From Devosia pacifica (GTDB lineage Bacteria > Pseudomonadota > Alphaproteobacteria > Rhizobiales > Devosiaceae): a DNA stretch of 64,000 bases. The notes beneath the pieces were generated by a model. The model had not been told where the DNA came from, searched no databases, and worked only from the letters and a program-made list of their open reading frames with translations. Shown here one piece after another: positions 1 to 64,000 of the stretch; position 1 is the first letter of the stretch, and the number at the start of each line of letters is the position of its first letter. The DNA is taken from NCBI RefSeq assembly GCF_014652635.1, contig NZ_BMZE01000003.1:625268-689267 (forward strand), written 5' to 3'. The position numbers were made by a program, and so were the translations under genes.

Positions 1-162
1 GACCGCGTTGGTCTCGCTCAGGCTTTGCCTGGTGTGACCGAGAAACGGATTGACCGCAACGAACGAGGAGAGAGGCCAAAGAGGCGCGATCCGCTGCACG
101 GCTTCATCAACCGCCTGCTGCAGGACGTGCCGGGAAATGGTGTGTGTCTTCGTCATGGTCAT
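1..162 (-). CDS. dabA: DabA N-terminus (inorganic carbon transporter subunit), cut by window edge
   Basis: Only the first 54 codons lie in the window. They contain RIAPLWPLSSFVAVNPFLG at about residues 24-42, the hallmark N-terminal segment of the DUF2309 (UPF0753/DabA) family. DabA is the peripheral zinc, carbonic-anhydrase-like subunit that works with the membrane subunit DabB to accumulate dissolved inorganic carbon. The chosen ATG (complement 162-160) overlaps the dabB stop as ATGA, which implies translational coupling; a second ATG lies two codons downstream. The family identification is firm from this motif plus the neighbour. Whether the complete gene is intact cannot be seen. Confidence 0.85.
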   Translation of the reverse strand, partial: MTMTKTHTISRHVLQQAVDEAVQRIAPLWPLSSFVAVNPFLGHTRQSLSETNAV

Positions 163-1739
163 TGGGCTTTCGTCGATGCGTGCGGGGTGGAGCCGAGCGA
201 CCAGTTGCCGACCAGCCGATCGAAAAGAGCGTTCGCGTAGAGCCCGTTCTGGAGATGAACACGCAGCCCGGTTGCTGCCGGGTGCGCGGACCAGTGCGGG
301 AACAGTGCTTGTGCAAACGAGACAAGGCCAAAGCTGAGCACGGTGAGCACCAGAAGAACCCACTCCAGAGCGCCAGGCGAAGGCGTATCGGGAAGCATCG
401 TGCCGGTGAGCCATTCCGCACCTTTGTGAAGCATGAAATAGCTCACTGACACGGCAAGCGCATAAAGGCTTGTGCGCAGGGTAAGGGCTCGCGGCGCCGC
501 ATCAGCCAGCCCTTGCGCGAGGAGATAGGCAACACCGAAAATGAGGATCGTCCCTAACGCGGCCGATTGAACGCTGGTGCTTGCGAACCCGAAGACCAGT
601 GCGATCACGCCGTAGATGATCAGCGCAAGCACGAAAGCGCGCGCAACAGCGCCAACGCTTGGCACAGCGATCGGGCCGGGCCGGCGGATCGCCGCCACCA
701 GATTGACGGTACTTCCGGAGGCGAGAAACGCGTGCGCCTTGTAGAGTGAATGTGCCACGATGTGCAGTAGGGCCAGAGGGAAGAGGGCCAGGCCGCATTG
801 CATGATCATGAAGCCCATCTGTGCAATCGTTGACCAGGCAAGGGAGGTCTTGACCGACGATTGGCTGAGCATGGCGAGGCTGGCAAAAAGCGCCGAAAAT
901 CCGCCGATCATGACCAAACCCGCAAGAATGCCTGGCGCGAGCAGCATCAGATCTGCAAAGCGTATGAGCAGGAAGCCCCCGGCATTGATCACGCCTGCAT
1001 GGAGCAGCGCCGAGACCGGCGTCGGTGTTTCCATCACCTCTGTCAGCCAGCCATGGGTCGGGAACTGTGCCGATTTGAGAATGGCCGCAATTGCCATCAG
1101 AGCAGCGGCGATACTCGCACCACCTGGCGCAATGCCTGACCGTGCGGCGTCATTGATGGCGGCAATATCGGCAGTGCCGTAGCCGACCGCCAGCGCAACA
1201 ACCGCACCGACCAGCGCAGCATCGCCGAGCCGCGCCGTCAGAAACTTTTTGCGCGCCGCGCGCCGTGCGCCGGGCCGGTCCCGATAGAACAGCAGGAGCT
1301 GATGAAGGGCGAGGCTGGTGCCGACCCATGCCACGACCAGGTGCACAAGATTGCCGGCCTGGACCAAGAGCACGACTGATGCGAGCGTTGCGCACATCCA
1401 GCCCAAGAACACCGGACGCCCCGGCTCGCCGGAGAGATAAGTGCCGGCGAAGCGCAAGACGATCCAACCGACAAACGAGACGAGGCCAAGCATTACCGCA
1501 CTCAGGACGTCAAGCCTCGAGGAGAACCCGAAGCCGGCAAGGCCGAGAACAGAACTGGTTCCCGGTCCTGCGGATGCCAGCAGGGCTGCGGCGACGCATG
1601 ACGCGGCGAAAGCGGCAAGACCGGCCGCTTCTGCCACCGCTCCGACCAAATGCTGCTGGCGAGAGCCGATTAGGCCGCAATAGAGAGCGGCGAGAGCGAA
1701 CAGCGCCGGCGCTAACAAGGGTAGGACATAGATACTCAC
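159..1739 (-). CDS. dabB: DabB, NADH-quinone oxidoreductase subunit 5-like membrane subunit
   Basis: About 526 residues of mostly hydrophobic sequence with many membrane helices, in the proton-conducting NuoL/MrpA antiporter family. The family signature region FPTHGWLTEVMETPTPVSALLHAG is visible near the middle. Being immediately upstream of and overlapping dabA, it is best read as DabB, the energy-coupling membrane half of the DabAB carbon-uptake system; an Mrp or Nuo subunit is unlikely because no other subunits are present. The frame stays open to a TTG at 1799, but the first hydrophobic helix starts right after the GTG at 1739-1737 (VSIYVLPLL), so that GTG is preferred. Transcription diverges from the LysR gene at 1845. 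Confidence 0.85.
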   Translation of the reverse strand: MSIYVLPLLAPALFALAALYCGLIGSRQQHLVGAVAEAAGLAAFAASCVAAALLASAGPGTSSVLGLAGFGFSSRLDVLSAVMLGLVSFVGWIVLRFAGTYLSGEPGRPVFLGWMCATLASVVLLVQAGNLVHLVVAWVGTSLALHQLLLFYRDRPGARRAARKKFLTARLGDAALVGAVVALAVGYGTADIAAINDAARSGIAPGGASIAAALMAIAAILKSAQFPTHGWLTEVMETPTPVSALLHAGVINAGGFLLIRFADLMLLAPGILAGLVMIGGFSALFASLAMLSQSSVKTSLAWSTIAQMGFMIMQCGLALFPLALLHIVAHSLYKAHAFLASGSTVNLVAAIRRPGPIAVPSVGAVARAFVLALIIYGVIALVFGFASTSVQSAALGTILIFGVAYLLAQGLADAAPRALTLRTSLYALAVSVSYFMLHKGAEWLTGTMLPDTPSPGALEWVLLVLTVLSFGLVSFAQALFPHWSAHPAATGLRVHLQNGLYANALFDRLVGNWSLGSTPHASTKAQ

Positions 1740-1844
1740 GATAGCGGCTTTCTTTGATATTGACGTCAAGCCAGGTTCTACGATCACCTTTGCCAGCAAT
1801 AAAATTCATTGTTTGATCGCTAACGTTCTCTATAATCGAACGAA
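1740..1844. promoter_or_regulatory. Divergent dabB / LysR promoter region
   Basis: This 105-base A+T-richer gap separates the two divergent genes. It contains a TATAAT hexamer at about 1831-1836 facing the LysR gene, and TTGATATTGACGTCAAG (about 1755-1771) with a TTGAC...GTCAA dyad that could be a LysR-type site. Location and composition support a shared control region. The operator assignment is inference. Confidence 0.45.
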
Positions 1845-2717
1845 ATGAGTGAGCTGAACTACAACCATCTGCGCTATTTCTGGGCCGTCGCGCACGAGGG
1901 AAACCTCACCCGCACCGCTTCGCGGCTGAACATCACGCAATCGGCTCTGTCGGTTCAGATCAAGAAACTCGAGGAACGCCTGGGACACGCGCTCTTCGAA
2001 CGGCGCGGCCGCCAGTTGCATCTGACCGAGGCCGGGCGGATCGCGCTCGACCACGCCGACCAGATTTTTGCGACCGGCGATGAAATGCTTGGCACGCTGC
2101 GCGACGCCAGCCGAACGCGAAATGTGCTTCGCGTGGGCGCCCTGGCCACTTTGTCGCGCAATTTCCAGATCGAGTTCCTTGGGCCTCTCTTGCGACGCGG
2201 CGATGTGGAGATCGTTCTGCGCTCCGGCGGTGCAGCAGAGCTATTGACGTCGCTTCAGGATCTCAGCCTCGACGTTGTGCTGATGAACCAGGCACCACAA
2301 TCAGATTCGATGATTGCCTATGTGGCTCACCGCCTGGCTGAACAGCAGGTGAGCCTCTTCGGTACCCCTGCCCGCCTCGGCAATTCAAACAACAGCGACG
2401 CCGCCGTGTTGCTTACCGAGCACCCGGTCATCCTGCCTGTGCCGTATAGCGGAATCCGGATCGGCTTCGATGCCTATGTGGGCCGGCTTGGCATACGACC
2501 GCAGATCGCGGCGGAAGTCGACGACATGGCGCTGATGCGTTTGCTGGCGCGCGAAGATCTGGGGCTTGCGGTATTACCTCCGATTGTCGTCAAGGACGAG
2601 TTGGCGGCGGGCGTCCTCATCAATGCATCAGATCTGCCCGCCATCACGGAAACATTTTACGCAGTGACGCTGAAGCGCCGCTTTCCGAACCCGCTCCTGC
2701 GAACGCTGTTGGAGTAG
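1845..2717 (+). CDS. LysR-family regulator, NhaR/CbbR-like, of the dab locus
   Basis: A 290-residue LysR-type regulator. Residues 4-62 form the winged helix-turn-helix (NYNHLRYFWAVAHEGNLTRTA), followed by a periplasmic-binding-protein-like effector domain. The N-terminal 'LNYNHLRYFW' form is typical of the NhaR-like branch. Divergence from dabB across 105 bases makes it the likely regulator of dabBA, matching the frequent pairing of LysR genes with inorganic-carbon uptake operons. The effector is unknown. Length and start (ATG just after ACGAA) fit the family. Confidence 0.85.
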   Translation: MSELNYNHLRYFWAVAHEGNLTRTASRLNITQSALSVQIKKLEERLGHALFERRGRQLHLTEAGRIALDHADQIFATGDEMLGTLRDASRTRNVLRVGALATLSRNFQIEFLGPLLRRGDVEIVLRSGGAAELLTSLQDLSLDVVLMNQAPQSDSMIAYVAHRLAEQQVSLFGTPARLGNSNNSDAAVLLTEHPVILPVPYSGIRIGFDAYVGRLGIRPQIAAEVDDMALMRLLAREDLGLAVLPPIVVKDELAAGVLINASDLPAITETFYAVTLKRRFPNPLLRTLLE

Positions 2718-2845
2718 ACCTCGATCAGACAATTGGCCGTTTGGAGGTGGTTCATTTGACCAGTTGCGGTCTAAGCTGCCGCCTGAAGGGCTGGCGTGAT
2801 GTTCTACCGGGTTCCAGCCACTGAGAGTCTTTGCAGGGGAAGTCT

Positions 2846-3709
2846 GTGATCAAGCCGCAAGTGAACGTGAGGCATCATCAGCTGCCAGCCTCAGCGGGAT
2901 TTGCGCTCGCCTACACGGAATATTGCGCCAGCGAAGGGTCTGCTCAGGCGAGTGTTTTTCTGGTGCATGGCCTCGCCTCCTGCGGTCTACAGTTTTCGGG
3001 TGACGCCGAATATCTCGCCGCACGCGGGTATCGCGTGCTTGTGCCGGACCTGCGAGGCCATGGTGCCTCGGAGGTCCCTGATGCGGTGACGCTGCCGCAA
3101 TTCGAAATTGGCACCATGGCGCAGGACCTCATCGATATTCTGGATCATGCTCATGCGCAAAAAGTGCACTGGGTAGGCAATTCTCTCGGCGGCATTCTGG
3201 CACTGCATCTCCTCGGCACGCAGCATCGCCAGCGGCTTTCCAGCTTAGCGCTCTTCGGCACGTGTTTTTCCATGAGCCTCGCCAAACCAGCCGGCCATTT
3301 GTTTCGTGCCGCATTTCTGCCTGGACAGGCGATAACGGCCTGGATCACCGCGCGCCTGACAACAAAGAGCGCTGAGGGCCGCAAGGCGATCGAAAACGCT
3401 ATGAGCCGGTTCAACGTCGCTGCCGGCGCCGCCATCGTTGCCAATGTGCGATCCTATGATTTTGTCGCAAACGCCCTCGCCTTTGAGCAGCCGATCCTGA
3501 TCCTTCGCGGTGGCAAGGATCATGCGGTCAATCTTCGGTTGCGCCATGACATCGGGCGCTTCGATAGCCACGAAAACGTTCAATGCATCGATTTTCCGCT
3601 TGGCGGGCACTGCCTCAATCTCGACATGCCGGATGCGTTTCGGACTGCGCTGAAAGATCACTTGGAGCGGCCGAACCTTCAGCTTCAGAGGCTGGACACC
3701 TACCCGTAG
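2846..3709 (+). CDS. Alpha/beta-hydrolase fold protein
   Basis: About 287 residues with a standard alpha/beta hydrolase layout. There is an oxyanion-hole HG motif (VFLVHGLASCG, about residues 36-46), VLVPDLRGHG after it, a nucleophile elbow GNSLGG with the catalytic serine near residue 113, a likely acid in LRGGKDHAV, and the catalytic histidine in GGHCLNLD near the C-terminus. No signal peptide is apparent, so it is probably cytosolic. The substrate cannot be told; esterase, lactonase or C-C hydrolase are all possible. The frame extends to a TTG at 2831, but the GTG at 2846 has AGGGGA five to six bases upstream and is preferred. It stands alone between the LysR gene and the glycosidase pseudogene. 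Confidence 0.75.
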   Translation: MIKPQVNVRHHQLPASAGFALAYTEYCASEGSAQASVFLVHGLASCGLQFSGDAEYLAARGYRVLVPDLRGHGASEVPDAVTLPQFEIGTMAQDLIDILDHAHAQKVHWVGNSLGGILALHLLGTQHRQRLSSLALFGTCFSMSLAKPAGHLFRAAFLPGQAITAWITARLTTKSAEGRKAIENAMSRFNVAAGAAIVANVRSYDFVANALAFEQPILILRGGKDHAVNLRLRHDIGRFDSHENVQCIDFPLGGHCLNLDMPDAFRTALKDHLERPNLQLQRLDTYP

Positions 3710-3972
3710 TGCGCTCTCCCTGGTGCGCACTTCCCCGGGGGTCACGGGAGGAGCCGTGTCGACCAAGGCGTCCGAGTTGGCCATCTCAGATATGTGCGGC
3801 GATTTGCCGTTCGTGGCATCTTCACGCGCCACGCGTCGTAGGCTGTTTCTCCTGAAGCAACGTTCACGCTTGCGGGCTGGCTGCTGGCGCGGTCAAATGC
3901 CTTCAAAGGGTGATCTGAAAATCACGCCATCGCTCGCCTGGTTCAATAACCCGAAACGCTGTTGGTACATCC

Positions 3973-5873
3973 ATGAACTCGTCTTTTGACGCCGATGGCG
4001 TTGAGAATGGCCACGTCAATCGGTCCCCGCTAACTCCAACTCCCCTCATTCCGATCGGCATGGGGAGAGTTCGCGCGACAGGCTGGCTCGAGGGGCAGTT
4101 GCGTCGGCAGGCGGAAGGGCTGACCGGCCATGCCGAGGCTGTGCTGCCGGAGATCGGCCCTGACAATGGATGGCGAGGCGGAGACGGCGAAAACTGGGAG
4201 AAAGGTCCTTACTACCTGCGCGGTCTCGTCAGCCTCGCCTTCGTCCTCGATGATCCTGAACTCAAGGCACGGGCCCGGCAGTGGATCGATGCGATCCTCG
4301 TTGCGCAACGCGAGGACGGTCAGATCGGGCCGGACTCAAATCCCGACTGGTGGCCGCGCATGGTCATTTGCTGGACGATGCGCGATTATTTCGAAGCCTC
4401 GGGCGATCCGCGCATCATTCCTGCCCTGATGCGGTACGCGCGCTATCTTGCGGCCAATATCGAGGCGCACCCTTGTTCGAATGGGCACGCGCCAGGGTGG
4501 CGGACCAGATAGAGATTCTGCATTGGCTCTACAATCTGACGGACGAACAGTTCCTGCTCGATCTCGAGGACACGCTTGTCAGTCAGGCCAACGACTGGCC
4601 ACGGTTCTTTTCGAGCCTTGATCCGGACGAAACCGATTTCAGGCCGACGCACGCGGTCAATGTTTCGCAGGCGATGAAATATCATCCGGTGCGTTTCCAG
4701 CGCACAGGGCAGGAGGCAGACCGCGTTGGGGCCCTCAACGCAATTCAGCTTTTGCGCGAGAAGCATGGGCTCGCCCTGGGCATGTGGAGCGGAACCGAAA
4801 CCCTGGCCGACCAGTCGGATACCCAAGGGGTTGAACTGTGTTCAATCGTTGAACAATTGCTCAGCAACGCTTCGATTCTCAAGGTTTCGGCAGATGCCGC
4901 GCTCGGTGACGAGCAGGAGCGCATAGCCTTCAGCCTCCTCAGTGCGAGCATGACTGCGGACCTGCATCAGCATCAATATTATACGCTACCCAACGCCATC
5001 AGCGCCGGTCAAAACCGTGTTGGGGATCTGCAGTTTGCCGACGACCATGGCGATGATCTGCTGGTCAGCCCGCATGCCGGTTTTCACTGCTGCTGCTACA
5101 ACCTGCACATGGGCTGGCCGAAATATGTCCAGTATTGCTGGATGCTGACGGCCGACGGTGGCCTGGCGGCCGTTGCGCACGGTCCCAGCACGGTTAGCTT
5201 CAGCGCCGGCGAAGCATCGTTCACGATCACCGCACTGACCGAATATCCGTTCGAGGACGACATTCGATATCGCTTCGAATCCGACCAGCCGGCCGAGTTT
5301 CCGTTCCTTGTTCGCGTACCCGCATGGTGTTCCCGCCCGCGGGTGTCCGTGAATGGCGTGCCCGTCGCCGTTGATGGCCCGGGGTTCTTGCGCATCGAAC
5401 GGTTGTGGTCGCATGGCGACGAAGTCGTCGCGAATTTCGAATGTGAGCCAGCACTCAAAAAGAATGCTTCGGGATCTGTCACCGTCTGGCGCGGCCCCCT
5501 GGCGTTCTCCTTAAGGATCGAACAGAACAGGCGGATCGTCACGCCGCAGCCGCCCGGCTTCGAGGAGTTCGGCCTGGACGCTGGCTCGCCATGGAATTAC
5601 GCGATCGTCACGGGCAAGTCTGTCGCAGATCTCTCGCTCGAGCGCCGCGAGATGCCGGCGAACCCATGGAGGCCCGAAACGACACCGCTTGTAATCAGGG
5701 CGAAAGGGCAGCGGCTGGAGGGATGGCGCATGGCAGAAGGCCATGTGCGGATGGAAACCCCCGCGCCATCAAAATTCAAAGACGAACGAAGCGACCTTGA
5801 GGACTTGCTTCTCGTGCCATGCGGAACCCAGACGCTGCGCCTTACCGCGTTTCCCGTGCTTGAAGCTGAGTAG
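3973..5873 (+). pseudogene. GH127/DUF1680-family glycoside hydrolase, frameshifted
   Basis: Two overlapping frames together make one DUF1680 protein (beta-L-arabinofuranosidase superfamily). The first runs from the ATG at 3973 (NGWRGGDGENWEKGPYYLRG, then QREDGQIGPDSNPDWWPRMV). The second carries VADQIEILHWLYNLTDEQF and a cysteine cluster FHCCCYNLHMGWPKYVQ, in the position of the zinc-binding cysteines of GH127, followed by beta-sandwich sequence to 5873. The break is at 4468-4473 (CACCCTTG), where one missing base switches frame: IEAHP continues as LFEWARARVADQ only in the other frame. It is either a recent mutation or a sequencing error in a C run. With the downstream GH2/ABC locus it suggests use of plant glycans. 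Confidence 0.75.
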
Positions 5874-5892
5874 GCTGCAGTTGAGTCCGCGT

Positions 5893-6063
5893 TCAGTGCG
5901 GTTCTATCGCAGTTGCGTAGATGCCGAGGACCCGGTCCCGCAGCAGCAGCGCTCTGGGCTTGGGTGCGACGTGGCCCGCAACGACCTGCGGCCAAAGTTT
6001 CGGGAGGTATTGCGAGATCAGCGTTGCCGGGATGTCGTGATCTGCCAGCAGTTGTACCCGTGA
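5893..6063 (-). pseudogene. Relic of the 3' end of a GatZ/KbaZ (PF08013) gene
   Basis: The minus strand encodes DIPATLISQYLPKLWPQVV and AGHVAPKPRALLL...RVLGIYATAI. These match almost residue for residue the C-terminus of the intact GatZ/KbaZ-family protein at 15688-16950 (DIPETLISQYLPELWPEVV, AGHVAPQPRALLL). The DNA is also clearly alignable, with the relic about two codons shorter near 'RALLL'. No upstream part of the gene remains. It lies directly downstream of the permease gene, in the same orientation as that operon, suggesting that the first sugar locus once ended with its own PF08013 gene. Confidence 0.8.
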
Positions 6064-6129
6064 CTGATCGCCATCCCGACGGCCAGCCTCGACTGAAGAG
6101 ATCGAGGCTGGCCGCACGGGAGGAGGGCA

Positions 6130-7014
6130 TCATCCCTTGACGCCGGCCGAGAGCATGACTGCCTGGGTGACGCGGCGCTGGAAGATAAGGAACAGCAACG
6201 CTACGGGCAGGCCCGCCATGACCGCCGAGGCCATCAGCTTGGCGTAGACGATACCGTAGGCGTCCTTGACCTGGGTAATACCGACGGGAACGGTCATCGT
6301 CGCCTCGCCCGTCGCGGCAAGGAATGGCCACAAAAAGCTGTTCCAGGCGCCGATAAAGGTGATGATCGACAACGCCGCCGTGACACCCCAATTCATGGGC
6401 ATGTAAATGCGGAACAAGGTCCTGAAATGGCCGGCGGAATCCATCTGCGCAGCCTCGCGGAACTCACGCGGCACGTTGTCGAAGAATTGCTTGTAGACGA
6501 TGATCGTCACCGGCACGATCAACTGCGGCAGGATGATGCCGGCCCAGGTGTTGAGCAGCCGGAACTGCGCCATCAACACGAAGTGGTTGATAATCAGCGC
6601 CTGCATCGGAACCATGAAGCAGGCCAGGATCAGCACATAGATCAACCGGCGACCGGGGAAGTCGAGCTGGCTGAGAGCATAGGCGCAGCCCGCCGAACTG
6701 ATAATAACGCCCGCGGTGATCACCACCGAGGTCACCAGCGAGTTAATATACCACTGGCCGATATTGGTGTTGTTCCAGATGTGCTCATATGCCTCGGTGT
6801 TGAAGCTCTCCGGCCATAGCGAAATGCCGCTGGCGATGACAGCTGTTTCCGACTTGAACGAGGTTACCACTGCCCAATAGAGCGGGAACACCGCCATCAG
6901 CGCGAAGCCGAAGGTGATGATGGTGAGGATCATGCCCCCCCAATCGACCAGGCGGTCGCCACGCAGACGCTCGGCATGGGCGCGCGCTGCGCCTGAAAGG
7001 GTTTCGGCGCTCAT
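6130..7014 (-). CDS. Sugar ABC transporter permease (MalG type)
   Basis: A 294-residue inner-membrane permease with six predicted helices and the cytoplasmic EAA loop visible as REFREAAQMDSAGHFRTLFRIYMP (about residues 190-213). The C-terminal location of this loop and the N-terminal FPLYWAVVTSFK segment are typical of the MalG subfamily of carbohydrate uptake transporters (CUT1). It pairs with the permease at 7011-7892, whose stop overlaps its start by four bases (ATGA). It is the last intact gene of the GH2-ABC operon; a gatZ relic follows. The substrate is not readable from sequence. Confidence 0.9.
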   Translation of the reverse strand: MSAETLSGAARAHAERLRGDRLVDWGGMILTIITFGFALMAVFPLYWAVVTSFKSETAVIASGISLWPESFNTEAYEHIWNNTNIGQWYINSLVTSVVITAGVIISSAGCAYALSQLDFPGRRLIYVLILACFMVPMQALIINHFVLMAQFRLLNTWAGIILPQLIVPVTIIVYKQFFDNVPREFREAAQMDSAGHFRTLFRIYMPMNWGVTAALSIITFIGAWNSFLWPFLAATGEATMTVPVGITQVKDAYGIVYAKLMASAVMAGLPVALLFLIFQRRVTQAVMLSAGVKG

Positions 7015-7892
7015 TTTTGCCCCCTGGCGCGTAGCGCCTGAAACTGCAGGACCGACAGAATGATGATGATGGCGAACAGGATGGTGGCAGCGGCGGCGCC
7101 CTCACCGCCCTTGTTCTGCTGAAAGGCTAGCTTGTAGATATACTGGACCATGACGATGGTGGGGTCCTGCCGTCCGCCAATCGAGAACAGATAGATCTGA
7201 TCGAAGATCTTGAGCTGGGCGATGAGCTGAATGGTGAGAACCAGCGCCGTCACTGGCCAGACCAATGGCCAGGTGATCCGCCGGAACTGGCGCCAGCGCC
7301 CTGCACTGTCGAGAGACGCCGCTTCATAGATTTCGGGTGAAATGTTGCGCAGCCCGGCAATGAACAACAGCACGTTGAACCCGAGCGTCCACCAGATGGT
7401 GACGGCCGCGACAGTCGGCATGAAGAACGGAATGGTGCGAGTGAGCGACATCGGTTCGCCGCCATTGAAGGGACGCACCACGTATTGAATGAGCCCGTAC
7501 TGCACATCGATGATCCAGTTCCAGATCAGATAGACGACGGAGACCGGGAGAATGTAGGGCAGGAAGAAGCAGGCCATTACGAAGCCCTGCTGCCAGCCCT
7601 TAAGACGGTTCACGGCCATGGCGATGGCAAGCGAGATCAGCGTATTGGGAACGACAGTCAGAACAACGAAGTAAACGGTGTTCCATGCCGCGTTGCGGAA
7701 CAGGCGGTGGTTGAGAATGTCGATATAGTTCTCGAACCCGACCCACTCCCCCGGTCCGATCAGCGGCGCATCGGTGAAACTCAGCGCAATCATCTGAATG
7801 GTCGGCCAGACGAACAATAGGCCGTAGATGACGATGAACGGGCCCACCAGCACCAGGGCGGCGAGGTATTCCGAGCGCTTGTCGCGGATCAT
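7011..7892 (-). CDS. Sugar ABC transporter permease (MalF type)
   Basis: A 293-residue CUT1 permease. It has an N-terminal helix (FIVIYGLLFVWPTIQMIALSF) followed by the usual MalF-like periplasmic FENY motif (GFENYIDIL), and an EAA loop EIYEAASLDSAGRWRQFRRITWP around residues 190-213. It is translationally coupled to the MalG-type partner through a four-base overlap. It starts 57 bases after the binding-protein stop, and together the three genes form a standard uptake system with the ATPase at 9314. The expected location is the inner membrane. Confidence 0.9.
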   Translation of the reverse strand: MIRDKRSEYLAALVLVGPFIVIYGLLFVWPTIQMIALSFTDAPLIGPGEWVGFENYIDILNHRLFRNAAWNTVYFVVLTVVPNTLISLAIAMAVNRLKGWQQGFVMACFFLPYILPVSVVYLIWNWIIDVQYGLIQYVVRPFNGGEPMSLTRTIPFFMPTVAAVTIWWTLGFNVLLFIAGLRNISPEIYEAASLDSAGRWRQFRRITWPLVWPVTALVLTIQLIAQLKIFDQIYLFSIGGRQDPTIVMVQYIYKLAFQQNKGGEGAAAATILFAIIIILSVLQFQALRARGQK

Positions 7893-7949
7893 GCGAGTCC
7901 TCCCACTTCGGTTCGGCTGGCGCCCAAAGGCGCCAGCCGGTCTTCAGCC

Positions 7950-9227
7950 TTAAAGCTGGCTGTTGAGGTCGTCGCGCATCTCTGCGGCGGCGTCGGCCGG
8001 GTCCAGCTCGCCGGTGGTCGCTGGATTGATGAAGTTGCCCCATGCATCGCCAAGTGGCGCGGCAGGACCAGCCAGAACCGTGCGCGGATCGAACACGGCG
8101 GTATCGGCAAAGCCTGCGTAATCCGACTGCGGCTTAAGGGCGTTGAACTCATCGCCTTCGCGGACGGCCTTAAGGGCAGGGATATGGCCGGCACCTGCCC
8201 AATCGAGTGAATGCCGGTCCATCCAGCCGATGACTTCCATTACCGCTTCACGCTTTTCAGCATCCATGCCCTGGCCGGCATTGGCGGGAATGACGAAGGC
8301 ATGCGAGTCGGACCATGCGGCCTTCTGATCGAACAGGACAGGCAGTTCCACGGCGCCCCAATCGAACATCTCACCCTTGGCGGCGAGATCGGTGAAGGTC
8401 GGCACTTCCCAGTTGCCCATGATGAAGAACGCGGCCTGTCCGGACGTAAACAGCGCCAGCGATGCGGGAGACTCGATCTGGGACGGCGTCCAGCCATTGT
8501 CGACCCAGCGCTTCATCGTCTCGGTGGCGGTGGCGAGCTTTTCGACATCTTCGTCCGTCGGGAAGAACCCGCCGGCTTCGGCATCAAACATGGTGCCGCC
8601 CTGCTGGCCGAAGAATGAATAGACGGCACGATAGCGGTCACCCGTAGGCATCGACAGGCCGTACTGGCCGTCCTCGGTGGTGAACTCGTCGAGCGCTGCC
8701 TCGAAATTGTCCATGCCGTCGAGCCCGGTCGGCAGACCGTTCTCATCGAGCATGCCGGCTTCGTCGAGCATCTCTTTGTTGTAGTAAAGGATCAGCCCGT
8801 GCTGATCGAACGGTACGGCGTAGCGTGTGCCGTCCACCTTGGCAGCCTCGACAGCCGCGTTGGTGAAGTCGGAATCCGAAAGCCCGGCAGCTTCCATATC
8901 TTCGTCGGTGATCTCGCTCAGCGTGCCACTATCGACAGCCAGCGGAATGCGGCTGAGGTGGTAGGTCGCGATATCCGGGCCTTCGCCGATCGCCGACGAC
9001 GTCTGCAGCTTGGTATAGAACGGCGTGCCCCACTCAAGCGTCGTTCCGTCGATCTGAATGTCGCCCTGGTGTTCTTCGTTGAAGGCATCGATCAGCGCTT
9101 TCATGCGCACACCGTCGCCGCCAGCGAGAAAATCCCACCAGACCACGGTTTGTTGTGCCTGTGCGGCGCTCGTCATGGCCAGCGCGGCCACAGAGATCAG
9201 CCCCAGGCGTTTCAGTGACATCCTCAT
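7950..9227 (-). CDS. Extracellular sugar-binding protein of ABC transporter
   Basis: A 425-residue family-1 solute-binding protein. A Sec signal peptide is clear (RLGLISVAALAMTSAAQA, cleavage after about residue 24). The mature protein begins QTVVWWDFLAGGDGVRMKAL, and the typical QHGLILYYNKEMLDEAG segment follows. The periplasmic protein captures the sugar for the permeases encoded immediately downstream. AGGGAGGAACGAC precedes the chosen ATG (9227); an ATG two codons later is possible. The mature protein is strongly acidic, as in many marine or moderately halophilic alphaproteobacteria. The ligand is probably an oligosaccharide, given the GH2 partner, but this is inference. Confidence 0.9.
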   Translation of the reverse strand: MRMSLKRLGLISVAALAMTSAAQAQQTVVWWDFLAGGDGVRMKALIDAFNEEHQGDIQIDGTTLEWGTPFYTKLQTSSAIGEGPDIATYHLSRIPLAVDSGTLSEITDEDMEAAGLSDSDFTNAAVEAAKVDGTRYAVPFDQHGLILYYNKEMLDEAGMLDENGLPTGLDGMDNFEAALDEFTTEDGQYGLSMPTGDRYRAVYSFFGQQGGTMFDAEAGGFFPTDEDVEKLATATETMKRWVDNGWTPSQIESPASLALFTSGQAAFFIMGNWEVPTFTDLAAKGEMFDWGAVELPVLFDQKAAWSDSHAFVIPANAGQGMDAEKREAVMEVIGWMDRHSLDWAGAGHIPALKAVREGDEFNALKPQSDYAGFADTAVFDPRTVLAGPAAPLGDAWGNFINPATTGELDPADAAAEMRDDLNSQL

Positions 9228-9313
9228 GTCGTTCCTCCCTAAATGCCCAATGCGGGTTGTTGACGACCGGGTGGTGCATTGAGCGTATGGCCACCCGGAC
9301 GAAAGCGGTGTCC

Positions 9314-10396
9314 TCAGTCGGCGTGATAGGCGACGCCATCAGCGTCGAAGAGGTGAATCTCGGAACCCTCGACCTTGAGCGAGACGTCGCGGCCGGCTTC
9401 AAGCGTACTCTTGCCGATATCCTCTCCCACGACCTCGGTGCCGTCCGGCAGGGTGACGTGAACCAGCGTGCGGTCTCCCAGCCGCTCGACCAGTGAAACG
9501 CGGCCGTTTACCTCGCCATCCTCTGCAACGCGCAGGGCCTCGGGACGTACGCCGAGGGTAAGGTCGCCAGAAGATTTGGGCGCGGCCGACATCGCCAGCG
9601 TCGTCGGAATCGACACCCCGCCAGCCTTGACGATGACGCGCCCAGCTGCGTCCTCAAGCGCCTGGACCGGCAGGAAATTCATCGAAGGCGAGCCGACAAA
9701 CGCCGCCACGAACCGGCTTGCCGGGCGCGAATAGACCTCCATCGGCGTGCCGATCTGCTCAATCTTGCGATTGTTCATCACGACGATACGACTGGCGAGG
9801 GTCATCGCCTCGGTCTGGTCGTGTGTGACGAAAATCATCGTTGTCGCAATGCGCTGGTGAAGCTGCGCAAGCTCGACGCGGGTGCGCACGCGCAACCCGG
9901 CATCCAGATTGGACAGCGGTTCATCGAGAAGAAACGCCTGCGGTTCGCGAACGATCGCGCGGCCGATGGCAACACGCTGGCGTTGGCCACCCGAAAGCTG
10001 GGCGGGGCGCCGGTCGAGCAATTGTTCGATCTCGAGCGTTCCGGCTGCCGCTTCGACACGCCTTGAGACTTCAGCCTTGTCTGTGCCGATATTCTCAAGC
10101 CCGAAGCTCATGTTCTGGCGCACCGTCATGTGCGGGTACAGCGCATAGTTCTGGAAGACCATGGCGACGCCGCGCTGGTTCGGCGGAAGCTGATCCACAC
10201 GGCGCTCACCGATATGGATCTCGCCGTCGTTTACCGCTTCCAGCCCCGCGATCATCCGCAGCAAGGTCGACTTGCCACAGCCCGACGGGCCGAGAAAGAC
10301 GATGAACTCGCCGGACTTGATATGCATGTTGACGCGGTCGAGCACCTCGACCTGTCCATAGGACTTGGAAACGTCCTTGAGGACGATGTCAGCCAT
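9314..10396 (-). CDS. Sugar ABC transporter ATP-binding protein (UgpC/MalK type)
   Basis: A 360-residue MalK-like ATPase with all nucleotide-binding motifs: Walker A GPSGCGKST (about residues 37-45), Q-loop VFQNYALYPHMTV, signature LSGGQRQR, Walker B FLLDEPLSNLD and H-loop VTHD. A C-terminal TOBE/OB regulatory domain follows (LTLGVRPEALRV). It energises the permease pair at 6130-7892. An excellent ribosome site (AAGGAGGAG) precedes the ATG. Unlike many CUT1 operons, the ATPase gene lies upstream of the binding-protein gene, 93 bases after the GH2 gene. Confidence 0.9.
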   Translation of the reverse strand: MADIVLKDVSKSYGQVEVLDRVNMHIKSGEFIVFLGPSGCGKSTLLRMIAGLEAVNDGEIHIGERRVDQLPPNQRGVAMVFQNYALYPHMTVRQNMSFGLENIGTDKAEVSRRVEAAAGTLEIEQLLDRRPAQLSGGQRQRVAIGRAIVREPQAFLLDEPLSNLDAGLRVRTRVELAQLHQRIATTMIFVTHDQTEAMTLASRIVVMNNRKIEQIGTPMEVYSRPASRFVAAFVGSPSMNFLPVQALEDAAGRVIVKAGGVSIPTTLAMSAAPKSSGDLTLGVRPEALRVAEDGEVNGRVSLVERLGDRTLVHVTLPDGTEVVGEDIGKSTLEAGRDVSLKVEGSEIHLFDADGVAYHAD

Positions 10397-10489
10397 TTCG
10401 TTCTCCTCCTTCGACCGGCGCAGGTTCCCTGTCTTCCGATCAATGAAGCCGGTTGGTTGCCGGCCTCAGTTGTGTTGGCGCAGGCGCGC

Positions 10490-13258
10490 CTAGTGCTCCA
10501 CCGGCAACTCCGCCGCAGTCGAAATCAGTGCATCGAATAGAACTGCCGCCAGCGGATCGGCGCCTGGTGCCGAGCGTGTCAGCCGGAAGGTGGTGGCCAG
10601 GACGCCGCCGCGTCCGACACGTTTTTCTCCGATGATCGCTGCAGGCTTGTGGACCCAGCCGCAGACCATGCCAGCGTGCACGTTGCTGCCGAACTCCCAC
10701 GGCCGGAAACCGGTCAGCAGGTGGTGCGGCACCACTTCGGAAAAGCTCAGATCGAAAATCGGGCCGCCCGGAATGTCGGCGAAATGACCTTCACGGCGCA
10801 GCCAGGAGAACCCGGCAATCCAATCGCCGCGCCAGATCGTGCCATCGCGCTCGACGAGACTGATGCCCGGCAGGTGCTGATCGAGGCTGGGATGGAAGGT
10901 CTTTCCATCCGCGACGATCGAGCGGTGCGGCAGCTCGCCTTCCGGCATGTCGGTGCGCAGATTGCTGTTGGTTTCGACGCTTCCATCCGCAAGGATCAGG
11001 TAGCGAGCGCCGGCCTTGATCGCCTCGACGTCCTCGCCATTAACGGCATGCACAAGAACGATATCGGCCTCGCCGGCTGGCACCACGGCGTAGCCGAGGG
11101 CGCGGACGTAGTGGGCGAGTTTGGGATCGGAGACCGCAATGGTTGCGAGATCAGAGGATTTGCGCGGGGCAAACAGCGCGATATCGCAGCTATTGCGCGA
11201 TAGCACTTCGCCACCGGCTTCAAGAACGAACTCGAGCCGCGCCATGGCATTGTCATCGCGGCTCGGCAGGGCAAGCGACTGCGTACCGAGATCACACACG
11301 GACACCGGTCCGGTTGCGGGCACATCGACGCTGCCTGATACTGCGCCGCTCCACGACAATGTCGCTCCCGAGGGAACCGAGCCGCCGCCAGTGGCGATGC
11401 TGAGTTCGATCTCGAGGGTATCACCGGCCCAGGCTGCATAGCGCTGTGGGCGCGGCACAATGACGATATCGGTGTTTACGGTGGCAAAGACATCGTGGAA
11501 GACGCGCGGGTTGCGCTCGATATCCATGAGGCCATTGGCTTCCCAGTGGACGTCCGTCAATTCGGTGATGACGTAGCCCATGATCGAGGGATAGCGGCGC
11601 ATCTCCTCGATCTGGTAGCGCAGGTTCATGAACTGGTACCACTGAACGCTCTCGATGAAGGCATCGAACGAGCCGAAGCTGCGCGCCAGATCGAGCGAGG
11701 CGAAGCGCTCTTCGATGCCGTGCGGCAAGGCAACGCCGTCGCCCCAAAGTGCTCCGGTTTCAAACCAGGCTGGCTCCGAGCCATCGTCGCGGCGCAGCTT
11801 CTTGGGATCGGGCAAACCCCAGACGCCGAACTCGGAAACGATGAGCGGTTCGTCGCCCGTTCGCTCGGCATCGCCTAGCGGCGAAAATGTCCAGTCGGCA
11901 CCTTCTGCAAACTGGGCGGTTATGTCGTCCCACTCCTGCCGGCGTTCCGGGACGGAGCGATAGTAGTGGTAGTCGTTGAGATCGGTCTTGAGATGGAAAT
12001 TCGGGAAGCAGGCCGAGTTGTCCACCACCAGCCGCGTGGGGTCTTCAGCCTTGAGCCAATCGTAGCTATCCTTGAGCCACTGACGATGCTCGGCGTTTTC
12101 GACAAGCCGCGTGCCCCAATCCTCGTTGATCAGCGTCCAGGCGATGATCGAGGGATGATTACGGTCCCGCTCGAGAATACCAGCCATGGTGTCACGCATG
12201 CGGCGCGCGGACTCGGTGGTGAAGTTGGCTACGTTCGGAACCTCTGTCCAAACCAGCAGCCCGAACCGGTCCGCCACGTCATAATAGCGAGGATCGGGCA
12301 CCTTGATATGGCAGCGCAGGGTGTTGAGACCCAGTTCGATCGCCTTGCGGGCCTGATCCTCTAGGAACTCGATCGAAGGCGGGGTATAGATGTCGTCAGG
12401 GTAGTAGTCCTGATCGAGAGCGCCGCGCATATAGATCGGCTTGCCGTTGAGCAGGATCTGCCCGTTGGCGGTACTGATGCTTCGAAAACCGAATGTCTGC
12501 TCAACAACATCGCCTGTGTCAGGCAGGCTGACAGTCAGGGTGTAGAGATTAGGCTGCCCAATATCCCATAAGCGCGCATCAGGCACATCCAGCTTTGCGG
12601 TGACCGCCTCGGCCGCCGTGACGTCGGCTTGTGCGACGACAGTGCCATTGTTGTCGCTGACTTCCACGAGAGCCCGCAGGCCTTCTGCCGCAGTAGTGAA
12701 CTGCATGTCTGCCGTCAGGGCGCCATGCATATCCGCGGTTATCGTCACCCGCTGCAGCCGCTTTGGATCGCGCGCTTCAAGGCTTACTGACTGCCACAGC
12801 CCACCGATGCGGCCATACCAGGAAATCTTGCCGTGCGGGATCTCTGAGAAGGGGAATGCCGGGAAGTCGCGGTGACTTGCCGAGGGCATGGTCACCCGAA
12901 CTTCCAGCTCGTTACTCGGGCGCAGCTTGGATTTATCGATCGGCATTTCGAAGGGCAGGAACGCGCCTTCGCGGGTGCCGATCACATTGCCGTTCAGCAG
13001 GACCTCGCAATAGTAGCTGACAGCACCAAAGTGCAGCACGAGGTCGGCATCCCAGCCGTTGGGTACCGAAAAGCTGCGCCGATAAACAGCATGCCCGAAA
13101 GTATCGACGAGATCGGGAAACTCGGCTTGCCAGGGTCTCGGAACGTGGGCTTGCCGCCACGGACCGTCTTCATGCCTGAACTCCCAGACACCATCCAGCG
13201 ACAGGCTCTTGCGTGGCGCCACTTCGGCATCGGCAACCACGGCACACTCCAGACCCAT
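10490..13258 (-). CDS. Glycoside hydrolase family 2 (beta-galactosidase/beta-glucuronidase-like)
   Basis: About 922 residues. The N-terminal sugar-binding jelly roll starts at SLDGVWEFRHEDGPWRQAHVP, followed by an immunoglobulin-like domain (TFGFRSI...NGQILLNGKPIYMRG) and the TIM barrel. The acid/base glutamate is in IIAWTLINEDWG and the nucleophile in PLIVSEFGVWG; both active-site glutamates are present. A long C-terminal extension, including sugar-binding-like and Rossmann-like stretches, makes it larger than E. coli UidA. No signal peptide is seen, so it probably acts in the cytosol on imported oligosaccharide. The frame is open far upstream, but ATG 13258 has GGGGGAGG just ahead and begins family homology. 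It is first in the operon with the ABC genes. Confidence 0.85.
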   Translation of the reverse strand: MGLECAVVADAEVAPRKSLSLDGVWEFRHEDGPWRQAHVPRPWQAEFPDLVDTFGHAVYRRSFSVPNGWDADLVLHFGAVSYYCEVLLNGNVIGTREGAFLPFEMPIDKSKLRPSNELEVRVTMPSASHRDFPAFPFSEIPHGKISWYGRIGGLWQSVSLEARDPKRLQRVTITADMHGALTADMQFTTAAEGLRALVEVSDNNGTVVAQADVTAAEAVTAKLDVPDARLWDIGQPNLYTLTVSLPDTGDVVEQTFGFRSISTANGQILLNGKPIYMRGALDQDYYPDDIYTPPSIEFLEDQARKAIELGLNTLRCHIKVPDPRYYDVADRFGLLVWTEVPNVANFTTESARRMRDTMAGILERDRNHPSIIAWTLINEDWGTRLVENAEHRQWLKDSYDWLKAEDPTRLVVDNSACFPNFHLKTDLNDYHYYRSVPERRQEWDDITAQFAEGADWTFSPLGDAERTGDEPLIVSEFGVWGLPDPKKLRRDDGSEPAWFETGALWGDGVALPHGIEERFASLDLARSFGSFDAFIESVQWYQFMNLRYQIEEMRRYPSIMGYVITELTDVHWEANGLMDIERNPRVFHDVFATVNTDIVIVPRPQRYAAWAGDTLEIELSIATGGGSVPSGATLSWSGAVSGSVDVPATGPVSVCDLGTQSLALPSRDDNAMARLEFVLEAGGEVLSRNSCDIALFAPRKSSDLATIAVSDPKLAHYVRALGYAVVPAGEADIVLVHAVNGEDVEAIKAGARYLILADGSVETNSNLRTDMPEGELPHRSIVADGKTFHPSLDQHLPGISLVERDGTIWRGDWIAGFSWLRREGHFADIPGGPIFDLSFSEVVPHHLLTGFRPWEFGSNVHAGMVCGWVHKPAAIIGEKRVGRGGVLATTFRLTRSAPGADPLAAVLFDALISTAAELPVEH

Positions 13259-13409
13259 AACCTCCCCCTCGCTTTTATTAGTTATATTATTATCAGCATA
13301 TGTTTGAAACGGTGCTGTTGGCAATAGGCACTGAAGGCTGCAAAAAGGCGGCGCACCGTTTTGCGATCGAACGGCGCAATCGGCGTGGCTTTGAGGGTAA
13401 GGACGGCAG
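13259..13409. promoter_or_regulatory. Divergent promoter region of the GH2 operon and LacI gene
   Basis: This 151-base gap between divergent genes contains an A+T-rich tract at about 13275-13305 (TTTTATTAGTTATATTATTA), in sharp contrast with its surroundings, placed where the GH2 operon promoter is expected. The LacI gene's own ribosome site (TAAGGACGG) lies at its right end. Control by one or both LacI proteins is inferred; I found no convincing perfect palindrome here. Confidence 0.4.
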
Positions 13410-14435
13410 TTGGAAAAGCGGGCGACCATGCACGATGTGGCCGAGCGCGCCGGCGTCTCGCAGGCTACCGTCTCGCTGGTTCTGAACGGGGTACCAAATG
13501 CCCGGATTTCGCGGGCGACCCGCCGCAGGGTCGAGGACGCCGTTGCCGAACTCGGATATCGGCGCGGACGCGCGCATGTCGTCCCCGTCGACCGCAAGCG
13601 CGTGATGGGACTGTTCATCGATGAGGTATCGACAACGCCCTTCGCCGCCCCCCTGATCGAAGGCGCGCGCGACGAGGCGGCGCAGCAGGATGTGACCGTG
13701 GCGACGTTCTGTACCGGCAACAATCCGGTGCTGGAGCGCGCCGGAATGGAGATGCTTGCCAGCCAAAACGCGATAGGGGCGATCTACTGCACGCTAATTA
13801 CCCGCGAAGTCGTCGTGCCCGAGGCGTTTTCTTCGCTGCCGCTTGTCTTGCTCAATTGCTACGAGAAGCGCGTGCATCACCCCGCGGTGGTGCCTGGCGA
13901 CATTGTCGGTGGGTTTACGGCGACCGAAGCGTTGCTCAAGGCCGGCCATCGCCGCATCGCGCATCTTGCCGGAGAGCACATTGTCGAGGCCGCCATCGAG
14001 CGCGAAAAGGGCTTTCGCCGCGCCATGAGCAAGTGGCAGGTGCCAGTCGATGAAACGATGGTAACGCTCGGCGGCTGGACAATTCGGGCAGGCCGGGAAC
14101 GCGCGCTGGCTCTGCTCTCACAAGCCGATCCGCCGACCGCGATATTCTGCTTCAACGACCGCATGGCGATTGGGTGCTACGAGGCAGCACGCAGTTTGGG
14201 CCTGTCCATACCCGAAGATCTGTCCATCGTCGGCTTCGATGACGAGGACATTGCGGCCAATATGGCCCCACCCCTGTCAACGATGGTGCTGCCACACGAC
14301 GAGATGGCGCGATGGGCGGTCGAACAGCTGCTTGATGGCTCAGAAGGCATCGATGCGGACGAGCGCGTGCAAAAACTCAAGATTGAGTGCGAGTTTGTGG
14401 AGCGCCAGTCGATTGCCCCGGCGGCGAGATCGTAA
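13410..14435 (+). CDS. LacI-family transcriptional regulator (divergent from GH2 operon)
   Basis: A 341-residue LacI/GalR repressor. Residues 7-28 form the helix-turn-helix (MHDVAERAGVSQATVSLVLNG), followed by the hinge helix and a periplasmic-binding-protein-like sensor domain with AIFCFNDRMAIGCYEA and LSIVGFDDEDIA. TTG 13410 is chosen because AAGGA lies seven bases upstream; ATG 13428 is an alternative. It is transcribed away from the GH2-ABC operon and is the obvious candidate for its regulator. Its last 59 bases overlap the end of a paralogous LacI gene on the other strand. Confidence 0.85.
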   Translation: MEKRATMHDVAERAGVSQATVSLVLNGVPNARISRATRRRVEDAVAELGYRRGRAHVVPVDRKRVMGLFIDEVSTTPFAAPLIEGARDEAAQQDVTVATFCTGNNPVLERAGMEMLASQNAIGAIYCTLITREVVVPEAFSSLPLVLLNCYEKRVHHPAVVPGDIVGGFTATEALLKAGHRRIAHLAGEHIVEAAIEREKGFRRAMSKWQVPVDETMVTLGGWTIRAGRERALALLSQADPPTAIFCFNDRMAIGCYEAARSLGLSIPEDLSIVGFDDEDIAANMAPPLSTMVLPHDEMARWAVEQLLDGSEGIDADERVQKLKIECEFVERQSIAPAARS

Positions 14436-15525
14436 GGTCTTGCCGCGGCTGCGCGACTGACGCGCGCACAACCAACGGGCACTCCAGCTTGGTCAGCGGA
14501 TGTCGCGCATCCAAACGGTCTTCTGCGAGCTGTTCGGCGATCCACTGCCCCATCGCCCGGTGCGGCAATACCGACGTTGTCAGCTGCGGATGGAGGTGCC
14601 GGGCGATTTCCTCGTCGTCATAGCCGACGACCGACATATCGACGGGAATGTCGAGCCCTGCTTCCTTCAATGCCTCATAGCAGCCGATGGCCATCCGGTC
14701 GTTCTGGCAGAAAATCGCGGTCGGCACCTCGTCCAGGGCGAGGATCTGCCGTGTCGCCTCAAAGCCGGCACTCGCGGACCAGTCTCCATAAAGCACTAGA
14801 TCCGCATCGAAGGGGATGTCCGCCGTCGCCAGTGCCCGGCGATATCCCTTGAGGCGATCCTGCGCCGCCTCCATCCAGATTTCCCCGGTAATCGTTGCGA
14901 TGCGCTGATGACCGTTGGAGATCAGGTGGTGCGTTGCGCGCTGTCCCCCGGCGATTTCGCTCGGCACCACGGCAGGATGCTGCTGGCTGTCGGCATAGCA
15001 GTTGAGTAGCAAAACCGGGATTTGGAGATCCAGTAAAGATTGCGGCAGTTCAACTTCGCGGGTGAAGATCGTCATGTACACCAGCGCCGAGGCCCCTTGC
15101 GCGACAAAGGTCTCAATCAGCTCGGCCTCGAGCTCGGCATTGTTGCGGCTTTGCGCGACAAACACGAGGTCTCCCGAGGCTTCTGCTGCCTGGCTCAAGC
15201 CCTCTATCGCCTGAACGGCTTCGGGGCTGGTCGCGAGCTGATCAACGATGAAGCCTATCTTGCGACCAGCTTGGTAGCGCCGAGGTTCCGCCACCGCCTG
15301 TGGCTGCGCGGCCCTGTATCCAAGCCTACGCGCGGTGTCGAGCACCCGCCGACGCGTATCTTCGGAGAGGCGGATCCCGGGTGCATTATTAAGGACGAAC
15401 GAGACGGTGGCCTGCGAGCATCCGGCTTCGCGCGCCACATCTGTCATCGTGACCCTGCGTCCACCCGTATCATTCTTTCTTTGCCGGCTTTTGCGCCGGC
15501 CATCTGATGTCGCGGATTTTACCAT
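14377..15525 (-). CDS. LacI-family transcriptional regulator, paralogue of its neighbour
   Basis: A 382-residue LacI/GalR regulator with a basic N-terminal extension (RRKSRQRKN) before the helix-turn-helix VTMTDVAREAGCSQATVSFV. The effector domain shares many exact stretches with the LacI protein at 13410 (LLLNCY, HPAVVP, AIFC-NDRMAIGCYEA), so the two are paralogues. They are encoded tail-to-tail with a 59-base overlap, which makes the extreme C-terminus (after about residue 362) a likely recent extension. Its promoter region carries two dyads at 15546-15574. It may regulate itself, the GH2 locus or the PF08013 gene upstream; none is proven. Confidence 0.85.
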   Translation of the reverse strand: MVKSATSDGRRKSRQRKNDTGGRRVTMTDVAREAGCSQATVSFVLNNAPGIRLSEDTRRRVLDTARRLGYRAAQPQAVAEPRRYQAGRKIGFIVDQLATSPEAVQAIEGLSQAAEASGDLVFVAQSRNNAELEAELIETFVAQGASALVYMTIFTREVELPQSLLDLQIPVLLLNCYADSQQHPAVVPSEIAGGQRATHHLISNGHQRIATITGEIWMEAAQDRLKGYRRALATADIPFDADLVLYGDWSASAGFEATRQILALDEVPTAIFCQNDRMAIGCYEALKEAGLDIPVDMSVVGYDDEEIARHLHPQLTTSVLPHRAMGQWIAEQLAEDRLDARHPLTKLECPLVVRASVAQPRQDLTISPPGQSTGAPQTRTQS

Positions 15526-15545
15526 GATACTGCGGCGTTAAGTTT

Positions 15546-15574
15546 GCTAATAGTCTTTAGCAGCTAATATTAGC
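15546..15574. promoter_or_regulatory. Paired GCTAA dyads, probable LacI operators
   Basis: A perfect 12-base palindrome GCTAATATTAGC at 15563-15574 sits next to a spaced dyad GCTAA-N6-TTAGC at 15546-15561. They lie 20-50 bases upstream of the LacI start at 15525, an ideal place for autoregulation. The even-length central dyad is typical of LacI-family operators. The protein that binds is inferred. Confidence 0.6.
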
Positions 15575-15687
15575 GTTGTCTCGCCTTTGCATCCCGGCAA
15601 TGCAGCTGTGTGCCCGCCGCATCCCGCAGCTGATCATGACCGGATTCGAGCACTTATGCCCTTCACTCACCCAAGCACCACGAGCAT

Positions 15688-16950
15688 TCAGGCAGGCGCT
15701 ATGGCAGCCGCGTAGATGCCGAGCACTCGGTCGACTGCGGCGAGCAGTAGCGCTCTGGGCTGGGGAGCGACATGGCCTGCAACGACCTCCGGCCAAAGTT
15801 CCGGGAGGTATTGCGATATCAGCGTTTCCGGGATGTCGCGATCTGCCAGCCGGTCCATCAGATCGGTGACCAGCTGCTTCGCCTCCGGGGTGGTCCAATA
15901 GTACCGGATACGGTCCGAATAGCTGTAGTGCCGCAGCAGCCGCTGGGTGAGGTCGTCGCCTGGATAATAACGTTCCCAATGGCCAGGCTCGCGCAGCATC
16001 AGCGCTTCCATGCCGGCTTGAAGTCCGGATGTGCCGGTCAGCTCCTCGGAGATATGATCGAGCGAATAAAGGGCTTCGCGCAGAGCAAAGGTGAGCCACG
16101 GGCCGACCTTGAGAATGCCGAATCCGTCGCGTACCAGGGCTTGAAGTGCATCTTCGCTTTGGTAGTCCGTTGAATGCGCTTCGAACAGGATGCCGAGTTG
16201 CGGACGGGCGGCAATGAGCCCCCTCGCCGGCCCTGGCTCGTACAGGACAACATTGTCGTGGCCGAATTCAACGCCGGGCTGCACCACAAGTCCCACAACC
16301 TTGCCGAAAGCTTCGGCAATGCCTGCGGCATCGAACGCTTCGCGGTGTTCTTCGACCGTCTGTTCGGCATCAGCGGGAGTGGTCGGTACAAGCTCGTCCA
16401 CGTGTTCGGTTGCCCCGCCCGGAACCGGCACTTCGGTACCGATCACATAGGCAAGCGTTCGCCCGCCGCTATGGCGCTCCGCCACCGCCGCGAGGGAAGC
16501 GGCGCGTTTGGCGATCGTCTGTGTCGGTAGCGGCGTCGGATCATCGGCGCAGCTCATGCTGGTATCGAGGTGAATCTTTGTGAAGCCTGCGTCCACATAG
16601 GCCGCAACCATGCTCCCGGCCTTTTCCATCGCAGCGTCAGCTGGAAGCTGCTTCCACGGGTTTGGCCCGAGGTGGTCGCCGCCAAAAATCAGTTGCTCGT
16701 GCGCAAGGCCGACCCGGTCAACCAAGGTCAGGACCTGGGCGTGGAAATCCGCAGGGCGCATGCCGGTGTAGCCACCGTCCTGGTTCACCTGGTTGCAGGT
16801 CGCCTCGATGAGTACCGGCCCGCCGACCCGTGCGGCGCGCAGCAAAGCGGCCTCTAGAACCAGCGGATGTGCCGAGCAGACCGAGGCAATTCCACGTGGC
16901 TGGCCAGCGTCATGAGCGCTGATGAGGGTGTCAAAGAACGGATCGCGCAT
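15688..16950 (-). CDS. GatZ/KbaZ-family (PF08013) protein; possible tagatose-6-phosphate 4-epimerase
   Basis: A 420-residue full-length member of the tagatose-1,6-bisphosphate aldolase 'non-catalytic subunit' family. It has conserved segments GIASVCSAHPLVLEAALLRA near the start, IEATCNQVNQDGGYTGMRP at about 48-66, FGGDHLGPNPWK at about 88-99 and KIHLDTSMSCADDP at about 124-137. No class II aldolase partner (GatY/KbaY/AgaY) is in the window. In Agrobacterium a PF08013 member was shown to epimerise D-tagatose 6-phosphate to D-fructose 6-phosphate, which would suit this operon, where the SIS enzyme could supply tagatose 6-phosphate. It is divergent from the DeoR-led operon across a region with TGATCA repeats. 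Confidence 0.8.
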   Translation of the reverse strand: MRDPFFDTLISAHDAGQPRGIASVCSAHPLVLEAALLRAARVGGPVLIEATCNQVNQDGGYTGMRPADFHAQVLTLVDRVGLAHEQLIFGGDHLGPNPWKQLPADAAMEKAGSMVAAYVDAGFTKIHLDTSMSCADDPTPLPTQTIAKRAASLAAVAERHSGGRTLAYVIGTEVPVPGGATEHVDELVPTTPADAEQTVEEHREAFDAAGIAEAFGKVVGLVVQPGVEFGHDNVVLYEPGPARGLIAARPQLGILFEAHSTDYQSEDALQALVRDGFGILKVGPWLTFALREALYSLDHISEELTGTSGLQAGMEALMLREPGHWERYYPGDDLTQRLLRHYSYSDRIRYYWTTPEAKQLVTDLMDRLADRDIPETLISQYLPELWPEVVAGHVAPQPRALLLAAVDRVLGIYAAAIAPA

Positions 16951-16971
16951 GGTGATTTTCCTCTCGATAAA

Positions 16972-17041
16972 TGATCAGTAATGATCAAAAATACGATTGA
17001 CAAGGCGCTAAATTGATCATCTTGTTAAGCGAACACGATCA
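16972..17041. promoter_or_regulatory. TGATCA repeat cluster, probable DeoR operators in divergent promoter
   Basis: TGATCA occurs at 16972-16977, 16982-16987 and 17014-17019, with a CGATCA variant at 17036-17041, all inside the 100-base gap between the divergent PF08013 and DeoR genes. The first two are exactly ten bases apart, one helical turn. A TTGACA hexamer at 16997-17002 points toward the DeoR operon, so the third copy would fall between -35 and -10. Binding by the DeoR protein is inferred from position and repetition. Confidence 0.6.
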
Positions 17042-17050
17042 GAGAGACCT

Positions 17051-17824
17051 ATGAAGCCTGACCGCCCCACAGCCATCCGACAGTTGCTTTTTGCCAAGGG
17101 CCAGATGTCCATCGCTGATATTGCAGCGGCGGTTCAGGCCTCTGAGCCGACTGTGCGGCGTGACCTGACGCTGCTTGAAGGTGACGGGGCGATTGTGCGC
17201 ACACATGGCGGCGCACGCATTGCCGAACAGGGCGGCGGGGAACTCGCTTTCGAAACGCGCGAATCCCTGCGCTTGCCGGAAAAGCGCGCGATCAGTGAAG
17301 CCGCGTACAATTTGCTGCGCCCCAACTCATCGGTGTTCTTCGATGCGGGTACCACTGTTCTGCAACTGGCGCGGCTGTTGCGCCTGCGGCCCTTACCGCT
17401 CAACGTCTTCACCAACTGCCTGCCGCTGGCGCAGGTGCTTCTTGGCGTGGCCGAGGTTAAGGTCACGCTCCTTGGTGGTGCAATGCGCGCCGAGAACGCG
17501 TCGGTCGTCGGCGCCCTGGCCGAGGAAACGCTCGAAAAGCTTCGGTTCGACCAGGCCTTTCTCGGCATGGGCGCAATGGGCGACGATGCCGCGATCTATA
17601 CGGTCGACCCGCAGGAGGCGCGCCTAAACGCCCTGACCCTCGCGCACGCAGCGCGCGGCATTATCCTGACCGACTCCTCGAAATTCGGAAGCTATCTGAC
17701 CCATCGGGTGCACGTGGTTGGGCCCGGCATCGAGATCATTACCGATGCAGGACTCGACGCTGAGTGGGGACGCCGTCTCAAGCAACTTGGGGTCGCACTG
17801 CAAACCGTGGAGCCCGTGGCATGA
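17051..17824 (+). CDS. DeoR-family transcriptional regulator
   Basis: A 257-residue DeoR/GlpR-type repressor. The N-terminal helix-turn-helix (MSIADIAAAVQASEPTVRRDLTLLE, about residues 19-43) is followed by VRTHGGARI, and the C-terminal sugar-phosphate sensor domain (DeoRC) includes FFDAGTTVLQLA and DSSKFG. Such regulators usually respond to phosphorylated sugar intermediates, matching the kinase next door. It is the first gene of the plus-strand operon and its stop overlaps the kinase start. It probably controls both its own operon and the divergent PF08013 gene. Confidence 0.9.
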   Translation: MKPDRPTAIRQLLFAKGQMSIADIAAAVQASEPTVRRDLTLLEGDGAIVRTHGGARIAEQGGGELAFETRESLRLPEKRAISEAAYNLLRPNSSVFFDAGTTVLQLARLLRLRPLPLNVFTNCLPLAQVLLGVAEVKVTLLGGAMRAENASVVGALAEETLEKLRFDQAFLGMGAMGDDAAIYTVDPQEARLNALTLAHAARGIILTDSSKFGSYLTHRVHVVGPGIEIITDAGLDAEWGRRLKQLGVALQTVEPVA

Positions 17825-18756
17825 AGACGGTTCTCGGTATCGACGCAGGTGGATCAAAGACCCTTGCCGCGCTTGCGGACAAGACCGGCGCGGTGCTGGA
17901 GCTTTACGTTGGCCCCGGCTTCGACCCCACCCGGCACGATGATCCGGCGGCCAGGCTCCGCGAGCTGTTCAGCCAGTTCACGCCACAGGAGCGTCCTGAG
18001 GCAACGACGGCCGGCCTGCCCTATTATGGCGAAGTCGCGCGAATCACGACGCTCGAGGATCGCGTGACCGAAGACGTCTTCGGTCCTTCAGCCCGCGCCT
18101 GCAATGACGTGGAAGCTGCCCATATCGGAGCGTTCTCCGGCGGCGAAGGCGTGCTTTGCCTTGCGGGCACCGGCTCGATGGCGTGGGCGCTCGGCCCCTC
18201 GGGCACATCACGGGCCGGCGGCTTCGGCGATCTGATTGGCGATGAAGGCTCAGCCTACTGGATCGGTCAGCATGCCCTGTCGCTGCTGTCGCACGAGGCC
18301 GATGGCCGGCGCCCCAGCTCATCGTTCGGCGAAAGCCTTTTCGCCTCACTGGGCATCACGCCCGCTGAGCTGCTCGAATGGATCTACAGCCACGACAATC
18401 CGCGCGCCGGGATTGCCACCGTTGCACGGCACGTCTCTGAACACGCCGCAGCCGGCGAGTCAGAGGCAAGAGAGATCTTGTCGTCGGCTGGCGGCAAGCT
18501 TGCCGACGTTGCACGGGCTGCAGCGACCATCGCGGGCTTACCCGCCGGCGCGGCTCTCGCATGCGCTGGCAGCGTTTTCGCCGACCCGATCGTGCGTACT
18601 GAAATCGGTCGCAAGTTCGGCGCCACCCCTACCGCCTGCGAACTGCCACCAGTGGGCGGCGCCGTGTTCGATGCCGCTCGGCGTGCCGGCTGGACGGTGG
18701 ATGCCACCTGGATTTCTGCACTGCGGGACAATCTTCACAAACGGGGACACGCATGA
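17821..18756 (+). CDS. BadF/BadG/BcrA-type sugar kinase (N-acetylglucosamine kinase-like)
   Basis: A 311-residue member of the ASKHA ATPase superfamily. It has phosphate-1 GIDAGGSKTLA at residues 6-16, phosphate-2 region LCLAGTGSMAWAL (about 112-124), GGFGDLIGDEGSAYWIG and a C-terminal adenosine loop (PVGGAVFDAARRAG). This is the family of mammalian-type N-acetylglucosamine kinase and bacterial glucosamine kinases. In this operon it probably phosphorylates an amino sugar at O-6 before the SIS enzyme acts. The start is the ATG at 17821 (MKTVLGID), which overlaps the DeoR stop as ATGA; the frame is open upstream inside the DeoR gene but that part has no homology. Confidence 0.85.
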   Translation: MKTVLGIDAGGSKTLAALADKTGAVLELYVGPGFDPTRHDDPAARLRELFSQFTPQERPEATTAGLPYYGEVARITTLEDRVTEDVFGPSARACNDVEAAHIGAFSGGEGVLCLAGTGSMAWALGPSGTSRAGGFGDLIGDEGSAYWIGQHALSLLSHEADGRRPSSSFGESLFASLGITPAELLEWIYSHDNPRAGIATVARHVSEHAAAGESEAREILSSAGGKLADVARAAATIAGLPAGAALACAGSVFADPIVRTEIGRKFGATPTACELPPVGGAVFDAARRAGWTVDATWISALRDNLHKRGHA

Positions 18757-18791
18757 CGCTCTCCCTGCACAAGCACCTAAAGGAAGCCAAT

Positions 18792-19754
18792 ATGACGTCG
18801 GTCACCGAGAAGGTTATCCGGGACCAGTTCCCCTACTTGCGCCAGGCACTCGATATGCCGGTCCCATCTATCGAAGGCTCGACACGGGTTTTCGTGGGTT
18901 GCGGAACATCCTTTTATCTCGCCAAGACCCTTGCCGCTGCGTCCAATATGCTCGGACATCGAGCCATCGCCGTGCCTGGCGCCGAGTGGACGCGATATCA
19001 CGACGTCTACCTTCCCGAAGAACAGGACGCAGTCGTTATCGGCCTCTCGCGTTCAGGCACCACCACCGAGACAGTCGAAGCGATCCGCGTTTCGCGCGAA
19101 CGGGGTTTGAAGACCTTCGCCATCTCCTGCGAAGACCAATCCGAGATCATCCTGGCCGCTGACGACAGCGTATTCGTGCCGACCGATCCGCGCGAAGGCA
19201 TCGTCATGAGTGTCTCTGCCAGCCTGATGCTGTTGGCCGGCTTGCGGCTTGCGGGAGCAACGATCGGAGAGGCCGATATCGCGGCAGCTGAAGAGGCGCT
19301 TCAAGCCCTCGACGCCGGAGCCGATATCATCGAAGGCCGCAACCACTTTGTGTTTCTCGGCGCCGGACACCTTTATGGCATCGCCAGCGAGGGCGCGCTC
19401 AAGCTCATGGAAATGAGCATCAATCCCGCGCAGCCCTTCCACCCGATGGAATATCGCCATGGCCCCGTGTCGCTGATCGACGAAGGGTCACTCGCGGTGC
19501 TGCTCTACAACGGCGCCACTGCAGACGACGAAGCCGTACTCGCAGGCGAACTGCAGGCCAAGGGCGCCCGCGTCATTGGCTTCGGTGGTCCGGGCGATCT
19601 GTCCATCGGCACCGCAACAAACACGCCGGCCGGCGCCCTCCGCGTTCTTCCGGCCCTCCAGCTTCTTGGCGAAAAAGTCGCCGTTGCCCGCAACATCGAT
19701 ACTGAAACACCGCGCCACCTGACCAAGGTCGTGGTGCTGAACCAGCAGGCTTGA
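18792..19754 (+). CDS. SIS-domain sugar-phosphate isomerase/deaminase (AgaS/GlmS-like)
   Basis: A 320-residue protein with two sugar-isomerase (SIS) domains. The first has VFVGCGTSFYLAKTL and GLSRSGTTTETVEA; the second has FLGAGHLYGIASEGALKLMEM and PFHPMEYRHGP, which carries the catalytic-loop features of the GlmS/AgaS group. There is no N-terminal glutaminase domain, so it should deaminate or isomerise rather than aminate, for example galactosamine 6-phosphate to tagatose 6-phosphate plus ammonia. ATG 18792 is preferred over 18753 because AAAGGAAG lies just ahead; the 18753 start would overlap the kinase stop. Confidence 0.85.
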   Translation: MTSVTEKVIRDQFPYLRQALDMPVPSIEGSTRVFVGCGTSFYLAKTLAAASNMLGHRAIAVPGAEWTRYHDVYLPEEQDAVVIGLSRSGTTTETVEAIRVSRERGLKTFAISCEDQSEIILAADDSVFVPTDPREGIVMSVSASLMLLAGLRLAGATIGEADIAAAEEALQALDAGADIIEGRNHFVFLGAGHLYGIASEGALKLMEMSINPAQPFHPMEYRHGPVSLIDEGSLAVLLYNGATADDEAVLAGELQAKGARVIGFGGPGDLSIGTATNTPAGALRVLPALQLLGEKVAVARNIDTETPRHLTKVVVLNQQA

Positions 19755-19759
19755 ATAGC

Positions 19760-21079
19760 ATGACAAAGATCACCCTCGTCGGCGCCGGCTCGACAGTTTT
19801 TGCCCAGAACATCCTTGGCGATGTTCTCTCCAACCCCGAGCTTGCGGACAGCGAGATTGCGCTGTTCGACATCGATGAAGAGCGGCTCTCGACCTCCGAA
19901 GTGATGTCGAGACGCATTGGCTCGACGCTCGGTCTCGACAAGTTGCGCATCACCGCCACGACCAATCGCCGCGAGGCGCTGGAAGGCGCCGATTTCGTCA
20001 TCCTGATGATGCAGATCGGTGGCTACAAGCCGGCGACCGTCATCGACTTCGAGATCCCGAAGAAATTCGGCCTGCGCCAGACCATTGCCGACACGCTTGG
20101 CATTGGCGGCATCTTCCGCGCCTTGCGCACCATTCCGGTGGTGCTCGACGTGGCACGCGACATGGAAGAGCTGTGCCCCAACGCGTTGATGATGAACTAC
20201 ATCAACCCGATGGCGATGATCTCGTGGGCGGTGCAGGAAAAGTACCCGAACCTCGCCTATGTGGGCCTGTGCCATTCCGTTCAGGAGACAGCCGGCCACC
20301 TCGCCGAAGTTCTCAACGAGGATATTTCGGCGATCGACTACACTTCGGCAGGCATCAACCACGTGGCGTTCTTTTCGAAGTTCGAAAAACGGCTCGCTGA
20401 CGGTACGCGCGAAGACCTCTATCCGCGTCTCAAGGCCATCGCCGAGGCAGGCAAGGCTCCGGATGGCGACAAGGTGCGCTTCGAAGTTTTGCGCCAGCTC
20501 GGCTACTTCGTCACCGAAAGCTCGGAGCACTTCAGCGAGTACACACCCTGGTTTATCAAGCGCGGCCGCACGGACCTCGTTGATCGTTTCCAGGTGCCGC
20601 TCGACGAATATATCCGGCGCTGCGAAGAGCAGATTGCAGAGTGGGAAGTGCTCAAGGACGAGCTGGAAGACGAGAGCCGCCCGCTCGAAGTGGAGAAATC
20701 CAACGAGTACGCCGCCGCGATCATTCACGGCATGGTCACCGGCACCAATCACCTGATCTACGGCAATCTGCGCAATAACGGGCTGATCTCCAACCTGCCG
20801 AACGATGCGGCTGTGGAGGTACCGTGCCACGTCGACCGCAACGGCATTCAGCCCATCCGCGTCGGCGCAGTCCCGCTGCAGCTGGCCGCCGTCATGCGCT
20901 GGCAGACCAATGTGCAGGAACTGACCGTCGCTGCGGCGCTCACCGGTCGGCGTGACCACATCTACCACGCTGCCATGCTCGATCCGCACACTGCCGCCGA
21001 ACTGGCCCCCGATGAAATTCGCCAGCTCTGCGACGAGCTGATCGAGGCTCACGGCAACTTCTTGCCTAGCTACCACTGA
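19760..21079 (+). CDS. GH4 family glycosidase, alpha-galactosidase-like
   Basis: A 439-residue NAD- and metal-dependent GH4 glycosidase. It begins with a Rossmann motif KITLVGAGSTVFAQNILGD, then has MMNYINPMA, the metal-binding CHSVQE and GINHVAFF. Within GH4 the CHSV form is associated with alpha-galactosidases (MelA) rather than alpha-glucosidases or 6-phospho-glycosidases, so the substrate is probably galacto-configured. It lacks a signal peptide and should act on imported glycoside in the cytosol. ATG 19760 is chosen over the in-frame TTG at 19751, which lies before the Rossmann strand. It is tightly packed after the SIS gene. Confidence 0.85.
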   Translation: MTKITLVGAGSTVFAQNILGDVLSNPELADSEIALFDIDEERLSTSEVMSRRIGSTLGLDKLRITATTNRREALEGADFVILMMQIGGYKPATVIDFEIPKKFGLRQTIADTLGIGGIFRALRTIPVVLDVARDMEELCPNALMMNYINPMAMISWAVQEKYPNLAYVGLCHSVQETAGHLAEVLNEDISAIDYTSAGINHVAFFSKFEKRLADGTREDLYPRLKAIAEAGKAPDGDKVRFEVLRQLGYFVTESSEHFSEYTPWFIKRGRTDLVDRFQVPLDEYIRRCEEQIAEWEVLKDELEDESRPLEVEKSNEYAAAIIHGMVTGTNHLIYGNLRNNGLISNLPNDAAVEVPCHVDRNGIQPIRVGAVPLQLAAVMRWQTNVQELTVAAALTGRRDHIYHAAMLDPHTAAELAPDEIRQLCDELIEAHGNFLPSYH

Positions 21080-21092
21080 GGAGTGAGGCACC

Positions 21093-22148
21093 ATGGCCCA
21101 GGTCTCCGTCGCGCAACTGAAAAAGACCTATCACAAGACCGATGTGCTGCACGGCATCGACTTCGATGTCGCTGACGGCGAGTTCGTCGCCCTCGTCGGC
21201 CCGTCGGGCTGCGGTAAATCCACTCTGTTGCGGATGATTGCGGGGCTTGAGGACGTCACCGGCGGCAAGATCAGCATCGGCGAGAAGGTCGTGAACGATG
21301 TATCGCCCAAGGATCGGGACATCGCCATGGTGTTTCAGAACTATGCACTCTACCCACACATGACTGTCGCGCGGAATATGGGCTTCTCGCTCTATCTGCG
21401 CGGCGGCGCCAAGGACGAAATCGCCCGGCGGGTCCAGGAAACCTCGGCCATGCTGGGGCTGAGCGATTTGCTTGATCGCCTTCCCGGACAGCTTTCCGGA
21501 GGTCAGCGCCAGCGTGTGGCCATGGGACGCGCCATTGTGCGCCAACCATCGGTATTCTTGTTCGACGAGCCTCTCAGCAACCTCGATGCGGCACTCCGCG
21601 TGCAAATGCGCGCCGATATCCGCGATCTGCACGACCGGCTGGGCTCGACCTCGATCTTCGTCACGCACGATCAGATCGAGGCGATGACCATGTCGGACCG
21701 CATCATTGTGCTGCGCAACGGGAAGCTGGAACAGGCCGGCACGCCGCTCGATCTTTACGATCGGCCCGGCAACGCATTCGTTGCCGGCTTCATCGGCTCG
21801 CCAGCCATGAACCTGCTGCCCGGGGAGATTGTAGAGGGCGAGGTCAGGCTCAATGACAAGCTCACCGTTCCTGCCGAAAGCCGCGCTGCAGGCTCGGTCA
21901 TCTGGGGCATCAGGCCCGAGCATCTGGACTGGACGCCTGAGGCCGGCAGTGGCGTAATCTCCGGCACGGTGACAGGCATCGAACGCACGGGTTCTTCCGA
22001 TCTCGTGATTGCCGATTGTTCCGGGTGCCGGATCATGGCGGTTTTCCAGGAGCGCCATTCTATCGAGCGGGGCAGCACGGTTCACCTGCGCCCCCGCCCC
22101 GGCTTCGCTCATCTGTTCGATGCTGAAACCACGGTGCGTCTGGCATGA
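21093..22148 (+). CDS. Sugar ABC transporter ATP-binding protein (UgpC/MalK type), second locus
   Basis: A 351-residue MalK-like ATPase with Walker A GPSGCGKST (about residues 37-45), VFQNYALYPHMTV, signature LSGGQRQRVAMGRAIV, Walker B FLFDEPLSNLD, H-loop VTHD and a TOBE domain (VIWGIRPEHLDWT). It is clearly paralogous to the ATPase at 9314-10396 but divergent in the TOBE region, so each probably serves its own transporter. GAGGAG precedes the start by nine bases. Its stop overlaps the amidohydrolase start (ATGA). Confidence 0.9.
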   Translation: MAQVSVAQLKKTYHKTDVLHGIDFDVADGEFVALVGPSGCGKSTLLRMIAGLEDVTGGKISIGEKVVNDVSPKDRDIAMVFQNYALYPHMTVARNMGFSLYLRGGAKDEIARRVQETSAMLGLSDLLDRLPGQLSGGQRQRVAMGRAIVRQPSVFLFDEPLSNLDAALRVQMRADIRDLHDRLGSTSIFVTHDQIEAMTMSDRIIVLRNGKLEQAGTPLDLYDRPGNAFVAGFIGSPAMNLLPGEIVEGEVRLNDKLTVPAESRAAGSVIWGIRPEHLDWTPEAGSGVISGTVTGIERTGSSDLVIADCSGCRIMAVFQERHSIERGSTVHLRPRPGFAHLFDAETTVRLA

Positions 22149-23230
22149 GTATCGCGCTCAACGACTTTCAGCCGAAGCCGTCGCTGGTGCGTCCCGAAAC
22201 GCACCTCGCCGGCCCCTCGATGCCGTTTGTCGATGCGCACAATCATCTTGGGCCGTTTGGCGGCGACTGGGACCAACGCCCACCCCAAGAGCTGTTCGAT
22301 CACCTGCGTGCGCATGGATGCGTACACTACGTCGATCTCGATGGCGGCTGGGGTGAAGATATTCTGGATGACCGGCTGCGCCGCTACAAGCAGTTGGAGC
22401 CCGAGAGCTACAGGGTTTTCGGCGGCGTCAATTGGGCGCTCTGGGCTGACGAAGGCAACGCATTCCCGCAAAAGGCTGCGGCACGGCTGAGGGATCAGGC
22501 AGCACGCGGCGCCGAGGGGCTCAAGATCTGGAAGCCATTCGGCCTCACGGTGCGCGATCAGCATGGCGCGTTGGTTGCGGTGGATGACGAACGGCTGGAC
22601 CCGATCTGGGCCACTGCCGGAGAGCTCGGCCTGCCAACGCTTGTTCATGTTGCAGACCCGGTCGCGTTCTTCTCTCCAATCGATGGCACGAACGAGCGAT
22701 ACGAGGAGTTGCAGACGCATCCGGACTGGGCTTTCCCCTCCCCGCCTTTTCCAACTTTCGGGTCAATCCTCGAAGGGTTTGCCAACCTCGTCCGCAGGCA
22801 TCGCGGCACGACGTTCATTGGGGCGCACGTTGCCTGCTATGCCGAAAACCTTGCCTGGGTTTCCTCGCTGCTCGACGAATGCCCAAACCTGATGATCGAT
22901 TTTTCGGCGCGCATCGCCGAGCTCGGCCGGGTGCCCTATAGCGCGCGCGAATTCCTGCTGCGTAACCATCAGCGCGTCCTGTTCGGCACCGATGCCGGCC
23001 CGGATGCCGAGGCATGGGCGCTCTATGCCCGCTTTCTCGAAACGCGTGACGAGTACTTCAACTACTCAACAGAATCGGTGCCCCCGCAAGGGCGCTGGAT
23101 GATCTACGGCCTGCACCTCCCGCAGGACGTTCTCAAGGCGATCTACCATGACAATGCGGCACGGCTATTTGGCCTTGAAGCTGCAGAGACGGATCGCCGC
23201 CACCCGCAAACTAACTCCAACCACAAGTGA
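22145..23230 (+). CDS. Amidohydrolase_2-type metal-dependent hydrolase of unknown substrate
   Basis: A 361-residue TIM-barrel amidohydrolase (PF04909-like). The metal-binding HxH appears as FVDAHNHLGPFG at about residues 28-39. Further conserved stations are GLKIWKPFG, LVHVADPVAFF, FIGAHVACYAENL and the strand-8 aspartate in LFGTDAGPDA. It is embedded between the ABC ATPase and the binding-protein gene, with a four-base overlap upstream, so it must belong to the same pathway. It could be a lactonase, a deacetylase or a decarboxylase; sequence alone does not decide. The presence of WP and many aromatic residues suggests a sugar-sized substrate, but that is speculation. Confidence 0.75.
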   Translation: MSIALNDFQPKPSLVRPETHLAGPSMPFVDAHNHLGPFGGDWDQRPPQELFDHLRAHGCVHYVDLDGGWGEDILDDRLRRYKQLEPESYRVFGGVNWALWADEGNAFPQKAAARLRDQAARGAEGLKIWKPFGLTVRDQHGALVAVDDERLDPIWATAGELGLPTLVHVADPVAFFSPIDGTNERYEELQTHPDWAFPSPPFPTFGSILEGFANLVRRHRGTTFIGAHVACYAENLAWVSSLLDECPNLMIDFSARIAELGRVPYSAREFLLRNHQRVLFGTDAGPDAEAWALYARFLETRDEYFNYSTESVPPQGRWMIYGLHLPQDVLKAIYHDNAARLFGLEAAETDRRHPQTNSNHK

Positions 23231-23237
23231 GGGAACT

Positions 23238-24494
23238 ATGAAGCTTGTAACAACCACAGGGCTGGCGCTCCTGATGGCGGTAGGGGCCGCCGGATCCGCC
23301 TTTGCCCAGACCGAAATCACCTTCTCGCTCTGGGGCAGCCCCCAGGAAGGCGAGGTCTGGCAGGAAATCGCCAGCGCCTTCGAAGCCGAGCATCCCGATA
23401 TCGCCGTTAATGTCGAAGTTGCGGACTGGGACGGCTATTGGGAAAAGCTGCGCGTTCAGGTCGCTGGCGGTACACCGCCCGACGTGTTCGCAATGGACGC
23501 ACCGCTTTATCCGGATTGGCAATCGCGCGGGGTGCTGCTCAACCTGCAACCCTATCTCGATGCCGATCCGGAAATGCTCGACGGCATCTACCCAACGACG
23601 CTCGAAGCCTACAAGACCGACGAGGGCATGTTCGGTCTTCCTCGTGACTTCCAGACGATCGTCCTGTTCTACAACAAGGACATGTTCGACGCTGCGGGGG
23701 TCGAGTACCCAACTTCCGAGTGGACCTGGCAGGATTTCCGCGATGCTGCCGCTGAGTTGACCATCGACAAGGATGGCGACGGCACGACCGACCAGTGGGG
23801 CGCCTGGGCCGAAGTCTATGACATGGAGCCGCTCTGGGGCCCCGTTGTCTGGTCCCATGGCGGCGAGATCGTTGATCCGGAAGCCGGTGAAACGCTGATC
23901 GACAGCCCGGAGGCCATGGAAGGCTTCGAGTTCATTCGATCGGTCTGGCTCGATGACAAATCCATGCCGACATCCGAACAGCTGAGCCAGTATGGCTGGG
24001 ACGGACTTTTGTCTGGCGTTGCCGCGATGGGGTTTTCGGGCCACTGGTCGGTGCCTGAATATTCCCAGGCCGGGCTCAATCTCGGTGTAGTGCCGATGCC
24101 GGAAGGCCCTGCTGGCCGCAAAACCATGGTGAACTCTGCAGGCTTCGTGGTTTCCGCCAGTACGCCGAACCCTGACGCAGCGTGGGAATTCGTCAAGTAC
24201 GCGACGTCTGAAGCCGGACAGACCGAACTGGCAAAGATCGGTCTCGCGATCCCGATCCGGGAAAGCGTCACCAGCAGCGACGCCTATCTCGGCCAGGAAG
24301 CCGACATTGACCATCAGGTCTTCGTCGACGCGCTTGAGTACGCCAACGTCAAACCATCCTTCAAAGGCTACGAGGAGTGGTCCGGCGCCGTCGGTGATGC
24401 GCTCAGCCTCGCATGGAGCGAAGGCGTACCGCTCGAAGATGCCTTGGCCGAGGCGGTCGACTACGGCAATGACGCCCTGGCAGCCAACAGGTAG
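23238..24494 (+). CDS. Extracellular sugar-binding protein, second locus
   Basis: A 418-residue family-1 solute-binding protein. The Sec signal peptide is MKLVTTTGLALLMAVGAAGS plus AFA, with cleavage about residue 23. The mature N-terminus is QTEITFSLWGSPQEGEVWQE, followed by VQVAGGTPPDVFAMDAPLYP and FYNKDMFDAAGVEYP. ATG 23238 is chosen because the signal peptide begins there and GAGGGAAC lies ahead; the open frame upstream overlaps the amidohydrolase. It delivers ligand to permeases at 24497-26217. It is only distantly similar to the binding protein at 7950, indicating a different ligand. Confidence 0.9.
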   Translation: MKLVTTTGLALLMAVGAAGSAFAQTEITFSLWGSPQEGEVWQEIASAFEAEHPDIAVNVEVADWDGYWEKLRVQVAGGTPPDVFAMDAPLYPDWQSRGVLLNLQPYLDADPEMLDGIYPTTLEAYKTDEGMFGLPRDFQTIVLFYNKDMFDAAGVEYPTSEWTWQDFRDAAAELTIDKDGDGTTDQWGAWAEVYDMEPLWGPVVWSHGGEIVDPEAGETLIDSPEAMEGFEFIRSVWLDDKSMPTSEQLSQYGWDGLLSGVAAMGFSGHWSVPEYSQAGLNLGVVPMPEGPAGRKTMVNSAGFVVSASTPNPDAAWEFVKYATSEAGQTELAKIGLAIPIRESVTSSDAYLGQEADIDHQVFVDALEYANVKPSFKGYEEWSGAVGDALSLAWSEGVPLEDALAEAVDYGNDALAANR

Positions 24495-24496
24495 GC

Positions 24497-25384
24497 ATGA
24501 TGGCTAATCTCCGTCCACTGGGGCTCGAACGGGCATGGCTGCTGATCTTTCTGCTGCCGACCCTGTTCGGGCTGGCTCTTGGAGCCTTCGGCTCCATCTT
24601 CGCCACGCTGAGTATCAGCTTCATGGACTGGGACTTGCTGACCCCGCCGGTTGCGGCGGGGTTCAGCAACTACGTCGGACTGCCTGATGACCGGCTGTTT
24701 AATCAGGCCTTCTGGAACACCTTGGCCTTCGCGGGTCTTTATGTGCCGCTTACGGTCGTCATCAGCCTGTTCGTGGCGCTGGGCCTCAATCGCAAGCTGC
24801 CCGGTACCACGTTTTTCCGGATCGCTTTTTTCCTGCCCACAGTGTCCAGCCCCACCGCAGTGGGTCTGCTGTGGACCTGGATTTATGCGCAGGACAATGG
24901 CGTTCTCAACGAAGCGATCACCGCGCTCGGCGGTGACCCGGTGCGCTGGCTCAGCCGCGACGTGGCGCTCTATTCCGTGGTCATCGCGAATGTCTGGGGC
25001 GCCATAGGCGGCGGCATGATCATCTTTCTGGCAGGGCTACAGTCCATCCCGCGCGATTTTTACGAAGTGGCAGATCTTGATGGGGCCAAGCCGTGGCAGC
25101 GTTTGTGGTTCATCACCCTGCCGGCGCTGGCGCCCTCGATGTTCTTCCAGACCGTTCTGACCACTATCAATGCCTTCCAGGCATTCGACTATATCTACAT
25201 CCTGACCCGCACCGGGAACGGCAATTCCAATATGCCGACACTGGTGTTTTCGATCTATCGCAGCGGCTTTCGGTTCTTCCGGATGGGTGATGCGGCGGCG
25301 CAAGCAGTGGTGCTGACGGCAATCATCCTGGTGCTGACCTTCGTCTATTTCCGTCTGCAGAAAAAATGGGGGGCAACCGCATGA
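24497..25384 (+). CDS. Sugar ABC transporter permease (MalF type), second locus
   Basis: A 295-residue CUT1 permease with six helices. It starts with the usual LIFLLPTLFGLALGAFGSIF helix and has the FSNYVGL motif after it. The EAA loop is DFYEVADLDGAKPWQRLWFITLP at about residues 191-213. The gene starts two bases after the binding-protein stop, showing tight coupling. It is inner-membrane, and works with the permease at 25381 and the ATPase at 21093. Confidence 0.9.
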   Translation: MMANLRPLGLERAWLLIFLLPTLFGLALGAFGSIFATLSISFMDWDLLTPPVAAGFSNYVGLPDDRLFNQAFWNTLAFAGLYVPLTVVISLFVALGLNRKLPGTTFFRIAFFLPTVSSPTAVGLLWTWIYAQDNGVLNEAITALGGDPVRWLSRDVALYSVVIANVWGAIGGGMIIFLAGLQSIPRDFYEVADLDGAKPWQRLWFITLPALAPSMFFQTVLTTINAFQAFDYIYILTRTGNGNSNMPTLVFSIYRSGFRFFRMGDAAAQAVVLTAIILVLTFVYFRLQKKWGATA

Positions 25385-26217
25385 ACAGAACCGCCGATAA
25401 ACGCCGGTTTTGGGGCGATATCGCAGCCTTCGCCGCGCTCACGCTTGGTGCTCTATGCATGGTCGGCCCCTTTGTGTGGATGATCTCCACCAGCCTCAAG
25501 CCGATTGCCGAACAATACGACATGCGCCTGATCCCGCAGACCATGACACTTGAGAACTACCCGCGGCTGGTCGACATCATGCCGATCCATCTGCAGCTGC
25601 TCAACAGTTTCATCATCGCAGGCATCTCGACATTCGGACAGCTGCTGACATGCTCGATGGCCGGCTTCATCTTCGCCGTCGTCAGATTCCCGTTCCGCAA
25701 TGTCCTGTTCGTGCTGCTGCTGATCACGCTGATGGTGCCGGCGCAGGTCACCGTCATTCCGCAGTTCATCGTGTTCCGCTTCTTGGGGCTCTATGGAACA
25801 CAGGCACCGCTTTACCTTCCGGCTTTTCTGGGTGGCGCTTTTGGCACCTTCCTGATGCGCCAGTATTTTCTGACGATCCCCTCAGAGCTGGCCGAGGCCG
25901 CACGCATTGATGGCGCATCGCTGGCGCGCATCTTCTTCACCATCTATCTGCCGCTGGCCAAGCCTGCCCTCGCCGCCTTCGCGATCTTTGCCTTCATGTT
26001 CTCGTGGAACGACCTGTTTCAGGCTCTGATCTATCTGCCATCTAACATGGAGCAAACGACTGTTACGGTCGGCCTCGCACTGTTCCAGACGCAGTATGCC
26101 GGACAGTGGCCGTTGATGATGGCCGGGTCGCTGCTCGCCGTGGCGCCGATCATTCTGGTGTTCTTCTTTGCTCAGAAATACTTCATGGGCGGCATCGCCA
26201 TGTCAGGGCTGAAATGA
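25381..26217 (+). CDS. Sugar ABC transporter permease (MalG type), second locus
   Basis: A 278-residue MalG-like permease with FVWMISTSLKP in the first periplasmic segment and the EAA loop ELAEAARIDGASLARIFFTIYLP near residues 171-193. ATG 25381 is selected because it overlaps the upstream stop as ATGA and follows a GGGGGG-rich ribosome site; an in-frame ATG at 25366 would extend into the partner gene. Its own stop overlaps the start of the flavin reductase-like gene, so the operon continues. Confidence 0.9.
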   Translation: MNRTADKRRFWGDIAAFAALTLGALCMVGPFVWMISTSLKPIAEQYDMRLIPQTMTLENYPRLVDIMPIHLQLLNSFIIAGISTFGQLLTCSMAGFIFAVVRFPFRNVLFVLLLITLMVPAQVTVIPQFIVFRFLGLYGTQAPLYLPAFLGGAFGTFLMRQYFLTIPSELAEAARIDGASLARIFFTIYLPLAKPALAAFAIFAFMFSWNDLFQALIYLPSNMEQTTVTVGLALFQTQYAGQWPLMMAGSLLAVAPIILVFFFAQKYFMGGIAMSGLK

Positions 26218-26810
26218 GCGGCACCTTGGCGCCCGTTGATCCAGCCAGGGCGCATCGCCTGATCAATCACGGGCCGACCGTTCTGATCTCGTCGACTCAT
26301 TCCGGCGTCGACAACGTCATGCCCGCAGCATGGGCCACCGTTCTCGACATGGCGCCCGCCAAGGTTGTTGTCGTGATTGATCGCGCAACGAAAACGCGTG
26401 AGCTGGTCGACGCAAGCGGCCGTTTCGTCCTGCAGGTCCCGGTTGTCGCCCAGCTGGCGCTTGTTGATTTCCTCGGCATGCACTCTGCACAAGATGAGCC
26501 GGACAAGCTCGACCGAGCCGGCGCCACGCTATTTCGAATGCCCGGGCACGACCTGCCGTTTGTTGCCGATTGCGCAGGGTGGATGGCGTGCCGTGTTCTA
26601 ACCGAGCCAAGCAAGCCCGAAACTTACGACTTGGTCCTTGCAGAAGTCGAGGCAGCCTGGTCCGACCCGCGCATGTTCCGCGACGGCCGCTGGGTCACCG
26701 ACGCGCCGCCGGACTATCGCACGCTTCACCACGTGTCCGGCGGACGCTATTTCGCCATCGGCGAGACGATCGACGTCGATCGCAGCCCGGACGAGGGTCC
26801 GGGCAACTAG
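26214..26810 (+). CDS. Flavin reductase-like (FMN-binding split barrel) protein
   Basis: A 198-residue protein of the DIM6/NTAB flavin reductase family. It has PTVLISSTHSGVDNVMPAAWATV near the start, then KVVVVIDRATKTRELV and FVLQVPVVAQLALVDFLG, which match the flavin-binding strands, and a late HHVSGGRYFAIGE motif. Such proteins reduce FMN for two-component monooxygenases or act as stand-alone oxidoreductases. No monooxygenase is in the operon. It is the last gene of the sugar operon, coupled to the permease by ATGA. Its role in the pathway is unknown. Confidence 0.75.
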   Translation: MSGTLAPVDPARAHRLINHGPTVLISSTHSGVDNVMPAAWATVLDMAPAKVVVVIDRATKTRELVDASGRFVLQVPVVAQLALVDFLGMHSAQDEPDKLDRAGATLFRMPGHDLPFVADCAGWMACRVLTEPSKPETYDLVLAEVEAAWSDPRMFRDGRWVTDAPPDYRTLHHVSGGRYFAIGETIDVDRSPDEGPGN

Positions 26811-26922
26811 GCCAGAACCTCCTTGTTGCCGAGCCGGCGCCGAGGCGTACTGGTCCTAGTTGGACGGCCGACTTCGGGCAAGATGACTGGAAAGGAAGGT
26901 GGTCGAAGCCGTCACCTGCCTA

Positions 26923-27438
26923 TCAGCGGCGCAGCACATCCTGCCATTCCGGATGGCGCTCTATCTGCGCTTTTGCGAACGGGCAGAGCGGCACAATAGT
27001 GACACCTTCGCGCCTTGCATCCTCAATCGCCTGGCGCACCAGTCGCTCGCCGACCTTGCGTCCACGCAAGGCGGTCGGCACTTCCGTATGATCGATGATG
27101 ATGAGGCTTTCGCCCGCTCGGCTATAGGTCATCTCTGCCTCAACATCATCAATGACCAGGCGATAGCGCCCCTTCGGCGTGCCATCTTCCCTCTCGACCG
27201 TCCCGGCATCCAGCGCGGGAGCGGAGTTCACCTCTGCGGCGTCAGGGGCCCGCACTTGTTGCGGCTGGCCGTGGGCACATTCCAACAGATCGCGGTCCCA
27301 GCCGGCCAGGTCGGCAGCGGCCTCGTAGCTCGATACGAGGAAGCTCATCAGGGCCGCATCGGGATTAGCGGAGGACTGGACGGCCTCATAGGGGAGCACG
27401 AATTCGGACAGTTCCTCATGCCAGAAGGCGGCGTCCAA
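26923..27438 (-). CDS. Chimeric gene: DUF5996 C-terminal piece plus GNAT (YjdJ-type) acetyltransferase
   Basis: 171 residues in two recognisable parts. Residues 1-52 (FWHEELSEFVLPYEAVQSS, then DAALMSFLVSSYEAAADLA) match the C-terminal end of DUF5996 proteins, which normally have more than 200 residues before this point. Residues about 88-171 form a YjdJ-like small GNAT (SLIIIDHTEVPTALRGRKVGERLV, then VPLCPFAKAQIERHPEWQDV). The GNAT half looks complete. The DUF5996 half is cut at about 27435, exactly where a recombinase relic begins, so the arrangement is best explained by truncation. Whether the natural gene was a fusion before the event is uncertain, and so is the functional start. Confidence 0.65.
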   Translation of the reverse strand: MDAAFWHEELSEFVLPYEAVQSSANPDAALMSFLVSSYEAAADLAGWDRDLLECAHGQPQQVRAPDAAEVNSAPALDAGTVEREDGTPKGRYRLVIDDVEAEMTYSRAGESLIIIDHTEVPTALRGRKVGERLVRQAIEDARREGVTIVPLCPFAKAQIERHPEWQDVLRR

Positions 27439-27630
27439 GACCTACCTGCGCCCCGTCATCGACCAGATTGAGGTCGCTGACGACATCGTGCGGATCGTCG
27501 GCGACAAGGCACGCTCGAACAGGTCATCGCGGGCAATGCAGACGTTCGCAGTTTTGCACGAGAATGGCGCGCCACTCATGATGAAAATGGGCACTGGGAA
27601 ATCGAGGTGCCCAGATGCAGGAAAAGATAA
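27437..27630 (+). pseudogene. Relic of a serine site-specific recombinase 3' end
   Basis: Two frames together resemble the C-terminal tail of resolvase/invertase-type recombinases. KTYLRPVIDQIEVADDIVRI and VGDKA lie in one frame. After a one-base loss near 27510 the other frame gives TLEQVIAG, DVRSFAREWRATHDENGHWE and IEVPR, ending at TAA 27628-27630. The 'G-K-A-x-L...VRSF-R-W' pattern is characteristic of that tail. No catalytic domain remains. The relic abuts the truncated DUF5996 piece and overlaps the first bases of the tyrosine recombinase gene. Confidence 0.6.
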
Positions 27631-28637
27631 GCTATAACAATGGAGTATCTCCCTCAAGCGAACAGCAGTACCGGGAGCGGATGCAACAGTTGGTGCGGCG
27701 GTGGCAGCGCAGGAGGTCGCCGGATCAGGCGCAGGAAGACGTCGTGAGCTTCGTCAATTGGCTGATCAACTGCCGGTCCGGCCTCAGTGCTGCGAGTTGG
27801 CGCAACTACAAGGCATCAGTCGTCTGGGCGATGGAAGAGATCCCCAGTAATTTTTTCAAGGCTGCAGCATGCTCCGATGTTCAGACTGCGCTTGAGATGC
27901 TGAGGTCGACAGGCCAACGTGGTTTGAGTTTGCATGCTGACCGGACGTCTGGGCTAAAGGCACGCCGGGTCAAGGACAAAGACCTGATAAGGCTTGAGGC
28001 GTTCTTCGCGAAGTCCAGGTCCAGATATGCTACGTTCGTCCCCATGATGGTTCGGGTGAGCAACTTGGCCGGCCTGCGGCCATGTGAGTGGCCTTCGGCG
28101 CGTCTTTCCGTCGGGCTCGGCGGCAACGCGGCTGTGCTTATCGTAGAAAACGCAAAACACACAAATGGACGTGGACACGGGGAGTTTCGCACGATCATTT
28201 GGGAGGAACTGCCAGACGACGTGGTCGAGGATCTTAGGCAGTGGCTAGCCTACGTTGCGGAATCCGTTTCGGGCGCCACGAGCGTCGCATCAGTTTGGAA
28301 AGAGACCATGAAGGGCCTTGCTCGAGAGCTCTATCGTGCCAACAAGAAGTTGTGGCCGCGCCGCAAGAAGCATATCGCGCCGTATTCTGCGCGTCAGGAA
28401 TATTCCGCCCGATTGAAGAGCGTACGTGACCCGGAGGTGGCCGCAGCCCTGATGGGGCATGCTGTCGATGACACCGCATACCGACATTATGCAGGAAACC
28501 GAAGGTCCCGAGGGCACCCAGACAAATTTCACGTGCCCGACGCGAACCCGACAGAGGTCGCTAAGGTGAGAAAGACTGGCTGGCAGGACAAGTTCGAAGA
28601 CTTCAGAGGCGCCAAGGCTGCGACGCCCAAGCTGTGA
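27615..28637 (+). CDS. Tyrosine-recombinase/phage-integrase-like protein
   Basis: 340 residues. The N-terminal part (ASWRNYKASVVWAMEEIP) resembles a SAM-like core-binding domain. The C-terminal half shows remnants or variants of the integrase catalytic stations: LAGLRPCEW (first arginine), VENAKHTNGRG (lysine region), PYSARQEYSARL (box II, with Y/R rather than HxxR), and LMGHAVDDTAYRHYAGNRR (histidine and the terminal tyrosine). The overall spacing fits a tyrosine recombinase, but the H-to-P/Y change in box II makes activity uncertain. GAGGTG precedes the ATG. It lies beside recombinase and IS relics, consistent with an integration site. Confidence 0.65.
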   Translation: MQEKISYNNGVSPSSEQQYRERMQQLVRRWQRRRSPDQAQEDVVSFVNWLINCRSGLSAASWRNYKASVVWAMEEIPSNFFKAAACSDVQTALEMLRSTGQRGLSLHADRTSGLKARRVKDKDLIRLEAFFAKSRSRYATFVPMMVRVSNLAGLRPCEWPSARLSVGLGGNAAVLIVENAKHTNGRGHGEFRTIIWEELPDDVVEDLRQWLAYVAESVSGATSVASVWKETMKGLARELYRANKKLWPRRKKHIAPYSARQEYSARLKSVRDPEVAAALMGHAVDDTAYRHYAGNRRSRGHPDKFHVPDANPTEVAKVRKTGWQDKFEDFRGAKAATPKL

Positions 28638-28904
28638 TGAACGCACGCCGCTTGCTCGCGTCAACTTTGTTCCATGACACGTCTTTGGCGATCCGGCCGA
28701 TCATTTTTCCCCGGGTCCGGCGCCTATCTGCTTGGAGCAAATGTCTCAGGTCAAATCCGCTTCGCGCCCCATTATCGACCGTTCAGCCTGCGATTTCGGG
28801 TTCCCGAAAGCAGCCGGTCCGCTCTGGGGTGATGGGGTGGACGCCCCCCGGCGGCATCGATGTGCCAAAGTGGAGGTGTTGAAGCACCACTTGAGGAGGC
28901 GCCC

Positions 28905-29485
28905 ATGTCGGAAGTTACCACAATCGGTCTGGATATCGCGAAGAACGTTTTCCACGCGCACGGTGCGGATGCGGGCGGTCGAGCGCTGTTCAGCCGGAAG
29001 ATCAGCCGCACGAAGTTGCTGGAGTTCTTCGCTCGGCAACCACAGTGCCTGGTGGCGTTGGAGGCGTGCGGCGGTGCGCATCACTGGGCTCGCGAACTCA
29101 CGCTATTGGGTCACGAGGTGAAGCTGATGCCTCCGGCTTACGTGAAGCCCTTCGTGAAGCGGAACAAGAACGATGCGGTCGATGCCGAGGCCATCTGCGA
29201 GGCGGCGCAGCGCACGAACATGCGGTTCGTAGCGATCAAGAGCGAGGAACAGCAGGCCTCGGCCTTGGTGTTCAGAACCCGCGACCTTCGTGGCCATCTC
29301 CCCGAGTATGGCTGGGTTGCGCCAAAGGGGCCGTCGCACATAGCTGTGCTGAGTGGCCTACTCGATGGCGAGATGGGATCATCGCTTCCGGATGCGGCCA
29401 CACCCATGTTGCACGATGCTCGATCTGCTTGAAGCGCTGAACGGGAAAATCGGCGAACTGGACAAGGAGATCGCGCGGCAGAACT
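28905..29485 (+). pseudogene. IS110-family transposase, truncated and frameshifted
   Basis: The N-terminal DEDD domain of an IS110-type transposase is clear: TIGLDIAKNVFHAHG (first Asp), VALEACGGAHHWARE (Glu) and KNDAVDAEAICEAAQ (two Asp). After RTRDL the sequence jumps to RGHLPEYGWVAP, lacking about twelve residues usually present. Near 29412 a frameshift separates the rest (LDLLEALNGKIGELDKEIAR), and homology ends at about 29485 before the C-terminal Tnp_20 domain with the catalytic serine. GAGGAGG precedes the start. This copy cannot transpose by itself. Confidence 0.8.
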
Positions 29486-29559
29486 GCGAACACCTACTAC
29501 ATTGAAATCACTAGGTAATCTAGCACCGCCGCTGACGGCCGCACATTCATCGAGCCTGC

Positions 29560-29689
29560 CCAATGACTGAAAGGGGGTCGGATGCCGAACGGCAGGTTTC
29601 TTTCGCCCGTGGCTAGAACCGGTCAGTCCGGTTTCAGCCCCTACCCTGCCCTTCCGCCAAGCTTGACCAATGACTGAAATGGGGCCGGA
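29560..29689. repeat. Two 23-base direct repeats (CCAATGACTGAAA...)
   Basis: CCAATGACTGAAAGGGGGTC plus GGA at 29560-29582 recurs as CCAATGACTGAAATGGGGCC plus GGA at 29667-29689, identical at 21 of 23 positions and 107 bases apart. The sequence between them includes further short inverted segments. This looks like an extragenic repeat family member rather than coding DNA. Confidence 0.7.
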
Positions 29690-29730
29690 AGCTGTCCGTC
29701 CGGTTCCAGCAAGGAAACGGACGGACAGCT
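29690..29730. repeat. Perfect 13-base inverted repeat
   Basis: AGCTGTCCGTCCG at 29690-29702 and CGGACGGACAGCT at 29718-29730 are exact reverse complements around a 15-base loop. The element starts immediately after the second direct repeat, so the two probably form one repetitive unit. There is no T-tract, so a simple terminator is less likely. Confidence 0.75.
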
Positions 29731-30016
29731 GACGTTCGGCATCTGACCCAATTTCTGCCATCCACCGAATCCAGTTTGAACACACCTGACTGCCGTTTGA
29801 CAAATTACCAAAAATAGCCATGCTCATTAACATGAGCACTGTTTATCCCAAACGGTTGAATACTGGTCGTCGTCCGCCACGCTGATCGCCTGGTGCTGCT
29901 ACCTGCCAATGGCAAGAGCGGCACCAGGATGCTCTGATTCACCCCAACAACTGCTCCAGATCCACCATCGCACACCCGCTGTGCGGGGTGGTGCACGTCT
30001 CGTCGAGGCAATCATT

Positions 30017-30226
30017 ATGACGTTCAAGTATTCTGTGACGCTGCCCGTCAGCGGGGGCGACAAGCTGCGCCGGTTTCGTGAGTGGGCTGGTGAACACGTT
30101 CCTGCCCTGAGCTATAGTCTTCCCGTCCAGACCGTTGGCAAGACTCAGGCCGTGACTATCGAGCTGAGGTCTCTAGTCGACCGCAAGCAATTGCTTGAAG
30201 CATTTTCAAAATCTGCCAGAATCTAG
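30017..30226 (+). CDS. Hypothetical small protein, 69 residues
   Basis: The frame encodes MTFKYSVTLPVSGGDKLRRF followed by a charged stretch and VTIELRSLVDRKQLLEAF. The alternating hydrophobic beginning and amphipathic end look like a compact alpha/beta protein. I do not recognise a family. ATG 30017 is chosen as the first codon with protein-like composition; the open frame upstream is poor and runs through the repeat region. It is followed ten bases later by the zinc-ribbon microprotein and then by the first Rnk-like gene, so the three may be co-transcribed. Confidence 0.45.
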   Translation: MTFKYSVTLPVSGGDKLRRFREWAGEHVPALSYSLPVQTVGKTQAVTIELRSLVDRKQLLEAFSKSARI

Positions 30227-30236
30227 GGAATTCACA

Positions 30237-30389
30237 ATGCGAGTATTTAGGTACTGCCGTTCTTGCACGAGGCCACGACCTCGCTCAGCATTTCGATGTC
30301 CATGGTGTTTTAATGACTGTAGGAGGCTCAAGTCGGCGAAGGCGCAAGTAGCGTGGAATTCCGAGCGGGTGAGAGGGTCGAAGAGGTGA
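30237..30389 (+). CDS. Possible zinc-ribbon microprotein, 50 residues
   Basis: MRVFRYCRSCTRPRPRSAFR continues with CPWCFNDCRRLKSA. Two CxxC pairs (YCRSC and CPWC) separated by about a dozen residues, with an extra cysteine after them, are the layout of a treble-clef or zinc-ribbon module. AGGGA lies seven bases before the ATG, supporting real translation. Its last codons overlap the start region of the Rnk-like gene. The family is not recognised and a chance frame cannot be excluded. Confidence 0.4.
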   Translation: MRVFRYCRSCTRPRPRSAFRCPWCFNDCRRLKSAKAQVAWNSERVRGSKR

Positions 30390-30808
30390 CAACCATTACA
30401 TTGGCGGATTGGGTGCAGTCACCAGACATCTTGGTCGAAGAGAATGAGCATGGAGTTCTGACCACCGCAGCGCTGACTGATGGCACCCAAAGTGCTGAAG
30501 AGATCGATTTTCTTCTCTACGAGCTTGATCGAGCCAAGGTGACGAGCAACGCTTTGTTGCCCACCGACATCGTGCGCCTCAACAGTATAGTGCGTTACAG
30601 ATCCATCACAGAACCACAGCGCACGATCAAACTGGTGCTGCCCAAGGAAAGAGAGGAGAATTACGAGTACCGACTGTCTGTTACCACATTGCATGGTGCA
30701 GCCCTCTTGGGTCTACGACCTGGTCAAAGTCTTTCGTGGATCACCCCAGATGGGGCAGCAGACCAGGTTGAAGTCCTTGCGGTAGCCAATACGGTGATCG
30801 GTAGGTGA
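30386..30808 (+). CDS. Rnk/GreA C-terminal-domain protein (copy A, plus strand)
   Basis: About 140 residues. The C-terminal half shows the GreA/GreB C-terminal (FKBP-like) fold signature: DIVRLNSIVRYRSITEPQRT, IKLVLPKE, then VTTLHGAALLGLRPGQSLSW. The N-terminal half has a short helical region (AEEIDFLLYELDRAKV) as in Rnk, which lacks the long Gre coiled coil. Rnk-type proteins bind RNA polymerase near the secondary channel, antagonising Gre factors. GTG 30386, preceded by AGAGGG, gives the size of the two relatives downstream; a GTG at 30353 is possible. The sequence is divergent from copies B and C. Confidence 0.7.
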   Translation: MTTITLADWVQSPDILVEENEHGVLTTAALTDGTQSAEEIDFLLYELDRAKVTSNALLPTDIVRLNSIVRYRSITEPQRTIKLVLPKEREENYEYRLSVTTLHGAALLGLRPGQSLSWITPDGAADQVEVLAVANTVIGR

Positions 30809-30834
30809 GGTTTTAATAGCTGCCTTGCCACAAG

Positions 30835-30861
30835 CTCGACGGGGACCATCGCCCCGTCGAG
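30835..30861. terminator. Bidirectional terminator-like hairpin between convergent Rnk-like genes
   Basis: CTCGACGGGG (30835-30844) and CCCCGTCGAG (30852-30861) form a perfect ten-base stem with a seven-base loop, 27 bases after the stop of copy A and facing convergent copy B. There is no clear T-run, so termination is inferred from the strong stem and the position. Confidence 0.6.
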
Positions 30862-31057
30862 TAATTCTGACAATCAGTTCAAGTGTTCTAACAGGAAGTT
30901 CGTGACTGTCTTCGTCGTCACAGTCCGACCAGCAGTTGTAGCCGGGGTGAATTGATGACCAGCACATTGATCGCACCGAGGTGCCGGAGGAGTGCCACCA
31001 CGAGGTAGGCTGTCACGAAGGTGGCAGTACGCTCCGATGCGGCATGCGACCGTCACC

Positions 31058-31477
31058 TCAGCACACAATTTTGAGTTTCGCGCCTGATGTACGGCGGACG
31101 GGCTGATACGGGACTGCCTCCACATAAAGCCGATCGAGTCGTCCGTCTCGCTGCAAGACATCGACGACCTGCCCGGCTTGTGCACCGATCAGTGCCAGTC
31201 CGCGTGGTGTTTCCAATAGCAGAGTCATACCGTTGATATGTTCGTCAGGTCGTCGGACGAGTGTACGCTCTTCTGTGCCACCACCAGGCGGCAGGAACCG
31301 CACCCTGCTATGAAGCGTCACCACGTTCGGCGGTAGATCCGACGGAAAGATGAGCGCAGCGGTTCGTAGTTTGGCTCGCACAAAGCTGGTCGCGCCAGGA
31401 AACGGTTCGCTCCAGCACTGGATGAGGGTCTCGAGGAGTGTGTAGTCGTTCGAAGTGAGAATGGCAGGTTGGTTCAT
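31058..31477 (-). CDS. Rnk/GreA C-terminal-domain protein (copy B)
   Basis: 139 residues starting MNQPAILTSNDYTLLETLIQ, the Rnk-like opening (RPxIxLxxxDxxxLExLI). The Gre C-terminal-like part is FPSDLPPNVVTLHSRVRFLP, then MTLLLETPRGLALIGAQAGQ and VVDVLQRDG, whose 'TPxGxALxGxxxGQ' motif is the family hallmark. The start is ATG 31477 with GGAGC ahead; the frame is open upstream through a hairpin region without homology. It probably binds RNA polymerase. Convergent with copy A and downstream of copy C with a hairpin between. Confidence 0.75.
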   Translation of the reverse strand: MNQPAILTSNDYTLLETLIQCWSEPFPGATSFVRAKLRTAALIFPSDLPPNVVTLHSRVRFLPPGGGTEERTLVRRPDEHINGMTLLLETPRGLALIGAQAGQVVDVLQRDGRLDRLYVEAVPYQPVRRTSGAKLKIVC

Positions 31478-31511
31478 GGATAAAGCTCCGGCATCAAGGG
31501 GGCAGTCAAAT

Positions 31512-31545
31512 CCCCTGGCCGAACGCATACCTAGCCGGCCAGGGG
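31512..31545 (-). terminator. Strong hairpin between Rnk-like copies C and B
   Basis: CCCCTGGCCG (31512-31521) and CGGCCAGGGG (31536-31545) are perfect ten-base arms around a 14-base loop, lying 41 bases downstream of the copy C stop and 35 bases upstream of the copy B start. It could terminate copy C or act in the leader of copy B. Confidence 0.6.
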
Positions 31546-31585
31546 CGCCACTCCCGCTTGATGTCTCCATGCATGGCGACCCATT

Positions 31586-31987
31586 CTACGCCTCCAGCCG
31601 TTCGGCAGGCTGACTCACCGAAAGGACCGTCAGCACGTGGTGACGCCCGTCACGAGCCTCCCAGGTAATGGACTGGCCGGCCCGCAAGCCAATGAGCGCC
31701 GCACCGATTGGAGTCAGAACTGACACCCTGCCCCCGGAGATGTCTGCATCGCGTGGATAGACGAGCGTCACTTCGACACTCGTATCGCGATCGGTTCGAT
31801 AGTGAACACGAGAGCCCATCCGAACCACGTCGCTTGGCAGTTTTCCCTCCGGAACGACGCGGGCACGTTCCATTTCGGTGAGCAGACTCTCCGCGGCCGC
31901 ATGCGATGCACCGGCAGCAAGCTCGAATAGCTTCTGGTGCTCATTGGCGGCGACGATGATGCGTGGACGCAAAGGGCGACTGGACAT
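31586..31987 (-). CDS. Nucleoside diphosphate kinase regulator Rnk-like protein (copy C)
   Basis: 133 residues, very close to the size of E. coli Rnk (136). It has RPRIIVAANEHQKLFELAAG at the start, then a helical hairpin ESLLTEMERARVVPEGKLPS, DVVRMGSRVHYRTDRD, VEVTLVYPRDADISGGRVSV and LTPIGAALIGLRAGQSITWE. This is the most typical Rnk of the three. ATG 31987 follows GGAAC; the frame is open further upstream through a hairpin region but without homology. A role in RNA polymerase or Gre-factor modulation is inferred from the family. Confidence 0.85.
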   Translation of the reverse strand: MSSRPLRPRIIVAANEHQKLFELAAGASHAAAESLLTEMERARVVPEGKLPSDVVRMGSRVHYRTDRDTSVEVTLVYPRDADISGGRVSVLTPIGAALIGLRAGQSITWEARDGRHHVLTVLSVSQPAERLEA

Positions 31988-32086
31988 GGATTGAGTTCCG
32001 ATCGTGCATATCGCGACGCCCCAGCCCATGGTGATGCATGGGACATGAGACGCACATAAGTAAGAATCTGGGTAAGAGCTGTCTTC

Positions 32087-32125
32087 CCCTAAGCCCGACA
32101 CCGCTCACGGCGGTTAGGCTTAGGG
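32087..32125. terminator. Nested hairpin between gdhA and Rnk-like copy C
   Basis: Arms CCCTAAGCC (32087-32095) and GGCTTAGGG (32117-32125) are exact reverse complements and enclose a second small stem ACCGC / GCGGT. It lies in the 303-base gap (31988-32290) that otherwise holds no supported gene, 166 bases after the gdhA stop. A terminator of gdhA or a leader structure of the rnk-like gene is possible. Confidence 0.5.
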
Positions 32126-32290
32126 TATCTATCCTGCGACCGGATTCTCCCGGCGCATCGCGTATGCAAAGGTGATCTTGTTCGGGCTCATGGACGGGAC
32201 CGTAGGCCATTCGCTGGGGAAGTCAAGCGAACCGGGCAGCGCCTGCTTGACCCGCCGCTGCCGGATCACATAGGGGCATCTCGCGACAGT

Positions 32291-33673
<1,383 letters not shown>

Positions 33674-33842
33674 TTAGCAGCGCGGGCCAAACATGACGAG
33701 ACGTAGGGAGCCCACCGGCATTCGCCGCAGCCCCTGTTGACAGCGCATCGAGCTTTGCCGGTCTGGCACGAAGGGACCACTGTCTCACGGGCGACCCGGA
33801 CACAAATGGTGCGATCGCGGGCGCGATATCGATGACGAGGGA

Positions 33843-35273
33843 TTAGTTTCTGAACAACGCCAGCCGTTCACCTTCGATAAATGTGGAGAGGTCGATCAAA
33901 GTTTCCGTCGTCTGCGGGTCGGCAATTGCAGGGATCAGCCGGCTGAGCCAATCGCGGATCTCATCCAGGTATCGCGGAACCTCTGCGACGTTCGGCTCGA
34001 GAGGCGGCACCGGCGCGGCTGGAGGATCGTGTCGTGGGCGCTCCCCCGCTGAAAGCGATCGCAACAGGAGCGACCAGCGCGCATAGTCTACCCCCGCCTG
34101 AACGAAAGGCGGGTGGTTGTTATCTGCCCGGTCTTGCAGCAAGATGGCGCGCAGCAATTGGGCCATGTCGAGGCTGAGGCGCTTCAGCTGTCGCCTAACC
34201 ACGTCCGGTTCGAGGTGCCCCATATACGCTCCCACCATCTCGTCCGCATAACACACCGGTGAACTCACGACTGTCTTTCCGGGAGTGGCACCGCCGACCA
34301 GAAGCAGGGCCTCGGCTTCGGCAAGGATCGTTTTCAAGCGATCGGCAGCTCGTGGAATGAAGGCGACGGCGTCAACACCTGTCCCTGCGTAAAGAGCCAT
34401 GGCACCAAGATCGCCAGTTGTCGTTCGCAAGGGCGAGTCGGTGCTGAACAGGTAGATCGGGCGACCGTCCTCTTCGCAGATCACCTCCTGAGGCCTCCCG
34501 TGCGGCAGACCTCTGACGCCGCTGGTTACATCCGACTTGAGAACTCTAACCATGGCGTCAGCGGGCCAGTTTATGTGAAAAACGTCGGTCACTACCGTGT
34601 CCTCGGCAACGGCATTCAGCAGCCGCTCCTTGTGAAAGGCGTGCGCAAATGATTCTTCTGTCGCAAGAAACGCCGTACCCAGCACGATCCCCTCGGCGCC
34701 GAGCGCCAACGCCGTCACCAGGTCGCTGCCCCGTCCCATGCCGCCTGCGGCCAGAACTGGGATATTGAGAGCGTTGGTCACTTCGGGAAGGAGCCTTGCC
34801 AGCGCGGTAGTGCCACGAACGTGACCACCCGCCTCGCGGCCCTGTGCGATGACCAGATCGACGCCCGCGCGTTCAGCCAGCAGCGCTTCGTCTGCCGACC
34901 CCACCTGCTGAACCACGACGATACCCGCGGCGCGGAGCCGCCCGACGATCTTTTCGTCGATATCCCAGAACAGCCCGACTACCGGCACTGAACAGTCGAT
35001 ACAAACGCCAATCTGGCGCTCGAGCAAGTCGGCATCGGTCGCTGCGGGAATGATATTGACGCCGAAATTGTCACAGCCGAGTGCACGAAGCCGCTCGATT
35101 TCACTGATCATTATGGCTGGCGATTCCCGCACCATGCCGAGAAAGCCAAAGCCCCCGGCTCTGGAAACCGCCCCGACGAGCTGGGATCTGGACACGCCTC
35201 CCATTCCGGCAAGAACGATCGGCGTTTCACAGCCAAGCAGATGGCAGGCGGCAGTATGCGGAAGTTGCGACAT
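33843..35273 (-). CDS. Nitronate monooxygenase/2-nitropropane dioxygenase-like FMN protein with C-terminal extension
   Basis: 476 residues. Residues 1-320 are an FMN-binding TIM barrel of the NMO family: PIVLAGMGGVSRSQLVGAVS, FGVNIIP, DLVIAQGREAGGHVRG (FMN phosphate region) and VLAAGGMGRGSDLVTALALG. The remaining 150 residues (SPVCYADEMVGAYMGHLEP, then VPRYLDEIRDWLSRL) form an additional helical domain. I recognise this only as a common companion in large NMO-like proteins, possibly DUF6306. The family oxidises nitronates such as propionate 3-nitronate. The start has the usual SQLPHTAACHLLG lead-in. Adjacent gdhA suggests nitrogen metabolism, loosely. Confidence 0.8.
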   Translation of the reverse strand: MSQLPHTAACHLLGCETPIVLAGMGGVSRSQLVGAVSRAGGFGFLGMVRESPAIMISEIERLRALGCDNFGVNIIPAATDADLLERQIGVCIDCSVPVVGLFWDIDEKIVGRLRAAGIVVVQQVGSADEALLAERAGVDLVIAQGREAGGHVRGTTALARLLPEVTNALNIPVLAAGGMGRGSDLVTALALGAEGIVLGTAFLATEESFAHAFHKERLLNAVAEDTVVTDVFHINWPADAMVRVLKSDVTSGVRGLPHGRPQEVICEEDGRPIYLFSTDSPLRTTTGDLGAMALYAGTGVDAVAFIPRAADRLKTILAEAEALLLVGGATPGKTVVSSPVCYADEMVGAYMGHLEPDVVRRQLKRLSLDMAQLLRAILLQDRADNNHPPFVQAGVDYARWSLLLRSLSAGERPRHDPPAAPVPPLEPNVAEVPRYLDEIRDWLSRLIPAIADPQTTETLIDLSTFIEGERLALFRN

Positions 35274-35479
35274 CAGGATCTCTCCATTGTCAGATAATCA
35301 GCCTTACGCCGACACAGTTATCCGTTGGGTTCACCTGCAGCGTAGAGCACTGCACCGAGTAAAATCGACTCTCTGCGACCTTCGACCATAGCCTGTGAGG
35401 CCCGATCCAAGTGTAGGTATTTCCACATCTGGAGATTCCTGTTCCAACGCATCCGATATCAAGCGATTGCGAGACGCCA

Positions 35480-35857
35480 ATGAAAACATTCGGCACACAC
35501 CCACCATCCAGCGGCACCGCCATCAAACGCGGACTCGTTGGCCGCTGCCCCAATTGCGGCCAAGGCAAGCTCTATCGCCGCTACCTCGATCCCGTCGAAA
35601 CCTGCGACGTCTGCGGTGAGCAACTCGGCGGCCGATACCAGGTCGGTTTGCTGCTGCCCCTCATCGTCATCACGGTGGTGGGTCATATTCTGGTCTTCGG
35701 GCTTCTTGAGCTCTCGCGTCATGAGGTCAACCCGCTGATGTCGTTGATCATTCTCGTGCCTGTGACACTGATCGCCTCATTGCTTCTGCTTCCACCAGTC
35801 AAGGGCCTGCTTATAGGCCTGCTCTGGTCACGCGACCTCAGCGACGAACAGCGCTAG
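35480..35857 (+). CDS. DUF983 small membrane protein with zinc-ribbon
   Basis: 125 residues. The N-terminus has two CxxC pairs (GRCPNCGQGKLYRRYL and CDVCGEQLGG), characteristic of DUF983, then two membrane helices (VGLLLPLIVITVVGHILVFG and LIILVPVTLIASLLLLPPVK). In alphaproteobacteria DUF983 genes often sit near cytochrome oxidase assembly genes, but none is present here. The function is unknown. Its start ATG matches the family opening. It is convergent with the Rrf2 gene at 35885, only 27 bases away. Confidence 0.85.
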   Translation: MKTFGTHPPSSGTAIKRGLVGRCPNCGQGKLYRRYLDPVETCDVCGEQLGGRYQVGLLLPLIVITVVGHILVFGLLELSRHEVNPLMSLIILVPVTLIASLLLLPPVKGLLIGLLWSRDLSDEQR

Positions 35858-35884
35858 CTGATCGCCCGCAAATTGAGGCGAACC

Positions 35885-36328
35885 TCAAGGTGGCTGGGTT
35901 TGAGCCGAACTAACCCCTGTGAGCAGCGCCAGGACATTGGTGCGATCATTGTGCAAGTCCGCGAGCGAGCAGGCATCGAGAACAGCCAGAAATGCACTGG
36001 TCGCCTGGCCGAGCAAGCCCCGCAATCCGCAGAGCGGTGAGATGATGCACGACGCACAGTCGACCAGTGTGAACCCGTCTTCCATCTCTCTTACGATTGC
36101 GCCGACTGTTATCTCGGAGGCCGGCCGCGCCAGCCGCAGGCCACCATTGCGGCCTCTCACGCTCGCCACGAAGCCGGCCTTGCCCAGTCCATGCGCCACC
36201 TTCATCAGGTGATTGTGCGAAATGCCATATGCGCGAGCGATCTCGGAAATCGAGCACAGGCGATCCGGATGCTCGGCGAGATAAATCGCGACGCGTAGCG
36301 CGTAGTCGGTTTGCAAGGTCAGGCGCAT
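35885..36328 (-). CDS. Rrf2-family regulator, NsrR-like nitric-oxide sensor
   Basis: 147 residues starting MRLTLQTDYALRVAIYLAEH, the classical NsrR opening, followed by the winged helix (SISEIARAYGISHNHLMKVA, then VRGRNGGLRLARPASEITVG). Three cysteines, DCASCIISPLCGL at about residues 93-105, lie where NsrR binds its iron-sulfur cluster, with a C-x2-C-x5-C spacing. NsrR represses NO-detoxification genes until NO damages the cluster. It is divergent from a truncated hemoglobin gene, the expected target. ATG 36328 is preferred over upstream codons because the family begins exactly there. Confidence 0.85.
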   Translation of the reverse strand: MRLTLQTDYALRVAIYLAEHPDRLCSISEIARAYGISHNHLMKVAHGLGKAGFVASVRGRNGGLRLARPASEITVGAIVREMEDGFTLVDCASCIISPLCGLRGLLGQATSAFLAVLDACSLADLHNDRTNVLALLTGVSSAQTQPP

Positions 36329-36355
36329 AAGGCCACTCCAAAATGTCGCAGCCAT

Positions 36356-36420
36356 AATACATGTATTTCTCGTTGCATCTATGGCAAGCCTAATTCATGT
36401 ATCAACTGTACATGTTTGGA
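36356..36420. promoter_or_regulatory. CATGTAT dyads between the NsrR-like and globin genes
   Basis: AATACATGTATT at 36356-36367 is a perfect 12-base palindrome. Related ATTCATGTAT (about 36392-36401) and TGTACATGTTT (about 36407-36417) follow. ATGTATTT plus TTGCATCT within 36360-36382 resembles the two halves of an NsrR site (ATGCATTT...AAATGCAT) with slightly wrong spacing. Placement between the divergent repressor and globin genes supports regulation by the repressor; the binding is inferred. Confidence 0.55.
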
Positions 36421-36428
36421 GAGCCGCC

Positions 36429-36836
36429 ATGGCTGTGCTGGACGAAACGCTGCTGAAAATCCAGCTGGAGAGCTTCTACGAGGCGGTCCGGGCCGATGCG
36501 CTGCTCGGGCCGATCTTCGAGGAAGAAGTCGCCGACTGGGACGCGCATACCGAGCGGCTTGTCGCCTTCTGGTCGTCCATCATGCTGAAAAGCGGGCGCT
36601 ACAAAGGCAATCCTTTCGCCGCCCACACGCCGTTTGCATCCAGCCTGACTCCACAGCACTTCCAGCATTGGCTTCATCTCTGGTCGCAGACAGCGAAAGC
36701 GGTCTGTCCCCCAGCGATTGCCGAGCAACTGGATTTCAAGGCGCAACGCATCGCAGCGAGCCTCGAGGCGGGACTTCTGTTCCGCTGCGACGCCGCCTCG
36801 GAACATGTCGAACCTCTCACCCAAACCGGTCAATAA
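36429..36836 (+). CDS. Group III truncated hemoglobin
   Basis: 135 residues. The helix B/CD region FYEAVRADALLGPIFEEEVA matches group III (trHbP) globins, followed by DWDAHTERLVAFWSSIMLKS and a proximal histidine candidate in FQHWLHLWSQTAKAV. This group is linked to nitric oxide or oxygen chemistry in aerobic and microaerobic bacteria. ATG 36429 has GGAGAGCC ahead; the frame is open back to ATG 36381, inside the regulatory region. The divergent NsrR-like repressor makes an NO-induced dioxygenase or scavenger the best guess. Confidence 0.85.
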   Translation: MAVLDETLLKIQLESFYEAVRADALLGPIFEEEVADWDAHTERLVAFWSSIMLKSGRYKGNPFAAHTPFASSLTPQHFQHWLHLWSQTAKAVCPPAIAEQLDFKAQRIAASLEAGLLFRCDAASEHVEPLTQTGQ

Positions 36837-36953
36837 AGGCCAAACAACAAACGCACCCTCAGCGCTTCGATCCTGCCGAGAGCGCACCGCTGGATACCAG
36901 CAGTCCTCGCGGGAGCAAGCCTTGGCCTTTGGCCGAGTTCGGCATATGCGCAC

Positions 36954-38261
36954 GTGAAGTGGTTCGCCCCCTATATCGTCGAAGCATCGCCGGCCCCCAT
37001 CGGGCAGACGCTCGCCAACGCATGGTTCTGGCTCGCGATCGGGCTGGTGATGGTCTTTTTCATGGCAACGCGTGCTGTCGAGACGCAGAAGCTTGGCGTT
37101 GCCACGCTGGCCGCCATGGATCGGGCGACGCAGCCGCTTTGGACGCGGCTCGATGACTTCATGCGCGCAGTCATCGGCGGCTTTTTCGTCGCGATCTTCG
37201 CGGTCGGCGGTGTCTATCTGACACCCGATCTGCAGACGCCCGCCGAATGGGTATCGTGGCTGCAATTGCTGATCGCATTCGGCGTGTTCTCACGCCGCAC
37301 CATGCCGCTGTCAGCGGCGGGCATCATCCTGTTGTGGGTGTTGGCGCTGCGCGACTGCGATCTGTTCCACCTGCTCGACTATCTCGCCCTCGGGGTCGCG
37401 GTCGCCGCCTATCTGGTGCTGGCCGCTTCGAACAACGAAGAGTGGCGCCGGCATCGCTTCGAGGTCCTGCGCTGGGGCGTCGCGATCGCACTGATGTGGT
37501 CGAGCTTCGAAAAGTTCGCCTATCCCGAGTGGTTCTATCCGCTGGTTGACGAAAAGCCGTTCCTGACCTTTGGAATGCCGCGGGACGTCTTCATACCGAT
37601 GGCCGGTGTCGCCGAGTTCACGATGGGTTTCGGCCTGCTGTGGACCCCTCTGGTGCGCCGGCTGTCGGCCGTGGCGCTGTTCATCATCTTCAACGCCGCC
37701 GTTTATCCGTTCGGGCGTATCGATCTCGTTGGCCACGCCCTGATCATGGCCATCATTATAGCCATCGCCGCGGACCAGACCCGCGAGTTGCACTTCCTGC
37801 CTGCGGTACGGCGGGCAATCAGCGCGGTTCCCGCAGCGCTCGCCGTTGCCCTCGTCATTGTCGCGGGCAGCTATTGGGGCCTGCACCTGGCATTCTACGG
37901 GCCGGACAACCAGCCCGAGATTGCCACCGCAGATGCGATGAGCACGCATGTCCCGAACGCGGAGAACCCACATGGCCAGCCGGAGGATGCTGTCGGCGCG
38001 AGCCCCGGTGCGGCGGCCGCCTACATGCAAACCATGGACACGATGCACGGACCCATGATGGAGGGCATGCAGAACCCGGATCCCGACATTGCTTTCCTTG
38101 AGGGCATGATTCCACATCATCAGGGCGCAATCGACATGTCGCGGGTTCTAATCGACTACGGTGTCGATCCGCAGCTCCGGGCGTTCGCCGAGCATGTGAT
38201 CGCCGACCAGCAAGCCGAGATCGAACAGATGCAGGCGTGGCTCGGTCAGATGGAGCGGTAG
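36954..38261 (+). CDS. Multi-spanning membrane protein (DoxX-like) with C-terminal DUF305 domain
   Basis: 435 residues from GTG 36954. There are about eight membrane helices, with a DoxX-like stretch (ALMWSSFEKFAYPEWFYPLV), then a His/Met-rich linker (MDTMHGPMMEGMQNPDPDIA) and a DUF305 domain with the hallmark FLEGMIPHHQGAIDMS. DUF305 histidines are thought to bind metals, often copper. In-frame sequence before the GTG reads WIPAVLAGASLGLWPSSAYA, directly followed by HVKWFAPY: a signal peptide with a cleavage site. The real start may therefore be upstream (for example CTG 36873), although no ATG, GTG or TTG exists there after the globin stop at 36834. Confidence 0.75.
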   Translation: MKWFAPYIVEASPAPIGQTLANAWFWLAIGLVMVFFMATRAVETQKLGVATLAAMDRATQPLWTRLDDFMRAVIGGFFVAIFAVGGVYLTPDLQTPAEWVSWLQLLIAFGVFSRRTMPLSAAGIILLWVLALRDCDLFHLLDYLALGVAVAAYLVLAASNNEEWRRHRFEVLRWGVAIALMWSSFEKFAYPEWFYPLVDEKPFLTFGMPRDVFIPMAGVAEFTMGFGLLWTPLVRRLSAVALFIIFNAAVYPFGRIDLVGHALIMAIIIAIAADQTRELHFLPAVRRAISAVPAALAVALVIVAGSYWGLHLAFYGPDNQPEIATADAMSTHVPNAENPHGQPEDAVGASPGAAAAYMQTMDTMHGPMMEGMQNPDPDIAFLEGMIPHHQGAIDMSRVLIDYGVDPQLRAFAEHVIADQQAEIEQMQAWLGQMER

Positions 38262-38364
38262 AAACGTTGCAGGCGCGTGGACGTCCCCCACCTGGGACAT
38301 CCACGCACTACGATTCTGGAACAGCGGCCAAGGTTGCGAGTTCTGCCGCAAAGGGAGGTGAGTC

Positions 38365-38571
38365 ATGGGCAAATTCACTATCGGCGATCGTGTCCGCTGG
38401 AACTCGGAGGCCGGGTGGACGAGCGGCAAGATCATCAAGGTCCACACGACAGACTTCTCCTATAAGGGGAATACACGTCGCGCCTCTCCGGACGATCCGC
38501 AATACGAGATTGCCAGCGACCGCACCGACCACGTGGCGGCTGATAAGGAAGCCGCGCTCAAGAAGGCATGA
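38365..38571 (+). CDS. DUF2945 (hypervirulence-associated Tudor-like) small protein
   Basis: 68 residues beginning MGKFTIGDRVRWNSEAGWTS, the DUF2945/Hva1_TUDOR signature, with TDFSYKGNTRRASPDDPQYE and a lysine/alanine-rich end. The fold is a small beta barrel of unknown function, common in soil alphaproteobacteria and often beside DUF488 or stress genes. AAAGGGAGGTGAG before the ATG is a near-ideal ribosome site. The stop overlaps the DUF488 start (ATGA), so the two are co-translated. Confidence 0.85.
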   Translation: MGKFTIGDRVRWNSEAGWTSGKIIKVHTTDFSYKGNTRRASPDDPQYEIASDRTDHVAADKEAALKKA

Positions 38572-39116
38572 GACAGCCTCGTTTTCCCATCTTCACGATC
38601 GGGCATTCCAGCCACGCGCTTGAAACTTTTGTCGAGATGCTGCGTGCAGCAGGTGTCGGCATGATCATTGACGTTCGCAGCTTTCCACGTTCGCGCACCA
38701 ATCCGCAGTTCAATACCGAAACACTCCCACCCGAGCTCGCACCGGATCAGATCGCCTATGAGCACTTGCCTGACCTCGGCGGGCGCCGAAAAGCCCAGGG
38801 GACAGTGCCTTCCGGCATGAATGGCCTGTGGCACAATCGCAGCTTCCAAAACTATGCCGACTACGCACTGACAGAGCAGTTTCAGGTTGCACTCGATAGG
38901 GTGGTCGGCATGGCCTGCCACCATCGTCTGGCCCTGATGTGTTCGGAGGCCGTCTGGTGGCGCTGCCACCGCCGCATAATCACCGACTACCTCATTGCGC
39001 GCGAGATCGAGGTCCTGCACATCATGAGCGTGTCGAAAACTAGTGCGGCAAGGCTGACGCAGGGTGCCGTGATAGGCAGTGATAAGATGGTCAGATACCC
39101 GCAGCCCGATCAGTAG
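38568..39116 (+). CDS. DUF488 family protein
   Basis: 182 residues with the DUF488 pattern: FTIGHSSHALETFVEMLRAA at residues 8-27, IIDVRSFPRSRTNPQFN, YEHLPDLGGRRK, and a Cys/His-containing LMCSEAVWWRCHRRIITDYL near residues 124-143. Function is unknown; the family has conserved polar residues suggesting an enzyme or nucleic-acid-binding role. It starts within the stop of the DUF2945 gene. No partner restriction or phage genes are visible. Confidence 0.85.
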   Translation: MRQPRFPIFTIGHSSHALETFVEMLRAAGVGMIIDVRSFPRSRTNPQFNTETLPPELAPDQIAYEHLPDLGGRRKAQGTVPSGMNGLWHNRSFQNYADYALTEQFQVALDRVVGMACHHRLALMCSEAVWWRCHRRIITDYLIAREIEVLHIMSVSKTSAARLTQGAVIGSDKMVRYPQPDQ

Positions 39117-39219
39117 CGTCAGTAATCGTCTGCTGCAGCTACCGAACCTTCCCCATGTCCGAAAGGAACACTGTCAGCAATCCGACCAATGGCAGGAACG
39201 AGCGTAGCCAAACACGTGC

Positions 39220-39350
39220 TCAATGCTGGTGACGTCCGCCAGCGCGGCTGCCGCCGGCACCGAACGCGAATCCGAAGAAGATGCCGGCGACCCGATCCGC
39301 TCCTGCATCATTTGTTGGGGGATATTGCCGAGAACACCGAGGAGCCGGCC
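39220..39350 (-). pseudogene. Relic of an MFS transporter (fosmidomycin-resistance Fsr-like) 3' region
   Basis: On the minus strand three frames carry consecutive pieces of an Fsr-type MFS protein: LLGVLGNIPQQMMQE, then RVAGIFFGFAFGAGG, then AAALADVTSIE. At least two frameshifts separate them, so the gene is dead. The middle part closely resembles the fragment at 50502-50615. The rest of the 452-base gap (39117-39568) has no supported gene. Confidence 0.6.
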
Positions 39351-39372
39351 GGTCTTCCGATCGCCGCGCTTG

Positions 39373-39389
39373 TCTCGTTTTTAACGAGA
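39373..39389. terminator. Short perfect hairpin TCTCGTT-TTT-AACGAGA
   Basis: Seven-base arms with a three-base loop in the gap after the DUF488 gene. The T-rich centre and position are compatible with a weak terminator, but the distance to the DUF488 stop (over 250 bases) leaves its role open. Confidence 0.35.
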
Positions 39390-39568
39390 GGTTTCGGATG
39401 AAGATTTCCATTGATCAGAAGCATGGCCGAGGACGGAGGTTTTGGTCGGTCGAGTGGAAGTCCACCCCTCTACGGCAATCGATAAATGGCCTACTGTCGA
39501 GGCGTTCGTCGGCGGATAACGTTGCACCGGAGGCGATTAGATCTTGAAGTCTTACGGCGGAGCAGTCG

Positions 39569-40102
39569 ATGCACAGCGCGAAGCCCAGTCGGTTGTTGCC
39601 GGAACGAGAACTTCCACCATACGCCTACTTGCCCGGGCGCTTCCCTCACCCTGTCCGTGACCCGTCAGGACACAGCTTCGGCAGCGAGCATAGTGCGGAA
39701 GTCACCTCGGCATCTGAGGAGTTCGTGTGGGGAGCAGACCTGTTCAATCAGGGATTTTACTGGGAGGCTCATGAGGCTTGGGAGCTTCTATGGCAGCAAG
39801 CGGGCAAGGCGACAGCCGGGCGCCTCTTCTACAAAGCCTTGATCCTGCTAGCTGCAGCTGGGGTAAAGTTACGCGAAGGTAAACCTGTTCCGGCAGCCCG
39901 TCATTATCGGAGGGCAGCCGCCCATTTGCGGACGCTACAAGAACGATGCGCGCATGACTACGAAACGGGCCTGACCCTTACTGTTACTGAGCTGTTGGCA
40001 GAAATTGGCCAGATCAGTCAAGGTGGGGCAGCGGTTCCCTCGGATGAGCCGCAACCAATATTCTCGTTCATTCTGTCTCCTAGCGCCCGAAGGCCTGCCT
40101 AG
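39569..40102 (+). CDS. DUF309 domain protein
   Basis: 177 residues. The core FNQGFYWEAHEAWELLWQQA, then GRLFYKALILLAAAGVKLRE and PAARHYRRAAAHLRTL, matches DUF309, a helical domain of unknown function with a conserved H-E-xW-E motif that looks catalytic or metal-binding. The N-terminal 45 residues (LPPYAYLPGRFPHPVRDPSG) are a common lead-in for this family in proteobacteria. GGAG precedes the ATG by about eight bases. It is a single gene between relics. Confidence 0.8.
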   Translation: MHSAKPSRLLPERELPPYAYLPGRFPHPVRDPSGHSFGSEHSAEVTSASEEFVWGADLFNQGFYWEAHEAWELLWQQAGKATAGRLFYKALILLAAAGVKLREGKPVPAARHYRRAAAHLRTLQERCAHDYETGLTLTVTELLAEIGQISQGGAAVPSDEPQPIFSFILSPSARRPA

Positions 40103-40315
40103 AAGCATATGACCTATGAGAACACTCACCCCGCAGGCAGGAGTATGTCCGCGGATCGTGAACTTCCCTATGCGGCGCTTTCGTGACTCGCATGCTCCCA
40201 TGGGCCGCCAACTTCCGCACACTGCCGATTAGCGACTGCCGATCCCATGCCGGCCAGTACGACTTCGGGCGGTTGTCACCAGGAGCGGCCGTCGGTTTCC
40301 TGCGCCGCGGACCGC

Positions 40316-40648
40316 CTACCGTCTTGGCGCAAACAGGATGACGCCCGCAGCAACCATGGCAAGCCCACCACCAACCAGGTCCTAGCGATCTGGGACACGC
40401 CCCTCAGCCGGCCAGAGCCATAGAACGACGCCGCGATGTAGACGCCGCCATGGGCGCGTAGGCCCTTCCAGCGTGGTCTGTGGGTGCCAGGGTCAGCAAC
40501 CAGACGAAGGCGATCAGCGCGGGGATGCCGGCCAGAAGCCATACCGGCGACTGCCTTTGGCGCAACAAGGCCCCAGAAGGAAGCAGCCGAGGATCTCAGC
40601 CAAAGCGGCACCGGCATAGATCAGTCCAGTGGTGAGGACGATCGGCAT
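40316..40648 (-). pseudogene. ynfA: YnfA/UPF0060 family small membrane protein, frameshifted
   Basis: The sequence begins MPIVLTTGLIYAGAALAEIL, then switches frame to QSPVWLLAGIPALIAFVWLL and DHAGRAY, and again to HGGVYIAAS, LVGGGLAMVAAGVILFAPRR, ending at TAG 40316-40318. These are in-order parts of YnfA (about 108 residues, four helices), so several small indels have broken it. It starts two bases after the merR stop, showing an original merR-ynfA operon. The membrane family is SMR-like with no certain substrate. Confidence 0.75.
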
Positions 40649-40650
40649 GA

Positions 40651-41067
40651 TCAGTGTTCCGCGCTGCAGTGGCTGTGATCGGCCAGTGCTTCGATGATCC
40701 GACAGTCGCAAATCCTGCCGTGGCCGCACTCATCGACCATCCGGGTCAGTTCACCCTTGAGCGCCGTCAGGCTTGCGATGCGTCGGTCGATTTCCAACAG
40801 GTGGCTGCGCGCGATGCTGTCGACCTGATGGCACGATGCCTGGGGTGCGGCGGTCATGGCGAGTAGCGCCCGGATGTCCTCGACCTCGAACCCCAGCTCG
40901 CGGGAATGCCGGATGAAGTTCAGCCGATCGGCCTCCGCCTTCCCGTAACGGCGCTGATTGCTTTCCGTTCGTGACGGTTCCGGCATCAAACCAATCTGTT
41001 CATAGAACCTGATCGTCGGCACCTTGACCCCGGTGCGCTTCGACAATTCGCCGATCGGGAAATTCAT
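40651..41067 (-). CDS. MerR-family heavy-metal regulator (ZntR/CadR/PbrR-like)
   Basis: 138 residues. The MerR helix-turn-helix is FPIGELSKRTGVKVPTIRFY, followed by EQIGLMPEPSRTESNQRRYG and a long dimerisation helix. Metal-binding cysteines are C at about residue 79 (ASCHQVDS), then ECGHGRICDCRII and HSHC at the C-terminus. This arrangement fits Zn/Cd/Pb sensors rather than CueR. It is divergent from the P-type ATPase gene, with the operator listed at 41080-41110, and shares its design with the MerR at 53715. Confidence 0.85.
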   Translation of the reverse strand: MNFPIGELSKRTGVKVPTIRFYEQIGLMPEPSRTESNQRRYGKAEADRLNFIRHSRELGFEVEDIRALLAMTAAPQASCHQVDSIARSHLLEIDRRIASLTALKGELTRMVDECGHGRICDCRIIEALADHSHCSAEH

Positions 41068-41079
41068 TCAGAATACCTC

Positions 41080-41110
41080 TTGATGCTCTAGCGGCTAGAG
41101 GGATTAGCAT
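41080..41110 (+). promoter_or_regulatory. MerR-type promoter with 19-bp spacer and CTCTAG dyad
   Basis: TTGATG (41080-41085), a 19-base spacer, then TAGCAT (41105-41110). The spacer begins with the inverted repeat CTCTAG-CGG-CTAGAG (41086-41100). A long 19-base spacer with a central dyad is the defining feature of MerR-activated promoters. It points into the ATPase gene and fixes the translation start downstream of it. Confidence 0.8.
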
Positions 41111-41138
41111 CATGCCGAGTTATAAGAAAGGGCCCGCC

Positions 41139-43280
41139 ATGACCGAAGCCATCGTCACGAAGTTCCGCGTCGGCGGCATGGACTGCGCCAACTGCGCCAG
41201 CAAGGTCGAGAATGCTGTCTCGCGTCTGCCCGGCGTGACCGAGGTTGGGGCGTCCTATACCGCGCGGTCGATGACGGTGACCCACACCGGTGTCCCGGTC
41301 GCCGCCATCCGCAAGGCGGTGAAAGCAGTCGGATACGCGGCGGCGCCTGCCGATGACCCGATGCAAACTCGAGCCGGTCACGCCGATGATCATTTCGAAT
41401 TCGATGAGGGGCCATGGTGGCGTACGCGTAAGGCCATGCTGACCTTGAGCTGCGGGTCGGCGCTGGCGGTTGCGTACTTGGTCGGACAGGTGTTTCCCGA
41501 AATCGGACATTGGGCGTTTCTTATTGCGCTGCTGGTCGGCCTGGTGCCGATCGGTCGCCGTGCCGTTTCCGGTGCCATGCACGGGACGCCGTTCTCGATC
41601 GAGACCTTGATGAGCATCGCCGCCATCGGCGCCGTTTTCATCGGCGCGAGCGAGGAAGCGGCTACCGTAGTCCTTCTGTTCTTGGTCGGTGAGCTCCTCG
41701 AGGGTCTCGCCGCCGGCCGCGCCCGGGCGAGCATTCGAGGCCTGACCGACTTGGTGCCCAAGATCGCGCTGGTGGAGAGGAATGGGGAGACCGAAGACGT
41801 CCAGGCAGACGCTCTGCGCATCGGAGATACGTTGATAGTCCGGCCCGGGGATCGCATTGCAGCGGACGGCGACATCCTGGAGGGCAGCAGCGCCATCGAC
41901 GAGGCGCCGGTTACCGGCGAGAGCGTGCCCAATGCCAAGGGGTTCGGCGACGCGGTGTTCGCCGGAACGATCAACATTGATGCCGTGCTGCGTGTGAACG
42001 TCACTGCCGCTGCAGCGGACAACACCATTGCCCGCGTCGTCAAGCTCGTCGAGGAGGCGCAGGAGAGCAAGGCGCCGACAGAGAGATTTATCGATCGCGT
42101 CTCCAAAGTGTACACGCCCGGCGTCCTGGTTGTTGGTGCACTGGTGGCCTTGGCACCTCCACTGCTGTTCGGCGGCGACTGGAACGAATGGATATACAAG
42201 GGACTGGCCGTTCTTCTGATCGGCTGTCCGTGTGCCCTGGTGATATCCACCCCCGCGGCCATCGCTGCAGGCCTCTCGGCGGGTGCCCGGCGTGGCCTGC
42301 TTCTCAAGGGCGGTGCCGTGCTGGAGGGACTGCGGACCATCACTGCTGTCGCCTTCGACAAGACCGGCACATTGACGGCCGGCAAGCCTGTGGTCACAGA
42401 CATCGTCGCAATCGGTCGGACCGAGACCCAGTTGTTGTCCATGGCAGCGGCGCTGCAGAGCGGTTCTTCCCACCCGCTGGCAATGGCAATTCTCGCCAAG
42501 GCGAAGGAAGCCAACGCGCCGGTACCACCTGCCTTCGGCGCCAAGGCGTTGGCCGGCAAGGGCGTGTCCGGCAATGTGGGCGGCGTCGAGGTGCTATTGG
42601 CATCCCCCTCGGCGGTGGCCGAGACGGTCGCGATTTCTGATGACCTGGCCAGCCGCATCGAAACCTTCAACGACGAAGGCAAGTCGGTTTCCGTCCTGCT
42701 GGCAAATAACCAGGTCGCCGGCCTGTTCGCCATCCGGGACGAGGCGCGCCTTGATGCAGTCGCCAGCCTGAAGGCACTGCGCGATTCCGGCATCGCAACG
42801 GTGATGCTGACCGGAGACAACCGGCGCACGGCAACGGTCATCGGCGCCGGGCTGGGCATCGCGGTTAAGGCAGAGCTGATGCCGGAGGACAAGCAGCGGA
42901 TCGTCCGTGAGATGCGGTCAGCTGGTCAGGTCGTGGCCAAGGTCGGCGACGGGATCAATGACGCGCCCGCCCTGGCCGCTGCCGACATCGGGATTGCCAT
43001 GGGCGGCGGCACCGACGTGGCACTGGAGACCGCCGACGCTGCCGTCCTCCACGGCCGGGTGTCCGATATCCCCGCCATGATAGACCTCTCCAAGGCAACC
43101 ATGGGCAACATCAGGCAGAACATCATGATCGCCCTTGGGCTCAAGGCGGTGTTCCTGGTGACGACCATCATCGGGATCACCGGTCTTTGGGTTGCTATAT
43201 TGGCAGACACTGGGGCTACCGTGATGGTCACGGCCAACGCCATGCGGCTGCTCGGATGGAGACCGAAGCAGTCGGCTTGA
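41139..43280 (+). CDS. P1B-type heavy-metal ATPase (Zn/Cd/Pb class)
   Basis: 713 residues. There is one N-terminal HMA domain (FRVGGMDCANCASKVENAVS), eight helices, TGES loop (APVTGESVPNAKG), metal site IGCPCALVIST at about residue 363, phosphorylated aspartate in FDKTGTLTAGKP at about 407, and hinge [20 protein letters not shown]. The C-terminal ADTGATVMVTANAMRLL is typical of ZntA/CadA-like pumps, which export divalent metals. ATG 41139, with AAAGGG ahead, is chosen because an earlier in-frame ATG at 41112 would lie at or before the likely transcription start of the MerR promoter. The merR gene is divergent. Confidence 0.9.
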   Translation: MTEAIVTKFRVGGMDCANCASKVENAVSRLPGVTEVGASYTARSMTVTHTGVPVAAIRKAVKAVGYAAAPADDPMQTRAGHADDHFEFDEGPWWRTRKAMLTLSCGSALAVAYLVGQVFPEIGHWAFLIALLVGLVPIGRRAVSGAMHGTPFSIETLMSIAAIGAVFIGASEEAATVVLLFLVGELLEGLAAGRARASIRGLTDLVPKIALVERNGETEDVQADALRIGDTLIVRPGDRIAADGDILEGSSAIDEAPVTGESVPNAKGFGDAVFAGTINIDAVLRVNVTAAAADNTIARVVKLVEEAQESKAPTERFIDRVSKVYTPGVLVVGALVALAPPLLFGGDWNEWIYKGLAVLLIGCPCALVISTPAAIAAGLSAGARRGLLLKGGAVLEGLRTITAVAFDKTGTLTAGKPVVTDIVAIGRTETQLLSMAAALQSGSSHPLAMAILAKAKEANAPVPPAFGAKALAGKGVSGNVGGVEVLLASPSAVAETVAISDDLASRIETFNDEGKSVSVLLANNQVAGLFAIRDEARLDAVASLKALRDSGIATVMLTGDNRRTATVIGAGLGIAVKAELMPEDKQRIVREMRSAGQVVAKVGDGINDAPALAAADIGIAMGGGTDVALETADAAVLHGRVSDIPAMIDLSKATMGNIRQNIMIALGLKAVFLVTTIIGITGLWVAILADTGATVMVTANAMRLLGWRPKQSA

Positions 43281-43853
43281 CCGTCCGCTTCACCACTTAT
43301 TGTTATCAAGCGAACTGACAGGAATCCACCCCATGCCGGTCATGCCGCCGGGATCCCCGTCACCGAAGCGACGGCTCAATCGGGGCCGTACGCTGACTGC
43401 CCGGTTCTGGCTAAGCACGGGAAAGAGCCGACGTTCGACCAGCGACCCCTGAACTGCTGCCGGTTCGGTAGACACTAAGTTAGGCTAGTTTAGCTTTCTC
43501 TTCGTATCCCACGGGGCTCAGATAGCCCAGTGTCGGCGCCTCGGGTTGTAGAAGCGCTCGATATAGTCGAACACATCATGGCCCGACCCCGGCCATGATG
43601 AAGCGCGCTCTGGCAAATGGGCAACGCATCGCGATGCGGTAACAAGCGCCGAAGTCCGGTCGTTAAATGCCGATAGCGGCACGGACCAGGGCCGCCTGGC
43701 CCAGGCGCTTACCAGCGGAGTGTGTGTGGCCTCGTCGCGCGACCCAACGGGAAAAAAGGTCTTGTCGTAACCTTTGAGTCGGAAATGCATTCATCTGTTA
43801 CCCAACTGTGATGAACCACGGGCCGCACGGGCGTATAGGGCAGGAAGACTGAA
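43281..43853. other. Gene-poor gap with an IS3 remnant
   Basis: Apart from the IS3-family remnant listed separately, I see no supported gene in these 573 bases. The stretch 43598-43800 is of ordinary base composition with no homology I can recognise. The end carries AGGAAG, the ribosome site of the next gene. Confidence 0.5.
43470..43590 (-). mobile_element. IS3-family transposase 3'-end remnant
   Basis: The minus strand encodes DVFDYIERFYNPRRRH, the conserved C-terminal end of IS3-type OrfB integrases. After a short deletion it continues in another frame as LGYLSPVGYEEKAKLA, stop at 43480-43482. GTGTCTACC just beyond resembles an IS end. Only about 35 residues remain, so it is inactive. Confidence 0.7.
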
Positions 43854-46514
43854 TTGAAGAGCAAGGATATTCACGCGACGACGCCGGCCACCGATCATGG
43901 GCATACGGGGCCGCCCGCTTGCGTGCAGGTTCGCGGCGCGCGCCAGAATAACCTCAAAAATATTGACGTCGATGTACCGCGCGACGCCTTCGTGGTGTTC
44001 ACCGGCATATCGGGCTCGGGCAAGTCATCGCTCGCGTTCGGCACCCTTTATGCCGAAGCCCAGCGGCGTTATCTGGAATCGGTTGCGCCCTATGCCCGTC
44101 GCCTGATCGACCAGGCCGGCGTGCCGGAGGTCGACGCGATCGACGGTTTGCCGCCTGCGGTCGCGTTGCAGCAGCAGCGCGGCTCGGCCAACGCGCGATC
44201 CTCGGTCGGCAGCGTGACGACGCTCTCCAGCCTGGTGCGGATGCTCTATTCGCGCGTCGGCGAATATCCGCGCCATCAACCCATGCTCTATGCGGAGGAT
44301 TTCTCCCCCAACACGGTCGCGGGGGCCTGCGCGACCTGCCACGGCATCGGCCGCGTATATGACGCGGCCGAAGAGACGATGGTGCCTGACGACAGCCTCA
44401 CCATTCGCGACCGGGCGATCGCCGCCTGGCCGACCGCCTGGCATGGCCAGAACCTGCGCGATATCCTCGTTTCGCTCGGCTATGACGTCGATACACCATG
44501 GCGCGACCTGCCGAAAAAGGATCGCGACTGGATCCTCTTCACTGACGAGGCGCCGACGGTGCCGGTCTATGCGGGCCTGACGCCCGAACAGACCCGGACG
44601 GCCCTCAAGCGCCGCATGGAGCCGAGCTACCGCGGCACCTTCACCGGCGCGCGCCGCTATGTGCTGGAAACCTTCGCCAACACTAAGAGCGCGCTGATGA
44701 AGAAGCGCGTCTCGCAATATATCATCGGCCGCGATTGCCCGACCTGCGACGGCAAGCGCCTGAAGCGCGAAGCCCTGTCGGTCAAATTCGCCGGACTCGA
44801 CATTGCCGAGTTCGGCGACCTGACGGTGCTCAAGCTGAAGGACTTGCTGATGCCCGTCGCGCAAGGCGAATATGGGGCGGTCTCCGCCCCCTCAAAGGGC
44901 CATGTTCTGGAAAAAGCGGCCCGCGATGCAGCGGTCGAACAACGGGTTGCGGCGGGCGGCTCTGCGCACAAGAGCGCGCCCGACGTACGCCGCACGCCAA
45001 ATCTCTCCGACGAGAAGCGGATCGCCGCCCAACGCCTTGCCTGCGAATTGATCGAGCGGCTCGAGCCGCTGATCGATCTTGGCCTTGGCTACATTTCGCT
45101 CGACCGCAGCACGCCGTCGCTCTCCTCCGGAGAGCTGCAGCGCTTGCGGCTTGCCACGCAATTGTCGTCACAGCTTTTCGGCGTGGTCTATGTGCTTGAC
45201 GAGCCTTCGGCAGGGTTGCACCCCGCAGATGGCGAAGCCTTGCTCACCATCCTCGAGCGTCTCAAGGCGGCGGGCAACTCCCTGTTCGTCGTCGAACATG
45301 ATCTCGACGTAATCCGCCGCGCGGAATGGCTCGTCGATGTCGGGCCAGGAGCCGGGGAAAAGGGCGGTGAAGTCCTCTACAGCGGGCCGATAGAGGGGCT
45401 TGCCGACGTCGAGACTTCGATCACCCGCCGCTACCTGTTCGCAGAGCCGCTCCGCAGTGAGCGCACACCGCGCGATCCCAAGGCATGGCTACGCCTGGAA
45501 GGGATCAGGCGGAACAATCTCCAGGGTCTCGACGTCGAGTTTCCCATCGGCTGCTTCACCGCTGTCACCGGCGTTTCGGGATCGGGCAAATCCAGTCTTG
45601 TCAGTCAGGCGCTGCCCGAGCTCGTCACGGAACACCTCGGCGGCTCCCCCGTGGCCGAGGAGGAGGATATCGATCCGCTGCTCGATGTTGCGCAGAACGA
45701 CACTGAAGGACGCATTGTCGCAGGCATGGAGCATGTTCGCAGGCTGGTGCGGGTCGATCAGAAACCGATCGGCCGCACGCCGCGCTCGAACCTATCCACC
45801 TACAGCGGCATGTTCGACCATGTGCGACGGATCTTCGCTGATACGCCGCTCGCCCGCCGGCGGCACTACAGCCCGGGAAGGTTCTCGTTCAACGTAGCGC
45901 AAGGCCGCTGCCCTGTGTGCGAGGGCGAGGGATACGTCATGGTGGAGCTGCTGTTCCTGCCGAGTGTTTTTGCCCCGTGCTCGACCTGTCATGGCTCTCG
46001 CTACAACCCGCAAACGCTCGAAGTCGAATGGAACGGGCGCAATATCGCCCAGGTGCTCGATCTGACGGTCGACGATGCGTGCGATTTCTTCGCTGGCGAG
46101 GCATCTGTGATGCGCTCCCTCGACGTGTTGCGGGAGATCGGTCTTGGCTATCTGAGGCTCGGTCAGCCGGCGACCGAGCTGTCTGGCGGGGAGGCGCAGC
46201 GCATCAAGCTGGCGACTGAACTGCAACGCGCTCAACGCGGCAACACGCTCTACATCCTCGACGAGCCAACTTCGGGGCTTCACCCCTCCGATGGCGACCG
46301 GCTGATGCAACACCTGCAGGGCCTCGTAGACGCCGGCAATACCGTCGTAGTCGTCGAACATGACATGCGCGCCATCACACAGGCGGACTGGATCATCGAC
46401 CTGGGACCGGGGGCCGGGGAAGATGGGGGCCGTATCGTTGCCAGCGGCGTCCCTGGCGTCGTTGCGGAAGCGGAAGGCAGTCTTACCGCCCGCTATCTCA
46501 AGGCGGCGCTGTAG
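43854..46514 (+). CDS. UvrA2-type excinuclease ATPase (class II UvrA)
   Basis: 886 residues with two ABC ATPase units. Walker A motifs are [20 protein letters not shown] at about residue 50 and [20 protein letters not shown] at about 572, with signatures [16 protein letters not shown] and [17 protein letters not shown]. Zinc-finger cysteines appear as [26 protein letters not shown] and CSTCHGSRY. The length is shorter than canonical UvrA (about 940-970), with a reduced region after the first Walker A, as in UvrA2 proteins tied to DNA-damaging drug tolerance. TTG 43854 follows AGGAAG. There is no uvrB or uvrC in the window. Confidence 0.85.
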
Positions 46515-46673
46515 GTCGTAAATCTGGCCGAACGCACGTTCGATCAGGTGCATCTCAACCACACGTTGGAATGGGTCGAATCTGGAAGCGGGAGCCAGCG
46601 ATGTGTCACCGTGGTTGACGCGGCTTAGGGTTTGAGTGCCCGTCAGGTGCGCCATGTTCGTGTGATATGCGGC

Positions 46674-46706
46674 GTGGCGGACGGCCAATCGCTGGCCATC
46701 CGCCAC
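46674..46706. terminator. Terminator-like hairpin between uvrA2 and the DJ-1/PfpI gene
   Basis: GTGGCGGACGGCCA and TGGCCATCCGCCAC form a 14-base stem with one mismatch and a five-base loop. Placed between convergent genes (uvrA2 stop 46514, PfpI stop 46770), it could terminate both. A modest T-rich run follows on the plus strand. Confidence 0.6.
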
Positions 46707-46769
46707 ACTTGCTTTGTGCGGACCTTCTCCAGGAGAGGGCTCTCACATGGTTCGTCGAAAAGCCCCGTC

Positions 46770-47339
46770 TTAATTCCCTGCTTCGAGCGCTACGCCCACA
46801 CCTTCTGCGATTTCCTCAACGAGTTTGGCACAGAAGGCGGGCAAATCATTGGGATCGCGGCTGGTAACAAGGCCGTTGTCGACCACGACTTCCTCATTGG
46901 TCCATGCACCGCCGGCGTTCTCGATATCGACCTTCAGCGTCGGGTAGGACGTCAAGGTGCGACCCTTAAGCACGCCCGCCTCGATCAATGTCCAGGGTGC
47001 ATGGCATATAGCCGCAACCGGTTTTTTTTGATCGAAGAAAGCCCGGATGAAACCAATTGCCTCGACGCTGCCGCGCAGCTTGTCGGCACCAACAGTCCCT
47101 CCGGGCACAACAAGTCCGTCGAAATCGTCGGCTTTGACCTCGGAAAACGTCTTGTCGATAGTATAGCTGCCGCCCTCGTCAAGGTCGCTATTGACTGTAC
47201 GAGCCACGCCCGTTTCAAAACTGACCACGGTCACTTTGCCGCCAGCCTCCTCGACAGCTTGCTTGGGCTTCGAGAATTCTGGTTCTTCCGTCCCGCGGGG
47301 TGCGATCAGAATGGCAACTGATTTGCCTTCCAAAGTCAT
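46770..47339 (-). CDS. DJ-1/PfpI-family protein (YhbO-like deglycase/protease family)
   Basis: 189 residues. It begins VAILIAPRGTEEPEFSKPKQ (with the conserved glutamate of the nucleophile environment), then DFDGLVVPGGTVGADKLRGS and the nucleophile elbow PVAAICHAPWTLIEAGVLKG, with the cysteine at about residue 111. Length and motifs match PfpI/YhbO stress proteins, reported as glyoxalase or deglycase enzymes. GGAAAT lies ahead of the ATG. It is 31 bases downstream of the formaldehyde dehydrogenase gene, and both would handle reactive carbonyls, so co-transcription is plausible. Confidence 0.9.
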   Translation of the reverse strand: MTLEGKSVAILIAPRGTEEPEFSKPKQAVEEAGGKVTVVSFETGVARTVNSDLDEGGSYTIDKTFSEVKADDFDGLVVPGGTVGADKLRGSVEAIGFIRAFFDQKKPVAAICHAPWTLIEAGVLKGRTLTSYPTLKVDIENAGGAWTNEEVVVDNGLVTSRDPNDLPAFCAKLVEEIAEGVGVALEAGN

Positions 47340-47370
47340 AATTTATTTCCTATTCCGTCGAAGACTAAGG

Positions 47371-48510
47371 TCAGGTGCCGGGCTTGAGCAAGACCTTCGT
47401 CCAACCACCATCGCGCTCGTCGAAATGCTTGTAGGCGTCTGGTGCCTGATCAAGCGGCAGCCGGTGCGAGATGATTTGGGCAGGATTGGCCCGGCCATGC
47501 TCGATAAGGTTCATCAGCCGCCGGTTATAATGCTTTACATTACATTGTCCGGTGCCGATCTTCTGCCCCTTGAACCAGAAGTTGCCGAAGTCGAACGCAA
47601 TCTTGCCTTCCTTCTGAAGATCGTCGGGCGCGTTCGGGTCTTCCGGAACGAACACGCCGACGACGCCGATTCCGCCGGTGGCCTTCGTGCTTTTGACGAG
47701 GCAGTTCATCGTGTAATTGCTGCGCTCCTTGCCGTGGCGATCGCAACACTGATACCCGACCGCCTCGACCCCCCGGTCGGTCCCGCGGCCGTCGGTTGCG
47801 TCAAGGATCTGCTGGGCGGGATCGCCCTTGCGCATGTCGATCGGAATCGCGCCCATCGCCTCGGCCAGTTTCAAGCGGTCATCGTGAGAATCGACCACGA
47901 AGATCTGAGAGGCACCGCGAATTTGGGCTGAGTGCGCGGCCATCAAACCGACCGGACCAGCGCCGTAGATCGCGATGCTTTCGCCGGGCAGGAAACCGGA
48001 CATTTCGACGCCGTGCCAACCCGTCGGGAAGATGTCGGAGAGCATGACATAGTCATCCTCCTTCTCCTCAGCGTCCTCGGGCAGCTTCAGACAATTGAAG
48101 TCCGCATAAGGAACGCGCATCAACTCGGCCTGACCGCCTTGCCACGGCCCCATCTCGGCAAAGCCATACGCTGCGCCGGCGGTTCCGGGGTTGGTCGTGA
48201 GGCAAAACGCCGTCAGACCGCGTTCGCAATTTTCGCAGAACCCGCAACCCACGTTGAACGGCATACAGACGCGATCGCCTTTCTTGATCCGATCTACGGC
48301 AGCGCCGACCTCGATGACTTCGCCAAGGTTTTCGTGACCGAAGACCCTGCCCTTCTCGAAGCTGGTACGGCCATCGTACATGTGAAGGTCAGACCCGCAA
48401 ATGTTGGTGGTGGTCACCCGAATGATCACATCGGTCGGTTTCTCGATCTTGGGATCGTCGATGGTATTGACAGAAACATCTTTAGGCCCGTTGTACACGA
48501 CAGCTTTCAC
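47371..48510 (-). CDS. Zinc alcohol dehydrogenase family, glutathione-independent formaldehyde dehydrogenase-like
   Basis: 379 residues. It has catalytic zinc ligands ICGSDLHMYDGR and GHENLGEVIEVGAAVD, structural zinc cysteines CGFCENCERGLTAFC, the NAD loop YGAGPVGLMAAHSA, and the long insertion VGYQCCDRHGKERSN typical of Pseudomonas-type formaldehyde dehydrogenase. It oxidises formaldehyde or related aldehydes with bound NAD. It starts at GTG 48510 preceded by GAAAGGAAAAG. A DJ-1/PfpI gene follows in the same direction, suggesting an aldehyde-stress unit. Confidence 0.9.
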   Translation of the reverse strand: MKAVVYNGPKDVSVNTIDDPKIEKPTDVIIRVTTTNICGSDLHMYDGRTSFEKGRVFGHENLGEVIEVGAAVDRIKKGDRVCMPFNVGCGFCENCERGLTAFCLTTNPGTAGAAYGFAEMGPWQGGQAELMRVPYADFNCLKLPEDAEEKEDDYVMLSDIFPTGWHGVEMSGFLPGESIAIYGAGPVGLMAAHSAQIRGASQIFVVDSHDDRLKLAEAMGAIPIDMRKGDPAQQILDATDGRGTDRGVEAVGYQCCDRHGKERSNYTMNCLVKSTKATGGIGVVGVFVPEDPNAPDDLQKEGKIAFDFGNFWFKGQKIGTGQCNVKHYNRRLMNLIEHGRANPAQIISHRLPLDQAPDAYKHFDERDGGWTKVLLKPGT

Positions 48511-48840
48511 GGATCTTTTCCTTTCGCAGCTCTTCTCAACGCGTCATCAAATCAAAAGCTTGGTGATGATCCGGTCCATCGCAACGGCGGAGGAAATCGC
48601 ACCCTTCCAAGATCTCAGTTTCCTTAACCTTCTACTACCTGAAAGGTTCCTTCCCGTAGGGCCATCCTAGGATCGATTCACGGCGGTTTCTGAATGACTG
48701 GGCCAGAACGGCCGAATAACGCGCCAAGCGGAGGCGACCCGCGCCGCGCGGGAGGCGCGCCCGGCGCCCGAGCCCGCCGCCGTCGACTGAACCGCGTCGA
48801 CTGAGCCGGCGCCGCCGCGCCCGGCACCGTGCTCCAAGGC

Positions 48841-49260
48841 TCAGCCGCGCGCGAACGCCTGCGCCGCCGCCTCGGCCACGCCCTGGTCTTGCTTGCCGGT
48901 GCCGCCCGACACGCCCACCGAGCCGATCACCGTCTCGCCCTCCTTGACCGGCACGCCCCCGGCGAAGATCATCACCTTGCCGTCGTTGGAGGCATGGATG
49001 CCGTAGAAGTCGGCGCCCGGCTGGGCGAGCTTCTCCAGCGCCTTGGTCTCGACGTCGAACGCGCGCGCCGTCCACGCCTTGCCGATCGCGATGTCGACGC
49101 TGCCGCGCCACGCACCGTCCATCCGCGCGAACGCTAGGAGGCAGCCGCCCGCGTCCACCACCGCGATGTTCATCGGGTTGCCGATCCGCTCGGCCTCCGC
49201 GATCCCCGCATCGATGATCGTCCGCGCGTCGTTCAAGTCGAGCGTCTGGGTGGTGCGCAT
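48841..49260 (-). CDS. GlcG/HbpS-family heme-binding-like protein, unusually G+C-rich
   Basis: 139 residues of the PF03928 (GlcG/HbpS) family. It has ARTIIDAGIAEAERIGNPMN, VVDAGGCLLAFARMDGAWRG, IGKAWTARAFDVET and GVPVKEGETVIGSVGVSGG. Members bind heme or act in redox sensing; the function here is open. The base composition is striking: in 48841-48960 only 28 of 120 bases are A or T (77% G+C), against about 63% in a line of the neighbouring dehydrogenase gene. This suggests acquisition from a high-G+C organism. The G+C-rich block extends over about 48720-49350, including GTCGACTGA tandem repeats at 48781-48807. Confidence 0.8.
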   Translation of the reverse strand: MRTTQTLDLNDARTIIDAGIAEAERIGNPMNIAVVDAGGCLLAFARMDGAWRGSVDIAIGKAWTARAFDVETKALEKLAQPGADFYGIHASNDGKVMIFAGGVPVKEGETVIGSVGVSGGTGKQDQGVAEAAAQAFARG

Positions 49261-49372
49261 GGCGTGTCTCCGTGGCCGGCTCGGGGAAAGCAGCTCAACG
49301 CACGCCGCCGCGCCCGGGTCCCCCCCCCGACGCGGGCGATGAGAGCGACGCGCTAGGGTGCCGACCGCTCCG

Positions 49373-49666
49373 CTATTTCGCGGCCAGCAGGGTGAACTTG
49401 TGAATCTGCGGCGGTTCAGAAAACAGTTCTTCTGCCTTGTCCATCAGTGCGGCGGCAACCTTGCCGTCAAGATGGGCCTGCCGATCCTCCTCTGTGTCGA
49501 ACGTATCGAAGATCGCGTACGCACCGGGACCTTCCTCGATCGCATACCAGGTCACAGTGCCCGCCTCAGCTTGAACGAGCGGCAATGCCGAGGTCAGGAA
49601 ATTGGCGACATCGCGCTCTTTTCCGGGCTTGGCCTTCAGTGGTACATACAGGGCAAGTTTGGGCAT
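49373..49666 (-). CDS. Antibiotic biosynthesis monooxygenase (ABM) domain protein
   Basis: 97 residues of the dimeric ABM/LsrG-like ferredoxin fold. It has LALYVPLKAKPGKERDVANF, VQAEAGTVTWYAIEEGPGAY and AIFDTFDTEEDRQAHLDGKV. These small cytosolic proteins are quinol- or heme-modifying oxygenases or quinone-stress proteins. GAGGAGTC precedes the ATG. It is notably similar in plan (PGK, TVTWYA, FDTF) to each half of the exported two-domain protein at 52541, which is of interest. The decayed SDR gene upstream may once have shared its operon. Confidence 0.85.
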   Translation of the reverse strand: MPKLALYVPLKAKPGKERDVANFLTSALPLVQAEAGTVTWYAIEEGPGAYAIFDTFDTEEDRQAHLDGKVAAALMDKAEELFSEPPQIHKFTLLAAK

Positions 49667-49777
49667 AAATGACTCCTCAAGTGAAACGGACAGATATTAT
49701 TCGGCAAAGTAACGGACGAGCGGGCCGGTAGGTTCCCCATGAGGCGGAGCACACGCGACCCCGCCTCCTCGTCGAAA

Positions 49778-50497
49778 TCAGAACTGCTGTGCGGTCGGCC
49801 GGATGACGATCGCGTCGACGTCGACGTCATCAGGTTGTTCGACAGCGAACGCGATAGCACGCGCCACCGATGCCGCCGGGACGGCCTGCTTGTAGAAGTC
49901 CAGCACCGTCTCGGCAGCCGCGCTAGAGGTCGTGAACTTCAAATCGCTTTCGACAGCTCCAGGCTCGATTGACGTGACCCGGACCTTTTCCCCCATCTCG
50001 GGCGCAAGCCCTCGCTGATCGCGCTGACGGCGAACTTGGTGCCGGAGTAGACCGTGCCGCCCGGTGCGAAGACCTTGATGCCCGCAACCGAGCTCAAGTT
50101 GATGATGTGACCGCTGCCCTGCTCGAGAAAACCGGGAAGGGCCGCCGCGATGCCGTAGAGCGTACCCTTCAGATTGACGTCGATCATCTGGTCCCACTCG
50201 TCGGTGTTGACCTCGGCCATCGGACGGATCGGCATCAGCCCGGCGTTATTGATCAGCACGTCGAGGCGGCCGAAGTCGGCAATGATTGCGGCGACGACGG
50301 ACTGGATCACTGATTTATCGGTCACGTCCAGCGCGTAGCTACGTGCCGTGCCGCCAATTGCGGCGATGTCCGCGACGACCTCGTCGAGCCTGTTCTTGCG
50401 CCGCGCGGCGATGGCCACCTTGGCGCCGCGTTCCGCGAGAAGACGCGCGGTTTACGCGCCGATGCCGGTGCTGCCGCCGGTAATGAGAACAGGAGCT
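49778..50497 (-). pseudogene. Short-chain dehydrogenase/reductase, inactivated
   Basis: An SDR gene in pieces. VLITGGSTGIGA is followed by an in-frame TAA (about 50452-50454), then [38 protein letters not shown], the catalytic YSGTK (in [20 protein letters not shown]), and after a one-base shift near 50003 [19 protein letters not shown] to the stop at 49778. So it carries a nonsense codon in the nucleotide-binding loop, a frameshift and no proper start. Its 5' end meets an MFS fragment in the opposite orientation at about 50500. Confidence 0.8.
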
Positions 50498-50501
50498 CAT
50501 G

Positions 50502-50615
50502 CCGGGCCGCGTTGGGATGGTTGCCGGTATCTTCTTCGGATTTGCCTTTGGTGCCGGCGGCATTGCAGCCGCAGCTCTGGGCGCTCTGGCCGACGTCCGC
50601 TCTGATTGGCGCTAG
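50502..50615 (+). pseudogene. MFS transporter (Fsr-like) C-terminal fragment
   Basis: Only GRVGMVAGIFFGFAFGAGGI followed by AAAALGALADV remains, then divergent sequence to TAG. In Fsr-like MFS proteins this segment precedes the final helices. Its 5' end is at the broken 5' end of the SDR gene. A second, more decayed fragment of the same protein region lies at 39220-39350. Confidence 0.65.
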
Positions 50616-51508
50616 CGTCGGTCAGGTGGTGAAAGCACTTCGTCCCGACGGGACAAGCGAGACACTCAGAATTATAAGCGTTCGGAACGCGGCATCGGCA
50701 AGGCCGAAGCTCTCGATTGTTTCCAGTCGAGAACCTTCACCCGTCCTTGGTTCTGTCCGCGCATTCCACGGTGGCAACGACGACCCAGGACCGAGCGCAG
50801 CCTAACGCGCATTGGCACAGGCCAATGGTGCGGGGAAGTCGGAAGTGCGGGCAGGTCAGTGTTCTTCGCAGTCGGCTGCCTCATGCTCAGCAGATGATGT
50901 GACCGTCGCAGCAGTCAGCAGCGGCACGAGGCAGGCGAGCTTATTCACGCGCCGTCCTGCCGAGGAGCAGCGACCTTCATGTCCGGAAGCAAGACGGTCT
51001 GCTATAAGCGGCTTTGAAGCCAACAGTCAGCTACCCACCCCCCCCAGCGGTAGGTCAGGTGATTCCGAGGAAGTAGACAGGCGGCCACCGACCCCATTGT
51101 CGCCGTTCGGAGCGCCGCGTTCGGCGCCCGAAACCTGCCGTTCATTCACTTCCACCCGACGGCAAAGTCGGGGACGTCTGCTGAAGAGGTCATCAGGGAA
51201 ATCAAGCGGCTCCTCAAGATTGAAAAGAACCCACCCACTGTTACCCGCGCCGAAGGTCGCCTCACGCGGCGCGGTGGCTTCTTGAAGAGTACGGCCTCGT
51301 CACCGACGACTATCACCGCACACAATGGGTGTGGTTCGCTGTGACCTTCACCGCAATCTGGCGCAATTTCTCCAGCGCTAAGTGGCGGATTGCTGGCGAG
51401 ATCTCGAAGAAAAGTAGAACGGACGTTCGAGCGTGATGCCGCGAAAGTCAGGTCTGAGCCCAAAGTGACGAATGCTGCACGATGGGCGAATGTCGATTAC
51501 CGACCTCA
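50616..51508. other. Long gap without a supported gene
   Basis: 893 bases. The available frames are arginine/serine/proline-rich and look like chance. A single segment, 51263-51436 on the plus strand, reads as protein-like sequence (ARWLLEEYGLVTDDYHRTQW, VWFAVTFTAIWRNFSSAKWR) ending at TGA, but lacks a start codon and a known family; it may be a gene relic. I see no RNA gene here. Confidence 0.45.
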
Positions 51509-52381
51509 CTACGCCAGCGTGCGCGTCATCTCACGGATCAGATCATTTGTCTCTGGTCTCGTCGTTTGGTGCCGATATCGAAGGGCCAAAACAGTTCTTG
51601 ATATTTCAAGACCATCGATGGGTTTCGACACCAGGCCCATGTCCGAAGGAATAGCGGTGGCTGGCAGGATCACCGCACCTGACCCTTGCCGAGCAAGTTC
51701 AACTAACCAATCCACGCGATTTGACCGATAGGCCGCGTAGAGTTCGTGACCATGATCCGCGCAGGTCCCATGCAAGACATCCCGCATTTCGCAATTTAGG
51801 CGGTCAAGCATGTCAGTTTTAGCAAGAGTCGAAAGAGAAATCGCACTTAGTTCAGACAACGGATGCGACTTTGACACCACGACCTTGTAGTCCTCTTCAT
51901 AGAGATGGTCTATACGATAGAGGTCTTTACTGACCTTCTCTGCGGTGACCACAACGTCAAATTCACCATCTCGCAACCCGGCAAGAAGCTCGGAGGATGA
52001 TGCAACGATCAATTCGATTTCGGCTTGCGGCAATCTCGTACGAGTACGCTCCATAGCTGCCGAAATCCTGTTGTGGCCAATCGTTTCGCCGACACCGACA
52101 GAGATTGGAACCCGCTCCAAGCGCATATGACGGACCGCCTCTGCCTTCGCCTGTCGCGTCTCATCGTGAGCCTTCTGCAACCTTGGCTGCATGAGTTTTC
52201 CGAGGGCCGTAAGCCTGCATCCCGCACGGTCCCTGACAAACAGGTCACCTCCAAGCTCGTCTTCAAGTTTCTTGATCGCAGTCGTCAAGGAAGGTTGGGA
52301 GACATTGGAGGCGCTGGCTGCGTGGGTGAAGTTTCGGTGCTCGCAGACAGCGAGAAAATACCTGATCTGGTTCATTTCCAT
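51509..52381 (-). CDS. LysR-family regulator next to an exported ABM protein
   Basis: 290 residues. The helix-turn-helix region is MNQIRYFLAVCEHRNFTHAA, SNVSQPSLTTAIKKLEDELG, followed by a typical substrate-binding domain. GGAGAATGCGG lies ahead of the ATG at 52381; an ATG two codons later is possible. The gene diverges from the two-domain ABM gene at 52541, with a 159-base gap, and likely controls it. The effector is unknown; the substrate-binding domain does not identify it. Base composition is less G+C-rich than the operons, fitting an accessory region. Confidence 0.85.
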   Translation of the reverse strand: MEMNQIRYFLAVCEHRNFTHAASASNVSQPSLTTAIKKLEDELGGDLFVRDRAGCRLTALGKLMQPRLQKAHDETRQAKAEAVRHMRLERVPISVGVGETIGHNRISAAMERTRTRLPQAEIELIVASSSELLAGLRDGEFDVVVTAEKVSKDLYRIDHLYEEDYKVVVSKSHPLSELSAISLSTLAKTDMLDRLNCEMRDVLHGTCADHGHELYAAYRSNRVDWLVELARQGSGAVILPATAIPSDMGLVSKPIDGLEISRTVLALRYRHQTTRPETNDLIREMTRTLA

Positions 52382-52540
52382 CGCCGCATTCTCCGTTACA
52401 TCTCATTCAGGCCATCAAAACAAGTTCGATAGCCCACGTCTATCAAAGAATAGAATTTCGGAATTGGAGCCCGGCGCATCCGGCATGGGACAAGAGTGCA
52501 TCGAAACCAAACCTGAAGCACTTCAAATCAGGAGACGACC

Positions 52541-53260
52541 ATGAAAACGCAAATCCTTCAGACAGTCGCCGCACTGGCGCTGATCACAACTTCTGCAACT
52601 GCACAGGACAACCCAATGGTAAATCATACAGCCAGCTACATCGCCATGCCGGCCGCCGAAGGCCAGACCGGAGCCTTCGCGGAGTTTCTGGCTGGTGCCG
52701 CACCTATCGTGCGAGAAACAGAGCCGGGCACTGTACTTTGGTTTGCTCTGCAAGCCGACGATACGCTCGCAATCTTTGACATCTTCGCAGACGAAGAAGC
52801 ACGCGACACTCACTTCTCAGGAGCGGTTGCTGCGGCTTTGAACCAAAACGCCGACACGTTGGTCGACGGAGGATGGGACGACGGTGTTGTCGCGAATATC
52901 AACAACTCCGATGTCCTGTCGGCAAAAGCGCCGGTTGATCTCTACACGGCAACGACCGCAACTTACATCAAGCTCGAAGCTGCTCCAGGTAAAGGCTCCG
53001 AATTGGCAGCCTTGCTGACCGCCGCCGGCCCCATCGTCGCAGAAACTGAACCCAAGACATTGTTCTGGGCGGCGCTGCAGATTGACGAGACCAACTTCGC
53101 CATCTTCGACATCTTTGCCGACAACTCTGGCCGCGAAGCGCACTTTGCCGGACAAGTCGCCGGACTCCTGAATGAAAAGGCTTCAGAATTGATCTCAGGT
53201 GGATGGGACGACGGTGTGGTGGCAAACGTCCACAATTTCGAAATCCTCGCTACCAAGTAA
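52541..53260 (+). CDS. Exported protein with two tandem ABM-type domains
   Basis: 239 residues. A signal peptide (MKTQILQTVAALALITTSAT, cleavage near 'ATAQ') is followed by two similar units: MPAAEGQTGAFAEFLAGAAP to WDDGVVANINNSDVLSAK, and LEAAPGKGSELAALLTAAGP to WDDGVVANVHNFEILATK. Both carry ETEPxTxxWFAxQ, FDIFAD and SGGWDDGVVAN, so the protein arose by internal duplication. The family (PF03992-like) is normally a cytosolic one-domain dimer; here the two halves could form the dimer within one periplasmic chain. GGAG precedes the ATG. It is likely controlled by the divergent LysR protein. Confidence 0.8.
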   Translation: MKTQILQTVAALALITTSATAQDNPMVNHTASYIAMPAAEGQTGAFAEFLAGAAPIVRETEPGTVLWFALQADDTLAIFDIFADEEARDTHFSGAVAAALNQNADTLVDGGWDDGVVANINNSDVLSAKAPVDLYTATTATYIKLEAAPGKGSELAALLTAAGPIVAETEPKTLFWAALQIDETNFAIFDIFADNSGREAHFAGQVAGLLNEKASELISGGWDDGVVANVHNFEILATK

Positions 53261-53285
53261 TCTCGAGGTGACTTGAGAAAGAAGT

Positions 53286-53306
53286 GCCCGGTGGAACCCA
53301 TCGGGC
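53286..53306 (+). terminator. Terminator hairpin after the tandem ABM gene
   Basis: GCCCGGTGG and CCCATCGGGC form an imperfect stem, followed by GCTTTGCTGTTT. It starts 26 bases after the stop. The remaining 53307-53657 shows no supported gene. Confidence 0.6.
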
Positions 53307-53657
53307 GCTTTGCTGTTTGAATTTAGATTCACGGCAAAGCGGCCGTGCCGGAACTGGCAAGCGAAGCTCGCACTCGCCTCCGGCTTGGAAAGGGCGGCTA
53401 TCGGCGGGAACATGTCCGCGCCTTCGCCCAACACGCCGAGATCGCGGACGACGCGATCTACATCAAGATCAGCGAAAAACACCCTATTGAGGACGCCGGT
53501 AGCCACCAAAGGAGGAAAGTCGGCTGGAATCGGCGTTCCCGGTTTTTACCAAAGTGGCGGAGGGAATGGGCCTGACCTCCAACCTTCTCCACTTCAAGTC
53601 ATTGATATTGTTGATCCGCCTGAGCTGCCAACAAGCCGATTGCAGCATCAGTCGAAA

Positions 53658-53700
53658 AGCCCGCAGGTTCGGCCAAAGCCGCGGCGGCATAGATTGCCAT
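53658..53700 (-). pseudogene. Start of a second ynfA gene, truncated
   Basis: The minus strand after the merR stop reads MAIYAAAALAEPAGF, matching the YnfA N-terminus (compare IYAGAALAEILGCF at 40648), then loses homology (STDAAIGLLAAQ) and stops. This places a ynfA relic at the same location as in the other merR module. Only about 15 residues remain, so the identification rests partly on synteny. Confidence 0.55.
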
Positions 53701-53714
53701 AGTCGACAATGCTC

Positions 53715-54149
53715 TCACCCAACTGCCTCGGAAGTCCTGCGGTCCTGCGCGCAGTGTGAATGGTCGCCGAGCACCTCGATGATCCGGCAGTCGGCGATGG
53801 TCCCCTGCGCACACTGGGTAATCATCCGCTCCAGCTCCGCCTTCAGCGCCGTCAGACGCGCGATGCGCGCCTCCACCGCGGCAAGCTGGTCCTTCGCAAT
53901 GATGTCGGCGGCTGCACACGACTGGTCCGGTCGGTCGGAAAGGCTCAGGAGGTCGCGGATCGCCTCCAACGGAAACCCTAGCTCGCGGGAGTGGCGAATG
54001 AAGGCCAGCCGTTCCAGCGCGGACTTCCCGTAGAGCCGCTGGTTCCCGGCGCTCCGCTCGGGCTCCGGCAGGAGCCCGATCTGCTCATAGTAGCGGATCG
54101 TCGGCACCTTCACCCCGGCCGCGTCGCCCAATTTTCCAATGGTGAGCAT
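53715..54149 (-). CDS. MerR-family heavy-metal regulator, second copy
   Basis: 144 residues. MLTIGKLGDAAGVKVPTIRY, EQIGLLPEPERSAGNQRLYG, then the dimer helix, with cysteines in QSCAAADI, TQCAQGTIADCRII and HSHC. The pattern is almost the same as the MerR at 40651, so a divalent-metal (Zn/Cd/Pb) sensor is expected. It is divergent from the P-type ATPase at 54239; its operator is at 54160-54190. The two MerR proteins are paralogues or parallel acquisitions, not identical copies. Confidence 0.85.
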   Translation of the reverse strand: MLTIGKLGDAAGVKVPTIRYYEQIGLLPEPERSAGNQRLYGKSALERLAFIRHSRELGFPLEAIRDLLSLSDRPDQSCAAADIIAKDQLAAVEARIARLTALKAELERMITQCAQGTIADCRIIEVLGDHSHCAQDRRTSEAVG

Positions 54150-54159
54150 CAGATGCCTC

Positions 54160-54190
54160 TTGAACCTCTAGCTGCTAGAGACTTCAGGTT
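54160..54190 (+). promoter_or_regulatory. MerR-type promoter, second copy
   Basis: TTGAAC (54160-54165), 19-base spacer, CAGGTT (54185-54190). The spacer opens with CTCTAG-CTG-CTAGAG (54166-54180), the same dyad as at 41086-41100 apart from the central three bases. It drives the ATPase at 54239. Confidence 0.8.
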
Positions 54191-54238
54191 TCCGATGCGA
54201 GAATAACAAGAGCCGCGTGCTGCGAGTGGAAGGACAAG

Positions 54239-56470
54239 ATGACGACGAGCGATGGAGCAAGTTGCGAGTGGACGGTCACCGGCATGGATTGCGGGGCTTG
54301 CGCGGGCAAGGTCCGGACTGCGGTCGAGCGTCTGCCGGGTGTAAGCCAGGTCGAGGTTGCCCTGATGACGGAGCGGCTGCGCGTCACGCTAGATGAGGGG
54401 CAGACCACGCGCGAGCGCGTCGAGGCGGTGGTCCGGTCAGTCGGATACGGCATCGCTCCGAAAGGGACTATACCCGCGCGCAAGGGCTTCGTACTGCCCG
54501 AAAGCGGACGTCCTGCCACCGGCAGCGGTGCCGCCTTCGAAGACCAGCCCGCGCGCGCTCCCGAAGGCATTGTAGCCGGCGGCTCCATCGCGCGTTCGCT
54601 GCCATGGCATCGGACTAGGAAGGGGCGTCTTGTCATTGGCACCGGGCTGCTGCTCGTCGTCGCCTGGGCTGTGAACCTTCTGGCGTCGGACGAAGTCGCG
54701 CGCTGGGCATTCGTCCTCGCGACGCTGATCGGGGTTGCGCCCATCGCGCGGAGGGCTTTCAGCGCTGCCCATGCGGGCATGCCCTTCACCATCGAAATGC
54801 TGATGACCATCGCCGCGACCGGAGCGCTGTTCATCAATGCCGACGAAGAGGCCGCGCTGGTCGTGTTCCTCTTTGCCATGGGCGAGGTGCTTGAAGGTGT
54901 CGCTGCGAACAAGGCCCGCGACGGGATTCGAAGCCTCGCCAGTCTCGTGCCGAAGACGGCGCTGCTGGAAGTGGATGGGAGAACCCGCGAAGTGCCCGCC
55001 GAGGCGCTTGCGATCGGGCAGATCGTGCTCGTGCGTCCTGGTGCTCGTATCCCTGCAGATGGAGAGGTGATCGACGGTATCTCAGGCGTGGACGAGAGCC
55101 CGGTCACGGGCGAGAGCGTGCCGAAACCGAAGGAGCCGGGCGACGCGGTGTTCGCAGGTTCGATCAACACCGAGGCCGCGCTGCGCGTGCAGGTCACGAA
55201 GGCGGCCGAGGACAACACGATCTCCCGCATCATCCGTCTGGTCGAGGAAGCCGAGAGTGCCCGCGCACCGACCGAGCGTTTCATCGACCGCTTCAGCCGC
55301 GTCTACATGCCTGCCGTGGTCGGGGTCGCGCTGCTGGTCGCCATCGTCCCGCCGCTCGCTTTCGCGCAGGCCTGGGATGTCTGGATCTACCGCGCGCTCG
55401 CACTGCTCCTCATCGGCTGTCCCTGCGCCCTCGTGATCTCGGTGCCGGCCTCCATCGCCTCGGCGCTCTCCTCGGGCTCGCGCCGTGGTCTGCTGATGAA
55501 GGGTGGCGCGGTCATCGAGGCGGCGGCCCGGATCACGGATGTTGCGTTCGACAAGACGGGCACGCTGACCCTCGGTCGTCCCCGGGTGACGGACGTGGTC
55601 CCCCTCGGCGGGACGGAGACTGAGGTTCTGTCGCTGGCCGCCGCAGTCGAATCCGGGTCGAGCCACCCGCTGGCGGCGGCGATCCTTGCGCGCGCACAGG
55701 CTGACGGCGCCCCGTCGCTGCCGGCTTCCGCAGCCAGGGCGCTGCCCGGAAAGGGAGCGGAGGCGGTGATCGGTGGCGAACCTGCATGGGTAGCCTCGCC
55801 ACGGTTCGCTGGAACCAGCGGCGTCATGAACGATGAGGTCAGCCATATTGCGGCCCGTCTCGAAGAAGAGGGCAAGACCGTCGTGGCAGTCTTCCGACCG
55901 GGCCGACTGATCGGGCTGATCGCTCTTCGCGACGAGCCGCGCGAGGATGCGGCGGAGGCGGTGCGTCAGCTTCGCACGCTCGGTATCCGCTCGGTCATGC
56001 TCACCGGCGACAATGCCCGTACCGCCGCCGCGATCGCAGGCCATGTGAGAATCGAGCACCGCGCCGAACTGATGCCCGAGGACAAGGTCGCCGCAATCCG
56101 CGAGATGGTGGCGAATGGTCGGGTCCTCATGGTCGGCGACGGCATCAACGACGCCCCGGCCCTGGCCTCAGCGCATGTCGGCGTGGCCATGGGATCCGGA
56201 ACCGATGTGGCACTCGAGACCGCCGACGCCGCGATCCTGCGCAACCGGGTCACGGACGTTGCCGGCAAGATCAGGCTCGCCCGCGCCACCATGACGAATA
56301 TCCACCAGAACGTGGCGATCGCGCTTGGTCTGAAAGCGGTCTTCCTCGTGACCACCGTCCTCGGGATCACCGGACTCTGGATCGCGATCCTCGCCGACAC
56401 CGGGGCGACGGTGCTGGTGACGCTCAACGCGTTGCGGCTCCTTGCCTTCAACCCGGATCGCGAGATGTGA
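54239..56470 (+). CDS. P1B-type heavy-metal ATPase (Zn/Cd/Pb class), second copy
   Basis: 743 residues. One HMA domain (VTGMDCGACAGKVRTAVERL), a longer linker than in the first ATPase, TGES loop ESPVTGESVPKPKEPGD, metal site IGCPCALVISVPAS at about residue 394, phosphorylation site FDKTGTLTLGRP at about 438 and hinge VGDGINDAPALASAHVGVAM. The closing ADTGATVLVTLNALRLLAFN matches ZntA/CadA pumps. GGAAGGAC precedes the ATG. With the MerR gene it forms a self-contained efflux module next to the copper genes, parallel to the module at 40651-43280. Confidence 0.9.
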   Translation: MTTSDGASCEWTVTGMDCGACAGKVRTAVERLPGVSQVEVALMTERLRVTLDEGQTTRERVEAVVRSVGYGIAPKGTIPARKGFVLPESGRPATGSGAAFEDQPARAPEGIVAGGSIARSLPWHRTRKGRLVIGTGLLLVVAWAVNLLASDEVARWAFVLATLIGVAPIARRAFSAAHAGMPFTIEMLMTIAATGALFINADEEAALVVFLFAMGEVLEGVAANKARDGIRSLASLVPKTALLEVDGRTREVPAEALAIGQIVLVRPGARIPADGEVIDGISGVDESPVTGESVPKPKEPGDAVFAGSINTEAALRVQVTKAAEDNTISRIIRLVEEAESARAPTERFIDRFSRVYMPAVVGVALLVAIVPPLAFAQAWDVWIYRALALLLIGCPCALVISVPASIASALSSGSRRGLLMKGGAVIEAAARITDVAFDKTGTLTLGRPRVTDVVPLGGTETEVLSLAAAVESGSSHPLAAAILARAQADGAPSLPASAARALPGKGAEAVIGGEPAWVASPRFAGTSGVMNDEVSHIAARLEEEGKTVVAVFRPGRLIGLIALRDEPREDAAEAVRQLRTLGIRSVMLTGDNARTAAAIAGHVRIEHRAELMPEDKVAAIREMVANGRVLMVGDGINDAPALASAHVGVAMGSGTDVALETADAAILRNRVTDVAGKIRLARATMTNIHQNVAIALGLKAVFLVTTVLGITGLWIAILADTGATVLVTLNALRLLAFNPDREM

Positions 56471-56497
56471 GACGCTTTCACCCCTTCGGTGCGGTGT

Positions 56498-56959
56498 TCA
56501 CTCGCCCCTCGTTACCGCCTGTTGGTATCCGCGCTCTCGCTCCGGCCATCTGCTCTTGATGTAAGCGAGGACGGCCCGGATCTCCGGATCACCCAGCACG
56601 TCTGCGAAGGCTGGCATGTCGCTCTCATACCCGCCACCGACGATGGCGGCCGTACCTTTCTTGACGATGCGGAACAGCATGTCGTCGGGATGGTGCCAGG
56701 TGTGGCCGCTGGCGTCATGCGGTGGCGCCGGCAACCGGCCGGACGGTAGCGGCGAGCGCCAGTCGGGCTGGCCCTCCAGATCCGCACCATGGCAGGCGGC
56801 GCACTGATCTGCATAGACCTGCCGCCCCTGCGCGATCACCTCCGCCGACACGACGGCATCGGATGCAGTGCCGGGAAAGAGTCGATCGCTAAAAAGAGCG
56901 ACGATCAGACCTCCGACGAGCAATCCCACCACCACAATATTTCGAACGCCATATCTCAA
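56498..56959 (-). CDS. Membrane-anchored or exported class I cytochrome c
   Basis: 153 residues. An N-terminal helix (IVVVGLLVGGLIVALFSDRL) may be a signal anchor. The heme site is DQCAACHGADLEGQPDW and the distal methionine is in ESDMPAFADVLGDPEIRAVL. The remaining helix VLAYIKSRWPERERGYQQ is typical of c-type cytochromes. It faces the P-type ATPase end-to-end (27 bases apart) and precedes, divergently, the copper-oxidase block. It probably accepts or donates electrons in the periplasm, perhaps for the multicopper oxidase, which is inference. Confidence 0.85.
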   Translation of the reverse strand: MRYGVRNIVVVGLLVGGLIVALFSDRLFPGTASDAVVSAEVIAQGRQVYADQCAACHGADLEGQPDWRSPLPSGRLPAPPHDASGHTWHHPDDMLFRIVKKGTAAIVGGGYESDMPAFADVLGDPEIRAVLAYIKSRWPERERGYQQAVTRGE

Positions 56960-57076
56960 GATTTCGGGCCCCGATCACGACAGAAGGTCATTGGCCTCAC
57001 GTAGAGGTGCAGGTTTGCCAGACGCCTGCCTTCGGCGACAATGGACATTCTCGTGAGCAGTACCTATTTTGCCAGC

Positions 57077-57433
57077 ATGATCCGCCGTCTCGCCACCTTG
57101 CTTGCCATACTCGCGATCACCGTGGTGACGAGCCTCGCCTCTGCGCATGCTGCGCGCATGAGTTCTGGCGTGGATCGTGAATCGCATGTCGCAGGCATGG
57201 TGCATTCGTCGGACATTGCGGAACGCACCTGTGACGCCGGACAGCACTGTGGCGCGGCCGATGCCGGGATGTGCGAGTTCGTCTGTGCGGGTCTTTCGGC
57301 CTTCCTGATATCGCCAACCGGCGAATCCGGACGGGCCCACGGTCCTGCCCGGCATGACCTTCCGTCCGAGGCAAGTCCCGTCAGCCGCGCGCCGGGGCTG
57401 AACGAACGACCTCCCAAGCTCCGTCTCCTCTGA
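57077..57433 (+). CDS. Small exported Cys/His-containing protein, copper-cassette associated
   Basis: 118 residues starting MIRRLATLLAILAITVVTSL plus ASAHA, a clear signal peptide. The mature part has HVAGMVHSSD and cysteines in RTCDAGQHCGAADAGMCEFV, consistent with metal binding. Such small proteins commonly precede copA/multicopper oxidase genes, resembling CopL-like entries, but I cannot assign a family. No good ribosome site is seen; the frame also opens at 57041, but the signal peptide begins at 57077. It is 73 bases upstream of the multicopper oxidase, in the same direction. Confidence 0.55.
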   Translation: MIRRLATLLAILAITVVTSLASAHAARMSSGVDRESHVAGMVHSSDIAERTCDAGQHCGAADAGMCEFVCAGLSAFLISPTGESGRAHGPARHDLPSEASPVSRAPGLNERPPKLRLL

Positions 57434-57506
57434 GCGCGCCCGGGCCGGTGCCCGTGGCGTCCCATCGGTTTTGATGAACGGGACCTAAGGTCCCGAGGAG
57501 ACGACC

Positions 57507-59054
57507 ATGAATACCCTTTCACGACGCGGCTTTCTCGCCGCCAGTGCGGCAGCCATTGCCGCAGCTCAGATGCCCCGCCTTGCGTTTGCCCAGACCGGGG
57601 CGGCGATCAGCCTCTCGGCCGCCACACGGACGCTCGACATCGACGGACGCGCGGCCACTGTCTTTGGCCTTGCCGGTCCCGGCGGTCAGGGCCTGGTGCT
57701 CGACCCCGGCCAGAGGTTCCGGGTCGATCTGACCAACGATCTCGATGTGGGCACCATCATCCACTGGCATGGCCAGATCCCGCCCAATGTGCAGGACGGC
57801 GTGCCGGACATGCCGATGCCGCTGCTCGCCCCGGGAGAGACCCGGTCATACGATTTCGAGGCGCGGCCGGGCACCCACTGGATGCACAGCCATGTGCCGA
57901 TCCAGGAGATGCGGCTGCTCGCCGCGCCGCTGATCGTGCGCTCGCAGGAGGATATCGCTGCCGACAGGCAGGAAGTCGTGATGTTCCTGCATGATTTCTC
58001 CTTCAAGACCCCGGAGGAGGTTCTGGCGGAGATCAGCGGCGGGCACGGCGCAGGTCATGCCGCCGCCGCCGAAGCGAGCCCCAGACAGGGCGTGCCCATG
58101 GAGGGGCTGGGCGGGATGCCGGGCATGGGGCATGGCGGTATGGGGCACGGCGCCATGGGCGGCATGGCGATGGGCAATATGCCTGAAATGGGCGGGATGA
58201 TGGGCATGGGCGGCCAGATGGGCGGCATGGCCATGGACCTGAACGACCATGACTGGGACGCCTATCTCGCCAACGACCGGACCCTGTCGGACCCCGAGGT
58301 CGTGCAGGTCGAGCGTGGCGGGCGCATCCGGCTACGCGTGATCAACGCCGCCGCGGCGACGGTGTTCTGGATCGACAGCGGGGCGGCCGAGGCACGCCTC
58401 GTTGCGGTGGACGGCCACGCCGTCCAGCCTATCGCGGGCAACCGGTTCGGGCTGGCGATGGGCCAGCGTCTGGACATCGAGATCGACCTGCCGAAGGAAG
58501 GCGGCGCCTGGCCGATCCTCGCGTTGCGCGAAGGCGCGCGGGAGCGCACCGGCCTGATCCTCGCCACGCAGGGTGCCGAGGTTCGGCGTCTCGATCCCCT
58601 TGCGGAGTCAGAAGCGCCCGCTTTCGACACCGATCTGGCACAGGAGGCACGCCTTGTCGCTCTGAACGCCCTGCCGGACCGGCCGGTGGATCGCAGCCAG
58701 ATGCTGATGCTGGGCGGCGCGATGCAGCCCTATGTCTGGACGATCAACGGCGCCATCTGGGGCCAGCACCAGCCGATCACCGCACGCAGCGGCGAGCGGG
58801 TCGTGCTGTCGTTTCACAACATGTCGATGATGGCCCACCCGATGCATCTGCACGGGCATGTGTTCCAGGTCGTCGGCCTGAACGGGAGGCGTGTCGCCGG
58901 TGCCTTGCGCGACACGGTCCACGTGCCACCGATGTCGATGGTCGATGTCGCCCTCGATGCCGGCGAGGCCGCCCACTGGATGCTGCACTGTCACCACATG
59001 CCGCACCTCGCAAGCGGGATGATGACCGAGTTCGCGGTCACGGCGTCCGTCTGA
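57507..59054 (+). CDS. Multicopper oxidase (CopA/CueO-like) with Tat signal
   Basis: 515 residues. Tat signal MNTLSRRGFLAASAAAIAAA. Copper sites are complete: HWHGQ and HWMHSH near residues 88-131, and HPMHLHGH plus LHCHHMPHLASGM near the C-terminus. In the middle, a Met/Gly/His-rich stretch (GHGGMGHGAMGGMAMGNMPE and onward, about residues 208-250) probably binds Cu(I). It acts in the periplasm, oxidising Cu(I) or sequestering copper. GAGGAG lies ahead of the ATG. Its neighbours (small exported protein, DUF302, DUF305, copper ATPase) support copper tolerance. Confidence 0.9.
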   Translation: MNTLSRRGFLAASAAAIAAAQMPRLAFAQTGAAISLSAATRTLDIDGRAATVFGLAGPGGQGLVLDPGQRFRVDLTNDLDVGTIIHWHGQIPPNVQDGVPDMPMPLLAPGETRSYDFEARPGTHWMHSHVPIQEMRLLAAPLIVRSQEDIAADRQEVVMFLHDFSFKTPEEVLAEISGGHGAGHAAAAEASPRQGVPMEGLGGMPGMGHGGMGHGAMGGMAMGNMPEMGGMMGMGGQMGGMAMDLNDHDWDAYLANDRTLSDPEVVQVERGGRIRLRVINAAAATVFWIDSGAAEARLVAVDGHAVQPIAGNRFGLAMGQRLDIEIDLPKEGGAWPILALREGARERTGLILATQGAEVRRLDPLAESEAPAFDTDLAQEARLVALNALPDRPVDRSQMLMLGGAMQPYVWTINGAIWGQHQPITARSGERVVLSFHNMSMMAHPMHLHGHVFQVVGLNGRRVAGALRDTVHVPPMSMVDVALDAGEAAHWMLHCHHMPHLASGMMTEFAVTASV

Positions 59055-59176
59055 TCCGGCCGGGGCGTTCGGATAGGGCGCCCCCATAGCGGCCCCAAAC
59101 CGTGCCGGGCTGACGGCCGATGCCGCAAGAGCAGATCACACGGTGCACCTTGCAGCAGGAAAACCAGGAGGATGAG

Positions 59177-59305
59177 ATGATGAACTGGAACGACATGGGC
59201 CCCGGAATGGGTTTCGGAATGGGGTTAGGCTGGCTTTTCGGCCTGCTGATCCTCGTGCTGCTGGTTTTGGCAATAGCGGCGCTGATCAAATACCTCCGGA
59301 AATGA
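59177..59305 (+). CDS. Very small membrane protein, 42 residues
   Basis: MMNWNDMGPGMGFGMGLGWL continues into one helix (FGLLILVLLVLAIAALIKYL). AGGAGG five bases before ATG 59177 gives strong support for translation. A Met/Gly-rich start followed by a single helix recalls the small proteins that accompany copper and DUF302/DUF305 cassettes. The function is unknown. It sits between the multicopper oxidase and the DUF302 gene, 16 bases before the latter. Confidence 0.65.
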   Translation: MMNWNDMGPGMGFGMGLGWLFGLLILVLLVLAIAALIKYLRK

Positions 59306-59321
59306 AGGAAAGGACTTTTCA

Positions 59322-59711
59322 ATGGCTTACACAATCAATCGCATGGTTCCGGGCACCGGGATCGACGATGTCGATGCGCGAACGCGCAAGGCGCTCGCAG
59401 ATCATGGCTTCGGCGTGCTGACCGAGATCGACGTCAAGGCGACGATGAAAAAGAAGCTCGATGTCGAGATGTCGCCCTATCGCATCCTCGGAGCCTGCAA
59501 TCCGAAGATGGCGCATCGGGCGATCGGGATCGAACCTCGGGTGGGCGCGATGCTGCCCTGCAACGTCATCCTACGCCAAGTCGATGGCGGCGGCGTGGAG
59601 GTCAGCGCGGTCGACCCCGTGGCCTCGATGCAGGCGATCGAGAACGCCGAACTGACCGCCGTGGCGGGCGAGGTCCGAGACCTTCTGGCGAAGGCGGTCG
59701 AGGCGATCTGA
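59322..59711 (+). CDS. DUF302 domain protein
   Basis: 129 residues with the DUF302 core: DVDARTRKALADHGFGVLTE, DVKATMKKKLDVEMSPYRIL, GACNPKMAHRAIGIEPRVGA and MLPCNVILRQ. The two cysteines (GACNP, LPCNV) are conserved in the family. DUF302 proteins occur in copper and heavy-metal islands; the activity is not known. No signal peptide is apparent. AAGGAAAGGAC lies before the ATG. Same direction and close spacing suggest one transcript with the oxidase. Confidence 0.85.
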   Translation: MAYTINRMVPGTGIDDVDARTRKALADHGFGVLTEIDVKATMKKKLDVEMSPYRILGACNPKMAHRAIGIEPRVGAMLPCNVILRQVDGGGVEVSAVDPVASMQAIENAELTAVAGEVRDLLAKAVEAI

Positions 59712-59788
59712 GATGAGCCTTTGCGATTCTTGGGATCACTCTGCTCGGGGTGTCAAAACGGCAATAATATTTGATCAGGAGCTGGAAT

Positions 59789-60274
59789 ATGAACTACGGA
59801 CGTTTCCTTGCAATGATCGCGACTTCGACGGTCGTGATGTTTGGATTGATGTATCTCAACACCTACGCACTCGACCATATATTCTTCTCGCAGACGCGCA
59901 TGTGGATGGCGATCTATATGGGTGCGGTGATGGCGATCATCATGCTCGCTTTCATGCTGGGCATGTATTCCAATAAGCGGCTCAATCTCGCGATCTTCGC
60001 CGGAGCTGCTGTAACCTTCGCCCTGTCGCTCTGGCTTGTCCGAAGCCAGGAGACTGTCGACGACCTCGCCTGGATGCGGGCGATGATCCCGCACCATTCC
60101 ATTGCCATCCTGACCAGCGAGCGGGCCGATATCTCGGACCCGAGGGTCAGGGCACTGGCAGATGCAATCATCGAAGCGCAGCGAAGCGAAATTGCCGAGA
60201 TGAAGAGTTACATCGCAGACATCGAGGCGAACGGCGAGGCACCCGCGGGCACACCCCGAGCCGAACTTGAATGA
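59789..60274 (+). CDS. DUF305 membrane protein
   Basis: 161 residues. Three membrane helices (FLAMIATSTVVMFGLMYLNT, MAIYMGAVMAIIMLAFMLGM and LAIFAGAAVTFALSLWLVR) are followed by a periplasmic DUF305 domain whose hallmark AWMRAMIPHHSIAILTSERA contains the metal-binding-type histidines. It differs from the DUF305 protein at 36954 in having fewer helices. ATG 59789 follows CAGGAGCTGG. It is part of the copper cassette. Confidence 0.85.
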   Translation: MNYGRFLAMIATSTVVMFGLMYLNTYALDHIFFSQTRMWMAIYMGAVMAIIMLAFMLGMYSNKRLNLAIFAGAAVTFALSLWLVRSQETVDDLAWMRAMIPHHSIAILTSERADISDPRVRALADAIIEAQRSEIAEMKSYIADIEANGEAPAGTPRAELE

Positions 60275-60383
60275 CGCCCATGAACCGAAAGGAACGTCAG
60301 TAGCCGACACGATCAACCGGCTTCCGGCTTGCGCATTTCCGCGGTGAGACGCCAGCGGAGACCTAGGCCGCGCCACGTGGGCT

Positions 60384-60464
60384 GTGCTCGCCCTCGGGCT
60401 CGTCACGGGGTTGCCGCTGCTTTGGGTGGCAATGCGGAGAGGGCCTGAAAAGGAAAATCCATGA
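60384..60464 (+). CDS. Possible 26-residue membrane peptide coupled to the APC permease
   Basis: GTG 60384 begins VLALGLVTGLPLLWVAMRRG and ends PEKENP, with its TGA overlapping the next gene's ATG (ATGA). It forms one hydrophobic helix with a basic end. It could be a real leader peptide or the tail of a lost gene; the frame continues upstream to TGA only 33 bases before. Nothing else is supported in 60275-60460. Confidence 0.25.
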   Translation: MLALGLVTGLPLLWVAMRRGPEKENP

Positions 60465-61771
60465 CAAAAAGCGATTACGAGAAGAACAGCATCACCCTCC
60501 TCGGCGCCATCGCCATGGGGACCGGTGTGATGATCGGCGCGGGCATCTTCGCGCTGACCGGCCAGATCGCCGAGCTTGCCGGGCCGCTCTTCCCGCTCTC
60601 GTTCGTCGTCGGCGCCATCGTGACCGCATTCAGCGCTTACACCTATATCAAGATGTCGAACGCCTATCCGTCGGCGGGCGGCATCGCGATGATCCTGGAA
60701 AAGGCCTATGGCCCGACGACAGTGGCGGCAGGCGCCTCGCTCCTGATGGCGCTGTCGATGGTCATCAACGAAAGCCTCGTCGCGCGGACCTTCGGCACCT
60801 ATACGCTACGGGCATTCGGCGGCGACCCGGAGAGCGTTCTCGTCCCGATTCTTGGCGTTGGGCTGATCGTTTTCGCCTATCTCGTGAACGTCTCGGGCAA
60901 CCGGTCAGTCGGGCTGTTCTCCATTGTCATGGCCGTGCTGAAGGTGGGCGGCATCGCGCTGTTCGGTGTTTCCGCGCTTTGGGCCAGCGGTCTGTCGTTC
61001 GAGGCGACGGGCGGAGACGCGAGCGCCACCGGCTTCGTGGCGTCGGTCGCGCTGTCGATCCTGGCCTTCAAGGGCTTCACGACAATCACGAACAGCGGCG
61101 CAGAGGTCACCGACCCGCACCGCAACGTCGGTCGGGCCATCATTCTGTCCATCGCGATCTGCGTCGTCGTCTATCTGCTTGTCGCCTTCGCCGTCGGCTC
61201 CAGCCTGCCGCTCGACCGCATCGTCGCCGCGAAGGATTATGCACTGGCCGAGGCAGCCCGGCCCGCCCTCGGACAGACCGGCTTCTACCTGACGGTGGCG
61301 CTGGCGCTGGTCGCCACGGCGTCGGGTCTGATCGCCAGCGTATTCGCGGTCTCGCGGATGCTGGCGAAGCTGACCGACATGAAGATGATCCCGCATAGCC
61401 ATTTCGGGATGCCGGGAAGGATCAAGGACCATACGCTCGTCTACACGGTCGTAATCGCTGGCTTCCTGACGGTCTTCTTCGATCTCAGCCGGATCGCCTC
61501 GCTTGGCGCCTTCTTCTACCTGGTGATGGACATCATCATCCACTTCGGTGTGTTCCGGCATCTGCGCGAGAAGATCGGCGCGCAGGGCTGGGTGCTGCTG
61601 ACTGCCATCGTGCTCGATGTCGTGGTGCTGGCGGCCTTCGCCGCGATGAAATGGCAATCCGATCCGCTGATTGTCGTGATCGGCATCGTCGGCATGGCAC
61701 TGGTGTTCCTGTTTGTCCGGGTCTTCCTGGCGCGTAATCCGATCAAAACGGGGAAACACACTCACCATTAA
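60461..61771 (+). CDS. APC-superfamily amino-acid/cation permease
   Basis: 436 residues, about twelve helices. The first helix has GTGVMIGAGIFALTGQIAEL, the substrate-site GAGIF motif of APC transporters, followed by SNAYPSAGGIAMILEKAYGP and GFTTITNSGAEVTDPHRNVG. The tail ends TGKHTHH, which may bind metal. Such permeases in copper islands have been seen often, but the substrate is unknown. GGAAAAT precedes the ATG. The gene follows the DUF305 gene and precedes the copper-ATPase promoter. Confidence 0.85.
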   Translation: MTKSDYEKNSITLLGAIAMGTGVMIGAGIFALTGQIAELAGPLFPLSFVVGAIVTAFSAYTYIKMSNAYPSAGGIAMILEKAYGPTTVAAGASLLMALSMVINESLVARTFGTYTLRAFGGDPESVLVPILGVGLIVFAYLVNVSGNRSVGLFSIVMAVLKVGGIALFGVSALWASGLSFEATGGDASATGFVASVALSILAFKGFTTITNSGAEVTDPHRNVGRAIILSIAICVVVYLLVAFAVGSSLPLDRIVAAKDYALAEAARPALGQTGFYLTVALALVATASGLIASVFAVSRMLAKLTDMKMIPHSHFGMPGRIKDHTLVYTVVIAGFLTVFFDLSRIASLGAFFYLVMDIIIHFGVFRHLREKIGAQGWVLLTAIVLDVVVLAAFAAMKWQSDPLIVVIGIVGMALVFLFVRVFLARNPIKTGKHTHH

Positions 61772-61779
61772 GAAATAGC

Positions 61780-61810
61780 TTGAGCCTCCAGCGGGAGGAA
61801 ACCTCAGGTT
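61780..61810 (+). promoter_or_regulatory. MerR/CueR-type promoter of the copper ATPase
   Basis: TTGAGC (61780-61785), 19-base spacer, CAGGTT (61805-61810). The spacer includes the dyad CTCC-AGCG-GGAG (61786-61797). The geometry equals that of the other two MerR promoters, and the -10-like CAGGTT is identical to that at 54185. No cueR gene is in the window, so the activator is either beyond 64000 or elsewhere. Confidence 0.65.
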
Positions 61811-61839
61811 GAAACAAATCAGATGAAAGTTGGCAAAAC

Positions 61840-64000
61840 ATGGAACACGACCATTCACACACGACGCCCGACATTCCGGAAGGGACCGAGACTGCCAAGG
61901 ATCCAGTCTGCGGGATGACTGTTCAGGTCGGGTCAGAAACGCGTCACGCAGCATTTCAGGGCAAGACCTTCCATTTCTGTTCCGAGGGTTGCCAGACAAG
62001 GTTCAAGGCCGACCCCTGGTTCTACGCCTCGGGGCGCGCCGCGGGGCAAGAGACGGCGGCCCCTGCGGACGCGCAGTACACCTGCCCGATGCACCCCGAG
62101 GTCATCCGCGATGAACCCGGAGACTGTCCGATCTGCGGCATGGCGTTGGAGCCGATGCTGCCCTCGGACGAGCCGAGCGAGGAGCTGACCGACTTCACCC
62201 GCCGGATGTGGGTCTCAACGGCCGCGGCGGTGCCGCTGATCGTTCTGGCAATGGGGGAAATGGTTGCCCTGCCGGTGCGGGACTGGATCGGGCACCGGAC
62301 GGCGAGCTATCTGGAATTCGTGCTGGCGACCCCGATCGTGCTCTGGGCGGCATGGCCCTTCTTCAAGCGCGGCTGGGAATCGGTGCTGAACCGCTCGCCC
62401 AACATGTGGACCCTGATCAGCCTCGGCGTGGGCGCGGCCTATCTCTATTCGCTGGTCGCAACATTCCTGCCGGGCGTGTTCCCTGAGCAATACCGGACGG
62501 GCGACAGCGTCGGCAACTATTTCGAGGCGGCAGTGGTGATCGTGGCGCTGGTCTTTGTGGGCCAGGTGCTGGAGTTGCGCGCCCGAGAGCGCACGGGCGA
62601 CGCGATCCGCGCGCTGCTGGATCTGGCGCCAAAGACTGCGCGGCGCATCCTGCCTGATGGCACGGAATACGACGCGCCGCTGGAAAACATCATGGAGGGC
62701 GACCGGCTGCGGGTGCGCCCCGGCGATGCGGTGCCGGTGGACGGGGTGGTGATCGAGGGGCGATCCTCCCTGGACGAAAGCATGCTGACCGGCGAGTCGA
62801 TGCCGGTGGAAAAGGGGCCGGGCGACGAAGTGACCGGGGCCACGATCAACAAGAACGGCAGCCTCGTGATCGAGGCCGGCAAGGTCGGCGCCGACACCGT
62901 GCTGGCGCAGATCGTCGCTATGGTGTCAAACGCCCGCCGCTCGCGCGCGCCGATCCAGGGGATGGCCGACCGAGTTTCCGCCATTTTCGTGCCGACCGTG
63001 GTGGCGGTCTCGATTATCGCCTTCATAGTCTGGATGATCTTCGGACCCGAACCGGCGCTGGTCTTCGCCATTGCCTCGGCGGTCTCTGTGTTGATCATCG
63101 CCTGCCCCTGCGCGCTCGGCCTCGCTACCCCTATCTCGATCACCACGGCGGCGGGGCGCGGCGCGCAAGCGGGCGTTCTGATCAAGGACGCCGAGGCGCT
63201 GGAGCGCATGGCCGCCGTCAATACGCTGATCGTGGACAAGACCGGCACACTGACCATGGGCAAGCCAAGGCTGACGGACACCATCGCGCTGGGAGACCTG
63301 CCCGAGGCTGACCTGCTGTCGCTGGCCGCTGCGCTGGAACGCGGATCCGAACACCCTCTCGCCGCGGCCATTGTCGATGGCGCCGAAGCGCAGGGTGCCG
63401 CCCGTCAGGAGGCGACCGATTTCGAGGCGGTCACGGGCAAGGGCGTGCGCGGCAAGGTTGGCGGACGCAGCGTGGCGCTCGGCAATGCCGCGATGATGAA
63501 AGAGATGGCGCTGGATACCGCGCACGCCGAGGCGGAGGCCGACACCCTGCGCGCACTCGGCAAGACGGCGATGTTCGTCGCGGTGGACGGGGCGCTTGTA
63601 GGTATTGTGGCGGTGGCCGACCCGATCAAGGAGTCGACGGCGCAGGCGATCGATGCGCTGCATGCCCAGGGGCTGCGCATCATCATGGCGACCGGCGACA
63701 ACGAACGCACCGCGCAGGCGGTGGCAGACAGGCTCGGCATCGACGAGGTGCGCGCGGGCGTGTTGCCGGAAGACAAGAAGACGCTGATCGACCAACTGCG
63801 CGCCAAGGGCCGCAAGATCGCCATGGCGGGCGACGGGGTGAACGACGCGCCCGCTCTGGCCGCCGCCGACGTCGGCATCGCCATGGGCACCGGGGCCGAC
63901 GTGGCAATGGAAAGCGCCGGGATCACGCTTCTGGGCGGTGATCTGATGGGTATCGTTCGGGCCCGCAAACTGGCCCGCGCCACGTTGCGCAACATCAAGC
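61840..64000 (+). CDS. Copper-translocating P1B ATPase with YHS and HMBD domains, cut by window end
   Basis: The first 720 codons of a CopA-like pump. The N-terminus is His-rich ([11 protein letters not shown]), then a YHS/TRASH domain ([23 protein letters not shown]), then a heavy-metal-binding domain [20 protein letters not shown]; there is no classical HMA domain. Core motifs are TGES ([14 protein letters not shown]), metal site [13 protein letters not shown] at about residue 422, phosphorylation site [12 protein letters not shown] at about 466 and [20 protein letters not shown]. Cu(I)/Ag(I) efflux is implied. ATG 61840 lies 30 bases after a MerR-type promoter. The end of the gene is outside the window. 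Confidence 0.92.

Follow-up and report, generated by a model that had tools for sequence, protein, structure and literature searches.

A predicted aldolase-free operon for the use of a galacto-configured amino sugar in Devosia pacifica

The segment at 15688-26810 of the window (the whole 64,000-nucleotide stretch of DNA analysed here) probably encodes an operon, regulated by DeoR, that takes in a galacto-configured amino sugar as a glycoside and converts it to fructose 6-phosphate by an aldolase-free route. In this reading of the sequence, a CUT1 transporter would import a short alpha-glycoside, a GH4 glycosidase would cut it in the cytoplasm, and a BadF kinase would phosphorylate the freed galactosamine at C6. 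A SIS protein would deaminate and isomerise galactosamine 6-phosphate to tagatose 6-phosphate, which a PF08013 protein, encoded divergently from the same control region, would epimerise at C4 to fructose 6-phosphate. Tagatose 1,6-bisphosphate would never be made, and an aldolase would be unnecessary. The proposal has good support, all of it from comparative genomics; the observations behind it are gene content, a shared operator-like site, co-occurrence, active-site residues, and the lack of both PF01116 and any LacD-type aldolase. From these we infer every reaction, the binding of DeoR, the identity of the sugar as galactosamine and, most tentatively of all, the roles of the GH4 enzyme and an amidohydrolase.

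The PF08013 gene (15688..16950, minus strand, 420 aa), predicted to encode a tagatose 6-phosphate/fructose 6-phosphate 4-epimerase, is divergent from a plus-strand series that Pfam scanning and translation resolve as DeoR, BadF kinase, SIS, GH4, ABC ATPase, amidohydrolase, solute-binding protein and two permeases. The DeoR-family regulator (17051..17824, 257 aa; PF00455, PF08220) heads the operon and is followed by a BadF/NagK-type sugar kinase, a predicted hexosamine 6-kinase (17821..18756; PF01869, 83 bits). The kinase ATG, 17821, shares bases with the stop codon of DeoR (the mechanical ORF begins at 17764), and the protein scores 64.6 bits with the NCBIfam NagK model, under its cut-off of 370. 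The GlmD/GlmS-type SIS protein, a predicted galactosamine-6-phosphate deaminase/isomerase (18753..19754; 86 bits), has an alternative start at ~18792 and precedes the GH4 glycosidase (19751..21079), whose two domains match PF02056 and PF11975 with 211 and 196 bits. The CUT1 transporter is complete, comprising a UgpC/MsmK-type (MalK/UgpC-type) ATPase (21093..22148; PF00005, OB_MalK, TOBE_2, and NF008653 over cut-off), a solute-binding protein (23238..24494; PF01547, SBP_bac_1, 162 bits; mechanical ORF start 23148) and permeases A (24497..25384) and B (25366..26217), both PF00528. The solute-binding protein is GanS-like in NCBIfam, with 79.6 bits, under the cut-off of 700. All the genes named in an earlier note on this DNA (PF08013, BadF, SIS, GH4 with its CHSV motif, CUT1) are present where it placed them; its list omitted the PF04909 amidohydrolase inside the operon (22145..23230) and made no mention of DeoR, and the end it gave, 26810, belongs to a flavin-reductase-like gene that is not evidently part of the set.

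The PF08013 protein belongs to the GatZ/KbaZ family, scoring 564 bits against a Pfam cut-off of 26.7 and 590 against 568.8 for TIGR02810, and is homologous to the solved chains 3txv and 2fiq. The GatZ zinc- and active-site residues C20, E44, D87, H88, E171, H257 and K279, a list of seven given in PMC11907403, are conserved throughout the 72 rows of an alignment composed of the window protein, Sinorhizobium meliloti, GatZ, KbaZ and 68 of 71 loci, with three partial matches left out. The family and these residues predict that the protein converts tagatose 6-phosphate to fructose 6-phosphate and back. A second PF08013 match in the window, at 5917-6057, reaches 19.3 bits and was rejected as under cut-off.

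The SIS protein is closer to GlmD (127.6 bits, cut-off 580) than to AgaS (TIGR02815; 59.5 bits, cut-off 529.2) and falls outside the AgaS family by that NCBIfam cut-off. The GlmS catalytic residues K485, E488, H504 and K603 are kept in 14 of 14 SIS rows, consistent with a predicted deamination of galactosamine 6-phosphate to tagatose 6-phosphate; the Kitasatospora SIS protein carries R at the K603 position. Across 397 genomes of the order, with SIS in 9 genera, PF08013 is present in 22/22 SIS genomes and 44/375 without SIS (Fisher p 2.5e-19, which ignores kinship). This co-occurrence speaks for galactosamine, because an enzyme deaminating glucosamine 6-phosphate could do without PF08013. Among 80 named loci, DeoR occurs in 79, a BadF kinase in 75 and, no more than 10 kb from SIS, PF08013 in 71; PF08013 is not near SIS in the other 9, nor in 10 of the 22 order loci.

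The absence of GatY/KbaY that the earlier note read from the locus extends to the genome in its entirety (4.0 Mb, 99.98% complete), where PF01116, the class II aldolase family of GatY/KbaY, has 0 matches, the same search matching 11 of 14 control genomes. A GatYZ/KbaYZ complex would thus lack its catalytic partner genome-wide. The sole PF01791 protein was rejected as a LacD candidate, since NCBIfam assigns its matched part to DeoC, deoxyribose-phosphate aldolase (140.6 bits against 117.3). A class I aldolase is encoded, belonging to PF00274, a family that matches 0/14 controls. PF01116 is absent altogether from 5 of the 22 SIS-bearing genomes, in two genera, and present somewhere in the other 17. 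The gene-order comparison that the earlier note recommended found the arrangement in dozens of genomes, with no KbaY/GatY match in any of the 22 order loci or in 79/80 named loci. Class II aldolases are reported to perform 4-epimerisation (PMC5434028), which is of no help for the window genome because they are absent there.

The predicted DeoR operator (16971..17016, plus strand) sits in the spacer separating DeoR from the divergent PF08013 gene, with the layout GATCA-N5-GATCA-N7-GATTGAC, the last element covering a possible -35 box, TTGACA. A matrix built from 32 divergent intergenic regions places the site <200 bp upstream of DeoR in 40 of 50 held-out loci and gives 0 matches in reversed controls; with up to 2 mismatches, the genome contains the window operator and no other site. 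Searched for by itself at a tolerance of 1 mismatch, the GATCA pair does not exceed its frequency in shuffles (3 in the window against 6.3). The predicted GATCA-repeat operator marks the cluster and would be bound by the DeoR regulator, which is AgaR-like in NCBIfam (153 bits, cut-off 260).

Recurrence of the arrangement in dozens of other genomes is far above chance. The core of DeoR, BadF, ABC transporter, SIS, ATPase and PF08013 is common among rhizobia and relatives, marking the operon as a variant of a known pathway and not a new kind of system. PF08013 is replaced by a kinase of the 1-phosphofructokinase family plus a class II aldolase in Deinococcus, whose SIS is 52% identical, and in Kitasatospora, whose SIS is 31% identical and whose locus carries NagA. 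GH114, the polygalactosaminidase family, lies in three related loci, of Deinococcus, Streptantibioticus and Burkholderia arboris, which suggests galactosamine oligomers as substrate; the B. arboris locus also has BadF, PF08013 and a protein of the AgaS family, and no match to an aldolase. GH114 has no match in the window genome. Among genomes of the order, GH114 is enriched with SIS (9/22 versus 29/375, p 5e-5), a hint only, because in 3 of the 9 the match is poor (E from 3e-7 to 2e-6) and no GH114 match lies within 10 kb of SIS on the same contig.

The role of GH4 is the least certain part of the reading. The enzyme shares family and CHSV motif, which we take to be of the alpha-galactosidase type, with MelA, is 54% identical to E. 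coli MelA and exceeds the cut-off of the alpha-galactosidase subfamily model NF011657. Nevertheless, in a tree of 80 rows (72 different) it falls apart from MelA in a clade of 51 rows with SH-aLRT 100, and the genome has a separate MelA orthologue, 68% identical to E. coli MelA. It was not possible to assign the residues specific to the clade to the active site. In three genomes without SIS, the neighbours of GH4 relatives are SDR genes, AraC-type regulators or both, the regulator in one genome (G265) being MelR-like, and in two plasmid records from Rhizobiaceae GH4 is flanked by MelR-like regulators; this neighbourhood favours plain galactosides, and the GH4 enzyme may be an ordinary alpha-galactosidase. 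GH4 and GH114 occur together in loci L051 and L217, the L051 GH4 lying outside the window's clade. The amidohydrolase accompanies the GH4-transporter module in 4/80 loci and in L050; its model (mean pLDDT 79.1) loosely fits amidohydrolase-superfamily decarboxylases (TM ~0.5), and a profile search of solved chains gave one chance-level match (E 0.73).

These data bear unequally on the pathway the earlier note had sketched. Its phosphorylation, deamination and epimerisation are supported, and an epimerase route without tagatose bisphosphate is favoured because the aldolase is lacking, PF08013 accompanies SIS in every SIS genome of the order, and the swap occurs in other phyla; its release of galactosamine by GH4 is weakened by the MelR-like neighbours. 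Those neighbours, the CHSV motif and the subfamily score would suit an unlikely alternative in which GH4 frees galactose, BadF forms galactose 6-phosphate, SIS works simply as an aldose-ketose isomerase yielding tagatose 6-phosphate, and PF08013 turns that into fructose 6-phosphate, with no amino sugar involved; SIS proteins do include isomerases. Against it stand the GlmS-type catalytic set of SIS, K603 included, the NagK-like kinase, GH114 or NagA in orthologous or analogous clusters, and the MelA orthologue already in the genome.

The labels of the nearest solved SIS relatives, glucosamine-6-phosphate deaminase or aminotransferase, and GlmD as best NCBIfam model would fit a glucosamine or mixed hexosamine operon, where fructose 6-phosphate comes straight from SIS and PF08013 plays an accessory part or acts for galactosamine, a side substrate. 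We consider this quite improbable: the GlmD score is far under cut-off, PF08013 is invariably present with SIS in the order, and its exchange for aldolase plus kinase would be pointless if fructose 6-phosphate were the product. A classical Aga-type route, in which PF08013 supplies only a subunit to a tagatose-bisphosphate aldolase whose gene lies elsewhere, matches the NCBIfam name, the description of KbaZ as the subunit that the aldolase requires in vitro to be fully active and stable (PMC3668189), and locus L109, where a GatY-like gene (32%) lies convergent, ~1.8 kb from PF08013. With neither PF01116 nor LacD in the genome, PF01116 missing from five SIS genomes, and no KbaY/GatY match in the remaining loci, it is largely refuted for the window genome and very hard to credit.

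A more speculative extension of the galactosamine reading, tentatively put forward as possible though doubtful, makes the GH4 clade an intracellular exo-alpha-galactosaminidase and the operon the downstream half of alpha-1,4-galactosamine polymer use (bacterial Pel, fungal galactosaminogalactan). Secreted GH114-type enzymes, the cell's own or a neighbour's, would cut oligomers for import, NAD-dependent GH4 cleavage would feed the aldolase-free route, and the last step would be interchangeable, an epimerase in Pseudomonadota and a kinase with aldolase in Deinococcus and actinobacteria. The Pel and galactosaminogalactan literature searched here, together with passages of PMC12054363, described depolymerases and no uptake-and-use operon. 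With such a polymer as substrate, the operon would also provide a way to catabolise the sugars of biofilms and fungal walls. Annotation still names PF08013 genes 'D-tagatose-bisphosphate aldolase, class II, non-catalytic subunit'. A conserved operon with PF08013 in the position that aldolase plus kinase occupy in other phyla shows where that name misleads, and suggests that an activity employed elsewhere to make tagatose has a physiological role in the breakdown of amino sugars.

A Shewanella form of the Aga-Gam pathway was reportedly described by Leyn in 2012. E. coli Aga-Gam (AgaS, KbaYZ) shares SIS deamination to tagatose 6-phosphate and a PF08013 member with the route proposed here, whereas it uses PTS import and the KbaY aldolase in place of ABC uptake and a separate kinase (PMC3668189). 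The earlier note knew of no description of the full gene set as one pathway, yet diCenzo et al. predicted D-galactosamine catabolism along the same lines in S. meliloti in 2016, with Smb21216-Smb21221, Smb21373 and Smb21374 supplying an ABC transporter and four enzymes, two from elsewhere on pSymB (PMC4961836). At L215, by layout the transporter-kinase-SIS locus, the kinase is PfkB-type whereas the window's is BadF, GH4 has no match, and the SIS protein is only remotely like the window's, being found by the PF01380 profile and not with the window SIS as query. The pSymB PF08013 gene, in an unannotated record and probably Smb21373 or Smb21374, is 59% identical to the window's and lies ~0.26 Mb from L215, whereas the window's adjoins its operon.

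An A. tumefaciens PF08013 protein is reportedly a tagatose 6-phosphate 4-epimerase, according to work by Wichelecki in 2015. The PF08013 epimerase cases known to us concern galactitol, altritol or tagatose use, or the reverse reaction. A 2025 paper reports that E. coli GatZ/KbaZ act as tagatose 6-phosphate epimerases (PMC11907403). The window protein belongs to the family of the A. tumefaciens and E. coli enzymes, has all seven of the active-site residues listed above and differs from them in the linkage of its gene to amino-sugar genes.

The PF08013 gene (15688-16950, minus strand) diverges from an operon arranged as DeoR regulator, BadF kinase, SIS protein, GH4 enzyme, CUT1 ATPase, PF04909 amidohydrolase, solute-binding protein, and two permeases, with gene ends that overlap or almost touch. 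The calls made in the earlier note (PF08013, BadF, SIS, GH4, and CUT1 transporter) are correct; its gene list omitted the amidohydrolase and left the DeoR gene unmentioned. The closest named match found, a plasmid of Pelagibacterium sp. H642 (family Devosiaceae), carries ten genes identical in kind and order to the window cluster (SIS 70%, PF08013 66%). A flavin-reductase-like gene ending at 26810 is left outside the cluster. The cluster is a real, conserved, and probably co-regulated operon, most likely serving aldolase-free use of a galactosamine glycoside. A second sugar locus adjoins it at 4281-15525, composed of a GH127-like protein, a CUT1 transporter (6130-10396), a GH2 enzyme (about 10490-13324), and two LacI regulators (13410-14435 and 14377-15525).

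A species-level scan with one genome per species counted 267 relatives, and the loci of the best 80 of these were queried by tblastn at 1e-8, using proteins from the window, E. coli, and Deinococcus. The cluster also occurs on pRL12 of Rhizobium johnstonii 3841 (L222). The core genes recur across the 80 loci, many of which come from Rhizobium and are hence not independent: DeoR in 79, CUT1-type permeases in 77, BadF kinase in 75, an ABC ATPase in 74 (with identity of 50% or more in 69), and PF08013 in 71, comprising 31 with a divergent copy and 40 with a copy on the operon strand. GH4 is present in 38 and the amidohydrolase in 4. Among 22 other loci of the order, each spanning 4 to 20 kb, PF08013 is present in 12 and GH4 in 5.

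Comparison of 32 divergent PF08013-DeoR intergenic regions revealed a shared element, GATCA-N5-GATCA-N7-GATTGAC(A) or variants, with GATTGACA itself present in 27. In 40 of 50 held-out loci, the matrix derived from these regions recovers a site that precedes DeoR by <200 bp, a recovery that is partly shared descent, the held-out loci being relatives; on both strands, it gives 72 real matches vs 0 in backwards-read sequences. The window genome contains a single operator-like site within 2 mismatches, at 16973 (reversed-pattern control, 0), and the GATCA pair alone with one mismatch shows no excess, occurring 3 times in the window vs 6.3 in shuffles. The shared operator-like site thus places the PF08013 gene and the operon in one regulon, in which we infer that DeoR would bind the putative operator.

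A sample of 397 genomes from the order includes 22 that encode the SIS protein (E up to 1e-30), and PF08013 accompanies it in 22/22, vs 44/375 genomes without SIS (p 2.5e-19, kinship ignored, 9 genera). By comparison of positions, PF08013 lies within 10 kb for 13/23 SIS matches; the link exceeds mere proximity, because in the remaining genomes PF08013 lies elsewhere or the contig ends. The partnership points away from glucosamine, since a deaminase of glucosamine 6-phosphate would yield fructose 6-phosphate and have no use for this partner. In Deinococcus psychrotolerans (locus L051; SIS 52% identical), a class II aldolase and a 1-phosphofructokinase-family kinase come after BadF and SIS, and the locus gives no PF08013 match. 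A Kitasatospora locus (L221; SIS 31%) groups NagA, DeoR, SIS, a ROK kinase, a 1-phosphofructokinase-family kinase, and a class II aldolase. Such replacement of PF08013 by kinase and aldolase points to tagatose 6-phosphate, the substrate common to both, and is the strongest single argument for that predicted intermediate. Conversion of fructose 6-phosphate to tagatose 6-phosphate is among the results reported for E. coli PF08013 proteins (PMC11907403). That paper lists seven active-site residues, and all seven are identical across 72/72 PF08013 rows, including the window protein, with three partial matches excluded.

The earlier note proposed an aldolase-free route, saw no GatY/KbaY aldolase, and named a class II aldolase partner just outside the locus as one finding that would refute it. 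Such an aldolase was sought genome-wide in the window genome (4.0 Mb, near-complete) and not found: PF01116, to which GatY, KbaY, and class II fructose-bisphosphate aldolase belong, gives zero matches there in a whole-genome profile search (11/14 control genomes positive), and the sole PF01791 protein is a deoxyribose-phosphate aldolase. The class I fructose-bisphosphate aldolase PF00274 is present in the window genome and matches in 0/14 controls. Across the order, PF01116 is wholly absent from 5/22 SIS-bearing genomes, spanning two genera (G099, G130, G225, G278, and the window genome, G000), and at least one copy is present in the other 17; by comparison of positions, none of these 23 PF01116 matches shares a contig with the SIS gene at a distance of 10 kb or less. 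Neither KbaY nor GatY is found in the 4 to 20 kb covered at each of the 22 further loci of the order. The 80 loci yield KbaY in 0 and a GatY homologue in 1 (tblastn, 1e-8); this gene, in L109 (32%), ends about 1.8 kb from PF08013, converging on it within a run of further plus-strand genes, and is probably a neighbor, though it may be a partner there.

The SIS protein is nearest to GlmD and GlmS, and GlmS residues K485, E488, H504, and K603 are kept in 14/14 SIS rows. AgaS has these residues except K603, as does the Kitasatospora SIS, with R at that position; the window kinase belongs to the BadF/NagK group. Substrates of GH114 and related families include galactosamine polymers such as Pel, as described in PMC12054363. 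The Deinococcus locus L051 holds two GH114 genes within its set, annotated as endo alpha-1,4 polygalactosaminidase, and a Streptantibioticus locus (L217) combines a GH4 enzyme (47% identity with that of the window), a PfkB kinase, CUT1 permeases, SIS, aldolase, and GH114 within about 10 kb. A Burkholderia arboris plasmid (L224) groups BadF, PF08013, and GH114 with an AgaR-like regulator and a protein of the AgaS family (450 bits, short of the 529-bit cut-off), and the 18.5 kb of this locus give no match to KbaY or GatY; melibiase-like and porin genes are also present. AgaS is required for E. coli growth on galactosamine and N-acetylgalactosamine, as stated in PMC3668189. L224 is an independently assembled, apparently aldolase-free set around the known kind of galactosamine-6-phosphate deaminase and an independent candidate for an aldolase-free galactosamine polymer locus. 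GH114 genes elsewhere can serve polymer synthesis: on plasmids of Streptomyces californicus, Kocuria rosea, and Deinococcus sp. QL22 (L218, L219, L223), GH114 lies beside a gene annotated pelF, a neighbor that indicates a context of synthesis rather than breakdown. In four genomes of one genus, all with the SIS cluster, a GH114 gene stands at a contig start (G180:C37, G393:C28, G320:C214, and G292:C14), perhaps adjoining a repeat.

The window GH4 could be an ordinary galactosidase or a galactosaminidase. It falls in a fully supported 51-row clade apart from the MelA clade (80 rows, 72 different; genome-draw rows are the best 30 matches only), and the window genome encodes a separate MelA orthologue (68% to E. 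coli MelA; L213, G000:C4:12001-32000). A second, distant GH4, with 34% identity to the window enzyme, forms a pair with that orthologue, and the matches listed include similar genomes with two GH4s across the genus and order. Most clade rows come from the SIS-centered scan and are SIS-linked by construction; among the best 30 GH4 matches of the 397-genome draw, 5/8 clade members adjoin SIS (positions compared), as does one GH4 outside the clade (G250). An ordinary galactosidase is favored by relatives adjoining AraC-type or MelR-like regulators and short-chain dehydrogenases: the three unlinked clade members have short-chain dehydrogenases in G186 and G265 and AraC-type regulators in G087 and G265, the one in G265 being MelR-like. 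GH4 lies upstream of DeoR in 29 of the 38 GH4-bearing loci, and in two plasmid records outside the 80 with this arrangement, GH4 is divergent from the gene for a MelR-like regulator, which scores 183 and 153 bits, short of the 253-bit cut-off. Co-location of GH4 and GH114 in two other phyla suggests a galactosaminidase instead, although the Deinococcus GH4 lies outside the window's clade. A mixed galactose-galactosamine glycan would suit both readings alike. The bolder reading, use of an alpha-galactosamine polymer through GH4, seems rather unlikely.

Immediately before SIS, 73/80 loci carry a permease pair that is <40% like that of the window. In six of the 80, GH4 directly follows SIS and comes with permeases that share 67-85% identity with those of the window; four of these have both transporters, and in L091 and L109, as in the window and L050, the GH4-linked transporter stands alone. 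We read this as a putative core for free galactosamine with an added glycoside module (GH4, transporter, and sometimes amidohydrolase), the window having the glycoside form only. SIS is found in 0 of 11 other genomes of the genus and 0 of 9 of the family, an absence that suggests either gain of the cluster in the window genome or loss in its relatives. Just past the cluster (26923-29432) lie a DUF5996/GNAT protein and, 1.4 to 3.2 kb past permease B, two further genes: one integrase-like at 27615-28637, a weak match below the cut-off, and one resembling an IS110 transposase at 28860-29432. These mobile-element-like neighbors, with the absence of SIS from the 11 genus genomes, hint at horizontal gain and are suggestive only.

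The pathway idea is not new: in 2016, work with deletion strains and modeling led to a predicted D-galactosamine route in S. meliloti, comprising transporter Smb21216 and Smb21219-21221 and enzymes Smb21217, Smb21218, Smb21373, and Smb21374, as set out in PMC4961836. The open-access full-text literature searched yielded no description of the present gene set. The novel elements are the BadF/GlmD-type version within a single regulon, its spread, its operator, the replacement by aldolase and kinase, and the connection to GH114. The S. meliloti pSymB locus that fits by layout comprises an ATPase, a PfkB kinase, SIS, two permeases, and a solute-binding protein, and its PF08013 gene lies about 0.26 Mb from this transporter-SIS locus, whereas in the window it is the divergent neighbor.
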